From IMG/VR virus record IMGVR_UViG_3300047321_000222, positions 1 to 50,781 of that record: a stretch of 50,781 nt of DNA; one strand, given 5' to 3'. The notes below the pieces were generated by a model. That model was not told the origin of the DNA and ran no database searches. It saw only the letters and a list, made by a program, of their open reading frames with translations. The DNA comes from a virus. The position numbers and the translations under genes were made by a program. Below are positions 1 to 50,781 of this stretch, one piece after another. Position 1 is the stretch's first letter; each line of letters starts with the position of its first letter.

Positions 1-127
1 CAGGGGGAGGTATTCGTCCGTCGATTACGTCGTGACAGTAATGATCGGCCCATGCTCCCTGCAGCGAAGAAGGCTTGATACCGACTCCGCACGTACCCGC
101 CAGCCGGTAGTGGGCGAGCACGGTCGT
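1..127. repeat. Terminal direct repeat, left copy (circular join)
   Basis: These 127 bases are identical to the last 127 bases of the window (50655-50781). The YbcO-like gene reads without interruption from 211 down to 1 and on to 50654-50563, so the two ends are one place in the molecule. The length of exactly 127 fits the overlap of a k=127 de Bruijn assembly rather than a biological terminal repeat. The unique circle is about 50,654 bp. Confidence 0.95.
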
Positions 128-211
128 TTCGGTGTTGTTCGGGCAGCCTGGGAGCCTAACTTGGCAATCACGGCCCCGGGCCGCCTTGGTGATCTTGTCC
201 TGCTTGCTCAT
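1..211 (-). CDS. YbcO/DUF1364-like nuclease, 5' part of a gene that crosses the circular join
   Basis: The ATG is at 211 behind a strong Shine-Dalgarno (AAGGAGG) and overlaps the stop of the upstream 111-aa gene (ATGA). Joined across the ends, the protein is 100 aa. It carries the conserved pattern GRDCQVRLPGC near residues 13-23, TVLAHYRLAGTCGVG near 30-44, and CHD near 59-61, which is characteristic of DUF1364 (E. coli YbcO), small zinc-binding HNH-like nucleases of lambdoid nin-type regions. Role in the phage is inferred as DNA processing during replication or recombination. The remaining codons are at 50563-50654. Confidence 0.85.
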   Translation of the reverse strand, partial: MSKQDKITKAARGRDCQVRLPGCPNNTETTVLAHYRLAGTCGVGIKPSSLQGAWADHYCHDVIDGRIPPP

Positions 212-543
212 GACTCGGCCTCCTTGCGAGGGAATACCGTCCAATTGCCTATGCCATTCCAGACGCCGGAGCCGCCCATGTGATTTATCGAACCCGGGCG
301 AGCGCCCAGCGACACCGAGAAGAACCCCCACCAGACCCGCGGCGCATAGATCCATGATGGGAATTTTTGCCCCTTGAAGCCGTGAACCTTTCCGCAGGCC
401 CAGCAGAACCGAGTAAACGATGCCGCGGCGATGGCCGTGTAGATCAGGCCGCCGCACACCCTGGCCAGCCCCCAGACGAGCCAGGCGTTAAAGACAATGC
501 CGCACCCAACAACCCACCAAACAAACCAGTTAACCTCGTTCAT
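208..543 (-). CDS. Hypothetical membrane protein, 111 aa
   Basis: Starts at ATG 543 with GGGAG eight bases upstream, and ends by overlapping the start of the YbcO-like gene. Residues about 5-47 are strongly hydrophobic and tryptophan-rich and look like two membrane-spanning segments; the C-terminal half is soluble, with many Gly and Trp. It overlaps the 171-aa gene upstream by a few bases, so it is one link in a tightly coupled minus-strand operon. I do not recognise a family. Confidence 0.7.
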   Translation of the reverse strand: MNEVNWFVWWVVGCGIVFNAWLVWGLARVCGGLIYTAIAAASFTRFCWACGKVHGFKGQKFPSWIYAPRVWWGFFSVSLGARPGSINHMGGSGVWNGIGNWTVFPRKEAES

Positions 544-1055
544 GCTGTCTCCCTGAATCCTTCAAATTCCGCCATTTCGGTCAATCGCTCAGGCGTGAGC
601 GTCGGCCAGTCCTTCAGCACCAGGTAACCGCAGACCTTCGCCCAGAAGTCCTGGAACACTTCCTCGCCCATCGAGTCGTAGGACAGGCTCTGCGGGCGCT
701 TGATGATCAGCGAGCCGATGCCGGGAACCTCGAGCAGGTCTTCCTCGCAGTAGATTCCAGACTCGGTTTGCAGCGCCTTGATGGCCGCGTGCGACTGCTT
801 TCCGCTGAATCGGTCGATGTTCTGCGCTAGGATCTTGCCCAACCCATGAACAAGTGCGTTGTATCGGGGGTTCCTGGGCTGTTTAAGCTCGGCCCGAACC
901 TTGGCGTTAAACTTGTAACCCTTCTCTCGCAAGATCGACTGATCAGCATCTGAGGCCGGCACGAACGCCGCGACCTGATTGCCCGTCGCCGGGTCGATCA
1001 TCTTCCTGAGCATCAGGTAGACCGGCATAGGCTTTGGCTTGGGTGCGCTAGCCAT
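540..1055 (-). CDS. DUF1367-like phage protein, 171 aa
   Basis: I chose ATG 1055 over the longer TTG start at 1073 because the preceding 36-aa gene stops in overlap with this ATG. The protein has a basic proline-rich N-terminus, the stretch RNPRYNALVHGLG near residues 60-72, and the pattern PQSLSYDSMGEEVFQDFW near 124-141. These resemble the RNP-x-FHRKFFALL and PRSIAFARMDDVEF blocks of DUF1367 proteins found beside recombination genes in lambdoid phages. The match is by memory and distant; function unknown. Confidence 0.5.
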   Translation of the reverse strand: MASAPKPKPMPVYLMLRKMIDPATGNQVAAFVPASDADQSILREKGYKFNAKVRAELKQPRNPRYNALVHGLGKILAQNIDRFSGKQSHAAIKALQTESGIYCEEDLLEVPGIGSLIIKRPQSLSYDSMGEEVFQDFWAKVCGYLVLKDWPTLTPERLTEMAEFEGFRETA

Positions 1056-1158
1056 GCCTGAACGCCTCGTCAAACTTGCGCTTTTGGCGCAGAGCCCGGC
1101 CGATCAGATGGCCGAGCGGGAGCTGGATTGCCAGCCAGATAGCGAGGGAAATCATCAT
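1048..1158 (-). CDS. Small single-span membrane protein, 36 aa
   Basis: Begins at tandem ATG codons at 1158/1155 that overlap the stop of the 76-aa gene, and ends with a TAG overlapping the ATG of the 171-aa gene, so it is translationally coupled on both sides. The sequence has one membrane segment (ISLAIWLAIQLPLGHLIG) followed by a basic tail (RALRQKRKFDEAF). Similar tiny membrane proteins are common in Pseudomonas phages. Function unknown. Confidence 0.65.
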   Translation of the reverse strand: MMISLAIWLAIQLPLGHLIGRALRQKRKFDEAFRHG

Positions 1159-1385
1159 TTCTTGATCACCTTCCCAAAGCTGTAGCCTTTCCAGGCGCGG
1201 GCTTGGTACTTGCGCAGCTTCTTGATGCGGGCCTGTACAACCGGGCGCCGCTTGGCGTTCTGGATCACCTTGTTGAATGGTGTGCAGAGGCCGGTGACCT
1301 GCTTGCGAAGCACCTTCACATGCCGAGTCTTTTTAATCGCCGAGTGGTACTCGATGAGGATGGTGTCCTTGTACTCAGTTTTCAT
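1155..1385 (-). CDS. Hypothetical basic protein, 76 aa
   Basis: ATG at 1385, overlapping the end of the 432-aa gene. Very rich in Lys and Arg, especially in the C-terminal half (KRRPVVQARIKKLRKYQARAWKGY), which suggests nucleic-acid contact. No family recognised. It belongs to the same minus-strand operon. Confidence 0.65.
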   Translation of the reverse strand: MKTEYKDTILIEYHSAIKKTRHVKVLRKQVTGLCTPFNKVIQNAKRRPVVQARIKKLRKYQARAWKGYSFGKVIKK

Positions 1386-2680
1386 TGGTTGCCACCCTTC
1401 GCAGCCTGATCCCGGTCATAGTCCTGATCGCCGCGCTCAACGCATACACCGTGGCAGTAGGGCTGATCGCATTCGATGCAGGTCTTGGGCTTGGCGGGCT
1501 CTACGCTGTCTTGTGGAGCGTCATCACCAAGGTCAAGCAGGCGCCGCTTTTCTTCATCGCTCATCTTGGTAATGATGGCGATTATCTCGATGCACTTATC
1601 CCAAGGAATCGGCTGGCAATGGTCGTTTACCCATTTGTTGATCAGCTTGGTGGCGATCCCGCTTTCAGCCTCGCTTTGCTCCAGCTCTTCTAGGCGGGCG
1701 TCCCGCTCGGCCAGCCTCTTCTCCAGATCCTGGCTCAAGTCGAAGAACGAGCGGCGCGATTGTTCGGTGTTGGCAAGCTGGGCGCGAAGGGTGTCGCTAT
1801 CAGCGTTTCGCTCAAGAGCATTGGCCAGTAATTGCTTTGTGAGACCTGTGAAATAGCTGACTTCGGAAGTGAGCCGCTCAATCTCTGAATACTCACCGTG
1901 AGCACGCGACTCACCGTCCGCACCGTGAGTACCATTATCACCAAACTTCACAGCCAGCGCTTCACGGAACTGCTCGACGTAATGCTCGACTGAGCGCGCC
2001 GGGAACTTGCTCAGCAGGCACTCATCGTCGATAGGTGCTCCTGCATCCTCCGGCTCATCGCTCGGCTCGCCTGGCACCATGAAGAACTCGCGCTCAACGG
2101 CTTCCAGGTAATCGGAAAACCGCTTGATGTTCTCGAAGTTGACCAGCAGGACCGACACAGGATGGCTATGGTGCAGGCCGATCACGTCATAGACCCTGGC
2201 AAGATCGCCAGTTACTTGTCCGGGACCATCCCACTCCAGCACGCAGGGGATGGTCAGGTGGGCGGCGGGTTGTGGCATCGCGCACTTGCCATTCGGGCAA
2301 TGACCTTCCACTTCGGCGCCGGACTGGATCGCGTACTCGCAGCGGCCGTCGTTGCGGCAGATATTCTTTTCGGCCGGCGGCATAGCATTAGCTTGGCCGT
2401 CTTTCCAAGCCGAACCCAGCGACTGGATCGCGTAGCTGCTCATTTCGCCCGGGAAGCGCTCATCGCGGAACTTGGCGAACGCTTGCTGATCGCTCGGCGT
2501 CCAGTTTTCCAGCAGGCTTTCAACCGATGGCGGCACCGGTGCGGCGGCGATAGCTGCATTGAGTGCAGATCGAATACCGATCAGGCCTCCGCGAGACGTC
2601 ACGGTCACCCGGTCAAAGAACGCGGTCGCCATGTTCTCGTCGGATTCAGCCGGTACAAATTTCCATTCTGTAGCGCTCAT
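1382..2680 (-). CDS. Hypothetical protein with coiled coil and cysteine clusters, 432 aa
   Basis: ATG at 2680 overlapping the HTH gene upstream. The middle has a Cys-rich insert (CRNDGRCEY followed by a CPNGKC near residues 107-132). Residues about 285-345 are a heptad-like charged coiled coil, and the C-terminus has CIECDQPYCHGVC, likely a metal site. The segment around 253-268 (DNGTHGADGESRAHGEYSEI) is encoded by a run of CTCACCGTG repeats that match the partition-site motif beside parA. I cannot assign a function; a modular, recombination-built protein is likely. Confidence 0.75.
   Translation of the reverse strand: MSATEWKFVPAESDENMATAFFDRVTVTSRGGLIGIRSALNAAIAAAPVPPSVESLLENWTPSDQQAFAKFRDERFPGEMSSYAIQSLGSAWKDGQANAMPPAEKNICRNDGRCEYAIQSGAEVEGHCPNGKCAMPQPAAHLTIPCVLEWDGPGQVTGDLARVYDVIGLHHSHPVSVLLVNFENIKRFSDYLEAVEREFFMVPGEPSDEPEDAGAPIDDECLLSKFPARSVEHYVEQFREALAVKFGDNGTHGADGESRAHGEYSEIERLTSEVSYFTGLTKQLLANALERNADSDTLRAQLANTEQSRRSFFDLSQDLEKRLAERDARLEELEQSEAESGIATKLINKWVNDHCQPIPWDKCIEIIAIITKMSDEEKRRLLDLGDDAPQDSVEPAKPKTCIECDQPYCHGVCVERGDQDYDRDQAAKGGNQ
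1890..1931. repeat. Intragenic cluster of TACTCACCGTG-type repeats (possible second centromere-like site)
   Basis: Within 42 bp there are TACTCACCGTG (1890-1900), GACTCACCGTC (1908-1918) and CACCGTGAGTA (1921-1931), in alternating orientation. The same words flank parA and its ribbon-helix-helix partner 1.3-2.2 kb away. They lie inside the 432-aa coding region. Binding by the partition protein is inference. Confidence 0.6.
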
Positions 2681-2886
2681 TTCGACACCCCGTATTTAAC
2701 AAGACACTCCAGCGCGTACTGCGCCGGGTAGGACCACTTGATCTTGCCGCCGAGCCAGTCGCCGATAGTTCGGTGACCGACGCCCAATGCCGCGGCTGCT
2801 TCCTTCTGCGTCATCCCGGTTGATTCGATCAGCTGCCTGATGTGTGCCGGGTCACTGCTTAACTTGCTTGGGTCCAGCTTCATCAT
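2677..2886 (-). CDS. Small helix-turn-helix DNA-binding protein, 69 aa
   Basis: Tandem ATG codons at 2886/2883 overlap the stop of the 89-aa gene. Residues about 24-45 (GMTQKEAAAALGVGHRTIGDWL) form a classic XRE-like helix-turn-helix: two helices with the AAALGV turn. The protein is only one domain and has no dimerisation or cleavage domain, so it is not a lambda CI type. It could be a repressor or activator of this operon; the cognate site is not known. Confidence 0.8.
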   Translation of the reverse strand: MMKLDPSKLSSDPAHIRQLIESTGMTQKEAAAALGVGHRTIGDWLGGKIKWSYPAQYALECLVKYGVSK

Positions 2887-3152
2887 TGCCCCTCGGGCCA
2901 ATTGTTTTTGATTCGTTCTTTGGCGTACGGGCTGAGCCGGCTGTAGGCGTTGACGGTGCGGCAACCGGGCATAGTTCCTTCCAGCTCGACACAAGCCCGG
3001 ATATCGCACTGCCTGGAGCAGACGAATCCACCGTAATGGCACTTCTTCGCCTCTTTGCCCGTATCCAGGCTGTAGGCGTTTCCGCCCTTGTAGTACGGCT
3101 GGCCGCGCAGCTGAGCTCGGCACCCTCGGCAAACTGCAGTTTCTTCACTCAT
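2883..3152 (-). CDS. Zinc-ribbon-like hypothetical protein, 89 aa, first gene of the leftward nin-type operon
   Basis: ATG at 3152. Cysteines come in pairs: CRGC at 8-11, then CHYGGFVCSRQCDIRAC around 38-54, and one more near 63; a treble-clef or zinc-ribbon fold is likely. It is the promoter-proximal gene of the block that continues through position 1 to Q. Function not recognised. Confidence 0.7.
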   Translation of the reverse strand: MSEETAVCRGCRAQLRGQPYYKGGNAYSLDTGKEAKKCHYGGFVCSRQCDIRACVELEGTMPGCRTVNAYSRLSPYAKERIKNNWPEGQ

Positions 3153-3172
3153 GCCTAATCACCCCTGATGCG

Positions 3173-3199
3173 GTCCCTTTCTGGTCCCTCTGGAGAGAC
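3173..3199. promoter_or_regulatory. GTCCCT-N4-AGAGAC operator plus half-site, between the divergent parA and nin-type operons
   Basis: The palindrome GTCCCT CTGG AGAGAC is at 3184-3199, with an extra GTCCCT half-site at 3173-3178. It lies just downstream of the -10 of the minus-strand promoter at 3198-3225, so a bound protein would block both the leftward operon and possibly parA. Confidence 0.65.
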
Positions 3200-3225
3200 T
3201 ATATGCGATGCCCGCGAATATGCAA
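3198..3225 (-). promoter_or_regulatory. Candidate minus-strand promoter of the nin-type operon
   Basis: On the minus strand: TTGCAT (complement of 3220-3225), a 16-bp spacer, and TATAGT (complement of 3198-3203). The predicted start is inside the adjacent GTCCCT-type operator. Read by eye only. Confidence 0.5.
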
Positions 3226-3252
3226 AGCGATTTCCGCACATTCGTATATCCT

Positions 3253-3287
3253 GTGAGTCAAATACTCACGATGGGCATAGTACTCAT
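3253..3287. repeat. Repeats overlapping the parA start (operator/centromere candidate)
   Basis: GTGAGTC (3253-3259), TACTCACG (3263-3270) and TACTCATG (3281-3288) are spaced through the parA leader, the last overlapping the probable parA ATG. The arrangement suits autorepression by the ribbon-helix-helix partner. Confidence 0.6.
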
Positions 3288-3894
3288 GAAGAAGATCGGG
3301 CTATGGACGCAGAAGGGCGGGGCTGGCAAGTCAACCAGCGCGGTCACCCTGGCCGGGGCGCTGGCTCAGAAACACCGCGTTGCCCTGATCGATACCGACC
3401 CGCAAGGCAGCATCGGCCGGTGGGCAGAGATTGCGAAACTGCCGGCCACGCTTGAGATATTCACCGCCGAGCGCCTGTCAGACCTGAAGGGGCTGGCGGG
3501 GTTTGACTACGCGGTGATCGACACAAAGGGGGAGTTGTCAGCAGAGGCGCTGCCCTACCTGGACATGGCGCTGTTGCCGTGCGCTCCGAGCATGTTCGAC
3601 ATCTGGGCCGCCGCCGACTCCATCGAGCTGATGAAGGCGCACCTGGCGCACCGGCCGGAGTTCATCGCTGCGCTGTACGTCAATCGACTGGATCAGAACA
3701 CGCTGCTCGGTCGGGACATCGCCGAGGCGCTGAACGGCTACGGCCTGCCCGTGCTCAGCGTGCCCCTGCGCGACAGGATCGGATACCCGACAGCCATCGC
3801 CAGAGGGAAAACCCCAACGAGAAGCGGCGACAGCGAGATACGCCTGGAGTCGCTGCGTTTTGCCGAAGCCGTCAAGAAACTATTGGAGGCCTGA
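3286..3894 (+). CDS. parA: ParA-family partition ATPase
   Basis: A 202-aa protein from ATG 3286 (a longer form from ATG 3271 is possible; repeats overlap both). It has the deviant Walker A motif KGGAGKST at 10-17 with the signature lysine, the A' box DTDPQGS at 36-42 and Walker B VIDTKG at 77-82. The short N-terminus without a helix-turn-helix places it with type Ib ParA/ParF proteins, which work with a small ribbon-helix-helix protein rather than a large ParB. The next gene, three bases downstream, is exactly such a protein. The cassette is on the opposite strand from all neighbouring genes, suggesting insertion as a unit. It would stabilise the genome as a plasmid prophage. Confidence 0.9.
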   Translation: MKKIGLWTQKGGAGKSTSAVTLAGALAQKHRVALIDTDPQGSIGRWAEIAKLPATLEIFTAERLSDLKGLAGFDYAVIDTKGELSAEALPYLDMALLPCAPSMFDIWAAADSIELMKAHLAHRPEFIAALYVNRLDQNTLLGRDIAEALNGYGLPVLSVPLRDRIGYPTAIARGKTPTRSGDSEIRLESLRFAEAVKKLLEA

Positions 3895-3896
3895 TC

Positions 3897-4115
3897 ATGA
3901 AACTACTCACCACAGCACCCAGCAAGGTAGCCGACAGGGCGCCGAAGATCCTGGCCCAGGCCAGCAAGCCAGTCGCCGAAGAGAAGCGCCTGAACGTGCG
4001 CCTCGATGCGGAGAAACACGAACGGTTCCGCCGGGCCTGCCTGCGCAACGAGTCGGACATGACGACGGTGATTCAGGATTTTATCGACCAGTATGTCGCG
4101 AAGTACTCACGGTGA
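3897..4115 (+). CDS. Ribbon-helix-helix partition partner (ParG/ParB-like), 72 aa
   Basis: ATG 3897 with GGAGG ten bases upstream. The N-terminal 30 residues are flexible and basic, as in ParG proteins that stimulate the ParF ATPase. Residues about 31-36 (RLNVRL) form the beta strand that inserts in the major groove, followed by two helices (DAEKHERFRRACLRNES and MTTVIQDFIDQYVAKY). It should bind the TACTCAC repeats directly upstream of parA and immediately downstream of its own stop. The family call rests on pattern and context. Confidence 0.85.
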   Translation: MKLLTTAPSKVADRAPKILAQASKPVAEEKRLNVRLDAEKHERFRRACLRNESDMTTVIQDFIDQYVAKYSR

Positions 4116-4170
4116 AGATTGGGCGCGCCGTGAGTATCGTGCTCACGGTGCGCGCCGTACTCACTGAGTC
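4104..4170. repeat. Centromere-like repeat cluster downstream of the partition genes
   Basis: In 67 bp there are TACTCACGGTG (4104-4114), CCGTGAGTA (4128-4136), TGCTCACGGTG (4140-4150) and TACTCAC followed by TGAGTC (4158-4170), in alternating orientation about 22-27 bp apart. GCGCGCCGT also occurs twice between them. The array starts inside the last codons of the ribbon-helix-helix gene and ends in the stop of the opposing gene. It has the look of a parS/parC site. Confidence 0.75.
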
Positions 4171-4631
4171 GCCACGCCTGCCAGGCTCAACGCCTCGTCG
4201 ATAGCATCAGAAACTGAGTCAGCCAAGCACTCATGGTTGCTCGGGTAATCGACCTCGTTTCCTTCTGGATCGATCAGTTCGGCATTACCTGCATCCTTCT
4301 CGATGCGGATCAGGATTTCCCAGCCTTCTGGCAGCTCGCCCGCACCACGCTGAACTTGCTTGTGAAACTCGGCTTCCCTGCTCAGACCATCGATATCGAC
4401 ATGCTCAATCGTCGCCTCGTCGATGAACTCGGAACATTCTGCGTATTTTGCCTTCCACTCCTCGATCTCCGCGAGCAGACCCAGGACTACCTCCGGGCTC
4501 GCAGCGTCAGCGAACTCCGTTTCTGCTTTGTGCCAGGCCTCGGCGCATTCGTCACCACCATGTCGGCACAGGTCCGCATAGGTGCTTTCGACCGCCTCGC
4601 AAAATTGCTTCAACTTTGAATTATCATTCAT
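4161..4631 (-). CDS. Hypothetical acidic protein, 156 aa
   Basis: Start chosen at ATG 4631 (MNDNSKLKQF), behind AGGGG; further-upstream in-frame sequence looks non-coding. Acidic overall, with a likely coiled coil at 40-95. No recognised family. Last gene of the leftward cro-O-P block, ending against the partition cassette. Confidence 0.65.
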   Translation of the reverse strand: MNDNSKLKQFCEAVESTYADLCRHGGDECAEAWHKAETEFADAASPEVVLGLLAEIEEWKAKYAECSEFIDEATIEHVDIDGLSREAEFHKQVQRGAGELPEGWEILIRIEKDAGNAELIDPEGNEVDYPSNHECLADSVSDAIDEALSLAGVATQ

Positions 4632-4731
4632 CCCATCAACCCCTATATCCCGTTGATCCTGCCTGACATCGCGCCAGGCAGGTTCTATTCCGTTTTGCGA
4701 GCAATCCCCGCGATGGCTTATCCACACGGGA

Positions 4732-4899
4732 TTAGGCGCGCTTGTGCTCGACGTGGTTCGCTCGTTTTTGGCTGCCATCAGGGAAAACGATGCGCCGGTC
4801 TGCGCCCTTGGTCAGGCGGACTACTTCGACGCTGGCAGTGACAACCTTGAAGCCGTCAGCGACGAGCTGGTTGACGGTGGCGCGCTGGGTGTTGGTCAT
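4732..4899 (-). CDS. Hypothetical small protein, 55 aa
   Basis: ATG 4899 overlaps the stop of the 116-aa gene (ATGA). Short mixed alpha/beta protein (MTNTQRATVNQLVADGFKVV at the start) with a basic C-terminus. Function unknown. Confidence 0.6.
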   Translation of the reverse strand: MTNTQRATVNQLVADGFKVVTASVEVVRLTKGADRRIVFPDGSQKRANHVEHKRA

Positions 4900-5246
4900 T
4901 TCTTCACCTCGCCAAAATATCCAGTCTTGTCTCGCCAGAGCGCAAGGGCCTGCTCGTATGTATCGCCAACGCATGACGCGAACTTGCCATTCGCGACCCC
5001 CTCGACCTGGTAGTGCTGGAAGTGGACGGACCAGGTCACAACGATAACGACGGCGCTCATTGGGTCGCCGCTCGCCTTCCAATAGGATGTTCCGCTGCAT
5101 TCGACCAAGCCCTTTCGCTTCAGGCGCTGCAATGCCTGCTTGACTGGCCCTGGCTCGCCGCCGAATTGCCCGCACATTGCCCAAGCTGTCGAGCCTTCGA
5201 TTGTGCGCAGGTAGTCGAGAACCTTCTGGTCAAGTGGGTTGCTCAT
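4896..5246 (-). CDS. Hypothetical protein with winged-helix-like N-terminus, 116 aa
   Basis: Start at ATG 5246 (MSNPLDQKVLDYLRTIEGST), overlapping the previous stop. Residues 5-60 look like a winged helix (QALQRLKRKGLVECSGTSYW reads as recognition helix plus wing). The C-terminal half (residues 65-116) contains GKFASCVGDTYEQALALWRD. Possibly DNA binding; no specific family recognised. Confidence 0.6.
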   Translation of the reverse strand: MSNPLDQKVLDYLRTIEGSTAWAMCGQFGGEPGPVKQALQRLKRKGLVECSGTSYWKASGDPMSAVVIVVTWSVHFQHYQVEGVANGKFASCVGDTYEQALALWRDKTGYFGEVKK

Positions 5247-5539
5247 GGCTTCACCTTCACGCCAGCCGCCAATATCGAAAGCTTGGTCAGATTGATCCCG
5301 CCTCGCATGAACTCGCACTCAGATGAATCGCAAGCCCAGTCCTTGTTGATTATTTTCGGCAGCTCAATCACCAGCGCTGCGCGGGACGCCTGCCAAACCT
5401 CCCAGCGGTCCTGGATCTTGTCCAGCGGATAGGTATTTGTCTTCGCGTCATACATCAGCCAAACCGGATCTGTCTGCGGGCCTTGGTCGGCATCACATTC
5501 CCATGCTTCAAAAGCTTCGCGCATCTTGTCGTTGCTCAT
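5243..5539 (-). CDS. Hypothetical protein, 98 aa
   Basis: ATG 5539, ATGA overlap with the P-like gene. The pattern MREAFEAWECD ... WEVWQASRAALVIELP is a frequent motif of small phage early proteins found across Pseudomonas and enteric phages. Function unknown. Confidence 0.65.
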   Translation of the reverse strand: MSNDKMREAFEAWECDADQGPQTDPVWLMYDAKTNTYPLDKIQDRWEVWQASRAALVIELPKIINKDWACDSSECEFMRGGINLTKLSILAAGVKVKP

Positions 5540-6270
5540 GCCGTCACTCCCTTGTCGCGCTTGATGTTCATCTTTGCCAGCAGCTGTGCGCGTGCGTCCG
5601 CCCCAGTCGTTGGTATGCCCTGCGCTTCCCGGATTCGTGCGTGGCGTTGCTCGGCGTAGTCGTTGGCCAGCTCCTGGTCCGACTTCTGGCTGTCGTGACC
5701 GATTCCGGTCAGGATCTCCCCACTAAGCGGCTGGCCAGCTTTGGCTCGGCGCAATATCACCTCGTAGCTGCGATCAAAGCGTTCGCGCAGACCCTTGTTG
5801 TCCTGCTTGGAGGCGCGAAGATCGAACAGTCCGGTGGCATTGGCGGCCAGTCGCACGGCCTCATGGCTGTAGGTGCCCATTAGCGCCTCAAGCCACGCAT
5901 CCGCTACGTCGGGCATGCCGAAGCTCGCCGGTCCTGGCGTGCACCATCCAATGAACTGACCAATGCTCGGGGCGAATGGTGACCCGCTTCGACGGCATTC
6001 CTCGACCCCATAGCGCACTTGATCCAGGTCGCTGATACCGGCATCCATGAACCCTTTGGTCCAACTCCGCTTTGCAGACGACAGCGCCTTGTCATCGGGC
6101 CAGGCCTGTTTCCATGCCGGGAAGATCGCCTGCAATTGGCGGAAAATCTTCTCGACGATTTCCCCAGTCTGGTCGTCCACCACGCCCAGCGGCTGGGTAG
6201 CCACGGGCAACGGCTGCTTGACGCGAAGCTGACGCGCAGCAGTTGGGATTAGCTGAGTGACGTTTTTCAT
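5536..6270 (-). CDS. Replication protein P-like helicase loader
   Basis: 244 aa, close to the 233 aa of lambda P. It lies directly after the O-like gene with a four-base overlap. The central region IFPAWKQAWPDDKALSSAKR near 49-68 and GISDLDQVRYGVEECRR near 78-94, followed by PFAPSIGQFIGWC, is the typical pattern of phage P / replication-initiation helper proteins that recruit the host DnaB helicase. I infer it delivers DnaB to the origin inside the O gene. Confidence 0.8.
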   Translation of the reverse strand: MKNVTQLIPTAARQLRVKQPLPVATQPLGVVDDQTGEIVEKIFRQLQAIFPAWKQAWPDDKALSSAKRSWTKGFMDAGISDLDQVRYGVEECRRSGSPFAPSIGQFIGWCTPGPASFGMPDVADAWLEALMGTYSHEAVRLAANATGLFDLRASKQDNKGLRERFDRSYEVILRRAKAGQPLSGEILTGIGHDSQKSDQELANDYAEQRHARIREAQGIPTTGADARAQLLAKMNIKRDKGVTA

Positions 6271-7043
6271 AGGTCATCACTCGTGTCAGTTCGCCAGGAT
6301 TCGTCGTAGAAGTCAGGCCCGGACGACTTCGGCTTCGCAGACGGTTGATCAGCGGCAGGCGTTACCTCGTCCTCCCAGCGCTTGGCATTCAGCCAGGTCG
6401 CAGGGTGCGGGATGAACTGGCCTTCGTCCTTGGTCCAGTCGACCGACAGCTTGTGAGTAAGTACCGCAGAGACGATTCGCTCAGCAAGAGCGTGATCAGG
6501 TTTGATCTTCGCCCAAGCCTTCTCGGCGGCACCCTTCGCTTTTTTGTTTGGATAGGCTGACCAGAACAACGAGAACGCGTCGGCCGGCTTTTCGGCCAAA
6601 GAGCTTTTATTCTCTGTTGTATTCTCTGTTGTATTCTCTGTAGGAACGAAACCCCCATTGGTTCCTCCCCCATCTCCCCTTTGGTCATTTGGGGGAATCA
6701 CCTTAGGTGGTTTGCCCGAATTACCGTCTTCCATCATCTGATTGAAGAGGTCTAGATCAAGCTTGAAGTAGATTCTGTGCTCAAGCCGCTTGTGGGTTTC
6801 CTTCAGCAAACCGGTCTCAACCAGGCGCTTTCTTGCAGTGATCTGCTCCTTGTAGGAGAGCCCAGTTTCTTCCGTAAGGTCTTCTGAACTCTTGTAGATG
6901 CCGAGTTCGGATTGCTCCTTATCGGTCCAGTACAGGAGCTGGCAGAACAGTAGGCAGGCGTTCACGCCGCCAACTCTCTTTGCGAGTTTCGGGTAGTAGG
7001 CAACTGGACGGCCAAGGTCCAGCATCAGGTCGGTGGCCCTCAC
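6267..7043 (-). CDS. Replication initiator O-like protein
   Basis: 258 aa from GTG 7043, which overlaps the stop of the antirepressor gene and follows GGAGG at good spacing. The N-terminal half (residues about 10-95) is a winged-helix DNA-binding domain (EDLTEETGLSYKEQITARKR helix-turn-helix). A low-complexity Thr-Glu-Asn linker (TENTTENTTEN) follows, then a C-terminal domain (FSLFWSAYPNKKAKGAAEKAW) usual in phage O-type replication proteins. The linker is encoded by tandem 12-bp repeats, as in lambda where the origin lies inside O. Confidence 0.8.
   Translation of the reverse strand: MRATDLMLDLGRPVAYYPKLAKRVGGVNACLLFCQLLYWTDKEQSELGIYKSSEDLTEETGLSYKEQITARKRLVETGLLKETHKRLEHRIYFKLDLDLFNQMMEDGNSGKPPKVIPPNDQRGDGGGTNGGFVPTENTTENTTENKSSLAEKPADAFSLFWSAYPNKKAKGAAEKAWAKIKPDHALAERIVSAVLTHKLSVDWTKDEGQFIPHPATWLNAKRWEDEVTPAADQPSAKPKSSGPDFYDESWRTDTSDDL
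6608..6643. repeat. Tandem 12-bp repeats in the O-like gene, probable replication origin
   Basis: The unit TATTCTCTGTTG repeats two full times and then two-thirds more (6608-6619, 6620-6631, 6632-6641). A pyrimidine/purine-skewed stretch follows at about 6650-6700. In lambda and relatives the O-binding iterons sit in the middle of O, so this is the best origin candidate. Confidence 0.65.
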
Positions 7044-7783
7044 AACGCCACCTCCAGCTGATACTGAGCCCACAGGCCAGCGATCCAGGCAATCCCCTTG
7101 GGCGTGAACTTGGCAGCGTTGAAGGCGTGACCGTTATCAGCTTGCCCGGTCTTCACGGCAAAGCGCTCAGCATCGACGTGAGCGGCGTATGGCATCCACT
7201 CGCCACCAAGGCGATACATGATCTTGCTGTCCTGCAGGAACAGGCGAAAGTCTGGCTCGTTGGCGTTTAGCAGCTTGGCGACCTGACGGAAGCCCTTGAG
7301 GCCGGTCCCGTCGACGTAGTTATCGACGAATTCAGCCTTTGGCGCGGCGATGGCGAGCGCATGAGCTTGCTGCTCGATCTGCTCAGCCTGATCGGCGGCA
7401 AGACGAAGGGCTGCCGAAAGCGATTGAGGAACCTGGATAAGCATTCCGCTTTCAAGATCCTTGATTTTTTTCAGGACGACCCGGCGAACACCCTTCGATT
7501 CACGCATGCCGACCAGCACGCACTGGTCGAGAGTCAGGTTGTAGGTGGCGACCTGGTTGCCGTGTACGGGGGTGTAAAACTTTTGCACCCCCTCCAACTC
7601 GTCGCCAAGCTCGTCTTCAACCCTTGCCAGGAAGTGGTCGTTTCGCACTTGTGGCTCACCAGCCGATTCCCGCTCGGCGTTGATAAGCTCGCGCAGCTGG
7701 ATGCTGCTCATTGTTCGCGCTACGTTTTGCTCAATAGGAAAACGTGGCGCGACTGCGCCTGTATTGCTAGATGCGGTGTGCAT
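7040..7783 (-). CDS. Rha-KilAC antirepressor-type regulator
   Basis: 247 aa from ATG 7783 with AAAGGA upstream. Residues about 25-105 match the Rha/pRha pattern (FLARVEDELGDELEGVQKFY, then HGNQVATYNLTLDQCVLVGM). The C-terminal 110 residues are a KilAC domain (KAEFVDNYVDGTGLKGFRQVAKLLN and a final TPKGIAWIAGLW). Such proteins often act as antirepressors or phage regulators. Its leader carries a possible antisense RNA, a GTCCCT-type operator and, inside its first codons, one of the four 36-bp inverted repeats, so it appears heavily controlled. Confidence 0.85.
   Translation of the reverse strand: MHTASSNTGAVAPRFPIEQNVARTMSSIQLRELINAERESAGEPQVRNDHFLARVEDELGDELEGVQKFYTPVHGNQVATYNLTLDQCVLVGMRESKGVRRVVLKKIKDLESGMLIQVPQSLSAALRLAADQAEQIEQQAHALAIAAPKAEFVDNYVDGTGLKGFRQVAKLLNANEPDFRLFLQDSKIMYRLGGEWMPYAAHVDAERFAVKTGQADNGHAFNAAKFTPKGIAWIAGLWAQYQLEVAL
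7716..7751. repeat. 36-bp inverted repeat, copy D
   Basis: Arms CGCGCTACG (7716-7724) and CGTGGCGCG (7743-7751) are separated by 18 bp with A/T-rich flanks. It lies in the first codons of the Rha-KilAC gene. Same geometry as the copies at 8314, 40464 and 45253. Confidence 0.85.
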
Positions 7784-7856
7784 GCTATGATTCCTTTCAC
7801 TTGGAAGTGAGTTGTTGATACATCCGCCCCGGCCTGATCCGCCGGGGCATTTTTTT
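7764..7856 (+). ncRNA. Candidate antisense RNA over the Rha-KilAC leader
   Basis: A plus-strand promoter TTGCTA (7764-7769), 16-bp spacer, TATGAT (7786-7791) is followed about 35 bp later by an intrinsic terminator with an 8-bp GC stem and a T7 run (7826-7856). The predicted RNA of about 58 nt is fully complementary to the 5' leader of the antirepressor mRNA on the minus strand. There is no plus-strand gene here to account for the terminator. It recalls sar RNA of phage P22, which restrains the antirepressor ant. Confidence 0.5.
7826..7856 (+). terminator. Intrinsic terminator, plus strand
   Basis: Stem GCCCCGGC / GCCGGGGC with a 7-nt loop, followed by a run of seven T on the plus strand. 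No T run on the minus side, so it acts rightward only. Confidence 0.8.
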
Positions 7857-7866
7857 GTGCGCTCCG

Positions 7867-7882
7867 GTCCCTCGCTAGAGAC
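7867..7882. promoter_or_regulatory. GTCCCT-N4-AGAGAC operator in the Rha-KilAC leader
   Basis: GTCCCT CGCT AGAGAC, in the 140-bp gap between the TrfB-like gene and the antirepressor gene. Confidence 0.65.
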
Positions 7883-7923
7883 TGGGTTGCACGGTATACC
7901 GCCTTGAAACGAAAATCTAGGCT

Positions 7924-8127
7924 CTACTGATGGACAGCCTTCGAATCCTCGAAAGCTTCCTTGAAGCGCCGAATGCACTTATTGATAGCTTGCCTGGTGC
8001 ATCCGAGATCATCGGCGACCTCTTTAACTGGCCTGCCTTCAACCAGAGCTATGCGCGCGCCTTGCTCGCTAACGCCTCCGCCCGACTTGATCATCTTTGC
8101 GATTGCGCTGAATTGTTCGTTTGTCAT
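7924..8127 (-). CDS. TrfB/KorA-like helix-turn-helix protein, 67 aa
   Basis: ATG 8127 behind a strong AAAGGGGG. The pattern MTNEQFSAIAKMI ... QGARIALVEGRPVKEVAD followed by GCTRQAINKCIRRFKEAFE matches the KorA/TrfB helix-turn-helix family of plasmid RK2 (QxTIEIARGVLVDGKP ... LTRGAVSQAVHRVWAAFED). KorA represses plasmid replication and partition genes. Two near-palindromes centred on AAACCA/TGGTTT lie immediately upstream and are probably its own operator. A plasmid-type regulator fits with the ParA cassette. Confidence 0.75.
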   Translation of the reverse strand: MTNEQFSAIAKMIKSGGGVSEQGARIALVEGRPVKEVADDLGCTRQAINKCIRRFKEAFEDSKAVHQ

Positions 8128-8155
8128 GGTGACCCCCTTTTGCTGGCTTGAGAGT

Positions 8156-8194
8156 AAACCAATTTGGTTTCCAATGTGAAACTATTTTGGTTTC
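8156..8194. promoter_or_regulatory. Paired palindromes upstream of the TrfB-like gene
   Basis: AAACCAATTTGGTTT (8156-8170) and GAAACTATTTTGGTTTC (8178-8194) are two similar near-palindromes with centres 23 bp apart, about two helical turns. Position in the leader suggests autoregulation by the TrfB-like protein; inference. Confidence 0.6.
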
Positions 8195-8369
8195 CGGCCA
8201 CAAATAAGCTCAGCCGGCACGCTCACGACCTCGCCCAGGTGCGCGGAAACGATGGCGCTCGATTTACCGTCTGTCGCCTCACCACCGCTTAACTAGATAG
8301 GTGGCTATCATTGCGCGCTACGAAATTGTGCAGCCTTAAACGTGGCGCGCTCATGTGCGGTCTGGTAAA
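8195..8369. other. Gene-free leader region with one 36-bp element
   Basis: No credible coding sequence on either strand between the operators of the TrfB-like gene and the end of the 131-aa gene. It holds the 36-bp inverted repeat copy C (8314-8349); otherwise I see nothing definite. Confidence 0.6.
8314..8349. repeat. 36-bp inverted repeat, copy C
   Basis: Arms CGCGCTACG (8314-8322) and CGTGGCGCG (8341-8349), 18-bp spacer beginning and ending in AAA. Intergenic, upstream of the TrfB-like gene. Confidence 0.85.
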
Positions 8370-8765
8370 TTATCGACTACTGTATGGAATAACAGTGTCA
8401 GGTGACGTGGAAGGGACCGTAGCAGAATTAGAAGCTGGTGCCGTGCAAGGGACTATGATAGGCATCAGACTGATGCGATTTGCGAACTGACGGCGCTTTG
8501 ATGGCGCCTGGTAAGACTTCCGACCATTCCAAGAAGCTGCCGCCCTGGCGCTGAAGTTGACCTGAATTACATTCCCGCCGACCTGGGCAATCGACGCATT
8601 GCACGACGCGCCCAGGTTGCGATCAATCACTTCCTTCAGGGCCTGAATACTAGAGCCCGAAATGTATTCGACCAGCTCTTTGCCGGTCTTGCCCGCGAGT
8701 GCAGCGATCTCTTCGATCAAGGCAAGGTCGGAGCCTGCAAACAGAACATAATCATCCTTGGTCAT
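8370..8765 (-). CDS. Hypothetical protein, 131 aa
   Basis: ATG 8765 overlaps the stop of the 53-aa gene. Residues 1-75 look like a compact helical domain (LALIEEIAALAGKTGKELVEYI); residues 76-131 are basic then Pro/Ser/Thr-rich and unlike a domain. The 3' end of the gene contains two GTCCCT-type sites, so the odd C-terminus may be shaped by operator DNA. Function unknown. Confidence 0.6.
   Translation of the reverse strand: MTKDDYVLFAGSDLALIEEIAALAGKTGKELVEYISGSSIQALKEVIDRNLGASCNASIAQVGGNVIQVNFSARAAASWNGRKSYQAPSKRRQFANRISLMPIIVPCTAPASNSATVPSTSPDTVIPYSSR
8402..8417. promoter_or_regulatory. Weak GTCCCT-family site
   Basis: GTGACG TGGA AGGGAC: one good half-site only. It lies 20 bp from the better site at 8438-8453, inside the 3' end of the 131-aa gene. 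Confidence 0.35.
8438..8453. promoter_or_regulatory. GTCCCT-family site followed by TATGAT
   Basis: GTGCCG TGCA AGGGAC at 8438-8453, immediately followed by TATGAT. The 12-mer AGGGACTATGAT is identical to the one in the rha promoter at 18525-18536. No good -35 is visible here. Confidence 0.5.
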
Positions 8766-8923
8766 GGATTAACTCCCTTGCTGATCAAGCCTGCACGCAC
8801 CGAAGGCATAACCGCATCGACCGGGTAAAGCCTGGTCAGGCCATGGACTGCAGCGGCTACTTCAAACACGGCGAGGTATTCGCCGGCAAACTCTACATTT
8901 TCTTCCCTGGTCAAAGCGGTCAC
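8762..8923 (-). CDS. Hypothetical small protein, 53 aa
   Basis: GTG start at 8923, stop overlapping the ATG of the 131-aa gene. Reads MTALTREENVEFAGEYLAVF and continues as a helical protein ending in a Val-Asn-Pro. The start follows a GGG run rather than a clear Shine-Dalgarno. Supported by tight spacing in the cro operon and by filling the only gap between its neighbours. Function unknown. Confidence 0.5.
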   Translation of the reverse strand: MTALTREENVEFAGEYLAVFEVAAAVHGLTRLYPVDAVMPSVRAGLISKGVNP

Positions 8924-8942
8924 CCCAAAAAATTAGTGGTTA

Positions 8943-9146
8943 TTATGCGCGCTGCTTGGCGATGAATTCAGGCAGCCGGCCAGTCCTTTTGTACTCTTCG
9001 AGAATGGCGCGCATTGCGATTCTAGCCATAACGCTGTGCAGCTGCCCTTCCTTGTGGGCCATTTCTTTCCATTCGTCATACTCCTTGTCGACGAGTCGCA
9101 CTTTTATCTGTTTTTCGTGCATCAGTTCTTCTGGTACGTATGCCAT
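8943..9146 (-). CDS. Arc/CopG-like ribbon-helix-helix protein, 67 aa
   Basis: ATG 9146 behind AAGGGG. HEKQIKVRLVDKEYDEWKEM at residues 10-29 fits a DNA-contacting beta strand plus first helix; SVMARIAMRAILEEYKRTG fits the second helix. Second gene of the cro operon, the place of a cII-like or arc-like regulator. Family call is tentative. Confidence 0.6.
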   Translation of the reverse strand: MAYVPEELMHEKQIKVRLVDKEYDEWKEMAHKEGQLHSVMARIAMRAILEEYKRTGRLPEFIAKQRA

Positions 9147-9170
9147 ATCAACCCCTTTGTATTGCGATTA

Positions 9171-9374
9171 TCAGTCTGGTGCTGCTTTCTTCTTTGCTTT
9201 CGGGAAGTCGCTAAGCTCAGTCCCTTTTGCCTTTCCGTCCGGTAGCACAGTGACGAGAATTTCTCTCCCTGCCTCCACCGCCTTCGTTATTCCTTGATGA
9301 CTTACACCGAGCATCTTTCCTACCTTGGCCGGGCCAAGCTCTGCAACCAGTTGCTTTAGCGGAACACCTTGCAT
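9171..9374 (-). CDS. cro: Cro repressor
   Basis: 67 aa from ATG 9374 with GGGGGAG at good spacing. It aligns by eye with lambda Cro (66 aa): [20 protein letters not shown] matches [40 protein letters not shown] matches [20 protein letters not shown], and both end in a lysine-rich tail. First gene of the leftward early operon. Its promoter has a GTCCCT-type site filling the spacer, so Cro, and any partner repressor, is the best candidate for the protein that reads the dispersed operators. Confidence 0.85.
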   Translation of the reverse strand: [67 protein letters not shown]

Positions 9375-9444
9375 GAACGACTCCCCCGCCTGTTGATACG
9401 CTATGGTAACTAACGGTTGCGGAGTCTTCAACGGTATTTCGTAA

Positions 9445-9472
9445 AGTCTAGTCCCTTTGGAGTCTCCTGCAA
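9445..9472 (-). promoter_or_regulatory. cro promoter with operator in the spacer
   Basis: Minus strand: TTGCAG (complement of 9467-9472), a 16-bp spacer that is exactly the operator-like sequence GAGACT CCAA AGGGAC (9451-9466), then TAGACT (complement of 9445-9450). Cro start codon is about 70 bp downstream. Confidence 0.65.
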
Positions 9473-9543
9473 CTTAAAAATTATTTCACATAAAGGGCTT
9501 TACAGGCCCGCAACCGTGAGTTACCTTTTGATCCATCGAGACG

Positions 9544-9576
9544 GTCCTTTGCAAGAGCCTTGCGAGGGACCGGATT
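9544..9576. promoter_or_regulatory. Overlapping operator pair and possible rightward promoter
   Basis: S6 GTCCTT TGCA AGAGCC (9544-9559) and S7 GAGCCT TGCG AGGGAC (9555-9570) overlap by five bases. On the plus strand TTGCAA (9549-9554) abuts S7 just as TTGCAG abuts the operator in the cro promoter, so this may be the P-L equivalent, although the -10 (CGGATT) is poor. Confidence 0.5.
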
Positions 9577-9580
9577 CGAC

Positions 9581-9592
9581 CGCTCTTTAAAA
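9581..9592 (+). promoter_or_regulatory. boxA-like antitermination signal
   Basis: CGCTCTTTAAAA matches the boxA consensus of lambda nut sites (CGCTCTTA) and of rRNA leaders (TGCTCTTTAACA). It is at the start of the rightward leader. A clear boxB hairpin is not visible downstream. Confidence 0.5.
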
Positions 9593-9709
9593 TCGACAAA
9601 GACAGACCCTGGTGCCATACGGCATTTGAATTCAGGGAACAGTACGCAACACGGCCTGCTTCCGTGACCGAGAGATCGGCACGCAAGGTTTGCCGCAGAG
9701 AATTTCACT

Positions 9710-9731
9710 GATGCCACTTCGATGAGGTGGC
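9710..9731 (+). promoter_or_regulatory. Leader hairpin upstream of the rightward operon
   Basis: ATGCCAC and GTGGCAT are complementary arms around a loop of about nine bases. No T run follows, so it is a leader structure rather than a terminator. Confidence 0.4.
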
Positions 9732-9773
9732 ATTGGGAAATCAACTAACCAACGCAAGCAGGGGTGCAAGCAC

Positions 9774-9968
9774 ATGAACAACGAAACAGGGATGGCCTTA
9801 CAAGGCGAGGACTTTGAAATGAACGTGATCAGCCTTCGCGGGTTGTTCGTCACCAACAAGACGGGCGGATCTGCCACCTACCCGAGCGAGCGAGTTGCAC
9901 GCCAGGCGCAGCAACGTATGCCAGGCAGCGGTCAGGCTCGCACCTTCCGCCATCACAGCCGCCTTTAA
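9774..9968 (+). CDS. Hypothetical protein, 64 aa, first gene of the rightward operon
   Basis: ATG 9774 behind AGGGGTG. Unrecognised; the C-terminal third is Arg/Gln-rich (RVARQAQQRMPGSGQARTFR). It occupies the position of lambda N downstream of a boxA-like signal, but its basic region is C-terminal whereas that of N is N-terminal. An antitermination role is speculative. Confidence 0.6.
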   Translation: MNNETGMALQGEDFEMNVISLRGLFVTNKTGGSATYPSERVARQAQQRMPGSGQARTFRHHSRL

Positions 9969-10013
9969 CGCACATAAATAGCGGTCTCTTCCACGTCACC
10001 GAGGGATACTTAA

Positions 10014-10256
10014 ATGTTCAACTCCACAGCGAGAGCGGTTTTCGATGAACGATTGAAAAAGATCCACGCAATGCCCGCCGGCGACCTGGTTGGCAGCGAG
10101 TCGGAACTGAATTACCTGCAAGGCTTTGTCTCCTACGCCCTTTGGAATGGCGACATCGACCACCAAGAATCAAGCCAGATGAACAGCAACCTCGCGGCGG
10201 CCCGAAGCGCTCGCGTCTCCCGCCTTTGCAGCGCCACCGAGAGGATGCACGCATGA
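10014..10256 (+). CDS. Hypothetical protein, 80 aa
   Basis: ATG 10014 with GAGGGA upstream. Helical small protein (FDERLKKIHAMPAGDLVGSE) with a basic C-terminus; overlaps the next gene by four bases. Function unknown. Confidence 0.65.
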   Translation: MFNSTARAVFDERLKKIHAMPAGDLVGSESELNYLQGFVSYALWNGDIDHQESSQMNSNLAAARSARVSRLCSATERMHA

Positions 10257-10447
10257 CTACCGCACCGGTTAAGTCACTGATCGACGAGCAGCTTGAGTCC
10301 ATCGAGCGCAGCCTTGGAATTATCGAAGTCAGCACGCAGATCTACGGACTGCTGGGCATGCCCCGCGACTTCCGGGTATGCGACCTCCCGAAGAAAATGT
10401 CTGCCACGCAGAAAGGCAACAGGATTGCCGTGAGAGCGCAGCCATGA
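10253..10447 (+). CDS. Hypothetical protein, 64 aa
   Basis: Starts ATGA-overlapped at 10253 (MTTAPVKSLIDEQLESIERS) and overlaps the next gene at its end. N-terminal amphipathic helix, basic C-terminus. Function unknown. Confidence 0.6.
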   Translation: MTTAPVKSLIDEQLESIERSLGIIEVSTQIYGLLGMPRDFRVCDLPKKMSATQKGNRIAVRAQP

Positions 10448-10821
10448 CGCAGACGACTGATGACAAGTTGCGCGAACTGGCCAAGGCCTATTCCCGGCAT
10501 CGGGAAGCATGGCGAAAGAACGCCCAGGCCATCCGCGAACAGCATGCCGAAGCCGAAACATTCGTCGACCTGAAGCCATTCCGTAACCGCTACATGAGCG
10601 GCGATGTGACCGACGATCCTGATTGCAGCATCGTTTGGCGAGGCTGGCTCCATGCGGTTGATGAATGTCACGCATGGGACGGCACGGAATTAGACGAAGA
10701 CGACATCTACCGGTCGATGGCGATCCTTCTCGATGAGCGCAAAGAGATCAACGCCCAAGGCGCCCGCATCCGCAACCGCCTGCGCATCATCGGAGACCAG
10801 TTACTGAGGGCTGAGCCATGA
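10444..10821 (+). CDS. Hypothetical protein, 125 aa
   Basis: ATG 10444 (MTQTTDDKLRELAKAYSRHR), overlapping neighbours on both sides. Mostly helical and charged; tryptophan-rich middle (IVWRGWLHAVDECHAWDG). Function unknown. Confidence 0.65.
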   Translation: MTQTTDDKLRELAKAYSRHREAWRKNAQAIREQHAEAETFVDLKPFRNRYMSGDVTDDPDCSIVWRGWLHAVDECHAWDGTELDEDDIYRSMAILLDERKEINAQGARIRNRLRIIGDQLLRAEP

Positions 10822-12170
10822 GCACCAGCTACGCAGACAGCGCCCAGGCCCGGGAATGGGATCGGCGATACGACGCATATGGCAGGCCAAGGCAGGTGTC
10901 GGCTGACTTCTTCCACGACTACGAGGCGAGCGCCGCCCGCAGTGCTGAGCGGGAAGCTATTCGACTGGCCGAGCGCAAGGCCGCCCAGGTGCGGATTAAT
11001 GCAGCGGTCGAGCAGATCGGCGACTTCTTTGGCTTGAATGACAATGTTTCTAATGGTCCCTTGCACGGGACTTGCGACGTACAAGGGGTGAACATGAACG
11101 CAACGACTGAGCTGGCCACCGTACCACCAAAGGAAACGGCGCTGGCCGTGTACAGCGCGGCAAACGGGCTCGATCCATGGCTTGAGCAGATCCGCGGCGA
11201 AGTCGACAAGTTCCTGTCGGTGCTTCCGGACCTGACCACCAAGAAAGGCCGCGACCTGTATGCCTCGATGGCGCACAAGATCGCCAAGTCCAAGACGGCG
11301 CTGGATGCTGTCGGCAAAGAACTGTCGGCCCAGCAAAAGGAAGTCCCGAAGCGCATCGACGCCGAGCGCAAGCGCGTGTGGGACAAGCTGGAAACCTGGC
11401 AAAAGGAAGTCCGCAAGCCGCTGGACGACTGGCAGGCAGCCGAAGACCGGCGGATTGACGCCATCAAGGCGGATATCGAGCTGATCAGTGATCACGCCAT
11501 GCATACGGATGGCGTCACCGCCGCTGACCTTGAGGGGCGCATCTCAAGGGTTGAGGCGGTCACCATCGAGGGCAAGTGGGCAGAGTTCCAGCTGGACGCG
11601 GCGAAGGCTAAAGATTCGACACTGGCCACGCTGCGCAATGCGCTCACCGCTCGCAAGCAGTACGAGGCGGATCAGGCAGAACTGGCCCAGCGCCGCGCTG
11701 ACGACGAGGCCCGCGCCCAGCGTGAGCATGACGAGCGGATCAGGAAGGAAGCGGCCGAGCAGGCGCAGCGGGACGCCGACGAGGCAGCCCAGCGCGAGCG
11801 GGACCAGGCCGAGCAGCGCGAAAAGGCGCTGAAGCAGCAGGCCGAGGAATCCGAGCAGAAGGCGAAGCAGGCCAAGGCCGATCAGGAGGCGGCCGAGCAG
11901 CGTGCAGAGCGCGAGCGCGAGGAATCGGCAGCCAGACAAGAGCAGGCAGTCGAGCAGGCGCGCATCGCCGAGAAGAAGCGCGCAGATGATGCCGCCGCCG
12001 AGATTGTCCGCCAGCAGGACGCGCGGGCAGCTGATACGGCGCACCGAGCCAAGATCAACCGGTCCGCACTGGAAGCCTTCACCGCCAACGGGTTGACCGA
12101 AGCCTGCGCCAAGCAAGCCATCACGCTGATTGTGCAGGGAAAGATCCCGGCCATCGCCCTGACCTACTGA
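10818..12170 (+). CDS. Coiled-coil protein, 450 aa; possible in-frame fusion of two genes
   Basis: The open frame runs from ATG 10818. A second in-frame ATG at 11094 has its own Shine-Dalgarno (AAGGGG) and begins MNATTELATVPPKETALAVY, which I recognise as the usual start of a conserved Pseudomonas phage early protein of about 360 aa. Residues 93-250 are a structured domain (KKGRDLYASMAHKIAKSK; RKPLDDWQAAEDRRIDAIKA). Residues about 275-415 form a long Ala/Glu/Gln/Arg coiled coil, ending in a short helical cap (SALEAFTANGLTEACAKQAI). Between the two starts is a GTCCCT-type operator (11056-11071), so the first 92 residues may be a separate gene fused by loss of a stop. Role unknown; it sits just upstream of recombination genes. 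Confidence 0.8.
   Translation: MSTSYADSAQAREWDRRYDAYGRPRQVSADFFHDYEASAARSAEREAIRLAERKAAQVRINAAVEQIGDFFGLNDNVSNGPLHGTCDVQGVNMNATTELATVPPKETALAVYSAANGLDPWLEQIRGEVDKFLSVLPDLTTKKGRDLYASMAHKIAKSKTALDAVGKELSAQQKEVPKRIDAERKRVWDKLETWQKEVRKPLDDWQAAEDRRIDAIKADIELISDHAMHTDGVTAADLEGRISRVEAVTIEGKWAEFQLDAAKAKDSTLATLRNALTARKQYEADQAELAQRRADDEARAQREHDERIRKEAAEQAQRDADEAAQRERDQAEQREKALKQQAEESEQKAKQAKADQEAAEQRAEREREESAARQEQAVEQARIAEKKRADDAAAEIVRQQDARAADTAHRAKINRSALEAFTANGLTEACAKQAITLIVQGKIPAIALTY
11056..11071. promoter_or_regulatory. GTCCCT-N4-CGGGAC operator between two in-frame starts
   Basis: GTCCCT TGCA CGGGAC, one of the best palindromes of the family, 22 bp before the internal ATG at 11094. Confidence 0.6.
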
Positions 12171-12177
12171 GGTCCGC

Positions 12178-12321
12178 ATGAACACACCACGACTGACCGC
12201 CCAGTTCGACTGGATGACGGTAGGCGCGTTCGACCCTGAGCAGTTCCAGGGCGATGAGCGCAAAGAGTACGAAGACGAGGCGCTGAAAATTGAGCGCCAG
12301 TGGGACAACCAGCCAATCTGA
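12178..12321 (+). CDS. Hypothetical acidic protein, 47 aa
   Basis: ATG 12178, seven bases after the stop of the coiled-coil gene, GAGG upstream. Acidic (FDPEQFQGDERKEYEDEALK). It fits the operon spacing with the Sak4-like gene. Function unknown. Confidence 0.6.
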   Translation: MNTPRLTAQFDWMTVGAFDPEQFQGDERKEYEDEALKIERQWDNQPI

Positions 12322-12331
12322 GGCAGAGCAA

Positions 12332-12982
12332 ATGAGCATCGCGACTCTAATTTTAGGCAACTCAGGCAGCGGCAAATCAACCAGCCTTCGCAACTTCGAC
12401 CCTAAAAAGACGCTGGTAATCCAGTGCATCAAGAAGCCACTGCCATTCAAGGCAGAAGGCTGGAAGGTTCGCGCAACCATGAAGGACGCGGGCAATGTAA
12501 TTCGAACAGACAACCCGGCCATGATTGAAAAGATCATGCGCAGCTCACCCCATGAGGTGGTCGTGATCGACGATTACCAAGCGGTAATGGTCAACGAGCT
12601 GATGACCCGGAGCAGTGAAACCGGCTACACGAAGTTTTCCGACATCGGCAAGAACGCCTGGAACATCTTCAACGCCGCCGGCGACCTGGCCGACCATCGC
12701 CGGGTTTACATCCTGGCTCACACGCAGACCGACGACTTCGGAAACGTTCGAATGAAGACGGTAGGCAAGATGGTCGACCAGACCCTAGTCCCTGAAGGCT
12801 TCTTTACGATCGTGCTAAGGACTGAGGTCAACAACGGGCATTACCAGTTCAGCACGCAAACGAATGGCCAGGACTGCTGCAAGAGCCCTATCGGCATGTT
12901 CGAGGATCGACTCATCGAGAACGATCTTGCCCAGGTCGACGAGATGATCGGTGAGTTCTACGGGATGGAGGTCCACGCATGA
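12332..12982 (+). CDS. Sak4-like / AAA_24 recombination ATPase
   Basis: 216 aa from ATG 12332 (the longer frame from 12290 overlaps the previous gene). Walker A GNSGSGKST at 9-17, Walker B VVVIDDYQAVM near 84-94, and a loop ending YILAHTQTDD near 127-136. These are features of the RecA/Rad51-like Sak4 single-strand annealing/recombination ATPases (Pfam AAA_24). The SSB-like protein and exonuclease encoded just downstream form the expected recombination set. Confidence 0.75.
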   Translation: MSIATLILGNSGSGKSTSLRNFDPKKTLVIQCIKKPLPFKAEGWKVRATMKDAGNVIRTDNPAMIEKIMRSSPHEVVVIDDYQAVMVNELMTRSSETGYTKFSDIGKNAWNIFNAAGDLADHRRVYILAHTQTDDFGNVRMKTVGKMVDQTLVPEGFFTIVLRTEVNNGHYQFSTQTNGQDCCKSPIGMFEDRLIENDLAQVDEMIGEFYGMEVHA

Positions 12983-13593
12983 GGCCTCTCGATCTGACCG
13001 GGCAAAGGTTCGGCCTGCTCTCTGTTGTAGAGCGAGCCGAAAAACAAGGTGCTCAGGCTATGTGGCGCTGCCTGTGTGACTGCGGGGTCGAATGCACCAA
13101 GGCGCTTGGCAATCTGCGGAATGGACATACAAGAAGCTGCGGATGCCTCCGATCGGTAGTGACGACCGAAGCCAAGACCAAGCACGCCATGTATGGCACG
13201 CCGACGTACCGGTCCTGGTCATCGATGCTGGAACGCTGCAACAGCCAATCAAACCACAAGTATCCGGACTATGGCGGCAGGGGCATCACCGTCCACGACC
13301 CCTGGCGAGACTTCGCGGCCTTCTTGGCGGACATGGGCGAGCGCCCGCCAGGCACAACCCTAGGCCGGGAGGATAACGACGGAAACTACGAGCCGGGCAA
13401 CTGCAGCTGGGAGACGGCCACGCAGCAGGCAAGGAACAAGCGCAACACCAAGCTATTCGAGTTCGAAGGAATTACCGCAACGCTGCCCGAGCACTGCGAA
13501 AGGCTCGGGCTCAACACCAGCACCATTCGAAGCAGGGTTTACACCTATGGCTTCTCGATTGAAAAAGCACTGACACAACCAAACCGAAACTAA
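12979..13593 (+). CDS. HNH/homing-endonuclease-like protein with N-terminal zinc ribbon, 204 aa
   Basis: ATG 12979 overlapping the ATPase gene. Residues 5-57 carry four cysteines (WRCLCDCG and SCGC) after LTGQRFGLLSVVER, a pattern of small phage zinc-ribbon domains. Residues 75-155 (SWSSMLERCNSQSNHKYPDY, GGRGITVHDPWRDF, then NYEPGNCSWETATQQARNKR) match the HNH-related module of phage homing endonucleases; the C-terminus looks like a DNA-binding helix-turn-helix. Possibly a selfish insertion in the recombination operon. Confidence 0.7.
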   Translation: MRPLDLTGQRFGLLSVVERAEKQGAQAMWRCLCDCGVECTKALGNLRNGHTRSCGCLRSVVTTEAKTKHAMYGTPTYRSWSSMLERCNSQSNHKYPDYGGRGITVHDPWRDFAAFLADMGERPPGTTLGREDNDGNYEPGNCSWETATQQARNKRNTKLFEFEGITATLPEHCERLGLNTSTIRSRVYTYGFSIEKALTQPNRN

Positions 13594-13611
13594 GGCCCTG
13601 GAGGCACTTAA

Positions 13612-14262
13612 ATGGCACGCGCATACAACCTCGACACCCAAGCAGCTAAAGAAGCGAACACCGGCGGCAAGCGCATCACGGAAACCGGCAAGTATCTCGG
13701 CACCATTACTTCGGCGTTCTACGAGAAGAATCCGAAAGGCACTGAAAGCGTGAACCTGATGTTTATCGCCGACAACGGCCAGGAAGTCGGCCCGCTCAAC
13801 CTGTACACCCACAACAGCAGCGGTGAAACGCTGGCCGGGTACAAGCAGCTCAACGCCCTGATGACCTGCGCCAAGGTCAAGGCGCTGAACTGGAAGCAGG
13901 AACCCATCGAGCTTTACGACTACGACCAGAAGGTCATGGTCTCCAAGCAGAAAGAATGTGCCATCGAGCTGAAGGGCAAGAAGCTCGGCCTGGTTCTGCA
14001 GCAGGAGGAATACCTCAAGCAGAACGGCGAAGTGGGCGAGCGCATCATCATTGCCGCCCCGTTCGAGTACGGAACCGAGCTGATGGCCGCTGAAATCCTG
14101 TCCAAGCAGACAAAGGCATCATCCCTCGGCGGCTTCATGGCGTTCATTGCGAAGAACCCAGTGCGCAAGTTGCGCAACCAGCCTGCTCAGTCCCCGAGTT
14201 ACCAGAGCGGCCCAATGACTGAGGAACCGCACTACGAATTCGACGATATCCCGTTTGATTGA
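13612..14262 (+). CDS. Single-stranded DNA-binding protein-like (acidic DIPF tail)
   Basis: 216 aa, ATG 13612 with GGAGG upstream. The core (residues 25-150) is beta-rich as in OB-fold or DUF669-type proteins, and the last residues EFDDIPFD reproduce the conserved acidic C-terminal tip of bacterial SSB (DDDIPF), the docking peptide for recombination and replication enzymes. It lies between the Sak4-like ATPase and the exonuclease, matching the usual phage annealing cassette. Confidence 0.75.
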   Translation: MARAYNLDTQAAKEANTGGKRITETGKYLGTITSAFYEKNPKGTESVNLMFIADNGQEVGPLNLYTHNSSGETLAGYKQLNALMTCAKVKALNWKQEPIELYDYDQKVMVSKQKECAIELKGKKLGLVLQQEEYLKQNGEVGERIIIAAPFEYGTELMAAEILSKQTKASSLGGFMAFIAKNPVRKLRNQPAQSPSYQSGPMTEEPHYEFDDIPFD

Positions 14263-14285
14263 TCGAATCGCGGCATAGCAATAAC

Positions 14286-14312
14286 CCGATGCCGGAATCA
14301 CGGCATCGGTCA
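14286..14312 (+). promoter_or_regulatory. Intergenic hairpin
   Basis: CCGATGCC and GGCATCGG form an 8-bp stem around an 8-nt loop between the SSB-like and exonuclease genes. No T run follows; it may be an RNA processing or attenuation structure. Confidence 0.45.
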
Positions 14313-14338
14313 TTCAGCAAAAACCATAGGGGTAACAG

Positions 14339-15010
14339 ATGAACGCAATTATCTTTGATTCGGAGACTACAGGCCTGAGAGACCCGCAAATGGTCGAAGG
14401 CGCCTATCTCAAACTCGCCGACATCCAGACCCTGGAAGTCGTCGAAGAATTCCTGCAGCGCTACAAGGCTGACAAGCCGATCGAGCTGGGCGCTCTGGCC
14501 ACCAGCCATATCTACGACGAAGAACTGGTCGACTGCCCGCCGCACACCGAATTCGCGCTGCCCGCCGGCACCACCTACATCATCGGCCACAACGTCGACT
14601 ATGACTGGAACGTGATCGGTCAGCCGGATGTGAAGCGGATCTGCACCCAGGCGCTGAGCCGTTCGCTATGGCCGGATGCTGACTCGCACAGCCAGTCGGC
14701 GATGATCTACCTGCACTACCGGGAGCATGCGCGCGGCCTCTTGCAGAACGCTCACGCCGCGCTCGATGACGTACTCAACTGCCGCCGGCTTCTGGTCAAG
14801 ATCCTGGAAGAGCTCGCCACCCGCAACGGCGCAGCGGTTTTCAGCTTCGAAGACCTCTGGATGATCTCCGAAGAGGCGCGCATTCCGACGGTGATCAGGT
14901 TCGGCAAGCACGCCGGATCGAAAATCGAAGACATTCCGGCCAGTTACAAATCCTGGCTGCTCGGCCAGCCCGACGTCGACCCGTACCTGCGCAAGGCGCT
15001 GACCAAATAA
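14339..15010 (+). CDS. DnaQ-type 3'-5' exonuclease (ExoX-like)
   Basis: 223 aa, ATG 14339 after AGGGGTAAC. Exo I motif FDSETTGL with Asp7 and Glu9, Exo II GHNVDYDWN near 82-90, and Exo III HAALDDVLNCRRL near 139-151. The C-terminal stretch FGKHAGSKIEDIPASYKSWL is the small DUF3820/ExoX-type extension that follows the exonuclease fold in many phages. It probably degrades DNA ends for annealing with the Sak4-like protein. Confidence 0.85.
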   Translation: MNAIIFDSETTGLRDPQMVEGAYLKLADIQTLEVVEEFLQRYKADKPIELGALATSHIYDEELVDCPPHTEFALPAGTTYIIGHNVDYDWNVIGQPDVKRICTQALSRSLWPDADSHSQSAMIYLHYREHARGLLQNAHAALDDVLNCRRLLVKILEELATRNGAAVFSFEDLWMISEEARIPTVIRFGKHAGSKIEDIPASYKSWLLGQPDVDPYLRKALTK

Positions 15011-15027
15011 CCACCAAGTAACCGACC

Positions 15028-15055
15028 AAAGGGCGCCATGAGCGCCCTTTCCTTT
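15028..15055 (+). terminator. Intrinsic terminator after the recombination genes
   Basis: Perfect 9-bp stem AAAGGGCGC / GCGCCCTTT with a 5-nt loop, then CCTTT. The A tract on the left makes it partly bidirectional. Confidence 0.75.
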
Positions 15056-15064
15056 GGGTGCAAA

Positions 15065-15565
15065 ATGAACCAATACAACGACCTAAAATCCATCGACAGA
15101 TCTTCGCTGGAATCCGCGAAGGCCGCCTTCTTTAAATCTGGCGGCAAGATCAAGCCGCTGGAGTCCTTCGAATTCAAGCCCCTACCCCCGCGCATCGAGC
15201 CTCAGCTGACGCAGGAAGAGATCGAGCTGCGACAGATGGCCGATCAAATCCGAACGCTGAGCGCGACGATGTTCAAGCTGGAAATGTCCAAGACCCTTGG
15301 CATATCGCAGGACCGTATTCAAAAGATCTGCAAGCAGTTCGGAATAAATCTGCGCAATGGAGCAGGCCGTAAGCCGAACAGCAAAGGCGCCTACACCATC
15401 GACCCGGAAGAAGATAAGCGGCTAGTAGAGCGATTGAGTGCACTGGCTGAGATCGGCGTGACTAAGCACAAGGCGCGCGCCCAGGTCGACATTGGCTGGC
15501 ACAAGCTCCAGCGGCTGATCGAGCAATACAAGATCCCCTTCCCGAGCCGTACCAAGTGCGCATGA
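15065..15565 (+). CDS. Hypothetical protein with helix-turn-helix-like segment, 166 aa
   Basis: I chose ATG 15065 (MNQYNDLKSI) because the in-frame sequence before it is the terminator hairpin. Residues about 62-95 (MADQIRTLSATMFKLEMSKT, then LGISQDRIQKICKQFGI) look like a helix-turn-helix; a second similar segment lies near 128-155 (GVTKHKARAQVDIGWHKLQR). Possible DNA-binding regulator; family not recognised. Confidence 0.65.
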   Translation: MNQYNDLKSIDRSSLESAKAAFFKSGGKIKPLESFEFKPLPPRIEPQLTQEEIELRQMADQIRTLSATMFKLEMSKTLGISQDRIQKICKQFGINLRNGAGRKPNSKGAYTIDPEEDKRLVERLSALAEIGVTKHKARAQVDIGWHKLQRLIEQYKIPFPSRTKCA

Positions 15566-15631
15566 TCCGATCCAAGGTGCGCCAGCGGGCGCGCCAACAT
15601 CAACACGACCTACCTGCCAGCGGTATCACCC

Positions 15632-15853
15632 ATGACCATACCCAATACCAGCCACCAGTTAACGATGATGGACGCGATCCTGATCTTGCTGCTCGCCTAC
15701 CGGATACACGGGACGGACGCGGCCATCAAGGCTTCAGCGTACTCAGTGCGCGATAAGGTCCGGATCGCCTGCCGACCGGTCATCAACAAGGTTATCCGCT
15801 GCTCGTCGCCGATCAAGTGGGCAGAGGCTATCTGCCGGGACGACGAATTATGA
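15632..15853 (+). CDS. Hypothetical protein with N-terminal hydrophobic segment, 73 aa
   Basis: ATG 15632; its stop overlaps the start of the next gene (ATGA), which favours this frame over an overlapping one beginning near 15562. One short hydrophobic stretch (MMDAILILLLAYRIHG) then a basic C-terminus. Function unknown. Confidence 0.55.
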   Translation: MTIPNTSHQLTMMDAILILLLAYRIHGTDAAIKASAYSVRDKVRIACRPVINKVIRCSSPIKWAEAICRDDEL

Positions 15854-16053
15854 GCGAGATTGCAAGGGCGCCCAGCGGCTGCCGGGTTGGCGCATCGCAT
15901 CAGAAGGCGAAGCTGACCAGCGAACAGGTGGCCGAAATGCGGGCCATCTACGAAACCGGCGGCAAGGGCTACGGTTTCTTGGCTGAGATCTACGGGTGCG
16001 GAACCTCGACAGTCCGCGACATCGTGCAATACCGCACGCGCTTTGCAGGATAA
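15850..16053 (+). CDS. Small helix-turn-helix protein, 67 aa
   Basis: ATG 15850 (MSEIARAPSGCRVGASHQKA). The segment KLTSEQVAEMRAIYETGGKG, then LAEIYGCGTSTVRDIVQYRT, is a resolvase/HNH-associated type helix-turn-helix often seen in tiny phage proteins. Probably DNA-binding; target unknown. Confidence 0.7.
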   Translation: MSEIARAPSGCRVGASHQKAKLTSEQVAEMRAIYETGGKGYGFLAEIYGCGTSTVRDIVQYRTRFAG

Positions 16054-16064
16054 GGGATAGGGAT

Positions 16065-16460
16065 ATGGCGAAGAGTACGCAGGAGCGGTCAGCGAAGGCC
16101 GCGAAGAAGCGCGAGCAGTACGACGAGAAGGAATTGCGGCATCGGGTCAGGATCGGCATTCATCAGGCGATGGACCGCATCCGGACGCGATCAGGCACCG
16201 AAGAAATCAGCGAAGTCATGCAGCTGGCCATCCTCAAGATGGACGCCATGACCGACGCCGAACTGATCGAGTTTCTGACGCCTCCGCGCCACAAAGTGAC
16301 AATCAGCAAATCGTTGCGCGAACGGTTCGACAACGAGTCCCGACGTGAAGCCGGTTATCACAGTGATGACAGTGAGTACGAGGTAATCGAACCGAACCGC
16401 CTGCCGCACGGCCCCGACGAATGCGCCAAGGCCCAACTCGACATCCTCAGCCAGGAGTAA
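16065..16460 (+). CDS. Hypothetical basic/charged protein, 131 aa
   Basis: ATG 16065 (MAKSTQERSAKAAKKREQYD). Two helical regions, residues 20-70 and 75-100, the second (KVTISKSLRERFDNESRREA) resembling a ribbon-helix-helix. One isolated GTGAGTAC word, as in the par repeats, lies at 16372-16379. Function unknown. Confidence 0.65.
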   Translation: MAKSTQERSAKAAKKREQYDEKELRHRVRIGIHQAMDRIRTRSGTEEISEVMQLAILKMDAMTDAELIEFLTPPRHKVTISKSLRERFDNESRREAGYHSDDSEYEVIEPNRLPHGPDECAKAQLDILSQE

Positions 16461-16465
16461 CCCGC

Positions 16466-16621
16466 ATGGAAACGACCTACACCCACCGCCCGACCGGGCG
16501 CACCTACTCGCTGGCTCGCACTTCTGCAGAGTTCGCGATCCTGCATCACCTGACGGGCGGCCTGAAGCTGATCCGTCTGGATTCGCTGGCTGACGGAAGC
16601 ACCTGGAGCGTTAAGCCATGA
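16466..16621 (+). CDS. Hypothetical protein, 51 aa
   Basis: ATG 16466 (METTYTHRPTGRTYSLARTS), AGGAG upstream, stop overlapping the next start. Short beta-rich protein. Function unknown. Confidence 0.6.
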   Translation: METTYTHRPTGRTYSLARTSAEFAILHHLTGGLKLIRLDSLADGSTWSVKP

Positions 16622-16887
16622 GCGATATTCCGAAACATATGGGGCACATGGACCATGGATCGACGACGTGCGGCCGAATAGTCATGAGCCGCTGGGATCA
16701 GCCGGAGCGGCAAGACAATGCAAAGGATCTCCAGCGATTCATCAAAGACATTCAGCGAAGCGGATATACCCATTCGCGCATTGAGCGCTTCCAGGGCGAT
16801 CTGATGCCTGACTGGGTTGGGCAGTCCTACTGCGACGACAAAGAGTGCAAGTGCTGGAGTTTCCACCCTATCGGTCACCGAGCCTAA
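16618..16887 (+). CDS. Hypothetical protein, 89 aa
   Basis: ATG 16618. Contains a C-terminal cysteine group (SYCDDKECKCW). His/Met-rich N-terminus. Function unknown. Confidence 0.6.
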   Translation: MSDIPKHMGHMDHGSTTCGRIVMSRWDQPERQDNAKDLQRFIKDIQRSGYTHSRIERFQGDLMPDWVGQSYCDDKECKCWSFHPIGHRA

Positions 16888-16937
16888 CCCCTACCCCACA
16901 CAAGAGCCTGCCGGTGTACGGCGGGCGAGGATGAGTT

Positions 16938-17243
16938 ATGACCATCGAAACGTACTACGGCGCCACTGGGTCGCTGATGGTTAAGCATGCAGACCATATC
17001 CAGGTTGTTGACCAGCTCAAGGCTGAGAATGAGGCGCTGCGCGAAATGAAGCTGCCACATTTACTGAAACTGTCTGACGATATGCGTGCAGCGGGAGACC
17101 ATGCCGTCAGCCGAGCGCGTGAAGACGGGTGCGCAAGTGTTACGGTTCTGGATGCCGTGTTCTTCGAAGCGGCTGCCCAGCGCTGGCTGAACGACCAAGA
17201 GGAAGCCGTCGACGCAGCAGCGAGTATGGTCGAGCGGTCATGA
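16938..17243 (+). CDS. Hypothetical protein, 101 aa
   Basis: ATG 16938 with GAGGATGAG upstream. An N-terminal coiled coil (VVDQLKAENEALREMKLP) and a helical C-terminus. Common type of small Pseudomonas phage protein upstream of integrase; function unknown. Confidence 0.65.
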   Translation: MTIETYYGATGSLMVKHADHIQVVDQLKAENEALREMKLPHLLKLSDDMRAAGDHAVSRAREDGCASVTVLDAVFFEAAAQRWLNDQEEAVDAAASMVERS

Positions 17244-17302
17244 ATCAAGGCCGGCAGGCAGCTAAACTGTCGGCCAACTAAACGAATCGTCAGGGGTGGC
17301 GT

Positions 17303-18469
17303 ATGGCTGCGAAGCGCGGGGTGCGTGCGGCATCGAAAAGCAGTATCGAGATCAGCTTTATGGTCGATGGGCGCCAGTGCCGGGAGCGCCTGCCGCTGGA
17401 GCCTACGCCGGCCAACCTGAAGCGGGCGCAGCAGCAGAAGGCGTCGATTGATCTGGCGATCCACCGGGGCGAGTTTGAGTATGCCGAGGCGTTTCCCAGG
17501 TCGAAGCGGGCGGCGGCGGCTGTCGGCCAGTCCGGACAGGTTCCGCTGGGCCAGTACCTGGACGAATGGCTTGAGCGAAAGGCCGGCATCCTGAAGGCGT
17601 CCACGCTGGACGGTTACCGCAAGATCGTTGCGGGGGTTCTGGTCCCGGCGCTGGGCAGCTTGGCGCTGGCATCGGTCACGCGCAAAGAGGTCAAGGCGGC
17701 AATGGCAAAAATGTCGGCGACCAACAAGCGGCTGGCCAACGTGCAATCGTGCCTGCGCTCGGCCCTGAGCGATGCCGTGGATGATGAGCTGATCGAATCG
17801 AACCCATTGGCCGGCTGGACGTATTCAGTTAAGGGGAAGCCGCGCACCGAGGACGAGATCGACCCGTTCAGCCCGGACGAGCAGCGGGCCATTCTGGCGG
17901 CAGCGACCGGCCAGTATCGGAACCTGTTGCAGTTCGCCTTCTGGACCGGCCTGCGCACGTCGGAGCTGGTCGCGCTGGAGTGGGGCGACATTGACTGGCA
18001 TCGCGGGGAAGTGAGGGTGTCGCGGGGGCTGACGGCGGCGGCCAGCGAGGCAGAGACGCCGAAGACGGCGGCGGGGGTTCGTAGCGTGCGCCTCCTGCCG
18101 ATGTCGTTCGAGGCGCTGAAGGCCCAGCGCGAGCACACCTATATAGAAGGGAAAGCCGTTTTCCACGACCCGAGGCACAACCGGGCATTCAACGGGGACC
18201 AAGAGATCCGCAAGTCCTTTTGGGGGCCGGTGATCAGAAAGGCAGGCGTGCGCTACAGGAACCCGTACCAGACCCGGCACACCTACGCCTCCATGATGCT
18301 GAGCGCGGGCGAGCATCCGATGTGGGTAGCCAAGCAGATGGGGCACACGTCGTTCCTGATGATCAGCCGGGTTTATGGCCGATACATCCCGAACGAATCT
18401 GACACGTCCGGCGATCTGGCGGCGGCCAAGTTTGGATCGGATAGCTCGGAGCGACGGCAGGCTGGCTAG
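17303..18469 (+). CDS. int: Tyrosine integrase
   Basis: 388 aa, ATG 17303 with AGGGG upstream. An N-terminal arm-binding domain of DUF3596 type (residues 1-60), a SAM-like core-binding domain (80-170), and a catalytic domain (185-365). Catalytic residues read as Arg218 (TGLRTSEL), Lys254 (TPKTAAG), Arg325 in YQTRHTYAS, His348 in QMGHTS, and the nucleophile Tyr358 in ISRVYGRY. The first histidine of the box is Tyr322, as in several relatives. No excisionase is obvious next to it. Presence of both integrase and ParA is unusual. Confidence 0.95.
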   Translation: MAAKRGVRAASKSSIEISFMVDGRQCRERLPLEPTPANLKRAQQQKASIDLAIHRGEFEYAEAFPRSKRAAAAVGQSGQVPLGQYLDEWLERKAGILKASTLDGYRKIVAGVLVPALGSLALASVTRKEVKAAMAKMSATNKRLANVQSCLRSALSDAVDDELIESNPLAGWTYSVKGKPRTEDEIDPFSPDEQRAILAAATGQYRNLLQFAFWTGLRTSELVALEWGDIDWHRGEVRVSRGLTAAASEAETPKTAAGVRSVRLLPMSFEALKAQREHTYIEGKAVFHDPRHNRAFNGDQEIRKSFWGPVIRKAGVRYRNPYQTRHTYASMMLSAGEHPMWVAKQMGHTSFLMISRVYGRYIPNESDTSGDLAAAKFGSDSSERRQAG

Positions 18470-18570
18470 GCGTGAGCAAATAATCCTATCAATGTTTGAT
18501 TCGTGTATTGCTCAGTCCCTACAGAGGGACTATGATTAATCCAGGGGTTATACATTGATAGGGTGCAAAT
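18470..18570. promoter_or_regulatory. Gap after integrase: inverted repeat around promoter; attP candidate
   Basis: An 11-bp perfect inverted repeat, CCTATCAATGT (18485-18495) and ACATTGATAGG (18552-18562), flanks the rha promoter and its operator. Integrase arm sites or attP often lie next to int, but nothing here identifies the core. Confidence 0.5.
18508..18536 (+). promoter_or_regulatory. rha promoter with GTCCCT-N4-AGGGAC operator in the spacer
   Basis: TTGCTC (18508-18513), a 17-bp spacer, TATGAT (18531-18536). The operator GTCCCT ACAG AGGGAC (18515-18530) fills the spacer exactly, so a bound protein would exclude RNA polymerase. The rha start codon is 35 bp downstream. Confidence 0.75.
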
Positions 18571-19071
18571 ATGGAAATCTCACTGGCTTCACGCGCAGGC
18601 TCGGCAGTTGTTCGTTCTACAGAGGTGGCCGAGCGTTTCGGCAAGCGGCATGACCACGTTCTTCGAGACATTGACTCCCTGATTCGAGAGGCTGAATCTC
18701 ACTCCCCAAAATTGGGGGGTGAGCTTTTCACAGCGACAGAGTTCGTCAACGGACGAAACAGAACGTACCGTGAATTCCTGATGAATCGTGACGGCTTTGC
18801 ACTGCTGGCCATGGGGTTTACTGGGAAAGAGTCGACCAGCTGGAAATTGAAATACATCGACGCATTCAACGCCATGGAAAGCACTCTCGCCTCTCAGGGC
18901 AAGGGGCTGATGCAGGCGCTGTCGGATGCCGTGTCAGCCTTTGAGGAAGATCGGGAAAAGGCCAGCCAGTACGGTAAAGCACTGTCCACCTGGAAGAGGA
19001 TCAAGGATCAGCACATCGAGGCGATCATTGATGCCAACAAAAAGACGCAGATGCTGCTCGACCTCAAGTAA
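18571..19071 (+). CDS. rha: Rha family regulatory protein
   Basis: 166 aa from ATG 18571. TEVAERFGKRHDHVLRDIDS near 17-36, then FTATEFVNGRNRTYREFLMN near 54-73 and LLAMGFTGKESTSWKLKYID near 79-98 are the canonical Rha (pRha) domain. The C-terminal 60 residues are a charged helix in place of KilAC or ORF6C. Rha proteins interfere with phage growth in some hosts and are usually regulators. It is the second Rha-domain protein of this genome and is expressed from an operator-controlled promoter. Confidence 0.85.
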   Translation: MEISLASRAGSAVVRSTEVAERFGKRHDHVLRDIDSLIREAESHSPKLGGELFTATEFVNGRNRTYREFLMNRDGFALLAMGFTGKESTSWKLKYIDAFNAMESTLASQGKGLMQALSDAVSAFEEDREKASQYGKALSTWKRIKDQHIEAIIDANKKTQMLLDLK

Positions 19072-19126
19072 CGGTCGAATCAACGAGGCCGGGCAGTCCG
19101 GCGACAAATAAACGAAGGGGTGAGTG

Positions 19127-19438
19127 ATGGAATACGAAGAAGTCCGCCGCAAGATCGTAGGCGAAACCTGGATAGAGACCGACACCGTCGCAAAGCAAAG
19201 AGCAACCAAGAACACCGAGACGCTGACGATCAAACGTCACCGCGTCCGCGCCATCGTGCTTGAGTGCGGCCACTCCAGACCTGTCACAGCATTTATTGGC
19301 AAGGTTCCTTCCGGCAGCACCGCATGCACAGAGTGTTCAATTGAACACAACAAGGAGTTCATCGCCTCAAGGAATGCAAAAATTAATGCAGCACTCGAAG
19401 CGACCGGCAGCGACACGCAAGTAAATTTGGAGGGGTGA
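19127..19438 (+). CDS. Hypothetical protein with CGH...CTEC motif, 103 aa
   Basis: ATG 19127, preferred to the adjacent GTG; AGGGG upstream. Contains ECGHSRPV near 48-55 and ACTECSIEH near 67-75, spaced like a zinc-binding pair. Function unknown. Confidence 0.65.
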   Translation: MEYEEVRRKIVGETWIETDTVAKQRATKNTETLTIKRHRVRAIVLECGHSRPVTAFIGKVPSGSTACTECSIEHNKEFIASRNAKINAALEATGSDTQVNLEG

Positions 19439-19441
19439 GTG

Positions 19442-19882
19442 ATGAGCAAGGAAGAGAACACGCCGTACAGCTTCAAGGGCGACAACGCCAAACTGGTCAG
19501 CAGCATCAAGTCGCTGCTGGCCCTCGATAGCAAAGGCGCACTTGTGCCTAACGGAATCGGCGGGCTGGCCCGTCAGTTGCTGGAGTCGGTAGTCGAGCGT
19601 CTGGTCGTGGATGCGCAGGCGGTTGAAGCGATCCCGCTAAGCGATTGCGTGCCGGGCTGGCATTCCGATTACAACGATGGCTTTTTCGCTACTGAAGACG
19701 CCGTAGTGAAGCTATACCGCCATCCGCCAGCGACCAATGTAGAGGCCGCCGCCAAGAAGCTGGCCGCCTGCATGGATTACCCGTGGGAGCACATGCCTGA
19801 GCAGGGTCGCGCCTCGATGCGCGAGCACGCGAAAGCCATTGTGAGCGCCGCCCTATCCGCAAGCACAGAGGTGCAATCATGA
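19442..19882 (+). CDS. Hypothetical protein, 146 aa
   Basis: ATG 19442 with GGAGGGG upstream; overlaps the next gene by four bases. N-terminal helical half (LVSSIKSLLALDSKGALVP, then LARQLLESVVERL); C-terminal half with KKLAACMDYPWEHMPEQGRA. Pattern common to phage accessory proteins; function unknown. Confidence 0.65.
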   Translation: MSKEENTPYSFKGDNAKLVSSIKSLLALDSKGALVPNGIGGLARQLLESVVERLVVDAQAVEAIPLSDCVPGWHSDYNDGFFATEDAVVKLYRHPPATNVEAAAKKLAACMDYPWEHMPEQGRASMREHAKAIVSAALSASTEVQS

Positions 19883-20094
19883 GTGCAAGCCGAGACGATC
19901 TAGACCGGGCGCTGTCCGTGGCATACGACGAAATCGACAAGCTGCGCGCCAAGCTGGCCGACGCCGCCCAGTCGCTGGAGACAATCAGCCTTCAGGCCGG
20001 GCGCGACGAATTCATGAAGGACATGACCCAGATCCAGGGGTATGCAAACAGCCGAGCCAGGGTTGCCCAGGGCGCCCTATCCGCCAGCGTATAG
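19879..20094 (+). CDS. Hypothetical protein, 71 aa
   Basis: ATG 19879. Predicted coiled coil in the first half (VAYDEIDKLRAKLADAAQSL). Function unknown. Confidence 0.6.
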   Translation: MSASRDDLDRALSVAYDEIDKLRAKLADAAQSLETISLQAGRDEFMKDMTQIQGYANSRARVAQGALSASV

Positions 20095-20117
20095 CCGGCC
20101 AACAAGGAGAGCGCGCA

Positions 20118-20264
20118 ATGAACAAGCGAAGAGAGTCAAATTGGTGGCCGATCTGCCCGGCCCGCGCACGCAAGTTGCGCAAGAAAGGCGTGATGGTGCG
20201 CTGGTCTAGCCAATTCGAAAGCATGGTTCGCTGGAACCCATTAAAGAAGGAAAGCGCGCAATGA
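20118..20264 (+). CDS. Hypothetical very basic protein, 48 aa
   Basis: ATG 20118 after AAGGAGAG, stop overlapping the next ATG. Trp/Arg/Lys-rich (ARARKLRKKGVMVRWSSQFE). Likely real because of its ribosome binding site and tight coupling. Function unknown. Confidence 0.55.
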   Translation: MNKRRESNWWPICPARARKLRKKGVMVRWSSQFESMVRWNPLKKESAQ

Positions 20265-20809
20265 GCGTCGACAAAGAGAAGCTGAAGGCGCTGATTGCCG
20301 AGTGCCGGTATGGGGTTTCAGGAAAAGGGCCAGCTATCGAGGTTGCAAACGATTTGCTGGTTGACTGCTGCGATAATCTTGAATCCCTGCTCGCGGAGAT
20401 TGAGCGGATGACCGATAGTCTTGTCGCTTCGACGAAGGTCAATAGCGCTGTGATGGTTCGCGCAAACGGCCTTGAAGCTGAGAGCGAGGCGCTGCGCAAG
20501 GACGCCTCTTGCGTGGACGACTTATCCGCCCTTGTTCGCCAACTAGTCCAGCGCCTGAGAAAGGCCGCTCCATACAACGACCTTCCAGAAAAAGCACTGG
20601 ACTACTTGAAGCGCAAAGGCTTGCAAGGTAGTCCGCTGCGCACCAATCAGGACGATCCGACTGAGCGCGCCGCGCAGGAGATTTATGAAGGCTGGTCTGG
20701 GCAAGAAGGTTTCGTGCCATGGGTTCCCGGAGGAAATTCGCTAAAGCAGGGCGAGGCTCGCCAGCTGGCCCGTAACGCCATTTCCGACGACAAAAAAACG
20801 GGTGACTAG
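20261..20809 (+). CDS. Hypothetical protein, 182 aa
   Basis: ATG 20261. N-terminal helical/coiled-coil part (LESLLAEIERMTDSLVASTK) and a C-terminal RAAQEIYEGWSGQEG segment. Typical of composite phage accessory proteins that share swappable tails. The end overlaps a GTCCCT-family site. Confidence 0.65.
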   Translation: MSVDKEKLKALIAECRYGVSGKGPAIEVANDLLVDCCDNLESLLAEIERMTDSLVASTKVNSAVMVRANGLEAESEALRKDASCVDDLSALVRQLVQRLRKAAPYNDLPEKALDYLKRKGLQGSPLRTNQDDPTERAAQEIYEGWSGQEGFVPWVPGGNSLKQGEARQLARNAISDDKKTGD

Positions 20810-20817
20810 AAAGGGAC
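20802..20817. promoter_or_regulatory. GTCCCT-family site followed by TATCAG
   Basis: GTGACT AGAA AGGGAC, continuing ACTATCAGTCAC, so GTGACT and AGTCAC form a second inverted repeat. It precedes the 202-aa gene. Confidence 0.45.
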
Positions 20818-20894
20818 TATCAGTCACGCCTAAATGCGGTTTCAGCAGCTTTTCAGCTACCACACCTCTACAGGCCACGGAATACAACGACCGA

Positions 20895-20915
20895 CCGGGG
20901 GTTTAAATCCCCCGG
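20895..20915 (+). promoter_or_regulatory. Perfect hairpin CCGGGGG-TTTAAAT-CCCCCGG
   Basis: A 7-bp perfect stem with a 7-nt loop, about 35 bp before the 202-aa gene. It mimics a tRNA T-arm but no acceptor or anticodon arms fit. No T run. Confidence 0.6.
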
Positions 20916-20950
20916 ATGATAAAAGAACCCACCGAATCGGGAGTAAGCGA

Positions 20951-21559
20951 ATGAGCAGTAAAACTGTCGAAGTCCCACGCGAATTGCTTGAGCGATATGT
21001 GTCTGATGTGGAGGCGCACAATTATGGATTCGATGGGGGTGATGAGATCCGCGATATCTTGGATGCCCCTGTCGTCGAGCGCCAGCCGGTGGCGTGGCTT
21101 CGAAAAGTTACAGATGAGGGCGGAAATAAATATAGTGTTGAATTGCTGCACAATAAACCGAGTATCTTTCACCCGTATCAGTGGGACTCGCGACCGGCAA
21201 CTGGATTCAAAATTATTGATAGCGCACTTTATGCTGAGCCGCCCGAGCTCGCCGAACTGCAAGCCACCATTGCCCACTTGCGCAACGACCTGGAAGGTAC
21301 GCGACTGCTAGCCGCTGACCAACTGCTTAAGATCAAGCAGCAGGTTGCTGAAATCGAGCGGCTGAAGGGTGAGCCGGCATCGGCGGCAAAGCCAGTGCTC
21401 AAATGCTCGTTTTGCGATATGACTGACGATGAAGGAAACCCTTGGTCGACCTTCTTCAGCACTAAACACGGGAAGCTTATCTGCCAAATAGCTGGGTGCA
21501 AAGATCACAAGCATCTTGTGGATGCCTGCATCGACAAGATCAAGGAGCTAAATCAATGA
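20951..21559 (+). CDS. Hypothetical protein with C-terminal zinc motif, 202 aa
   Basis: ATG 20951 (MSSKTVEVPRELLERYVSDV). Middle coiled coil (LQATIAHLRNDLEGTRLLAA). C-terminus with CSFCDMTDDEGNPW and CQIAGCKDH, which looks like a four-Cys zinc site. Last gene of the rightward operon, facing the endolysin gene. Confidence 0.7.
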   Translation: MSSKTVEVPRELLERYVSDVEAHNYGFDGGDEIRDILDAPVVERQPVAWLRKVTDEGGNKYSVELLHNKPSIFHPYQWDSRPATGFKIIDSALYAEPPELAELQATIAHLRNDLEGTRLLAADQLLKIKQQVAEIERLKGEPASAAKPVLKCSFCDMTDDEGNPWSTFFSTKHGKLICQIAGCKDHKHLVDACIDKIKELNQ

Positions 21560-21598
21560 AGGCTCTCCCCTCTCAGTCGTTCTGGCTACCGAATCCCC

Positions 21599-22024
21599 CT
21601 ACGGAACATCCTTGAAAAATACATGATGCCCGAGCTTCAGCGTCTGCTTTGCTTTAGCTGCCCAATCCGGAGCCTTCGGCATGGTGGTCGCGTAGTAGTG
21701 TGTCGCGCCGCCGGTGGGATCGGGCACCTTGCCGGTCATCACCTGCTCAGCGGCGATCTGCGCTTGAGCAAACTCGCGGAACGGGATCGACTTGGCGCCA
21801 CTCAGGTACGCGAAGTTCGGGTCGTTCTTGTTCCAGCAGCTGTACTGGTACGGCTTCTGGCACACACCGGCATAGCCTTCGCCCCACCAGGACTGAGCCT
21901 TGCCATCGTTCACGCGGTTGCGGATGGTCCAGGCGACGGCGATCTGTCCGGCCAAGCTTTCGCCGCGAGCTTCACCCCATAGGGTGCGAGCGAGGATGTC
22001 CCGGTCTTTATCAGTTGTGGTCAT
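21599..22024 (-). CDS. Endolysin, SleB/Hydrolase_2-type cell wall hydrolase
   Basis: 141 aa from ATG 22024 with GGAG seven bases upstream. The upstream in-frame extension runs through a terminator and is rejected. The pattern ILARTLWGEARGES at 10-23 contains the catalytic glutamate of SleB-type lytic transglycosylase/amidase enzymes, followed by AVAWTIRNRVND, YQYSCWNKNDPN and GGATHYY. No signal peptide, so it needs a holin. It is at the 3' end of the late region, far from the holins on the linear map. Confidence 0.85.
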   Translation of the reverse strand: MTTTDKDRDILARTLWGEARGESLAGQIAVAWTIRNRVNDGKAQSWWGEGYAGVCQKPYQYSCWNKNDPNFAYLSGAKSIPFREFAQAQIAAEQVMTGKVPDPTGGATHYYATTMPKAPDWAAKAKQTLKLGHHVFFKDVP

Positions 22025-22040
22025 TACTTTTCTCCAGGCG

Positions 22041-22066
22041 AAAAAAAGCCCGCTCAATGGCGGGCT
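22041..22066 (-). terminator. Intrinsic terminator before the endolysin gene
   Basis: Stem AGCCCGC / GCGGGCT, six-base loop TCAATG, T7 run on the minus strand. It ends 17 bp before the endolysin ATG, so it would cut off most incoming late transcription unless antiterminated. Confidence 0.75.
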
Positions 22067-22284
22067 CATTTTGATGATATTTTATGCGGGTGACTAAGGC
22101 ATCCGCTTTGCTGCTCATTCAAACATGACGCATCCGGGCGCCTAATCTCCGGCGTTCTACCGAACAGAAATCTCCACTTACCTTGACGCTAGCCTGTTCT
22201 AACATTACTGTTCGCCGCCTTAAACTCACGACGGAAATGGCGAACTCCAGCTCCGCTTTGGAGATTCACCATGTCGGAAACCAT
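22067..22284. promoter_or_regulatory. Gap with candidate promoter for the conversion cassette
   Basis: No gene seen. A plus-strand promoter TTGACG (22183-22188), 17-bp spacer, TACTGT (22206-22211) lies before the 58-aa membrane gene. AT content rises from here. Confidence 0.5.
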
Positions 22285-22461
22285 ATGAAATATATAGACA
22301 CCTTCATTAGGCTGATAGGAATCACCTCACTTGTTTTTCTTCTGAGCGGATACTCGAACTCAAAAGACTGGCAATATGTTGACTGGATGGCTATAGGCAT
22401 TTGGATTTGGCACGAATACGAAATACGGAGAAAAACAAAGTCCGACACCGATAAAAAATAG
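22285..22461 (+). CDS. Small membrane protein, 58 aa, in the acyltransferase cassette
   Basis: ATG 22285 (MKYIDTFIRLIGITSLVFLL). Two hydrophobic segments around residues 5-22 and 30-42 and a basic, charged tail. AT-rich like the acyltransferase gene 28 bp downstream, on the strand opposite to the late genes. Function unknown; it may assist the acyltransferase. Confidence 0.55.
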   Translation: MKYIDTFIRLIGITSLVFLLSGYSNSKDWQYVDWMAIGIWIWHEYEIRRKTKSDTDKK

Positions 22462-22488
22462 ATTCAATAGAAACTAACGGAGCTTCAA

Positions 22489-23670
22489 ATGCTAAATGAA
22501 TTCATGTACCCAATCATAACGTTGGCTATGTATTTATTTTCATGCCTGATAACAAAAAAAGTAGGCACAAGAATAGGTATTGAATCTGAATCGGAAAAGG
22601 GCTTCTCAAACTCTCTAGAAGTATTGCGAGGAATGGCTGCGTTCTTGGTGTTTGGTGCTCATTCATCAATGTATTTCGGTCTAGCCCCAAAGCAGGTTTT
22701 TGCTGGAACTATGGGCGAAGTTGGAGTTCTATTATTTTTCATGCTTACCGGGCATTTGTTTTGGTCGCAGGTAAGAAACAATCGTTATAGGGCTGAATCG
22801 TTTTACAAAAAAAGGATTCTCAGGCTTGTACCTGCTTACTTAGTTGTAATTTCGACCTTCATTTTTCTTGATTGGGCAAGAGCAGGATTCCCAGTGCCTA
22901 ACACCACTCAATTGATAGCCATTATTAGAAACTATGGCTTCGGATTTGGCACCGTAGTTAATAGTATCGGCAACGTAAACGACGTCTTCTCAAAAGATAT
23001 GTACCTGAAAATAAATAGCATTTGGACTTTGCGCTGGGAGTGGTTGTTTTATCTTGTGATCCCGCTTCTGGCCGTATTCAATAGATTCTATATTGCAACC
23101 TTATTCGTTTTGTTTGTATGTGTGGCCTTCTACAATCCACTGGATCTATTAAACGGAACAACGGACATCGTCTTTATACTGGCATTTTGGTTTGGGGCTC
23201 TTTCTGCTGAAATTGAGATGAAGAAGGAAACTTTATTTAAGTTTCTCAACTCAAGACTGGCAAGCAGCATGCTTCTTTTTTGGGGCATTGCAGGCTTGTT
23301 GTTGTATTTATTCCATGGAGAAATCGAGCGGAAAAATGTAAGGGTGCCTTACATGCTTTTATGCATGTTCCCAGTGTTCATGTATTTTGTATTATCGAAA
23401 GGATTTCCAGAAAGACTGACTTGGAAGCCAATGCAGATGGTTGGAAAGATAAGTTACTCATTCTATCTTTGGCACCTAGGCATCAACTCTTACGTCATGT
23501 ACATAGTTACTCAGTACTTCCATGACACGCAAAACTGGACAGCAATGATTTTGATTTGTTTTGTAATGATGTTGTTTGCAACAGTCATATCTTGTTTTAG
23601 CTACAAATTCATTGAAGAGAGATTCATGCACAGAAAGAGCAGTCCAGCGCTAGTTCCGTCTATCGCCTAG
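22489..23670 (+). CDS. Acyltransferase 3 family membrane protein (OafA/YrhL-like)
   Basis: 393 aa with about ten membrane segments. The family signature R-x10-H is Arg47 to His58 (LRGMAAFLVFGAHSS), followed by SFYKKRILRLVPAYLVV. Such enzymes move acetyl groups across the inner membrane onto O-antigen or other surface glycans and are common lysogenic conversion genes (serotype change blocks superinfection). Base composition is distinctly AT-rich compared with the rest of the genome, and it has its own candidate promoter and terminator, so it is a recently acquired moron. Confidence 0.9.
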   Translation: MLNEFMYPIITLAMYLFSCLITKKVGTRIGIESESEKGFSNSLEVLRGMAAFLVFGAHSSMYFGLAPKQVFAGTMGEVGVLLFFMLTGHLFWSQVRNNRYRAESFYKKRILRLVPAYLVVISTFIFLDWARAGFPVPNTTQLIAIIRNYGFGFGTVVNSIGNVNDVFSKDMYLKINSIWTLRWEWLFYLVIPLLAVFNRFYIATLFVLFVCVAFYNPLDLLNGTTDIVFILAFWFGALSAEIEMKKETLFKFLNSRLASSMLLFWGIAGLLLYLFHGEIERKNVRVPYMLLCMFPVFMYFVLSKGFPERLTWKPMQMVGKISYSFYLWHLGINSYVMYIVTQYFHDTQNWTAMILICFVMMLFATVISCFSYKFIEERFMHRKSSPALVPSIA

Positions 23671-23775
23671 GTAATTTATTACTGCTAATCGAAGGCGCTG
23701 GCCGGACTGTACCGGACCAGCCATTCAACGCGAAAGCTGGCCGAGCGATACGGGATCAGCGGAGGAAATGAGGAG

Positions 23776-23799
23776 GGCCGGCATTGCGCCGGCCTTTTT
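23776..23799 (+). terminator. Intrinsic terminator of the acyltransferase cassette
   Basis: Stem GGCCGGC / GCCGGCC, five-base loop ATTGC, then T5 on the plus strand. It lies just before the 3' end of the tailspike gene. Confidence 0.8.
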
Positions 23800-23812
23800 G
23801 TTGGTGGCGGAT

Positions 23813-25861
23813 TTAACCCATGGCCGTCTGCCAATCCAGCGTGACCGGCGTGCTGACCAGCCCGGCGCCCGTCACTGTGTTGTACACCCTGACGGTAATC
23901 GTGTTGAGTGCGGAAGCCGTCATGACCAAGGCGAGCGAGGCCGCTGACCTGTTCTGCATTTTGGCAATGGTTGGCGCCACGCGCCCGTTATGCGGAATGA
24001 CGATATCTCCCGATGCGTTGGTGCTTCCGGAAAAATGTCCAGATCCCACCTCGGCAGCGATCTTGCCAACACCGGCATAGATCGGGTTTACCCCGCCAAG
24101 ATCGAAAATCTTTCGCCCGGTCACTTCAATCAAGGAGTTGACATCGCCGCAAATGATGGCGGCTACAGCAGAGCCACCTTTCCCCCAGTCGGCGATTTTC
24201 GGGTTGTGGATGCTCATGCGGACGTAAGGCCCTGCCACGTTTACCGCCTCGGCAGTCGCCAAGCTGGCCGATAGGTTGACGATATCGATGTCGCAGGAAT
24301 CCGGGACAACAAAAACCGGCTTCGCTCCCGTATCAACAACGGCCGGGTCCATCTGAATACTGAGGTTTACAATTGTGGCTGTATGCCCTCGCGCAGAAGC
24401 ATCCACAAAATAACCATATGCGCAGTTGTCCAAGAACATATTGGTCACTTTCGTTTTGAACGTAGTCCCGTTCGTGACATCCCCGGATACCTGCCAGCCA
24501 ATGCGGTGGAAGATGCTGAAATAGTTCTCGATGAACAAGCCGTCAGCGCGCCAGGTGTTGAGCCCGATGGTGTTCAGTTTGTGATAGGCCCAAACGGTCG
24601 CGTGGAACGACCAGTAAGGCCACCAGTTGACGTTGAGCAGGCGCGGGCAGTCATAGGTCAGCTTGAGCAGAATGCCGGTCATGATCGGCTGCCCATACAG
24701 CTTGTCGATCCACACACGACCTTGCTGGCCGTTGGTGACGTACAGGCCCTTGTACGGGTTGAGCATGCACACATTGAATATCTTTAAGTCAGCGCAATCG
24801 GAGGCATAGACATCGTAGTCGTAGACGGTAGGAACGAATGTTCCAGCGGTTACGTTATGCGACCTGAGCGTGCCGATATCGCGCAGCTCGACTCCCTGGA
24901 AGCCTGCCGCCACGCGCTGAATGTTGAAGCCTCGACCTGGATGGTTGAAATGGAACCAAGATCCAGCGCCCCGAACGTTCTGGAAGGTGCCGATTGACAG
25001 CTGGGTCTCAACGCTATGGCCAAACATGGCGACCGACATGGTGATATCGATGGGCGCAGTGGTCTGGTACGAGAAGCCAGATGGCACCGCTGGAACGATA
25101 AGCTTGCGAACTCCTGCGTTTACAGCGCTTTGGATGGCGACCGTATCGTCAGCGCCTATTGCTCCATTCCAAGTGCCGCGAGCGCCGAACTGTTTGATGC
25201 TGACACCGTCGATGTACACCAGTTTCCAGCGGCCGCCATCAGCAGCCACGATAATTGTCCCGCCATTGTCCACAGAAGTTGTGTCGGAGACGTCTAGGCG
25301 GTACTTACTATCCCCGCCGCCATCACCGGGAGAATAATAGCCGACAGTCAAGGCGTACTTGGATGCGGACGCTTTAGAGAGCGCTCTTAGGTCTGCAATG
25401 GTCCCCACAACCTGTAGTGCTCGGCCGATTTTTGCAGAACCTTTCGTAGCATCAGCCGTTTCTGCTATTTCTTGCCGCAGCGCAGCGTCACCAATCGAAA
25501 AGAACTTAGCCGAGTCGGCTGCCCAGGTAGTTGTAGTAAAGGGAAGGCTGGCGTCCTTTGCTCTGTACAGCTCGCCGCTGAAGCGGACGGTCTGTGTTGG
25601 GCGTGTAATCCCAAGTCCGGCCACATAGTCGATCGGAACCTCGTAGCCGCTAGACTCAAGAAATTCATTGAATTCGACGACTCGCTCAGCCTGACCGGCA
25701 TCAAATTCATAACCAATTCCCGCCAGCGACCTGCGCTGGCTGCCAAATCGGTCAGGGTAGGACGCATCCGGACCATTGGCGAACTTGTCGAGGTTCTGCG
25801 CGTTATCCTTCAGGTCGCGAACGTCGCTCGACCCCAGCGCGTTGCCGGTGTTGTAGGTCAT
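23813..25861 (-). CDS. Tailspike / tail fibre protein with beta-helix
   Basis: 682 aa, ATG 25861. The first 170 residues look like a virion-attachment head. SIKQFGARGTWNGAIGADD near 222-240 followed by TVAIQSAVNAG is the usual entry to a pectate-lyase-like right-handed beta-helix. The last 80 residues form a separate beta-rich tip (GHFSGSTNASGDIVIPHNG). It should bind and perhaps degrade a surface polysaccharide. Last structural gene before the reversed acyltransferase cassette, which may alter the same glycan. Confidence 0.8.
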   Translation of the reverse strand: MTYNTGNALGSSDVRDLKDNAQNLDKFANGPDASYPDRFGSQRRSLAGIGYEFDAGQAERVVEFNEFLESSGYEVPIDYVAGLGITRPTQTVRFSGELYRAKDASLPFTTTTWAADSAKFFSIGDAALRQEIAETADATKGSAKIGRALQVVGTIADLRALSKASASKYALTVGYYSPGDGGGDSKYRLDVSDTTSVDNGGTIIVAADGGRWKLVYIDGVSIKQFGARGTWNGAIGADDTVAIQSAVNAGVRKLIVPAVPSGFSYQTTAPIDITMSVAMFGHSVETQLSIGTFQNVRGAGSWFHFNHPGRGFNIQRVAAGFQGVELRDIGTLRSHNVTAGTFVPTVYDYDVYASDCADLKIFNVCMLNPYKGLYVTNGQQGRVWIDKLYGQPIMTGILLKLTYDCPRLLNVNWWPYWSFHATVWAYHKLNTIGLNTWRADGLFIENYFSIFHRIGWQVSGDVTNGTTFKTKVTNMFLDNCAYGYFVDASARGHTATIVNLSIQMDPAVVDTGAKPVFVVPDSCDIDIVNLSASLATAEAVNVAGPYVRMSIHNPKIADWGKGGSAVAAIICGDVNSLIEVTGRKIFDLGGVNPIYAGVGKIAAEVGSGHFSGSTNASGDIVIPHNGRVAPTIAKMQNRSAASLALVMTASALNTITVRVYNTVTGAGLVSTPVTLDWQTAMG

Positions 25862-25878
25862 TGGTAATCCTCGGGCAC

Positions 25879-25902
25879 AAAAAAACCCGCTCAGTGGCGG
25901 GC
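25879..25902 (-). terminator. Terminator-like hairpin between tail tip and tailspike genes
   Basis: CCCGC / GCGGG stem with loop TCAGTG and a T7 run on the minus strand. Confidence 0.65.
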
Positions 25903-25924
25903 TTATAAATGGGGTTTGGTTCGC

Positions 25925-28588
25925 TTATGGGGCGGTGGTGCTGTCGTATGCATAGACCCGAGGGTCGTAGTTGATTGCGCTCACTCGCGCTCCGACTGAG
26001 CCTCTTGGCGACACGTCGGTGACCAGAGCGGCATACGGCATGCCGAATATCATGTGCGGCGGCTCCAAGGTCAGGCTGGTGTCGGGCGTGAAGTCCAGCC
26101 CCGGAACGGTCATGCGGTAGTCGTCGATCCGGCTGGCCGGGTATGGGCCTGATAGCGTCCCGTCCTGACGACGCAGCGAGACTAGATAAGGCCCAGCGCC
26201 CGACCAATCGAATGGTTCGGACGAAACCAGCAGGACCGAGCCGCCCATGGGCGCCCAGCTTTGCAGGATCGAACTTTGCGGGTAGCCGGGCACATCATCA
26301 GCCAGGCCGATATACGACATATAGCCGCTGTTCAGGCCTGACAGCTCGGTATTGACTACAAAGCTCTTGCGCCGGTACTTGTCAGCGCTGCGCTGCCGCA
26401 TACCGATCTGATAAGCCTTGTCCTTGTTGATAACCCCCTCAAGGCTGATTTTCTCGACGCGCAGTCCGGCATCGCCAGGCAGTCGGCACTGGACCGTCTC
26501 CTTCTGCCAGGTGCGCTCACTCAGATATTCCACGTCTACCCCGTCGAAGTCGTCGATGGTCGGTGCAGACCACGGCCGCTCAATGGTGGTTGTCGCATTC
26601 TGCGTCGAGTACATGTGCTGGAAGACTGTTCGCGGCTCATCACGCACCGGCCTGATCTTGCCGCGCTCAAGGGTCAGCTCGGCGAAGCCAGCCCGCAGCG
26701 CGTCATTGAGGCAGGCCTTGATGGTGCTGGCACTGGTCACGCCCATATCAAAGCGGTCACCACGCGCCGACCATATCGCATGCAGCCGCGACAGCTCGGC
26801 CATGTCGATATCGGACTCGGTGTAGCCGACGGACTTGGCCACGTAGAGGAACCATGGCGCAATGTCGCGAGTGGCGCCGGTCGTGCCGTCTAACTTCGGC
26901 AGGATGCGGGTCGCCTCACAAGAGATCAGGTTTTCAGACTCGGATGAGATACGATCGCCACCGCGAACATACACAGCCATGACCGTGACGCCCGCGTAAC
27001 TGGTCGGCGACGGCAGCAGGGCGCGCAGCCCGTACCACATGCTTTTATCGTTTACTTCTGAAGAATTCTCGCCGCCGACCTTTGGCTCTCGCCTAACCCT
27101 GCACTCCGGGCGCATCGGATACGGCAGATTTTCGCGGAACGTGAAGCCTTGGGCGTCCAATGTCGAGCCTTTGACGGTCTTTGATAGCGCGGTCCACGCA
27201 CCACCAATAGCCATGTCTCGATACTCGAAAACGTGCGTCGACGGAACTTCATAAATAAACCCTGTTCTTCCAAGGCCGCAAAGGCCGCCCGAGAAAAACA
27301 CGTCCCACTCAATGGCCGTTGCCAGCTCCCCATCTGGGCACGCCGCAAATGCGCCTCGATATCCGCCAGCAAGGTTTGACGAGTCAAGCCCTACATAGCC
27401 TTGCCCTGTCTGACTAAATGTCCAACCTGGCCACCCTGCATCGGTCACGCTACCGGATGACTTTAAGCGATCAACCTGGAGGATCGACGAACTGGCCGAA
27501 ACGATGCGATAGCGCAGACCGACTGGCCCAATCGTAGAAATGGTCGGGCCGACCTTTAGGCCGGTTGCTGCTGCTCCACCTGCGTAGTTCAGGGTCATAT
27601 CCATAGATGTGACCGTATTGACGGTATAAAGCCCGGCGTTGTCGCCGGCAATTTCTATGCTGTCACCGGCCACCAAACCAAGCTGGGCGATGTCGCCGCT
27701 AATCACATCACGCCCACCAGGGCCACCACCATCCGTTACGGTGTAGCTGTACGGAGAGATAACACGAAGCAACAAGCCAGCAGACCAGTCTGCCGGGAAC
27801 GATCCGGCTCCGGAAGGGATAGTGATAGTTTTTCCGTTGAACTGGTACACGCTGGCAGTAGCCGCCCCGGTCATGGATGAACCGACCGTCAGCTCAAGGC
27901 CTGCCGTACCATTCGAACTGGCGCCGACCTCTTTGGCTGGATACCAAAATTGCGACGCCGACTCTGCGCCGATGTTGGCGCCGGGGCCGTAGATAGCAAA
28001 TGTCGCGTCAGTGCCCAGCGATACCAGGGGGGTTTCACCTACCTTTACCTTATTGAGCGGGATATCGAACTCACCGACGCCAACGCACAGCAGCAGCTCA
28101 ACCCACTGCTCCCGAGGGCCGCGAAAGTAGCGGCGGGGCTGCATGATACTGTCAGGGTAGATCCGGCCAAAGCCGGCGCGCTCAGGGACAACCGCATTGA
28201 GCTTGATCTTGTTGCCTTTGCTCGACGCCTCGTCAAGCGGATCTCCTTGCTTTCCGGCTGACGAGCTCGGCACCCCAGGAGGCTTCGGCATGAGCGCCTT
28301 GAACACGGACTTTACTGCGCCAATGAGTACGTTTATGGCGGTGATATTGCCAATAACCCCCTTCGGCTCAATGAACAGGCGAACGCTGTCGTCCGGGCCA
28401 AAGGTCGCGGTAGCCCAGTCGGCAGGCGGCACCAATACGCCGTTGATCTCGGCGCTGATCGGCGGCACTTCGCGCAGCTCGTAGCCTTTCACGTTCACCG
28501 TCAGCCAGGCGCTAATCGTCTGGGTTTCGTGGGTTTCGTGGGTTTCAAGCGGGAGGCCTTCAAGGCGACTCGGAAATAGCTCTATCAC
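25925..28588 (-). CDS. Tail tip / host specificity protein (TipJ-type)
   Basis: 887 aa from GTG 28588, overlapping the preceding peptidase gene by 29 bases. N-terminal region with VFKALMPKPPGVPSSSAGKQ near 92-111 and a long insertion with Gly-rich beta segments; GERGKIRPVRDEPR-like core near 635-650. This is the pattern of TipJ/gpJ-like central tail proteins. Near the N-terminus is an unusual ETHETHETQ from a 9-bp tandem repeat. It forms the baseplate hub that the tailspike joins. Confidence 0.8.
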   Translation of the reverse strand: MIELFPSRLEGLPLETHETHETQTISAWLTVNVKGYELREVPPISAEINGVLVPPADWATATFGPDDSVRLFIEPKGVIGNITAINVLIGAVKSVFKALMPKPPGVPSSSAGKQGDPLDEASSKGNKIKLNAVVPERAGFGRIYPDSIMQPRRYFRGPREQWVELLLCVGVGEFDIPLNKVKVGETPLVSLGTDATFAIYGPGANIGAESASQFWYPAKEVGASSNGTAGLELTVGSSMTGAATASVYQFNGKTITIPSGAGSFPADWSAGLLLRVISPYSYTVTDGGGPGGRDVISGDIAQLGLVAGDSIEIAGDNAGLYTVNTVTSMDMTLNYAGGAAATGLKVGPTISTIGPVGLRYRIVSASSSILQVDRLKSSGSVTDAGWPGWTFSQTGQGYVGLDSSNLAGGYRGAFAACPDGELATAIEWDVFFSGGLCGLGRTGFIYEVPSTHVFEYRDMAIGGAWTALSKTVKGSTLDAQGFTFRENLPYPMRPECRVRREPKVGGENSSEVNDKSMWYGLRALLPSPTSYAGVTVMAVYVRGGDRISSESENLISCEATRILPKLDGTTGATRDIAPWFLYVAKSVGYTESDIDMAELSRLHAIWSARGDRFDMGVTSASTIKACLNDALRAGFAELTLERGKIRPVRDEPRTVFQHMYSTQNATTTIERPWSAPTIDDFDGVDVEYLSERTWQKETVQCRLPGDAGLRVEKISLEGVINKDKAYQIGMRQRSADKYRRKSFVVNTELSGLNSGYMSYIGLADDVPGYPQSSILQSWAPMGGSVLLVSSEPFDWSGAGPYLVSLRRQDGTLSGPYPASRIDDYRMTVPGLDFTPDTSLTLEPPHMIFGMPYAALVTDVSPRGSVGARVSAINYDPRVYAYDSTTAP
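28521..28547. repeat. 9-bp tandem repeat in the tail tip gene
   Basis: GTGGGTTTC repeats three times in frame and encodes ETHETHET. A short slippage-prone minisatellite close to the N-terminus. Confidence 0.75.
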
Positions 28589-28970
28589 GGTAATATCGCA
28601 CCTTCAAGTAAGCCCGCTCGAACTCGGGAATGGTCAGCCGGCGTACGCCGGTTTGAGGATTGATCTCAAGCGCATTGAGGCAGCCCTCAACCTCGATGAT
28701 GACGGCGACATGGGTACACAGGGCGCCATGCAGCACGGCGGCAATGGCGCCGACCTCGGGCGCGCACGCCTCCATGGTCGAAGCCTCGGCGACATAAGCG
28801 CGAGTGAAGGCCTTGGGGTCGGTATTGCGCAGGTCGCCGAATGACGGCAGCAGGCGCTTGCCCAGGTGTTCATGCCGGACATGCCGAGCCAACCCCCAGC
28901 AATCGAACTCATGCGGGCCGCGCGCACCGTCCTTGTAGCGAACCATCAGGTAGTGATTGAGCCAAGTCAT
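28560..28970 (-). CDS. NlpC/P60-type tail-associated peptidase
   Basis: 136 aa from ATG 28970. FDCWGLARHVRHEHLG near residues 22-37 holds the catalytic Cys, and CTHVAVIIE near 84-92 the catalytic His. This is the standard lambda gpK-like C-terminal domain found upstream of the J-like gene; it cuts peptidoglycan stems during entry or assists tail assembly. Confidence 0.8.
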   Translation of the reverse strand: MTWLNHYLMVRYKDGARGPHEFDCWGLARHVRHEHLGKRLLPSFGDLRNTDPKAFTRAYVAEASTMEACAPEVGAIAAVLHGALCTHVAVIIEVEGCLNALEINPQTGVRRLTIPEFERAYLKVRYYRDRAISESP

Positions 28971-29455
28971 GTGTAGGTCAGCCCCCTGAATTCGTCGGGC
29001 GTGTACAGCCGGCGCGGCCATTTCACGTTGATGATCTCGCCGAACCCGGCCTCGACCTGAAGCATTGGCCCCTGCATGGTTCCGCCCGTAATGCGCATGC
29101 GATAGGGCGGTTCGGCGGGAGCCGTCAGGTTCGACTGCGCGTAAATCCGGTGCGTGATGAAGCATTGCGCTCCAGCGTCAATCGCTTGATCAATTAGCCG
29201 CTGGCCCACCCCTTGGATGTCGCCGATTGCGAACTTGAGGGTCTGCGAGCCCGCGTTTGATTTCTTCGGTAGGGCGATCTCGATGTTCGAGGCGGTGAAC
29301 GCAAGGATTCGCCCGTCTTCAGTCTGACAGACCTTGTCCTCGAAGCCGGTACACACCAGGATCGGCGCCGCCCAGGCTGAGCACGACAACTCAAGCGTGC
29401 TCAGCGGGACAGGGCCGCCCGAGGCGTAAATGATGTCAAGCACTGTGCTGGTCAT
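28967..29455 (-). CDS. Minor tail protein, DUF1833-like, 162 aa
   Basis: ATG 29455 (MTSTVLDIIYASGGPVPLST). The pattern LSCSAWAAPILVCTGFEDKV and a beta-rich middle with RMRITGGTMQG, just before the NlpC/P60 gene, fits the DUF1833 minor tail protein position. Overlaps neighbours by four bases at each end. Confidence 0.7.
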   Translation of the reverse strand: MTSTVLDIIYASGGPVPLSTLELSCSAWAAPILVCTGFEDKVCQTEDGRILAFTASNIEIALPKKSNAGSQTLKFAIGDIQGVGQRLIDQAIDAGAQCFITHRIYAQSNLTAPAEPPYRMRITGGTMQGPMLQVEAGFGEIINVKWPRRLYTPDEFRGLTYT

Positions 29456-29904
29456 GCTTCGGGCCACTCCTTGTTGACCGCCCGGTCGAAAATGTCCGAT
29501 AGCAAGATATAGCCGGGCATCAGCTCGACCCAGTCAGGCGGCAGCAATGGGTTTTCGCGGATCTCGACCTTGGCGGTGTAGGTCCACTTGTCCATGGCGA
29601 AACGCTTCGGCCCCTTGATGCCGTCCTTGGTGAAACGGATCACCAGATCGTCGTAGCCCAGCGGCGTGCGTAGCTTCATGGTGAACCAGTCGGCCCGAGC
29701 CATCCGGGCCGCCCAGTAGGCGAAAAACTGCGACTCCTGATCGGAGAACAGCCAGGTCAGCTCGATAAAGGTCGGTACGACCTCGAACGTCTGACGCTGG
29801 AAGCTGCGACCGCTGGCCATGTCGGTCGACATGATGTTGCTGACCGGGTCGAACTCGTAATCCCTGCGCGTCGGGAGCGGCAGTTCCTTGGGAAAGGCAA
29901 TCAT
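29452..29904 (-). CDS. Minor tail protein, 150 aa
   Basis: ATG 29904. Tryptophan/phenylalanine-rich (TFIELTWLFSDQESQFFAYW; ADWFTMKLRTPLGYDDLVIR). Between tape measure and DUF1833-like genes, the place of a distal tail protein in this phage group. Confidence 0.65.
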   Translation of the reverse strand: MIAFPKELPLPTRRDYEFDPVSNIMSTDMASGRSFQRQTFEVVPTFIELTWLFSDQESQFFAYWAARMARADWFTMKLRTPLGYDDLVIRFTKDGIKGPKRFAMDKWTYTAKVEIRENPLLPPDWVELMPGYILLSDIFDRAVNKEWPEA

Positions 29905-32801
29905 CGACCCACCTTCTGCATTCCGTAGTTGCTGGAGAGCGCATCGTGGACTTCCTCGTCGTTTCGGATCGAGGCGACCACTACGTCGACGATTTGCTGC
30001 TGATTTTCCATGCGAGTGCTAACCGTGCCGGCCTTCTTGCTCTTGTCCTCGAACAGATTCACGACGACTCCGCCGCCGTTGGTGCTGGTGTTCGAGTCAT
30101 TGGAAGCAGCGCCAGGGCCTGAGCCGGTGTAGGTGCCGGCCGGGCTTGGCACCTCCATTTTCCCGGCGCGCATAGCGTCGAGATTGTCCTTGCCGATACG
30201 CGCAGTCGAAGCCGCGTCGAACACGTACTCTTTACCGTGTACCGCTCCCACCACTTCATCGGTGCCGCCGTCTCCGGTGTAACCGCCCTTCTTGAATCCC
30301 TTAGTCATGGCCATAATGGCGAGCAGTGCCGCGCCACCGACCACTGCGGCAGCGCCGAAGGTGCCGATCGATGCGACCAGGGCCGCAGGCAGCCAAGCCG
30401 CCAGCGTTGTGCCTGCTGCCGCTGTCTGTACGGCGGTTGTTGTTGCGGTGGATGCGACAGACGCCGCCGTCACTGCAGTGATGCGACCCAGTTCGGCGCC
30501 CGTCTTGACGCCCTCTGCTGCCACCTTGGTACCGGTCACCGCGGTGATGCCGGCCATTTCCAGCGCCGCGTTGACGCCGTACCGGATACCGACCTGAATC
30601 AGCGAGCTGAGCACTTCGGTCAGCACCGTGCGCCCGAGCGCCTTCATGGACTCGGTCAGGTCGTCGCCCATGACGATGGACTGGGCGAAGCTGTCGGCAA
30701 TCCCCCGGGTGAGGGTTTCCATTGTTCCGCCAATGATGTCGTAGGTCTGGCTCGCGACATCCTGCGCCTGGGTCATGTAGTCCTGGATCGCGGCAGTCGC
30801 GCCGTTCTTCCAGTCGCCCTGCATGGCCGAGAGCTTGTCGTAGTAGTCCTGATTCGCGGCAAGGGCCAGGTTCAACTGATCCTGAATCTTGCTCACTTCG
30901 ACGGTGTAGGCCGTCCCGCCCAGCTGGTCAGCCGGTGTCGCCTTGTTCAGCTGGTCCTGATAGCGAGTGAACTCCTTGCGGGTAGCCGCGTCTTCTGCGG
31001 CGCGCTGGGAGGCCTGCTTGCCCAAGCCAGCCGTCGAAAGCTGCGTGGTGCGCTGATCGTTTTTGCTTTGGGCGTCCGAGGTGATCGACGCCTGGATCTG
31101 CGCCGACCGCTCTTGCAGCTTGATCGTCTCAGTGTGAAGCCGCACTTCCTCGGCCACCGCGACGTTCTTATCCAGCTGCGCCTTGATGCCGGACTCATTG
31201 GCCAGCAGGCTTTTCTGATCCGCCGTCAGGACCGATCTCGTCTTGAGGTCGGCTATCTGCTGGGTGATCTCGGCGCGCTTGCGCTCGGCGTCGGTCAGCT
31301 TGTCGTCGCTTTTCAGTTGAGCCGACAGCGAGCTTTCTTGGCCGCGCAGGGTCAGCAGCAGGTTTTCAGCGGCGTCATTGCGGAAGGCAGGGGGCTTGGC
31401 GACCGCTGGGTCTTTGTACTTGTCGTTGATATTGGCGATGTTCTTGTCGACCGCCGCCTGATTCAGTCGGGAGTCGTCAGGATTGGCTGCCCGGATCTTC
31501 TCCAGGTCAACCCGGTACTTCTTGATTTCATCGCCGCGCTTCTGCTCGTTGGTCAGCGTCGACTGGGTCAGCGCATCGATCCGCTCAGAGGCGGAAATAG
31601 CCGCGCTCTGCGTCTTCTGGCGATCACCGATGTACTTGGCAAGCGCCTGCTCGGCCTCGATCTGCATTTCGAGATAGCCGATTTCTTTCTTGGTCGACTC
31701 GTAGCGAAACGGGTCTTCCTTGGCGGCATCACGACCGCCAGCAGTCAGATCAGCCATGCGCTTTTTGGCGGCATCCAGCTGCTCGCCTAGGGTGTCCTGC
31801 CTGCCTACGTCAAGGGTTGCATCCAGCGCACCCATTGCAGCCGTCTTGATACCGCGCCAGGCGCGCTCGACCAGGCCAAGGTTATTGGTCATTTCGGCTG
31901 TGCGATTCTGAATGGCGTTGGCGTAGGCCTCAGTCAGTAGTCGCGATGCTTCGGTAGTGTTCCCGCTTTCCTTTGCAGCAACGATCTGCGAATAGATCGA
32001 CTGAGTCAGGAAGTTGTATTGGTCGTTCAGATCCTTTGCGGCCGCGACAGGGTCTTTGCCGATCTTGACGAACTCGGCGACGGTTTCCTCGGCGGCGCGG
32101 CCGGTGGCTTCCTTCATTTGAAGCGCGGCGGTGGTGATCGTCTCGAAGCTGTCCGATGCAATCTTGCCGCTGCCGGCGAGCTGAGCCAGGATGTCAGCGG
32201 CGGCGCCAGTGGTTCCGACGGTGTCGCCCGCCTTCTGCGCCATGTAGCCGAGCGAGTCAGCCGTAGTTCCAGCCACCTTGCCCGATAGGATCAATGCATT
32301 GTTATACGCGTCCGCCTCTTGGCTGCCTTTGCTGTAGGCGACGGCCAAGGCGACAGCTGCTGCGCCCGCCAGGGTGAACGGATTCACCAGACCAGCGACA
32401 TAGCCGCCCAGCGCCCGAGCAGCAGGCCCTACGCCGCCGAACATGTCTTTGAGCTGGCCACCTTGCTGCAGGAGAACCTGAAGCGGGGCTTGGCCGCCTT
32501 GCAGCGATACAGCAATGTCAGTGAACTGGGCCGGTACGCCGCGCAATGCAGCAGCGGTCGCCTTGGCGGACATCCCAAGCTGGTCTGTCTGCTTCGTCAG
32601 CTTCGACGTTGACTGCTCGGCGACCTTGGCTCCTGCGCCCAGCCCCTTGACCGCTTGCTCAGACTTTTCGGTCTGAGTGGTCAGGGCGGCCGTGGACTTC
32701 TCAGCCTTGGCGCCGGACTGGGCCAGCTTGTCCAGGTCGTTTGCGGCCTGAGCAGCTTCGGTCGAATTTACGCGTATGCCCAGTTCGGCAATTGAGGTCA
32801 T
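29901..32801 (-). CDS. Tape measure protein
   Basis: 966 aa, ATG 32801. N-terminal coiled coil (NSTEAAQAANDLDKLAQSGA), a prophage tape-measure core with VPAQFTDIAVSLQGGQAPLQ near 85-104 and a following LVNPFTLAGAAAVALAVAYS membrane-like segment, long coiled coils in 270-690, and a Gly/Ala hydrophobic segment near 790-830. Length predicts a tail of roughly 145 nm using the usual 0.15 nm per residue rule, which is inference. Confidence 0.9.
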   Translation of the reverse strand: MTSIAELGIRVNSTEAAQAANDLDKLAQSGAKAEKSTAALTTQTEKSEQAVKGLGAGAKVAEQSTSKLTKQTDQLGMSAKATAAALRGVPAQFTDIAVSLQGGQAPLQVLLQQGGQLKDMFGGVGPAARALGGYVAGLVNPFTLAGAAAVALAVAYSKGSQEADAYNNALILSGKVAGTTADSLGYMAQKAGDTVGTTGAAADILAQLAGSGKIASDSFETITTAALQMKEATGRAAEETVAEFVKIGKDPVAAAKDLNDQYNFLTQSIYSQIVAAKESGNTTEASRLLTEAYANAIQNRTAEMTNNLGLVERAWRGIKTAAMGALDATLDVGRQDTLGEQLDAAKKRMADLTAGGRDAAKEDPFRYESTKKEIGYLEMQIEAEQALAKYIGDRQKTQSAAISASERIDALTQSTLTNEQKRGDEIKKYRVDLEKIRAANPDDSRLNQAAVDKNIANINDKYKDPAVAKPPAFRNDAAENLLLTLRGQESSLSAQLKSDDKLTDAERKRAEITQQIADLKTRSVLTADQKSLLANESGIKAQLDKNVAVAEEVRLHTETIKLQERSAQIQASITSDAQSKNDQRTTQLSTAGLGKQASQRAAEDAATRKEFTRYQDQLNKATPADQLGGTAYTVEVSKIQDQLNLALAANQDYYDKLSAMQGDWKNGATAAIQDYMTQAQDVASQTYDIIGGTMETLTRGIADSFAQSIVMGDDLTESMKALGRTVLTEVLSSLIQVGIRYGVNAALEMAGITAVTGTKVAAEGVKTGAELGRITAVTAASVASTATTTAVQTAAAGTTLAAWLPAALVASIGTFGAAAVVGGAALLAIMAMTKGFKKGGYTGDGGTDEVVGAVHGKEYVFDAASTARIGKDNLDAMRAGKMEVPSPAGTYTGSGPGAASNDSNTSTNGGGVVVNLFEDKSKKAGTVSTRMENQQQIVDVVVASIRNDEEVHDALSSNYGMQKVGR

Positions 32802-32818
32802 GACGTTTCTCCGGGCAT

Positions 32819-32844
32819 AAAAAAGCCCCGCACTTGGCGAGGCT
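32819..32844 (-). terminator. Terminator-like hairpin before the tape measure's downstream neighbour boundary
   Basis: AGCCCCGC / GCGAGGCT (one mismatch) with T6 on the minus strand, in the gap between the lipoprotein gene and the tape measure gene. Confidence 0.55.
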
Positions 32845-32878
32845 ATGTTGAATCTGCTGTCTTGCTATTCGGTGCGAC

Positions 32879-33289
32879 TCACTTGGCGGTCACCTCGTAA
32901 TGCGCAGCCTTCTCAAACCGGCCGCCCACGACATTCAGGTTCGTAGTGAACAGGTTCACAGCGTCATACGGCAGGTAACCGCAGCCGCCGCACACGAACT
33001 CAGCCTCGAAGGCGGTTCGCCCATTGGCTTGCGGTACGCGCTTAACGTAGGCGCTCATGCGGTTTGGACCGATGCGCTCGAACGTCTGCGCGTAGGTATC
33101 GGTCGCCACTTGCAGACGCATGCCGCTGATCTGCTGGACTTGCACCAGGGCCTCGGACCACATCGCATCACATTGCGCCTTGATGGAGCAGGTAGCGATA
33201 GGCAGAATCTCAGGCGGCGGCCCGGATGGCTTCATCGCGCAGCCGCTGAGGGTCGCGATGATTAACAGTGAGGCGATTCGTGCGCGCAT
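32879..33289 (-). CDS. Lipoprotein, 136 aa
   Basis: ATG 33289 (MRARIASLLIIATLSGCAMK). A short basic n-region, hydrophobic core and lipobox LSGC give a signal peptidase II site, so the protein should be anchored in a membrane of the host. It is inserted between the tail chaperone GT and tape measure genes, where phage-encoded exclusion or conversion proteins are sometimes found. Two CxxC-like cysteines (FVCGGCGYL) near 110-118. Function unknown. Confidence 0.75.
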   Translation of the reverse strand: MRARIASLLIIATLSGCAMKPSGPPPEILPIATCSIKAQCDAMWSEALVQVQQISGMRLQVATDTYAQTFERIGPNRMSAYVKRVPQANGRTAFEAEFVCGGCGYLPYDAVNLFTTNLNVVGGRFEKAAHYEVTAK

Positions 33290-33328
33290 GGTGTCGTCCT
33301 TGGATAGTCCATTAGCCGACATGATAGC

Positions 33329-33954
33329 TCACTTCACCTCACGCATCTGACTGAGCGCCTCGCCTTCCATCAGGCGAACCCAGTCGAACACCTCGGCCCG
33401 GTCAGCCTTTGGCACGCCGCGCAGGCGCATCACGTCGGGAAGTACACCGTAATCGAGGCCAGTCGCCCCGGCCATGCCCGTTCGCCACTGGGTGCCCATC
33501 GCCATAAAGACATCCAGCGGCGCCCAGTTGTCAGGCCAAACTTCGAATTCGTCGCTGTCCATATCCTCGGGCGCGAAGCCGAACGCGGCCAGCTCGCTCT
33601 TGGCGGGTGCTTTGGCGTACAGCCTATGGGCAGCGTCGATCAGTTTTTTCGGCGGGCCTGGACGATCTCATCAGTGTATGCCGAGGTAATGACGTGACCG
33701 GCGCCGGCGTAGTTCTGGCACAGCAGGTCGAAGCTCTCATCCTCGCACTTGTCGTCCAGATCCCAGCCGACAACACAGCCCGCCAACACCTCGGCGTCTG
33801 TCTTGCCCTGAATTTCCTTGATCCACTCGTCCAGCGCGGTGCGGGTGCGGTGCTTGAACTCAATCACTACGACGGCAGCTTCACCGCCATGGATTGGCAG
33901 CTCGACGGCCTTCTTGAACGTCGGCGCTGCCTTGAGGCTGAATTTAACGGCCAT
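33329..33954 (-). CDS. Tail assembly chaperone GT, made by -1 frameshift
   Basis: The G frame (33954-33640) reaches the heptamer A AAA AAC (minus strand, 33649-33643) directly before its TGA. A -1 slip continues as LIDAAHRLYAKAPAKSELAA and on into EFEVWPDNWAPLDVFMAMGT with GLDYG near the end, which is the DUF1799 pattern of lambda T-like extensions. The downstream frame has no good start of its own in the part that continues from the slip. G and GT coat the tape measure during tail assembly. Confidence 0.85.
33640..33954 (-). CDS. Tail assembly chaperone G (unshifted product)
   Basis: 104 aa from ATG 33954 (MAVKFSLKAAPTFKKAVELP) behind GGAG; a start four codons upstream has no better signal. 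Ends RRKN at the frameshift site. Short beta-rich protein in the position of lambda G, upstream of tape measure. Confidence 0.8.
   Translation of the reverse strand: MAVKFSLKAAPTFKKAVELPIHGGEAAVVVIEFKHRTRTALDEWIKEIQGKTDAEVLAGCVVGWDLDDKCEDESFDLLCQNYAGAGHVITSAYTDEIVQARRKN
33643..33649 (-). promoter_or_regulatory. Programmed -1 frameshift site A AAA AAC
   Basis: Classical X XXY YYZ slippery heptamer in the reading frame CGA AAA AAC TGA; the stop immediately follows, which favours slipping. Confidence 0.85.
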
Positions 33955-33964
33955 GTAATGCTCC

Positions 33965-33992
33965 AAAAAGCAGGCCCGCGATTAGGCGGGCC
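33965..33992 (-). terminator. Terminator-like hairpin after the tail tube gene
   Basis: Perfect stem GGCCCGC / GCGGGCC, loop of six; only a short, displaced T run on the minus strand, so weak. Confidence 0.45.
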
Positions 33993-33998
33993 AAAGGG

Positions 33999-34700
33999 TT
34001 AGGCCGAGTAACGAGTCGGCTCGGAGGTAAGCGAGACGGTGGCTTTAAGGCCCATGATCTCGTTCTTGGTCAGCGTCGGCGTCTTGTTCAGCGTCACATA
34101 GCCGTTGTAGAGAATGCTCGACATGCTCGGCAGGGTGATGCGAACAGCGCGAGGCACGCGGTCATCGTTGGCAGCAGACAGCAGCGCGTACCACGGCAGC
34201 GATGCGTCGTCGCCGATGGTCATGGCGAAGCTGGATGCCGACTTAACGGTCGGGATCTGGTGCTCTACGTCTTCTTCCAGGAAGGAGTAGGTCACGAACT
34301 GCTGCTCGCCGCCCGAGGTGGCGAACTCCAGAACCTGAGTGATCTGAACCCAAGTCAGGATCTTGCGAGCCTGGCCAGCGCCACCGCCGACCGGGTACAG
34401 GTTGACGTTACTGGTGTCCACGCCTTCGAGGACGTAGGCGTCGGTCGTCGCAGACTTCACGCGCACGATGCGGGAGTTCAGGCGGGACCAGCCGGAAGTG
34501 ACCTCCAGAATGTCGCCAGCGACGAAGCCGTGAGCGGTCGAGCTGCAGGAAGCCTCGGCGGCATTGCTGATGGCGGTTACGGTTTTTGGTGCTGCGTAGG
34601 TGTTGGCGGCGGCAACGACCGCGCCATTTGGCAGACTAACGCTGATAGTAGTTCCTTTGCGGCCGCATGGGCCGACACTGAATTGCGCCCGTTCGGGCAA
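33999..34700 (-). CDS. Major tail (tube) protein
   Basis: 233 aa. The only start available in frame is TTG 34700, immediately after a terminator, so the N-terminus is uncertain. Beta-rich with ISNAAEASCSSTAHGFVAGD (Ig-like or decoration segment) and a C-terminus LTKNEIMGLKATVSLTSEPT typical of lambda V / HK97 type tube proteins. Position between tail terminator and chaperone G supports the call. Confidence 0.75.
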   Translation of the reverse strand: MPERAQFSVGPCGRKGTTISVSLPNGAVVAAANTYAAPKTVTAISNAAEASCSSTAHGFVAGDILEVTSGWSRLNSRIVRVKSATTDAYVLEGVDTSNVNLYPVGGGAGQARKILTWVQITQVLEFATSGGEQQFVTYSFLEEDVEHQIPTVKSASSFAMTIGDDASLPWYALLSAANDDRVPRAVRITLPSMSSILYNGYVTLNKTPTLTKNEIMGLKATVSLTSEPTRYSA

Positions 34701-34701
34701 T

Positions 34702-34725
34702 AAAAAACCCGCTCAATGGCGGGTT
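34702..34725 (-). terminator. Terminator before the tail tube gene
   Basis: AACCCGC / GCGGGTT stem with loop TCAATG and T6 on the minus strand, a near copy of the hairpin before the endolysin gene. Confidence 0.65.
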
Positions 34726-34747
34726 CGGGTGTTGCTCTGCGGGTTGA

Positions 34748-35164
34748 TCAGTTCGTATCGGCGCGATATTGAAAGGATGCCGAGACCGTCCAGGTGTCGC
34801 CATCTGGAACGCCTGGCCCGGGATCTACCGGGCTCAGCGTCATTACCGTGAAGCCGGTCTTCGTGTAGCGGGCATTCAGCGGGAACAGGGCGGCCAGTTC
34901 GTCGACGATGCCCTCGGCCTTGCCGGTGCCGCTGCCGGACGGCGTCACGACATTGATCTGAAACACGCCGGTATAGGCCTTGTGGTCACCGCCCAGCGTC
35001 TCGCTATCGGTGCCGGCTGGCAGCGTGAAGGCCGCCAAGTAGGTTTCGGCAGGCGCCGGAGTGAATGGCACGCCTTGATAGGCGATGCGCAGCACTGGCA
35101 ACCTGGCGACAGCCCAAGCGGCAAGGCGGGCCTCGTAAATCTGTCTGATCGTGCGATGGCTCAT
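34748..35164 (-). CDS. Tail terminator protein (DUF4128-type)
   Basis: 138 aa, ATG 35164. RTIRQIYEARLAAWA at the start, GVFQINVVTPSGSGTGKAEG near 66-85 and a final SASFQYRADTN match the DUF4128/lambda gpU-like tail terminators that end tube growth. Overlaps the gp10-like gene by four bases. Confidence 0.8.
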   Translation of the reverse strand: MSHRTIRQIYEARLAAWAVARLPVLRIAYQGVPFTPAPAETYLAAFTLPAGTDSETLGGDHKAYTGVFQINVVTPSGSGTGKAEGIVDELAALFPLNARYTKTGFTVMTLSPVDPGPGVPDGDTWTVSASFQYRADTN

Positions 35165-35835
35165 ATCTGGTTGTTCCTGACTGCCTCGTTGACGATCTGC
35201 TGGAAGCGGGCGAGCGTTACGCGGACCATGCCTTGGGGCGATTGCGTCGAGTGGCCATACTCCAACGGGATCGCGTAGGGCAGGTTGTTGACGATGTAGG
35301 CCGTCTGCCCCGCTGTCAGTGTTGCCACCTCGGCCCGAAGCGCTGCCAGTGTGGCGGCGCCAGTCGGGTCGATCCGATCAAGCTCGCCGACGGCCGGAAC
35401 GCCGATGGTGAACTGCCAGTTACCACGGAAGCGCCCGCCGACGTAGCCCTTGCCGGTGACCAGGCCATTAACATCGAAGTTCTGGATGCGCTCGGTCTTG
35501 GTCAGCGGCTTGGCGTACTTGACGCTTTTCTTCAGGTTGCCCGACTTGGTGAAGTTGCTCGGTGTCAGTGACTTGACGACGTTGCGCACCTCGACATGGG
35601 AGTCGTAAGCGTCCGCGCTGGCCGAGGCCTTCGACCTGTAGTTGACGTTTGCTGCCCACAGCTCGGGATTGCCCACCGGTGACATCTGAATAACGCTGCT
35701 GCCGATCTCGATCACGATCTCTCGCAGGCTGGCATCGATTGCGCCCTGCGCCTGTTCAGCAAACTGCTGCAACTGATGGGCAAAGTCGCCACTCAGTCCG
35801 CCGTATCGAGCCTTCATCGCATCGCCGCGAGCCAT
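35161..35835 (-). CDS. Neck / tail completion protein (HK97 gp10-like), 224 aa
   Basis: ATG 35835, overlapping its neighbour by one base. LQQFAEQAQGAIDASLREIV near 22-41 is an amphipathic helix of gp10-type proteins; the C-terminal YAIPLEYGHSTQSPQGMVRV with the YGHS motif is highly typical. It joins head and tail. Confidence 0.75.
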   Translation of the reverse strand: MARGDAMKARYGGLSGDFAHQLQQFAEQAQGAIDASLREIVIEIGSSVIQMSPVGNPELWAANVNYRSKASASADAYDSHVEVRNVVKSLTPSNFTKSGNLKKSVKYAKPLTKTERIQNFDVNGLVTGKGYVGGRFRGNWQFTIGVPAVGELDRIDPTGAATLAALRAEVATLTAGQTAYIVNNLPYAIPLEYGHSTQSPQGMVRVTLARFQQIVNEAVRNNQI

Positions 35836-36206
35836 TACGAACGCACCTGCAGTTCATACAGCAACGGCGTGCCGGCCGGGTTGATCTCTTTCAGAGGCGG
35901 GACGATCGACCACGTCTTGCCGTCGGCGATGACCTTGCTCAGCAGTGACGGCGCCGAGGTCAGGCCCTTGGCGGCAAGCTTCAGCTTCTTGTCGCCCTGC
36001 TTGATCAGGCTATTGGCTTGGAAGTCCAGACCGGTGTACTCAGCAAGAATGCCCTGGCCGATCTGGTCAGTTACCGTCTCAGCCGATGTTTCGCCCGTAT
36101 CCGGATCGTACCCGCCAGGCGTTACGGTGCGCAGGGTGACCGGTAAGCCGAACTCGGTTATCAGATCCAGCGCAACCCCCGCCATTTCGTCGTAGAACGC
36201 GCTCAT
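35835..36206 (-). CDS. Head closure / neck protein, 123 aa
   Basis: ATG 36206. DLITEFGLPVTLRTVTPGGY near 14-33 is the usual opening of small head-tail stopper proteins. Three-base gap to the DnaT-like gene. Confidence 0.7.
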   Translation of the reverse strand: MSAFYDEMAGVALDLITEFGLPVTLRTVTPGGYDPDTGETSAETVTDQIGQGILAEYTGLDFQANSLIKQGDKKLKLAAKGLTSAPSLLSKVIADGKTWSIVPPLKEINPAGTPLLYELQVRS

Positions 36207-36208
36207 GC

Positions 36209-36697
36209 TCAGGCCCTGATAGCGAACAGGCCTTTACGGGCAATGTACGCGGTGAATTGGGTGCTGCTTACACTGGCCGACACGGCAGGGGCCTTGCGGC
36301 TCGATGCTGCGTATTGCACATCGACCGCGCCCTCGACTCGGTTACGAATCACGGCGCCTTTGCGCTTGTCGACCGGGTCGATGTCGTCAGTGTGGATCTC
36401 GGCGGCAAGCGCCATCTGCCCGGACTTGATCCGGACAGGAATGGAATCGGACGGCTGGATTCGCTCGTCAATGGTTACGTCTTGGCGCGGCCACGACAGG
36501 GCTTGATCGCCGCTGGTGCGCTCGCCTTTCCAGGTGTAGGCGTCCATGGCCACGGCTGCGCGGCGCAATAGAGCTTCCTGAGCCAGCGGGTCGACAGGGA
36601 TGGTCGCGCCGTAGTTCGCGGCGTAGATGACCAGCTCGGCGGCCGTTGCGAAGCTGTCGGCGTCCGGCTTGCCGGTACCATCTTCAATAATCAGCAT
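36209..36697 (-). CDS. Head-tail connector (DnaT-like domain), 162 aa
   Basis: ATG 36697. Opens MLIIEDGTGKPDADSFATAA and continues with ATIPVDPLAQEALLRRAAVA then WPRQDV. This is the widespread phage protein annotated as putative DnaT-like single-strand binding or head-tail adaptor; position after the capsid genes supports the adaptor role. Confidence 0.75.
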   Translation of the reverse strand: MLIIEDGTGKPDADSFATAAELVIYAANYGATIPVDPLAQEALLRRAAVAMDAYTWKGERTSGDQALSWPRQDVTIDERIQPSDSIPVRIKSGQMALAAEIHTDDIDPVDKRKGAVIRNRVEGAVDVQYAASSRKAPAVSASVSSTQFTAYIARKGLFAIRA

Positions 36698-36720
36698 GGT
36701 TGCCTCTGTTTAAATGTCGG

Positions 36721-38121
36721 TCACAGACCAAGCAGTGCGCGGTAGTCAGGGATAGCGCGATCCCCGATGTACACGTAGCCCGCTGCGTCCGGGTGCGTGA
36801 CGTCCTGGGTTGAGAATCCAGCCCAGCCAATCGGATCAATCCAAATCAGCCGAGGGTCGTTTTTGGCGACCATTACCGACTTGAGGATCGCGTTTGCGGC
36901 ATTAACCAGCGACTGCGCATCTGCTTTTGGCAGGACGCCCCTGCACATGACCGTACTGTACTTAGCCAGCAACTTGTCTATGCACAGGCCGTAATCGGCT
37001 TGCTTTGTTGCATCGATCTCGTTCTCGGCATCGTTGCCGCCCAGCGCCAGGATCGCGACGTCGCCAGGGTTGACGGTGCGCAGCGCTAACGCCGCGTCGA
37101 TCATCGCCTTGCCGCCTCCAATGGTCTGCCCACTGATGCCGGTAGTGCTGCCAACGCCACCAAGAGCAGCAGCGACACGCATAGTCTCCGTATCAACCGA
37201 AGTCGCGCCGGGCCCTGAGCCAAAGGTGCCCGAGTCGCCGTATTGGTCCAGGTGCCAGCGGGCGCCAATATCCAGGAACGCAGAATCTGTCGCAACGCAA
37301 AACGCGCCGCCAGTATCCTTGTAGTTGCCGTCGTCCCACACGTTATAGGTCGATGTCGATCCGTCGCACGGAATGACCAGTACGCGAGGCGGGTTTCCGG
37401 CCTCGTCGGCGATTGAGTAGATCGTGGCCGGCCCACCATTCTTGCTGACCCCGACCTTGCGCGAGCCGTTGAGTGTGACGACCAGCCGGCTAAACGCTCC
37501 CTTGATCTTGACCGAGCTTACGTTCGACCCGTAGGTCTGTCCTTTCGGCGCTACCAGCGCGGGCGTATACCCGGCCGCGTTAGGCGTGATCGCGCCGCCA
37601 TACAGGCCGAGGGCAGAGTTAGCTCCAGGCTCAATCTTATTGGACAAGGTTTGCAGCGCGGGCGGCTGACCGGTGACGGCGAGAACGTTCCCGGACGATG
37701 CGATATAGGGGGCGTCCGCCATTCCGGCAGCCCAGCGAACCTCGACGAATCTGGTTGCGTGCGGCAGCCCGGTAAACAGGGTGTAGACCGACGCGGCGTT
37801 TGGCGCGGCAACGAATGCGCCGCCATCAATTGCGACCTGTACCGACCCGGCGTTGTCGCCGTAGTCGGATGGCGCGGTTAACTTGGCCTCGCTGCCGGTG
37901 ATGAATCCAGACCACACGGTAAGCGCGCCGCGGGCATAGATGCGGGCTGCGTTCTTAGTCGTGCTGATCGATCCAGAAAGCCCGGGAGATACCTGAGCTG
38001 ACGTGAAGTTGACCGTTGTAGGAGCTGGCAGCGCCGGAGCGGCAGCCGATATGCGATGCCTATCAACAACCGACCGAACAACCGGTTGAATCGTGAAGTG
38101 AACGATCGATTGAATAAGCAT
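36721..38121 (-). CDS. SGNH/GDSL esterase encoded among virion genes
   Basis: 466 aa, ATG 38121. The C-terminal domain has block I GDS at 295-297 (DQYGDSGTFGSG), block II Gly near 331, block III GGND at 361-364, and block V DVTHPD with Asp440 and His443, giving a full Ser-His-Asp set. The first 170 residues are beta-rich, with an Ig/fibronectin-like piece. SGNH enzymes commonly remove O-acetyl groups from polysaccharide. Its place between decoration-like and connector genes suggests a virion protein. It could undo modification by the acyltransferase of 22.5 kb or of the host. Confidence 0.8.
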   Translation of the reverse strand: MLIQSIVHFTIQPVVRSVVDRHRISAAAPALPAPTTVNFTSAQVSPGLSGSISTTKNAARIYARGALTVWSGFITGSEAKLTAPSDYGDNAGSVQVAIDGGAFVAAPNAASVYTLFTGLPHATRFVEVRWAAGMADAPYIASSGNVLAVTGQPPALQTLSNKIEPGANSALGLYGGAITPNAAGYTPALVAPKGQTYGSNVSSVKIKGAFSRLVVTLNGSRKVGVSKNGGPATIYSIADEAGNPPRVLVIPCDGSTSTYNVWDDGNYKDTGGAFCVATDSAFLDIGARWHLDQYGDSGTFGSGPGATSVDTETMRVAAALGGVGSTTGISGQTIGGGKAMIDAALALRTVNPGDVAILALGGNDAENEIDATKQADYGLCIDKLLAKYSTVMCRGVLPKADAQSLVNAANAILKSVMVAKNDPRLIWIDPIGWAGFSTQDVTHPDAAGYVYIGDRAIPDYRALLGL

Positions 38122-38122
38122 T

Positions 38123-38407
38123 TTAAGCCTCTAGAAAGACACCGAATGCCGTGCCAGTGTAAGCCGGTCGCTTGACTCGGAATGTACCGGGGCCGGCCAG
38201 CACGACTTGGCGCTTTGTTCCATCCAAAGAGCCAATGGTGTTGCTCGCGCCAGGCGTCACCTGATCAATTCCGAAGACCACGCCCAATGGCACCGAATCA
38301 GCGGCTGCCGAAAAGATACCGACAGTCACGCTCGCCCCGGCCGCCACAACAATGTCAGTTGAGGTTGCAGCAGTGATGCCCGCTGCCAGCACCGTCGACT
38401 GGGTCAT
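38123..38407 (-). CDS. Probable head decoration protein, 94 aa
   Basis: ATG 38407, overlap with the 79-aa gene. Small, beta-rich, Ala/Thr/Val-rich, without charged helices, as for capsid cement or Ig-like surface proteins. Position next to the capsid gene supports the call; no sequence family recognised. Confidence 0.5.
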   Translation of the reverse strand: MTQSTVLAAGITAATSTDIVVAAGASVTVGIFSAAADSVPLGVVFGIDQVTPGASNTIGSLDGTKRQVVLAGPGTFRVKRPAYTGTAFGVFLEA

Positions 38408-38643
38408 TTCGATTCGCTGGCGGAGCCAGTATCGGCATCAGCGCGTTCAGCAGCAGGCTTTGCAGCAGCCTCACGAAACTCAGCCTTCAACTTAGCCTTC
38501 GGCGGTTTCTCGCATTCACCGTCGCGACTCTCGGTCACGTTGGCGTCGATGATGCGCAAGCCAGCCTTCTTGGCAATGGCCTTCACGTCGTCTTCGTAGC
38601 GGTGAAACGGGCCCGGCAGATACCAGATATTATCTTCACTCAT
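38404..38643 (-). CDS. Hypothetical head-region protein, 79 aa
   Basis: ATG 38643. N-terminal folded part (IWYLPGPFHRYEDDVKAIAK) and a low-complexity Ala/Glu/Lys tail. Resembles small proteins that follow the capsid gene in several Pseudomonas siphoviruses. Function unknown. Confidence 0.6.
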   Translation of the reverse strand: MSEDNIWYLPGPFHRYEDDVKAIAKKAGLRIIDANVTESRDGECEKPPKAKLKAEFREAAAKPAAERADADTGSASESK

Positions 38644-38692
38644 GATTCATCCTCAGCCGCGCCAGGATTCGCCCAGCGCGGCATTAAGCGGG

Positions 38693-39661
38693 TTATTTGG
38701 AAGCGTCACCGATCAGAGCGACACCGGCGGTGTCCTTGATGCTGGTGGCTGTCTTGTCCCAGTTGGTGCCGGTAGCCAGCGCCGCGTTGGATGGAGACTT
38801 GCCGCCGTTTGCGGTGTCCCAGGTGTAGCCCTTGAGGCCCAGACCGAAGGTGTAGTCGGTCTGGATGGTGGTTTCGATACGCTCCTTGCCGTTGGTGGTC
38901 TGAACGTTCGAAATGATGTCGCGGTTGTCGTGAACCAGTGCGGCGCCGGACGCCAGGGACAGAATGATCTCCTTGTTCGGCGTACCGGTCTGAGCCAGCG
39001 CTGGGGCGTCAGTTACGACGGAGATTTTGCCGAGGATGTCGACGACGCGGACATTACCAGCCTGGAACAGTTGCGCGACGTTGGCCAGGTTCTGGCCTAC
39101 CAGCTTGTGATAGGTAGTGCCCTGCATTACCTGAGCGATCAGGTTCTGCGAGGCGTCACCAAACTTGGCGTGCGAGTTGTTCAGGGCGGCCTGACTGATA
39201 CCGGCGGTTGCCGATACATCGTTGGTTGCGGCTGCCTGGGCAGTGATCGCAGCAACCAGAGCGGCAATGGCGGTGTTCAGCTGGTCTTTCAGCAGAACCT
39301 CGGCGAAGGCGCGCGATGCGACCTCGATGCCTTGCACGGTCGGACGCTCCAGCCAGGTCATTTGCGAAGGCTCGTAACGCAGCGGGCCGAAACCGCCGGC
39401 AACCTTCACGGTAGCGTTTTTCAGCTCGGTCAGGTCGGTGACCGCGGCAGCGCCGTTGGCTGCGTAGCGATCAACGCGACGCTGCGCGCCACCCAGAGCG
39501 CTGAAGAAAGACTCCTGCAGGAAGTCACCAGTGAAGCCATCCGGGGACAGGATGATTGCGCCTTGGCTTGCGGCGTTGAAAGCAGCAAGCATCTGATCCA
39601 GGCTTTCCAGCGTGGCAGGCATGATGAAGTCGTTAAAAACCTGCATTTGCGCGATGGACAT
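38693..39661 (-). CDS. Major capsid protein
   Basis: 322 aa, ATG 39661. MSIAQMQVFNDFIMPATLES opening, then GAIILSPDGFTGDFLQESFF near 34-53 and a C-terminus GYTWDTANGGKSPSNAALAT. This is the HK97-fold capsid type found with DUF4055 portals. Next to scaffold gene and at the right length. No N-terminal delta domain, consistent with a separate scaffold. Confidence 0.85.
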   Translation of the reverse strand: MSIAQMQVFNDFIMPATLESLDQMLAAFNAASQGAIILSPDGFTGDFLQESFFSALGGAQRRVDRYAANGAAAVTDLTELKNATVKVAGGFGPLRYEPSQMTWLERPTVQGIEVASRAFAEVLLKDQLNTAIAALVAAITAQAAATNDVSATAGISQAALNNSHAKFGDASQNLIAQVMQGTTYHKLVGQNLANVAQLFQAGNVRVVDILGKISVVTDAPALAQTGTPNKEIILSLASGAALVHDNRDIISNVQTTNGKERIETTIQTDYTFGLGLKGYTWDTANGGKSPSNAALATGTNWDKTATSIKDTAGVALIGDASK

Positions 39662-39671
39662 TGTTTAAATC

Positions 39672-40382
39672 CTATTTGAGAGGGAGGTCAGGAAACTTGC
39701 TGGCGATTGCCGCAGTGCGTTCCGTCTTTGTGCCGCCGATATTGCCTTTTGCGGCCCCGCCGCCATTCCCAGCACCGGCCGCCCCGCCGCCAGATGCTTT
39801 ACTTCCTGCGATCAACGGCGCGAAGGCCGTGTTGTTTGCGAATTCTGCTTTCAGCTCTTCCAGCGTTGATGCGGAGAGCTTGCCCTGTTTGTCGAGTACG
39901 ACCACAACAGGCTTGCCGTCGCGCTGTTCGACGCTCAGACGGCGTTCAATGTGGGGCAGCAATGCTTCGGCACTGCCTGGAATTGCCAGAGAGGACGCGA
40001 TGTCGGTAGCGGTGCGGCCGACAGTCAGATCCCGGATCTGAGTGCTCAGCGTGCCGCGCTCGCTTTCCAGCATGCCGTTCAGCTCTGCTTCGCGGCGGTT
40101 GTACTTTTCCAGCCAGGACTTCTCGAGCTCTTCGACGTTGCCTGACTTGCGGGCTGCCTCTTCACGATCAAGGCGGGCCTGTTCTTCAGCGTCCTTGCGC
40201 GCCTTGTCGGCGGCCTTCTTCTCGTCGAGAAGCTCCTGAACCTTCGATTTCAGGCCGGAAACGTCTTCGTGCTGCGGCAGGCCTTCAATACCGAGGACAA
40301 ACTTTCCTTCCTTCTCGGTGTAGAGCGATTTAACGGAGTCATCGAGACCGTCCAGAGTGTCCAGCTGATATTTCAAACCCAT
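39672..40382 (-). CDS. Capsid scaffold protein
   Basis: 236 aa, ATG 40382. MGLKYQLDTLDGLDDSVKSL then LYTEKEGKFVLGI, followed by a long Lys/Glu coiled coil (residues 45-115) and a Gly/Ala-rich flexible region near 200-218. Typical of phage minor structural GP20-like scaffolds directly upstream of the capsid gene. Confidence 0.85.
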   Translation of the reverse strand: MGLKYQLDTLDGLDDSVKSLYTEKEGKFVLGIEGLPQHEDVSGLKSKVQELLDEKKAADKARKDAEEQARLDREEAARKSGNVEELEKSWLEKYNRREAELNGMLESERGTLSTQIRDLTVGRTATDIASSLAIPGSAEALLPHIERRLSVEQRDGKPVVVVLDKQGKLSASTLEELKAEFANNTAFAPLIAGSKASGGGAAGAGNGGGAAKGNIGGTKTERTAAIASKFPDLPLK

Positions 40383-40428
40383 TTGCTTGTCTCCCAGAGA
40401 CGATTTGCAGGCTCAGCCCGCAGATGTG

Positions 40429-40450
40429 AAAAACCCCGCACTTGGCGGGG
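40429..40450 (-). terminator. Terminator-like hairpin before the scaffold gene
   Basis: CCCCGC / GCGGGG stem with loop ACTTG and T5 on the minus strand. Confidence 0.6.
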
Positions 40451-40463
40451 CTTGGTGATTTGT

Positions 40464-40499
40464 CGCGCCACGTTTGGCGCATTCGTAATTCGTGGCGCG
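40464..40499. repeat. 36-bp inverted repeat, copy A
   Basis: Arms CGCGCCACG (40464-40472) and CGTGGCGCG (40491-40499), perfectly complementary, 18-bp spacer. It begins right after the stop of the head morphogenesis gene and precedes the terminator before the scaffold gene. Confidence 0.85.
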
Positions 40500-41570
40500 C
40501 TACAACCCGGCTCGCTTGAACATTTCCGGCTCAAGTTCGCGCATAGCGTCGAGCGTGATCGGCTTGAAGTTCTTGCCCAGTTGCAGCGCCGAGAACTGAT
40601 CAGCATCGAGGCCGCCATCGCGGAACAGCTTCCCCCGTGTTGGCCCGATAGCCAGATCCTGGAACGATGCGGGCTGCGTTTTAAGCCAGTCGTAGTAGCT
40701 GAGGCTTGCCGGCACCTGGCCGCCAACACTCGCCCGAGTCGCGCCCTTGCTGAACATCTGGCTGAACTTGGTCAGCAGAATGAAGCTGGTGCGGCAGCGG
40801 ATGTGAAACGGTGGCCGTGGGCCTGAGTCGACCGGAAACACCTGATGGTCGATCGATCGGCAGAACGGTGTCGTTTTGCTATCCAGGGTGGCGATTAGCT
40901 GAACGCCCGTGACGAAGTCGTTATTTGCTTTGGCCGTCTCGTTGCGCGCCTGGCTGGCCACATGCTGCACCGACGTATGCACGACGGCCTGAGCGTTGCG
41001 GTCAGTGACAGCCAGGATGCCGTCTGAGTAGGCAAGCGACTTCGTCCCTCGGATCTGCTTGACGATCTCGGCGTTGGTCTGCCCTTCGAACCAGCCCTGC
41101 CGGATCGCGCCGCTGATCTTCTCGACCTCGGCGCTTGACCAGTCCTTGATGAATGGTTCGAGCAGCTTGCCGCCACCTTGCCCCTTGATGCTGAGCGGGT
41201 TCTTGAAGGCTGCGGTCTTGAGTGTCTGGAGTGCTGGAACTGCCACGTCGAGGCTGATGCCGACCGGCAGGGTATTGGTCAGTAGCTTGGCCTCGAAACT
41301 GGCCTGCGACTGCGCAATGTCCATCAGGTCGAGCTGCAACTGATCGGCAAAGCCGCCGAGGATGTCAGCCAGTACCGCGTCGACCTCCTTCAGCAGCTTG
41401 TCCAGGCGCGCCCGGGTGAAGTCGGTCAGCTCATCGCCGCTCAGCCTCTCCCGAATGCTCTGGTCGATCTTGACCAGGAAGGGACCGAACTTCCTGGCCT
41501 CCCCCGTCTTCAGTCGTTCGAGCATCACCATGTTGCGGATGCTGCTATCGATCTGTTCAACCGTTGGCAT
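40500..41570 (-). CDS. Head morphogenesis protein (Mu gpF-like minor capsid protein)
   Basis: 356 aa, ATG 41570, overlapping the portal gene. The C-terminal half carries VVHTSVQHVASQARNETAKA near 197-216 and the hallmark TPFCRSIDHQVFPVDSGPRP followed by PPFHIRCRTS, the Mu F-like motif with conserved Cys, His, Cys. It enters the head with the portal. Confidence 0.85.
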   Translation of the reverse strand: MPTVEQIDSSIRNMVMLERLKTGEARKFGPFLVKIDQSIRERLSGDELTDFTRARLDKLLKEVDAVLADILGGFADQLQLDLMDIAQSQASFEAKLLTNTLPVGISLDVAVPALQTLKTAAFKNPLSIKGQGGGKLLEPFIKDWSSAEVEKISGAIRQGWFEGQTNAEIVKQIRGTKSLAYSDGILAVTDRNAQAVVHTSVQHVASQARNETAKANNDFVTGVQLIATLDSKTTPFCRSIDHQVFPVDSGPRPPFHIRCRTSFILLTKFSQMFSKGATRASVGGQVPASLSYYDWLKTQPASFQDLAIGPTRGKLFRDGGLDADQFSALQLGKNFKPITLDAMRELEPEMFKRAGL

Positions 41571-42996
41571 TGTTCACGTCCAGGGCCAGGCCCGTTGCGC
41601 TGGCTTCCAGTTCGCCGCGGATCTCTTCGTTGGTCTTCTCGGCGTCGATCACCCCGCGATCACGCAGGTATTGCCAGAAGTCAGACTCAGGCAAGCGGCC
41701 GCCCTGCACTGCATTGAACAGAGCGGACATGATCGCGGCGTCCAGACTCACTTGCGTGAAGTCCTGATTGATTTTGTAGACCGTCTCCCCGGAAGCATTG
41801 GCGAACTCAGCCATCCAGGCCAGGCACTGGGTGTAGCCCTCGCTGACGTTGCTCACGATCAGCGACAGGACGCTGTGCTCGGCGGCGCTGTCGTTGTCTG
41901 CCTGGGTTGCGGTCTTCACGGCACTGCCGCGCTCGATCAGCCTTGCGCCGAGAGAAACCATGTCCTCTTTCTTGGCGTCCATGGCCTCTTTTACGAGGGT
42001 GTTAGGCTGAGGCTGCGCAAATCCGCATGCCCCATTAACAGGGAGCGTCAGCGGAGCCCGAGAGCCGACATAGATGCCGTTCTTCTCCAGGTGATCGCGC
42101 CACGCCTCATCAAGGCCTGAAATCCAGAACTGCGGCTGACCGGCAAAGTAGGCGGCATCCTCATAGTCCGCGCTGTTGCGGTAATGGCCGATATTTACCT
42201 CGGCCATGTCGTACAGCGGGGAATCGTCGATGCTGGTGTCGTTGTTCTCGCTGCCGAGGAACTGGAACGGGATCAGCTTCCAAGGCCGGCCTGAGCCATT
42301 CAGAGGCGAGAAGGCAGGCGTGATCATCAGAGTGGCGCTCGGCCCCTCTTGCCACACTTCCTGCGTGTAGGTTCCGGCATCATCCAGGCGCAACACTCGA
42401 TACTGAACGACCTTTTCGCTGCCGAAGCCGTCGTCAGTGTCAATGTCCACGTCTTCGCGCAGGACGATCAGGCTCAGCAGGTGCTGGCCGCCGACCTTGC
42501 GAGTCTTCCAGTTCCTGATGGCTTCAGCCGGGTAGCTGGCAATACTCGCCCGGGCCCGGCCTGATTGTTCGTCTGCCTTGCTCACGGAGCCGGACTTCAC
42601 CGCCGCGTAATCCACCAGCAGACCGTGACGGCCGACTTCGAGCAGATGCCCGGTCACCGACTGCGATTGCTGATAGATGCTCACGCCTTGGCCGTCGATG
42701 TCCTTGGCCACGTAGTCGAGTGCGCCGGGGACGGTCAGCGTTGGCCAGGTGCGAAACGCTGCACCTACCAGGCTGTGTTTGGTTCGCCCGGTGGCGTTGT
42801 AGAATACGGCGCGCTTCAGGTAGTCGTCGTATCGCGCAGTGTTGGCCGCGCTCTTGTCGTCCGGGTTCGGCTTCGGCAGATACCGCTCCTTACCGGCCTT
42901 GATCGCCTCAGACCCCTTGCACACGTCACGCACCAGGCGCCAGCGGTTCAGGGCCGCGTCGTATTCCGGGCGGGTAAATGTGACGTTGTTGGCCAT
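41557..42996 (-). CDS. Portal protein (DUF4055)
   Basis: 479 aa, ATG 42996. YLPKPNPDDKSAANTARYDD near 39-58 and RAVFYNATGRTKHSLVGAAF are the opening signature of DUF4055 portals; IPFQFLGSENNDTSIDDSPL near 237-256 and MAEVNIGHYRNSADYEDAAY follow. Forms the DNA portal ring. Confidence 0.85.
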   Translation of the reverse strand: MANNVTFTRPEYDAALNRWRLVRDVCKGSEAIKAGKERYLPKPNPDDKSAANTARYDDYLKRAVFYNATGRTKHSLVGAAFRTWPTLTVPGALDYVAKDIDGQGVSIYQQSQSVTGHLLEVGRHGLLVDYAAVKSGSVSKADEQSGRARASIASYPAEAIRNWKTRKVGGQHLLSLIVLREDVDIDTDDGFGSEKVVQYRVLRLDDAGTYTQEVWQEGPSATLMITPAFSPLNGSGRPWKLIPFQFLGSENNDTSIDDSPLYDMAEVNIGHYRNSADYEDAAYFAGQPQFWISGLDEAWRDHLEKNGIYVGSRAPLTLPVNGACGFAQPQPNTLVKEAMDAKKEDMVSLGARLIERGSAVKTATQADNDSAAEHSVLSLIVSNVSEGYTQCLAWMAEFANASGETVYKINQDFTQVSLDAAIMSALFNAVQGGRLPESDFWQYLRDRGVIDAEKTNEEIRGELEASATGLALDVNNANG

Positions 42997-44309
42997 TATC
43001 GGGCGAATCCCATTTTGATTGAGGTGACGACGGTTTTGATCGGGTAGCGCTTAGCAATGAAGTAACCAGCTGCGTCGACCATGTGGTCATAGCCGCCATT
43101 CTTGTCAGGCTCGCCCTTGTCGTTGTAGATCTGCCGTTCCAGACACTGGGTCAGCGTTGGGCATTGATCGGTGTTCACTTTCAGGCGTCGGTCGCCATAG
43201 CTGTTCAGCAGGATTGCATTCAGCGCGTTGACCCGATCCTTTACGGCCGGGTTGGACGAATCCACGATGACTGTGAAGCCTGCCTTTCTCAGCAGGGATA
43301 GATCAGACTCGCTTGCGCTCTTGCTGCTGGTGTTCTGGCCGCTGGCATCCGGGTAAACCGCTATCGAGTGATCAGGGAATCGCTTCTGAATCTTCTCGAT
43401 CATGTCCGGCGTGTCGCGACCTTCCTTGAATTCATCCAGGGCCAGTGGTAGGCCGTCGCGGACGACATAAACCACGGCGCTCATCTTCATGACGTTGAAG
43501 TCCATGCCGATGTGCAGCGCCTCGCCCGGCTTGATTCGCTCGGTCGTCCGGCACTCTTCGCGATGGAAGGTGTAATACACGACCCCGGCATAGTTCTCGA
43601 AGCTGGCTTCGTACTCTTGCCGGAAGGTGCGCGGGTCCATCTTGCGGCGGGCTGCATCCAGCTCCTCAGCCGGGACGTTGCCGCCATCAAGCGAGGTATA
43701 GAGCCAGCTCTTGTGGTCGGGCTCATGGCCCGGCTTGCCGTCGAGGAAGGTGTCGTAGCAATGGTTGAACCCCTTCGGCGTGCCAATGCGCAGCGCATGG
43801 CCACCCTTTCTGCGCTCGCCTGCCACCGTGTAGGTGCATGTCGATAGCATCGGGCGAAGGACTTCTTCCCAGGCTTGGTACTTGCAGTCGGCCCATTCGT
43901 CCACCAGGACAAAGAACAGTCCGGAGCCGCGCAGGTCGTCGTAGTTCTCAAGCCCCACGCAGCGCAACAAGTGCCCGCTGCGAAGCGTGATCAGCATGTC
44001 TGTTTCGTTCGGCTTGCATTCAAGCCATGACTTCGGGATAGCCTGCTTCAGTCGGCGCCAGAAAACCCGGCGTGCCTGCTTCTGCGTTGGAGCGGCATAC
44101 CAGATCTCGTCCTCGACGCTAACGCCCCACTCAGCAGCGAGCCGAGCAGCTCGGCGCATCTCAGCTTTGCCCAAGAAGGTCTTGCCAAACCGGCGACCGC
44201 ATACCGCATCGCGGAAACGGGCATTAGGCTGGAACCCCCAAACATAAATGTTCGCCTGCTTCGGCGTCAGCTGTACCGGCGCGTCATAGGTGCGGGGAAG
44301 TTGGGACAT
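42996..44309 (-). CDS. terL: Terminase large subunit
   Basis: 437 aa, ATG 44309, overlapping the small subunit gene. Walker A CGRRFGKT at 37-44, Walker B FFVLVDEWAD at 132-141, and nuclease motifs IGMDFNV with Asp270 and HMVDAAGYF near 413-421. ATP-driven DNA packaging motor and nuclease. Family relations to packaging mode cannot be settled by reading. Confidence 0.95.
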   Translation of the reverse strand: MSQLPRTYDAPVQLTPKQANIYVWGFQPNARFRDAVCGRRFGKTFLGKAEMRRAARLAAEWGVSVEDEIWYAAPTQKQARRVFWRRLKQAIPKSWLECKPNETDMLITLRSGHLLRCVGLENYDDLRGSGLFFVLVDEWADCKYQAWEEVLRPMLSTCTYTVAGERRKGGHALRIGTPKGFNHCYDTFLDGKPGHEPDHKSWLYTSLDGGNVPAEELDAARRKMDPRTFRQEYEASFENYAGVVYYTFHREECRTTERIKPGEALHIGMDFNVMKMSAVVYVVRDGLPLALDEFKEGRDTPDMIEKIQKRFPDHSIAVYPDASGQNTSSKSASESDLSLLRKAGFTVIVDSSNPAVKDRVNALNAILLNSYGDRRLKVNTDQCPTLTQCLERQIYNDKGEPDKNGGYDHMVDAAGYFIAKRYPIKTVVTSIKMGFAR

Positions 44310-44766
44310 CTTCGTCTGGGCTCAGTGTGTACTCGGCGACAGCGTGGTCGGGAGCATCGTCCTTCGGCGGATTCAGTTCTCGGCGCAGCTTTTCGTTGGT
44401 TAGCCGTCGAGTCTCAAGGTCTTCCTTGGTCTTGGTCATCGACTCAATGCGCCCAAGGTAGCGGTCAGCCAAAAGGTCATGCCCATCGCCCTTGGCGAGC
44501 AGAACGCGACCCAGCAGAATCTTGGTCAGCCTCAACTCGTCGTCGATCTGGTCTATCTCGGCCGCGTCAAAGTCGGCCTTCTCGTCGTCGGTCAGGAACT
44601 TCGAATAGATGCCGTGCTTGGTTGCGTGCTTGTTGCCAGGGTGTCGAGCTGGCTCCTTTGCCCCGGTGCTCTTTCCACCGTGCAGCTTGCAGCGAGAGGA
44701 ACCCGGTACTGCGTGACGCTTACATGGTTCCCCGTTGCCGCGCTTTGATGCGCCGCATAGGGCCAT
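44284..44766 (-). CDS. terS: Terminase small subunit
   Basis: 160 aa from ATG 44766, chosen for GAGG at correct spacing; ATG 44778 is an alternative. MALCGASKRGNGEPCKRHAV then CKLHGGKSTG is a known zinc-ribbon-like opening of small terminases; TKHGIYSKFLTDDEKADFDA and a helical bundle follow. It recognises the packaging site, possibly the palindromes directly upstream. Confidence 0.85.
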   Translation of the reverse strand: MALCGASKRGNGEPCKRHAVPGSSRCKLHGGKSTGAKEPARHPGNKHATKHGIYSKFLTDDEKADFDAAEIDQIDDELRLTKILLGRVLLAKGDGHDLLADRYLGRIESMTKTKEDLETRRLTNEKLRRELNPPKDDAPDHAVAEYTLSPDEDVPTSPHL

Positions 44767-44785
44767 AGCCAGCCTCATTCATGGG

Positions 44786-44872
44786 GTAGTGATTCACAAC
44801 GATTCATTGAACGTCGTTCGAACGTCATTCAATGGTCATTCGGTATCTCGTCAGCGCACTCAGTGAATGCGC
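44786..44872. repeat. Palindromes upstream of terS (possible packaging site or operator)
   Basis: A 28-bp near-palindrome centred on CGTTCGAACG (44806-44833, arms ATTGAACG and CATTCAAT) and a 19-bp near-palindrome, GCGCACTCAGTGAATGCGC (44854-44872). ATTCA recurs several times. In the gap of about 120 bp between terS and the 115-aa gene. Confidence 0.6.
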
Positions 44873-44885
44873 TCAGGGGATACGG

Positions 44886-45233
44886 TCAGAGAGCGATCCG
44901 CTCAGCCAGAATTTCGGACAGTTCGCCCATTGCGCCGGCCTGAGTAGTCATCAGCTCGCGCGACTTGGCTGGCAGGTCGGCAAAGGCTTGCGTCTTGATA
45001 AATGCGGTCAGCTTGGCAAGGCGGTCATCGTTCTGCGCCTTCTCGCCGATCATCCGCTGGATGTGTGGCGGATGCTGCTTAACTTGGCCGATGCCGATGT
45101 AAGCCTTCTCGAAGACATCCTTCGGGCTCCAGCTGGTGTAGCCGTCCTCATACTTGACTGCGAAGCCTTCGATTGCGTCTTTCAGTTGCGGCCATGCAGT
45201 TACTTGCTTGGTGCCAATGTATTCTTGAGTCAT
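44886..45233 (-). CDS. Hypothetical protein, crAss001_48/DUF7681-like C-terminus, 115 aa
   Basis: ATG 45233 (MTQEYIGTKQVTAWPQLKDA). The N-terminal pattern YIGTK...AWP...GFAVKYEDGYTSWSPKDVFE is shared by many phage early and pre-terminase proteins. The C-terminal helical hairpin PPHIQRMIGEKAQNDDRLAK through LAKLTAFIKTQAFADLP looks like the crAss001_48-related domain. Some helical-hairpin relatives (Acb2/Tad1) sequester immune signal nucleotides, but no key residue set lets me claim that here. Confidence 0.65.
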   Translation of the reverse strand: MTQEYIGTKQVTAWPQLKDAIEGFAVKYEDGYTSWSPKDVFEKAYIGIGQVKQHPPHIQRMIGEKAQNDDRLAKLTAFIKTQAFADLPAKSRELMTTQAGAMGELSEILAERIAL

Positions 45234-45252
45234 GTTCTTCCCCTTTGATTTG

Positions 45253-45288
45253 CGCGCCACGATTAGCGCTTCATGAATTCGTAGCGCG
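45253..45288. repeat. 36-bp inverted repeat, copy B
   Basis: Arms CGCGCCACG (45253-45261) and CGTAGCGCG (45280-45288), 18-bp spacer. It lies in the leader of the 115-aa gene. Confidence 0.85.
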
Positions 45289-45294
45289 AGATAA

Positions 45295-45414
45295 TCAGTC
45301 CCCGCCCTTCGCCATCCGCTGCCGGCGATCCATCTTGCGAATCCCGTACAGGACGCCACACGCCAGAAGGACCAGGAACCCAAGCCATAAGTTGGTCAGG
45401 ATGTCGGCTGGCAT
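45295..45414 (-). CDS. Small single-span membrane protein of the lysis region, 39 aa
   Basis: ATG 45414, one base after the stop of the preceding holin-like gene. One membrane segment (LWLGFLVLLACGVLYGI) followed by a basic tail (RKMDRRQRMAKGG). Orientation N-out/C-in predicted from the positive tail. May be an accessory to lysis. Confidence 0.6.
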   Translation of the reverse strand: MPADILTNLWLGFLVLLACGVLYGIRKMDRRQRMAKGGD

Positions 45415-45415
45415 G

Positions 45416-45610
45416 TCACTTGCTCAGCTTCGGCTGAAGAACCACCCGAGCAACCATGACCAGACCGCCGAGGACGGCATAGGCCAGCGGAGGGATAACC
45501 CCCTGCAAGCTGCTGACGAATTGATCGGCCAGGCCAAGGATCACAACCGATCCGCCCACTTGAACGCTGGTCATGCTCAGCGCTTGCTTCCAGTTGTCGA
45601 TCAGCTGCAT
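45416..45610 (-). CDS. Holin-like protein, 64 aa
   Basis: ATG 45610. Two hydrophobic segments (VQVGGSVVILGLADQFVSSL and VIPPLAYAVLGGLVMVARVV) with an amphipathic N-terminus MQLIDNWKQALS; matches small DUF7940-type phage holins. Adjacent to a second holin. Confidence 0.7.
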   Translation of the reverse strand: MQLIDNWKQALSMTSVQVGGSVVILGLADQFVSSLQGVIPPLAYAVLGGLVMVARVVLQPKLSK

Positions 45611-45613
45611 GGG

Positions 45614-45943
45614 TTACTCCTGCCGCTTGGGCAATTTGATGTCGGTGAATCGGTCAGCCAGTGCCGCAACCTTCTTCACGCCCATGGTGCCAATGACGGC
45701 GCCCAGTGCTGCCGCGAGGCTTGAAGGCAGGTTGAAGTATTCCAGCAGCGGGAATGCCCCGGCTGTGATCGCGCCACACAGGCAGGATTCGAGCAGGGCT
45801 TGTCGCCGCCCGCCGCCGCCGTAGATGACACGCAAGAAGGCAATCCAGCACGACAGGGCCGCCGCGTAGAACATTGGGGCGTGCTGACTTAGCCAGGCGA
45901 GCAGGATCAGCCAGGTGTCGGGTTTATCTGGCATGTGCGCCAT
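45614..45943 (-). CDS. Lambda-family holin with possible dual start
   Basis: 109 aa from ATG 45943 (GGGAGG upstream), close to lambda S107. Three hydrophobic segments around 12-33, 53-72 and 78-95, and a charged C-terminus (RFTDIKLPKRQE). The start MAHMPDKPDTW has a second Met at position 4 with its own ATG, like S105/S107 (MKMPEKHD) where the longer product is an inhibitor. It opens the inner membrane for the endolysin. Confidence 0.8.
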   Translation of the reverse strand: MAHMPDKPDTWLILLAWLSQHAPMFYAAALSCWIAFLRVIYGGGGRRQALLESCLCGAITAGAFPLLEYFNLPSSLAAALGAVIGTMGVKKVAALADRFTDIKLPKRQE

Positions 45944-46096
45944 CCGATGTCCTCCCTTGAGGGAGCAGTAATAGGTCCGGCGCTCTACGCTCTCCGCATC
46001 CGCTCATAGCAAGGACGGGGGCATAGGCGCCGAAAGGAGTGGACTTGATACATCCGGGAAAGCGTCCACTTGAGTAGCGGCTTTCCTCGGAGGTAC
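45944..46096. other. Leader of the lysis/late genes
   Basis: About 150 bp without a gene, between the terminator at 46097-46126 and the holin start. A GGAGG for the holin is at its left end. No promoter I would vouch for. Confidence 0.5.
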
Positions 46097-46126
46097 AAAA
46101 AAGCCCGCAGCGTGTACGGGCTTTTT
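46097..46126. terminator. Strong bidirectional terminator (tR'-like position)
   Basis: AAAAAGCCCG and CGGGCTTTTT are perfect complements around a nine-base loop, with T runs on both strands. It separates the exported 97-aa gene from the holin, the place where lambda has the tR' terminator that Q overcomes. Confidence 0.8.
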
Positions 46127-46144
46127 ACTTGCGATCAGGCGTAT

Positions 46145-46438
46145 TCAGCAGGGCGCGGCGTATTCGAAGTCGTCAGAGCTAGGCTTGGCCGAGGTCATCA
46201 CGAAGTGATTGCTGGATGCGCGCAGGTTGCTTTTCAGTTCTTCGGTACCGGACTCGCTACCCGTTCGCCACATGGCAAGGGTCAGCTCCAGTCGCTGCAT
46301 GGCGACACCCTGCGGTTCGGCAAGAGCGGTCAGGTGGTAGCCGACAGTTCGCAGCGGCTCGGCCATCGAGGGGAGCGAGAAACAGAACAGGCACGCGGCG
46401 ATCGCGAACCCCAGGTAAGACGATAAACGCTTCATCAT
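46145..46438 (-). CDS. Exported hypothetical protein, 97 aa
   Basis: Tandem ATG codons at 46438/46435 after GAGAGGGA. Signal peptide MMKRLSSYLGFAIAACLFCF with probable cleavage after LPSMA. The mature part is about 72 aa with no recognised domain. First gene after the Q-position gene. Confidence 0.65.
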   Translation of the reverse strand: MMKRLSSYLGFAIAACLFCFSLPSMAEPLRTVGYHLTALAEPQGVAMQRLELTLAMWRTGSESGTEELKSNLRASSNHFVMTSAKPSSDDFEYAAPC

Positions 46439-46474
46439 TCAGAATCCCTCTCAGGGCTGGTTGTCACAGGAAAC

Positions 46475-46500
46475 AAAAAGCCCCGCACGATGGTGAGGCT
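46475..46500 (-). terminator. Imperfect terminator hairpin
   Basis: AGCC...GGCT arms with internal CA/TG pairs and T5 on the minus strand, before the exported 97-aa gene. Confidence 0.4.
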
Positions 46501-46773
46501 ATGTTGTGGTTATGCAGATGTCAGGAGCTGACGAGTCGTCCCCCTTCCAGGCGTTATGACCTTGCGGGCTTTCAACATGCACCGCTTCCGTATCCTGGCA
46601 CCGATGTGTAGTTGGCCCTTACTGGGCTTCATCTGCATTGGGGTGCCAGCTCAATCAACATTCCGCGAGGGGTGAGCGCTTCCTGTCGATCGAGCTGGCA
46701 TTCCAATAAAGACGGTTCCGCGTGTGCGGGCTTGCGGTTTTATCCGCGTCGGTGGCGTTGGTTGATCTTTTCG

Positions 46774-46789
46774 GTCCCTCGCAAGAGAC
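46774..46789. promoter_or_regulatory. GTCCCT-N4-AGAGAC operator in the late control region
   Basis: GTCCCT CGCA AGAGAC, about 80 bp from a second copy at 46852. Confidence 0.65.
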
Positions 46790-46851
46790 CCTATTAGAAC
46801 TACCTGATCCGCAATTACCGCAGGATGGACATAGAATGGCTCATTGGCTCA

Positions 46852-46867
46852 GTCCCTGTCAAGAGAC
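46852..46867. promoter_or_regulatory. GTCCCT-N4-AGAGAC operator at the end of the Q-position gene
   Basis: GTCCCT GTCA AGAGAC, overlapping the stop of the 181-aa gene and containing a minus-strand TTGACA. Confidence 0.65.
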
Positions 46868-47404
46868 CATCGCAAGCAAAAGTCCTTCATTGTCGAGAAT
46901 TACCTGAGCCTCCGACAAAGCCTCGTCCACCTGGCGCTCCAACGCCTTGCGGATATCACGACGCCAGCGCTCTTGGGTCTTGATCGGCGCCGGGTCATCG
47001 CTCCAGTTGTCCATTTCGTACCACTTGGCCTGCAGGGTGTTCACGCTGCGCTTCCCTTCTGCGCCGGGCAGCTTTGGGATTGCCCAGGTCACTACGGCAC
47101 ATTTGCGGAACTGCTCAGGCGCTGGAGAGCTTACGGCCCTCGTCAATTCCTTGATGGCGTCGTGCTTGCGGTCGGTGTGCGTCGAGAACTTGGCTACCAG
47201 TGCGAGCCAGTGCGGCGCGCTCAGGTTCTTGTGTAGGCGGCTGAACAGCATGCAGTCGACGAGCAATGCCTCATCCTTCCCGACAATCGCCCCCTTCTGC
47301 TTTGCCGCCTGAACCTTCGGCTCGAAGTCCTGGCCGCCCATGCCGCTCATTGTTTCCGCTGCCAGCGCCCGGACGACTGCCGCTATTACGCTTCTGTAGA
47401 TCAT
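46859..47404 (-). CDS. Hypothetical protein in the position of late antiterminator Q, 181 aa
   Basis: ATG 47404. Residues 1-25 hydrophobic/helical (MIYRSVIAAVVRALAAETMS); the middle contains DCMLFSRLHKNLSAPHWLAL near 50-69 and WAIPKLPGAEGKRS; the C-terminus has ERWRRDIRKALERQVDEALS. No clear zinc motif. It is the last gene of the early leftward operon, after RusA and directly before a 420-bp control region, terminator and holin, exactly where lambdoid phages place Q. Function by position only. Confidence 0.6.
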   Translation of the reverse strand: MIYRSVIAAVVRALAAETMSGMGGQDFEPKVQAAKQKGAIVGKDEALLVDCMLFSRLHKNLSAPHWLALVAKFSTHTDRKHDAIKELTRAVSSPAPEQFRKCAVVTWAIPKLPGAEGKRSVNTLQAKWYEMDNWSDDPAPIKTQERWRRDIRKALERQVDEALSEAQVILDNEGLLLAMVS

Positions 47405-47407
47405 CTA

Positions 47408-47761
47408 TCACCCCTGATATTCACTTATGCGGACCCGTACCGCTCCGCCCTTGGTTGTTGTTTCGCTCATCATGAGTTGCGGTACAAATCGGCTGTCATC
47501 GACCCCTAGCGCATCAGCGATGCCGTCGAGGGCGTTCTTTGTTGAGGCCAGCAAGTTGTCGAGGTCACGGCGGCGCTTGTCCGGCGGAATGAACTCCAGC
47601 GACAGCAGCACCTTGCCTTCTGGAGCCTTGATGCCAGCCGCCCGGCAAAGGATGTGGCAGGCTGCCCGGTATGCCTTGGCCGCTTTGCTCTTCTTGCTCC
47701 AGTGACAGCGCGAATTCGGGCTCAGATCCTTGTGCGGCCACGGCAGGTCGAAGTAGGTCAT
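47408..47761 (-). CDS. rusA: RusA-like Holliday junction resolvase
   Basis: 117 aa from ATG 47761 (MTYFDLPWPHKDLSPNSRCH). IPPDKRRRDLDNLLASTKNA then LDGIADALGVDDSRF carries Asp66, Asp68 and Asp88/89, matching the acidic catalytic set of RusA (120 aa). Resolves recombination intermediates during late replication. Overlaps the HNH gene start/stop. Confidence 0.9.
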   Translation of the reverse strand: MTYFDLPWPHKDLSPNSRCHWSKKSKAAKAYRAACHILCRAAGIKAPEGKVLLSLEFIPPDKRRRDLDNLLASTKNALDGIADALGVDDSRFVPQLMMSETTTKGGAVRVRISEYQG

Positions 47762-48336
47762 CAGAACAACCTCCCGAGGCTTGCAGCGAACTGGTACGGG
47801 TCTTTGCACTTCTTGGTCAGATTGCACGGCGGGCATGCGATCACAAGATTTCTGATTTCATGCTCTCCACCTCGCGCCAGCGGCTCGTAGTGGTCGACGT
47901 GGAATTCGTACTCACAGGCTTTCGCGCACCAGTAGCAGACCTTTTTCTGATCCGCCACCCACGCCTTCACCTCGGCAGTTGTAGCGCCTGTCATGGCCGC
48001 CCTTCTGCGCAACTGAGAAGCCCTTCTGTTCGCCCGATCCCTTTCCGGGTTATTGGCGCGCCAATCGGCCATCCATTGAGAAAACTGCTCTCGGTGCTGC
48101 TCGCGATACTTCTTTCCATACGCAAGCTTTGCGACCTTGTTCTCTTGGTAGTGCGCCCTTACTCCGGCGCGGCGCTTTTCTATGCTGTCCGGGCGAAGGG
48201 CCGCTATCTTGTGGCACTCAGTGCACCCGCCATTGCTCGTCTGGCGCCGAGCAAGATGTCCGTGCTTGCAAGGATTCCCGGTGTAGTAATGCAGAAGGCC
48301 CAGGCTCTTTGCCTCTCCGCGCGGAACGACATTCAC
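47761..48336 (-). CDS. HNH endonuclease
   Basis: 191 aa, ATG 48336. N-terminal Cys/His segment (NPCKHGHLARRQTSNGGCTE, then CHK), a basic middle (AYGKKYREQHREQFSQWMAD), and a C-terminal HNH: CYWCAKACEYEFHVDHYEPL near 143-162, ending NLVIACPPCNLTKK near 172-185, with two CxxC pairs and the His-Asp-His box. Probably a structure-specific or homing-type nuclease in the NinG/Rap position. Confidence 0.85.
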   Translation of the reverse strand: MNVVPRGEAKSLGLLHYYTGNPCKHGHLARRQTSNGGCTECHKIAALRPDSIEKRRAGVRAHYQENKVAKLAYGKKYREQHREQFSQWMADWRANNPERDRANRRASQLRRRAAMTGATTAEVKAWVADQKKVCYWCAKACEYEFHVDHYEPLARGGEHEIRNLVIACPPCNLTKKCKDPYQFAASLGRLF

Positions 48337-49469
48337 GCCGCAGACCCCTTTAGCATTGCAGGGTGAACAGTGTGGCGAGCCACTTCGCCGTGCTCCTTGT
48401 GCAGGACGATGGCTTTCATGTTCTGGCGCGATCTCCAGCCGCCGGCATGGGCGTAGCTGTCACCCGGGGCGAGCGTGTTAAACGACTCAACCGTGCACCC
48501 CGGATATTCCTTCTTGCTTTCGTGATGGATGTGACCGGTCCACCAGTAACGGTGCAGGGTTTCGCCCCAGTCTCTTGCGCGGTCGGTCGCCATCACACCT
48601 GGCAGCTTCTCGGCCTTGCTGGTGTGCCCGTGGTGCATGCCGATCAGGTTCTTGCCCCAACGGTAGTAGCTGAACACGCTCGGCGATGTTTCAACGGTCA
48701 CGCGCGGCTCATTGGCGTAGAGGTGGGCAAACAGGCGGCTCAGCCATACGGCGCCGGTCTCGTCGTGGTTGCCAATGACGTGCACGACATGGACGAACTT
48801 GTGCTTTGACAGGGCCGACTCGACGCACTGGCGCATGGCGAGGATCAGGATATCGACCATCTTGGCGTAGCGGCTGTCTGCATCCAGGTGGTGGCCACTG
48901 CGCGGGGTGATAGCTGCCATTGAGTCGTAATGGGCTGCATCGCCGAGATTGACGATAATCGCCGTCTCGGTTGGTGGCGCAGATTCGACCAGGGAGGCCA
49001 TGGCCGCGCAGTGTGTTTGCTCAGCGATGCTCAGGTCCCAGTCGGCGCCACATTCCTCTGCCCAAATATACTCCCCAAAATGCGGGTCACCGATTGGGTA
49101 GGCAGTCATCAGGTCGGGCAGATAGCTCCCGGCATGCGATCTTGCAGGCACATGAGGCAAGTCCTTAACGGCCGCAGCACATGAGGCCTCGACCATCGCC
49201 TGGAGCGCTTCGCCGTCAGTATTGGTCTTGACCCAGGACAGCAGCGGCTCACTTTCTCCGCGGCGCATCAGCTGCGACGTGCCCTTGATCTTCAGGAAGC
49301 TTGGAATCTTTGATTCGATATGCATTTCAGGGATGTGGCCATGCAGTGCCAGCTTGGCCTTGCGCGACCACACCGTGCGTTCGTTCATGCCGAAGTGCGC
49401 AGCGGTCTGCGCCACGGTCATCGTGGCCAGCGCCTCGCGCAATTGATCGTCGGTCGCCTTCGCCTTCAT
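48333..49469 (-). CDS. Metallophosphoesterase with N-terminal helix-turn-helix
   Basis: 378 aa, ATG 49469. Residues 5-40 form a helix-turn-helix (EALATMTVAQTAAHFGMNER). The calcineurin-like domain shows all metal motifs in order: YPIGDPHFG, VNLGDAAHYD, HVIGNHDETG, MHHGHTS and WTGHIHHE. Similar proteins are widespread in phage early regions; lambda has the NinI protein phosphatase in the same neighbourhood. Substrate unknown. Confidence 0.85.
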   Translation of the reverse strand: MKAKATDDQLREALATMTVAQTAAHFGMNERTVWSRKAKLALHGHIPEMHIESKIPSFLKIKGTSQLMRRGESEPLLSWVKTNTDGEALQAMVEASCAAAVKDLPHVPARSHAGSYLPDLMTAYPIGDPHFGEYIWAEECGADWDLSIAEQTHCAAMASLVESAPPTETAIIVNLGDAAHYDSMAAITPRSGHHLDADSRYAKMVDILILAMRQCVESALSKHKFVHVVHVIGNHDETGAVWLSRLFAHLYANEPRVTVETSPSVFSYYRWGKNLIGMHHGHTSKAEKLPGVMATDRARDWGETLHRYWWTGHIHHESKKEYPGCTVESFNTLAPGDSYAHAGGWRSRQNMKAIVLHKEHGEVARHTVHPAMLKGSAA

Positions 49470-49906
49470 TGGTCGGCCGCCTTCGCAATGGTGTAGTGCT
49501 CGGGATTCTTGGCCGCGTGCATGGACTTCAGGCGGTCAACGTGAGGCGTGAGGCTGTTGATCAGGTCGCGATAGCCGCCTGGGTGCATGCGGTCATCATT
49601 CAGCTTACCGGCCGCCTCGGCGTCGACAATGATTGCAAGGCAGGCCAGAGCGTGCGCCAAGTGAGGCAGACCACTGTCCGGGTCTACGCTCTCCCCCTCG
49701 AACCATGCGTTCAGGTGACGGCTTGCTGCGTCGTAGTAGATCGATGCGCGAATGCCTACGGCCCGGAAGTTTGATCGCCCGTACTTCAGCATGCCGTCGA
49801 GCAAGCCGAGACTGCCCAGGGCGGTAGCCGTTACAGGCCAAAGGTGCAGGGGCAGCTTTCCGCTTCCGACCAGATCCTTTGGGTTCGATGGTTTCAACTC
49901 GCTCAT
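49466..49906 (-). CDS. dATP/dGTP diphosphohydrolase (DUF5664-type)
   Basis: 146 aa from ATG 49906 (MSELKPSNPKDLVGSGKLPL). The blocks NPKDLVGSGKLPLHLWP, LLDGMLKYGRSNFRAVGIRA, YYDAASRHLNAWFEGESVDP and LPHLAHALACLAIIVDA are the signature of phage dATP/dGTP diphosphohydrolase N-terminal domains, HD-like or MazG-like nucleotide hydrolases. It would alter host purine deoxynucleotide pools; there is no PurZ here, so it is not evidence for modified adenine in DNA. Confidence 0.8.
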   Translation of the reverse strand: MSELKPSNPKDLVGSGKLPLHLWPVTATALGSLGLLDGMLKYGRSNFRAVGIRASIYYDAASRHLNAWFEGESVDPDSGLPHLAHALACLAIIVDAEAAGKLNDDRMHPGGYRDLINSLTPHVDRLKSMHAAKNPEHYTIAKAADQ

Positions 49907-49960
49907 GCAATCCACTCCCTGAAATTTATACCGCGTACGCGCGTCATGATAACCGATGCG

Positions 49961-49976
49961 GTCCCCTCAGAGGGAC
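49961..49976. promoter_or_regulatory. GTCCCC-N4-AGGGAC operator
   Basis: GTCCCC TCAG AGGGAC, flanked by GCG and CGC so the palindrome extends to 22 bp. In the 89-bp gap upstream of the dATP/dGTP diphosphohydrolase gene. Confidence 0.65.
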
Positions 49977-49995
49977 CGCAATAATCAAAATGACA

Positions 49996-50244
49996 TCACT
50001 TATTTTCGACAGCCCCAACCGACCGACGATCACCTTTGGCCAGCATGTTGAATGCCCGGCGCAGCAGGTAGGATCGGCACAGGGAAATCACGGTGTAGAT
50101 CAGGGTTATCCCTACGTTATCGAGCAGCGACGGATGGAACCCATACAGCGGGAATACCAGGGCATTGGCGATCATGCTGACGATCAGACCTACTGCCACA
50201 TTGGTCAGCGCTTCGAAGGCGCTACCTTTTCTCGACTGACTCAT
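49996..50244 (-). CDS. Membrane protein, DUF7220-like, 82 aa
   Basis: ATG 50244 (MSQSRKGSAFEALTNVAVGL). Two membrane segments with the conserved opening QSRxxSxxEAxxNVxxGxxxS and YTVISLCRSYLLRRAFNML, a pattern of small phage membrane proteins. Function unknown. Confidence 0.7.
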   Translation of the reverse strand: MSQSRKGSAFEALTNVAVGLIVSMIANALVFPLYGFHPSLLDNVGITLIYTVISLCRSYLLRRAFNMLAKGDRRSVGAVENK

Positions 50245-50399
50245 GCCTTGTTCTCCCCCGCAAACCGCATCTGCCGCGCCCGGCTGCACTTCGCATGACT
50301 GCCCGAGGCGCGAGACTTGCCGCACTCGGTGCAGTTGGTTTTGTTGACGTACCAGGGCGATGGCGCTGGCTGCTGAAACATGGATGGGCGGCGGGTCAT
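50241..50399 (-). CDS. Small zinc-binding-like protein, 52 aa
   Basis: ATG 50399, overlapped by its neighbours on both sides. Contains NCTECGKSRASGSHAKCSRA, three Cys and one His spaced as a small zinc finger, and a basic C-terminus. Function unknown. Confidence 0.6.
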   Translation of the reverse strand: MTRRPSMFQQPAPSPWYVNKTNCTECGKSRASGSHAKCSRARQMRFAGENKA

Positions 50400-50566
50400 T
50401 GATGATCCTCCCGGGCATAGACGCGCTCCATGATCCGAGGCTCACCCTTGATCCAGAACTCGCCGAGTGCCGGCTGCGCAGGACCAGGCCCGATCTTGCA
50501 CCACAAGCCTCCGCGCCAGCGTCGATACCGCTGCCACTCTCCAAACCAATAATCCAAAATATTCAC
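50396..50566 (-). CDS. Hypothetical small protein, 56 aa
   Basis: GTG 50566 overlaps the TGA of the YbcO-like gene (GTGA) with AAGGGG upstream. Trp/Arg-rich N-terminus (YWFGEWQRYRRWRGGLWCKI). Supported by coupling on both sides. Function unknown. Confidence 0.6.
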   Translation of the reverse strand: MNILDYWFGEWQRYRRWRGGLWCKIGPGPAQPALGEFWIKGEPRIMERVYAREDHQ

Positions 50567-50781
50567 TTGATCACCCCTTCCCTTACCAGAGTATCCATCG
50601 TTCTAAAGCAGCCCTCGGCGTGATACAGCCTGATCTCGTCCCTTGAAAGAGACTCAGGGGGAGGTATTCGTCCGTCGATTACGTCGTGACAGTAATGATC
50701 GGCCCATGCTCCCTGCAGCGAAGAAGGCTTGATACCGACTCCGCACGTACCCGCCAGCCGGTAGTGGGCGAGCACGGTCGT
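50563..50781 (-). CDS. YbcO/DUF1364-like nuclease, 3' part (continues from 211-1 across the join)
   Basis: The C-terminal 70 codons of the 100-aa protein described at 1-211; bases 50655-50781 repeat positions 1-127. Contains LAHYRLAGTCGVGIKPSSLQ, the CHDVIDGR block and a helical end EGCFRTMDTLVREGVIK. A GTCCCT-type operator lies inside the coding sequence (50638-50653). Confidence 0.85.
   Translation of the reverse strand, partial: TTVLAHYRLAGTCGVGIKPSSLQGAWADHYCHDVIDGRIPPPESLSRDEIRLYHAEGCFRTMDTLVREGVIK
50638..50653. promoter_or_regulatory. GTCCCT-N4-AGAGAC site inside the YbcO-like gene
   Basis: GTCCCT TGAA AGAGAC, intragenic, just beside the circular join. Confidence 0.6.
50655..50781. 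repeat. Terminal direct repeat, right copy
   Basis: Exact copy of 1-127; see the left copy. Confidence 0.95.

Follow-up and report, generated by a model that had tools for sequence, protein, structure and literature searches.

We find that a single temperate siphophage carries two separate tools for acting on surface glycans, an SGNH esterase-like gene and an acyltransferase-3 (AT3) gene, both of them intact. The stretch analysed here (the window) is the 50,781-base IMG/VR virus record IMGVR_UViG_3300047321_000222, in which an integrase gene (17303-18469), an anti-repressor gene, genes for a lambda-like replication initiator and helicase loader and a complete head and tail module of siphophage type together mark a temperate siphophage; because the homologues of its genes are mostly found in Pseudomonas phages and prophages, we infer that the host is probably Pseudomonas. 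In the interpretation we favour, and which we hold with moderate confidence, the SGNH protein is an O-acetylesterase of the virion head or neck, attached through its N-terminus and a small partner protein, p94, and conversion by the AT3 is matched to the phage's tailspike. An earlier note on this DNA had described an AT-rich acyltransferase-3 moron and, among the head/connector genes, an SGNH esterase with a complete Ser-His-Asp set; both descriptions are borne out below, in contrast to the functional pairing that the note drew between the two genes.

The SGNH gene (36721-38121, minus strand) encodes a 466-residue SGNH/CE2-like carbohydrate esterase, recognised by Pfam, alignments, an AlphaFold2 model and Foldseek. 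It matches Pfam Lipase_GDSL_2 (PF13472) above the cut-off (1e-9) and has all the SGNH block residues, namely S297 in block I (GDS), G328 and G331 in block II, N363 in block III (GxN) and D440 and H443 in block V (DxxH), which together place it among the SGNH hydrolases. The Ser-His-Asp set (S297, H443, D440) is thus intact, and across 20 aligned sequences with identity down to 28%, S297, N363 and H443 show no variation and D440 almost none. A search of solved structures with the single sequence returned no match; with the profile search that was needed, the catalytic residues fall on the catalytic blocks of SGNH esterases of solved structure, and PHROG 7918 matches the C-terminus only. The gene has a dN/dS of 0.11-0.24 against five relatives, and the protein is accordingly under purifying selection.

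The AlphaFold2 model (mean pLDDT 89; confident from residue 28, with residues 1-27 below 50) divides the protein, with approximate borders, into an anchor-like, mostly disordered segment of residues 1-34 (38020-38121), a beta-sandwich of residues 35-159 (37645-38019) that is the most conserved segment, a second beta domain of residues 160-284 (37270-37644) and an SGNH hydrolase domain of residues 285-466 (36724-37269) containing S297, N363, D440 and H443, all encoded on the minus strand. By inspection, the N-terminus has no obvious signal peptide. The top solved structures in Foldseek (2waa, 3u37, 4xvh and 2wao; E about 1e-10 to 1e-11) are all CE2 carbohydrate acetylesterases, aligned over 319-395 columns at 11-18% identity, and the model reproduces the CE2 architecture of an N-terminal jelly-roll followed by a C-terminal SGNH fold. 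As modelled, the fold is that of polysaccharide O-acetylesterases. The Pfam CE2_N family (PF17996) has no match in the protein at E 0.01 and a weak, sub-threshold one in the distant relative ctUhy936; since this sequence signature of CE2 is missing, we call the protein CE2-like rather than CE2. When the model was searched against BFVD, the match at rank 2 (8e-16) was the neck passage structure (NPS) protein of lactococcal phage ASCC191.

The position of the gene points to the particle. Genes of the head operon run in the order portal, MuF-like, scaffold, major capsid protein (MCP), p79, p94, SGNH, Ad1, Hc1, Ne1 and tail terminator, so that the SGNH gene lies in a slot bordered upstream by the Gp13-like MCP (38693-39661) and downstream by the head-tail adaptor Ad1 (phrog_477; 36209-36697), both, like the genes between them, on the minus strand. 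Within the slot, p79 (38404-38643), a short form of a conserved gene of 80-196 codons that follows the MCP gene in relatives, overlaps p94 (38123-38407) by ATGA, and the stop of p94 lies one base before the SGNH start; because of this stop-start coupling, p94 and the SGNH protein should be made along with the head proteins. Promoters near p94-SGNH were not above chance. p94 is a 94-residue all-beta protein with no significant match in the PDB by sequence or by fold. It stands beside SGNH in two unrelated phage types, and a relative of it adjoins a GDSL-like gene in Providencia phage PSTNGR1 and, with a weaker match, a SASA-like gene in KLEP17-4. Compared with the nearest capsid relative (L009), in which homology ends at 38484, resumes at 36694 and is interrupted by 430 other bases, p94 and SGNH form an insert (36695-38483).

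This pair is an accessory insert in its capsid group. We surveyed the 80 nearest MCP loci in IMG/VR, 76 of which extend far enough for the slot to be judged, and p94+SGNH was present in one of these 76, L087, which is the same contig as L001; the other relatives with a recognisable Ad1 hold a p79-like gene (80-196 aa) there or, rarely, other short ORFs. When the SGNH and p94 proteins were used as queries, further carriers emerged, some of them cut off by the contig end (L002, L003, L093, L112, L114 and L115), and on the MCP tree the pair requires at least three gains or losses, which the tree does not resolve into one or the other. Farther afield, the SGNH core recurs at 58% identity in phiK7A1, 47% in Lebethron, 31% in Nitrincola phage 1M3-16 and 29% in ctUhy936, and homologues at 72-77% lie in genomes of P. 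moorei and Pseudomonas sp. 14P_8.1_Bac3, the prophage of P. moorei CCUG 53114 (L123) having an SGNH protein 77% identical; scanning genome contigs with a single SGNH sequence found no relatives, and with a profile, three loci. Core relatives also occur at tail-fibre or lysis-proximal loci. The earlier statement that SGNH genes are not standard in a head module is therefore right for this phage group, given one carrier among 76 MCP relatives, but too broad in general, as ctUhy936 and P. moorei-type prophages use a similar slot and CE2-like neck proteins of lactococcal phages have been published.

Comparison among carriers separates the N-terminus from the rest of the protein. Residues 1-34 are 68-85% identical among phages with the MCP-Ad1 slot (L001, L093 and L114) and 6-26% identical in all others, whereas residues 35-160 are 57-88% identical in the closer homologues whether or not they occupy the same slot. 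One phage with head genes of another type (L092) has an SGNH core 74-84% identical and divergent residues 1-34. The first 34 residues thus appear to follow the phage type while the remainder is held in common, as would be expected of a virion anchor. Because of this type-specific N-terminus, together with the coupling to the head operon, the lack of an obvious signal peptide and the likeness to a neck protein, the SGNH protein is likely, as a prediction from sequence, to be a late virion protein. Mass spectrometry has detected an SGNH protein, gp053, in PhiPsa374 virions (PMC9796965), which we set aside as direct virion evidence, phiK7A1 having two different SGNH genes of which our SGNH query recovered only 064.

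Since core relatives occur at tail-fibre or lysis-proximal loci, the SGNH protein could be tail-associated, and we considered whether it is a tail-fibre or baseplate receptor-binding protein whose place in the head operon is incidental. Homologues at other structural or lysis-proximal loci in Lebethron, Nitrincola 1M3-16 and phiK7A1-like phages fit this placement, as does the abundance of SGNH tail fibres in Klebsiella prophages, two of which are active esterases (PMC13123978). We nonetheless regard it as rather unlikely, given that the gene lies between capsid and connector genes both here and in ctUhy936, that the slot in capsid relatives holds head-operon genes only, and that the tail genes are followed by a gene for a separate tailspike. 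The protein may also be catalytically silent and bind glycan only, as proposed for the NPS domains of lactococcal phages, the related one of which is termed a binding module (Hayes et al., 2019; PMC6669499). Against this stand the catalytic residues conserved in the 20 aligned sequences, down to the most distant, and the strong purifying selection, and we judge a silent binder very unlikely. A further reading takes p94+SGNH as a portable two-gene deacetylase module, put on virions by interchangeable short N-terminal anchors and perhaps stripping off the acetyl groups that acetyltransferases of resident prophages have added, an idea we consider clearly unlikely as it stands. Under it the module would occupy a head/neck site in one phage type and another structural site in the 81-90 kb phages (L095, L096, L098 and L101), in which the SGNH core again lies beside p94, upstream of terminase and portal genes; the protein would be a counter-measure to serotype conversion and not a partner of the phage's own AT3.

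The AT3 O-acyltransferase gene (22489-23670, plus strand) encodes a stand-alone protein of 393 residues with no fused SGNH domain, identified through Pfam and PHROG. Its match to Acyl_transf_3 (PF01757; 9e-32, 110.8 bits against a cut-off of 31) and the motifs seen by inspection of the translation, R-x10-H (R47/H58) and RxxR (in KKRILRLVPAY), make it a member of that family, and it also matches the PHROG O-acetyltransferase annotation at 3e-43. With a GC content of 39.6% against 58.4% for the whole window, it is plausibly an ordinary lysogenic-conversion moron encoding a putative O-antigen acetylase. Directly upstream, a small ORF of 58 codons from its ATG (22285-22461, plus strand), apparently membrane-spanning by inspection, is conserved together with AT3. 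Promoters near AT3 were not above chance, and a scan of 400 Pseudomonas genomes at E<=1e-30 matched no AT3 relatives, a result uninformative as to absence.

Convergent with AT3 lies a tailspike gene (23813-25861, minus strand; 682 aa), the product of which has an N-terminus typical of Pseudomonas tail fibres and, over residues 234-637, a match to the 'pectin lyase activity' PHROG; Pfam gave no match to it. The closest viral homologue of the AT3, at 80%, comes from a temperate phage known from a 34-kb record, G055, and the likeness extends over a block (22276-25249, 73-75% nucleotide identity) comprising the small ORF, AT3 and residues 193-682 of the tailspike, its enzymatic domain. In G055 the genes of the block converge as they do here, an integrase-like ORF lies beside them, and the block joins a tail spike with a T7-like N-terminus; the two phages are otherwise unrelated, the 20 kb examined sharing nothing with the window beyond the block, and the G055 record contains no SGNH gene. 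Conversely, G017 is a close relative (92% nucleotide identity in the integrase region) that keeps the p94+SGNH cassette, with an SGNH protein 62% identical, but has an AT3 only 23% identical and a spike that matches at its N-terminus only. AT3 types unrelated to this one lie beside an endolysin-like ORF in several of the capsid relatives without SGNH. The transferable block rests on one second genome, G055, and genes that lie side by side may move together without being functionally coupled. Like the Sf6 type, in which a temperate phage links an AT3-only gene to its spike, the arrangement here has an integrase, a convergent tailspike and a co-transferred enzymatic domain. In Sf6, the AT3-only protein Oac acetylates O-antigen and thereby hinders the phage's own endorhamnosidase, giving superinfection immunity (PMC9558356). 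By its genomic company, the AT3 would be better paired with the tailspike than with the SGNH protein, as in Sf6 superinfection exclusion.

The earlier note had instead cast the two genes as lock and key, with a virion SGNH esterase removing on entry the acetyl group put on in lysogeny by the AT3 of the same phage. Both genes are intact within one genome; G012, a distant relative, has an AT3 and an SGNH homologue next to each other in convergent orientation, with an integrase-like ORF nearby, so that such a pair may exist elsewhere; and deacetylase spikes of the G7C gp63.1 type, which need acetylated O-antigen, are known (PMC10743462). The records we compared nevertheless show no association, AT3 occurring in 3 of 22 SGNH-bearing records and 7 of 35 SGNH-free capsid relatives (Fisher p=0.73), in a sample that is small, consists partly of fragments and includes one record in both collections. 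The AT3 travels with a tailspike in a phage that has no SGNH gene (G055), and G017 retains SGNH beside a different AT3 and spike; moreover, we reason that a virion deacetylase matched to its own lysogen would tend to defeat the exclusion of sibling phage. The pairing is thus not upheld, and we hold it to be very doubtful here. More intimate still would be a split AT3-SGNH acetyltransferase in which the SGNH protein provides the extracytoplasmic half that the stand-alone AT3 lacks. In AT3-SGNH fusions transfer depends on the SGNH domain, and acetyl can pass from an AT3-only protein to a separate SGNH protein (PMC9558356); some relatives, too, have AT3 ORFs of about 640-660 aa, leaving room for such a fusion. 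We find this extremely improbable nonetheless: SGNH lies on the opposite strand in a late head operon whereas a converting gene acts in the lysogen, the SGNH N-terminus shows no obvious export signal on inspection, most SGNH-bearing records have no detected AT3, and Oac of Sf6 functions as an AT3-only protein (PMC9558356).

We therefore return to a head/neck esterase and a spike-matched converting gene, for which we infer the virion location, enzyme activity and substrate of the SGNH protein, and superinfection exclusion by AT3, as follows. The SGNH protein and its small partner p94 would be late products of the head operon, and the short N-terminus of the SGNH protein would hold it on the particle, in the head/neck region, as an accessory appendage. 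There it may strip acetyl esters from surface polysaccharide and so make it easier for the phage to adsorb or to cross the glycan layer. After lysogeny, AT3 would acetylate the polysaccharide recognised by the spike enzyme, leaving that spike ineffective against the lysogen. The proposed deacetylation has precedent, as SGNH tail fibres from Klebsiella prophages are active acetyl esterases (PMC13123978) and G7C cannot infect its host without the deacetylase activity of gp63.1 (PMC10743462).

Searching the literature for heads of Gram-negative siphophages that bear an SGNH or carbohydrate-esterase protein brought up nothing specific. If our interpretation is correct, a CE2-like esterase in the head/connector operon of a Gram-negative siphophage extends the case of lactococcal neck fibres to Pseudomonas phages, with attachment via 34 residues and p94 that would be different from, and simpler than, theirs. 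The common tailspike-AT3 block, for its part, gives two genes that can be tested as a unit of superinfection exclusion, and suggests looking to the neighbouring spike for the partner of each AT3.

Among known systems, the CE2 acetylesterases (CjCE2A, 2waa; Est2A, 3u37; CtCE2, 2wao) share with the SGNH protein a beta-sandwich followed by an SGNH hydrolase, whereas the phage protein has an additional N-terminal beta domain, a viral origin and no Pfam CE2_N match. In lactococcal 936 phages, the C-termini of NPS proteins of groups F and G (lead phages Phi114 and ASCC191) were assigned to 2waa, a 'carbohydrate esterase' (Hayes et al., 2019; PMC6669499), so the same reference structure was reached independently there and here. 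The CE2-like domain of those proteins is described as a binding module rather than a proven enzyme, with binding shown for a different NPS group only (PMC6669499), and the TP901-1 collar is expressed with the capsid and non-essential for infection (cited in Hayes et al., 2019; PMC6669499). Shared with NPS groups F and G are the CE2-like C-terminal domain with 2waa as best structural match, the accessory occurrence in some phages only and the association with head or neck, here by gene position. The SGNH protein differs in lacking the BppU-like N-terminal collar domain and the trimeric coiled coil that follows it in NPS proteins, having instead a 34-residue, mostly disordered N-terminus that leads into the beta-sandwich, and a 94-residue partner; it also differs in its Gram-negative host and in what appears from its sequence to be a complete catalytic set. 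With G7C gp63.1 and the SGNH tail fibres of Klebsiella prophages it has in common the SGNH esterase domain and, presumably, its place as a particle protein acting on acetylated surface glycan, but those are tail spikes or fibres, whereas the gene described here lies in the head module. Finally, the AT3 resembles Sf6 oac in its relation to the tailspike, in that a temperate phage encodes an AT3-only protein which, once lysogeny is established, is expected to block that phage's spike, albeit for another host and glycan and at a distance too great for it to be called Oac.

Esterase and acetyltransferase genes are genuinely neighbours in L107, a related locus of record G012, where an SGNH homologue with 32-34% identity (5923-7353, + strand) and an AT3 O-acyltransferase gene (7461-8636, - strand) are directly convergent and an integrase-like ORF lies nearby. 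In the window, a 58-aa, apparently membrane-spanning ORF (22285-22461) stands directly 5' of AT3, and G055, an otherwise dissimilar temperate phage, keeps this ORF together with AT3. The capsid relatives L129-L136 have AT3 genes of unrelated types; an endolysin-like ORF adjoins AT3 in several of these loci, and some of the AT3 genes, at ~640-660 aa, are possibly AT3-SGNH fusions.

The gene directly after the major capsid protein gene ranges from 80 to 216 aa across loci L009-L088. Its product is conserved at the N-terminus, which reads IWYLPGPFHRYEDDVKA or a variant of it, and in the long forms has a charged C-terminal extension. The pair of SGNH and the small gene p94 recurs at ~5600-7400 in phages of 81-90 kb (L095, L096, L098 and L101), where terminase and portal genes follow directly downstream and the N-terminal 30 residues differ. 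The structural region of phiK7A1 (L005) carries two SGNH genes, unlike each other (5858-7228 and 8944-10311), and the virion proteome of its relative PhiPsa374 includes an SGNH protein (PMC9796965).
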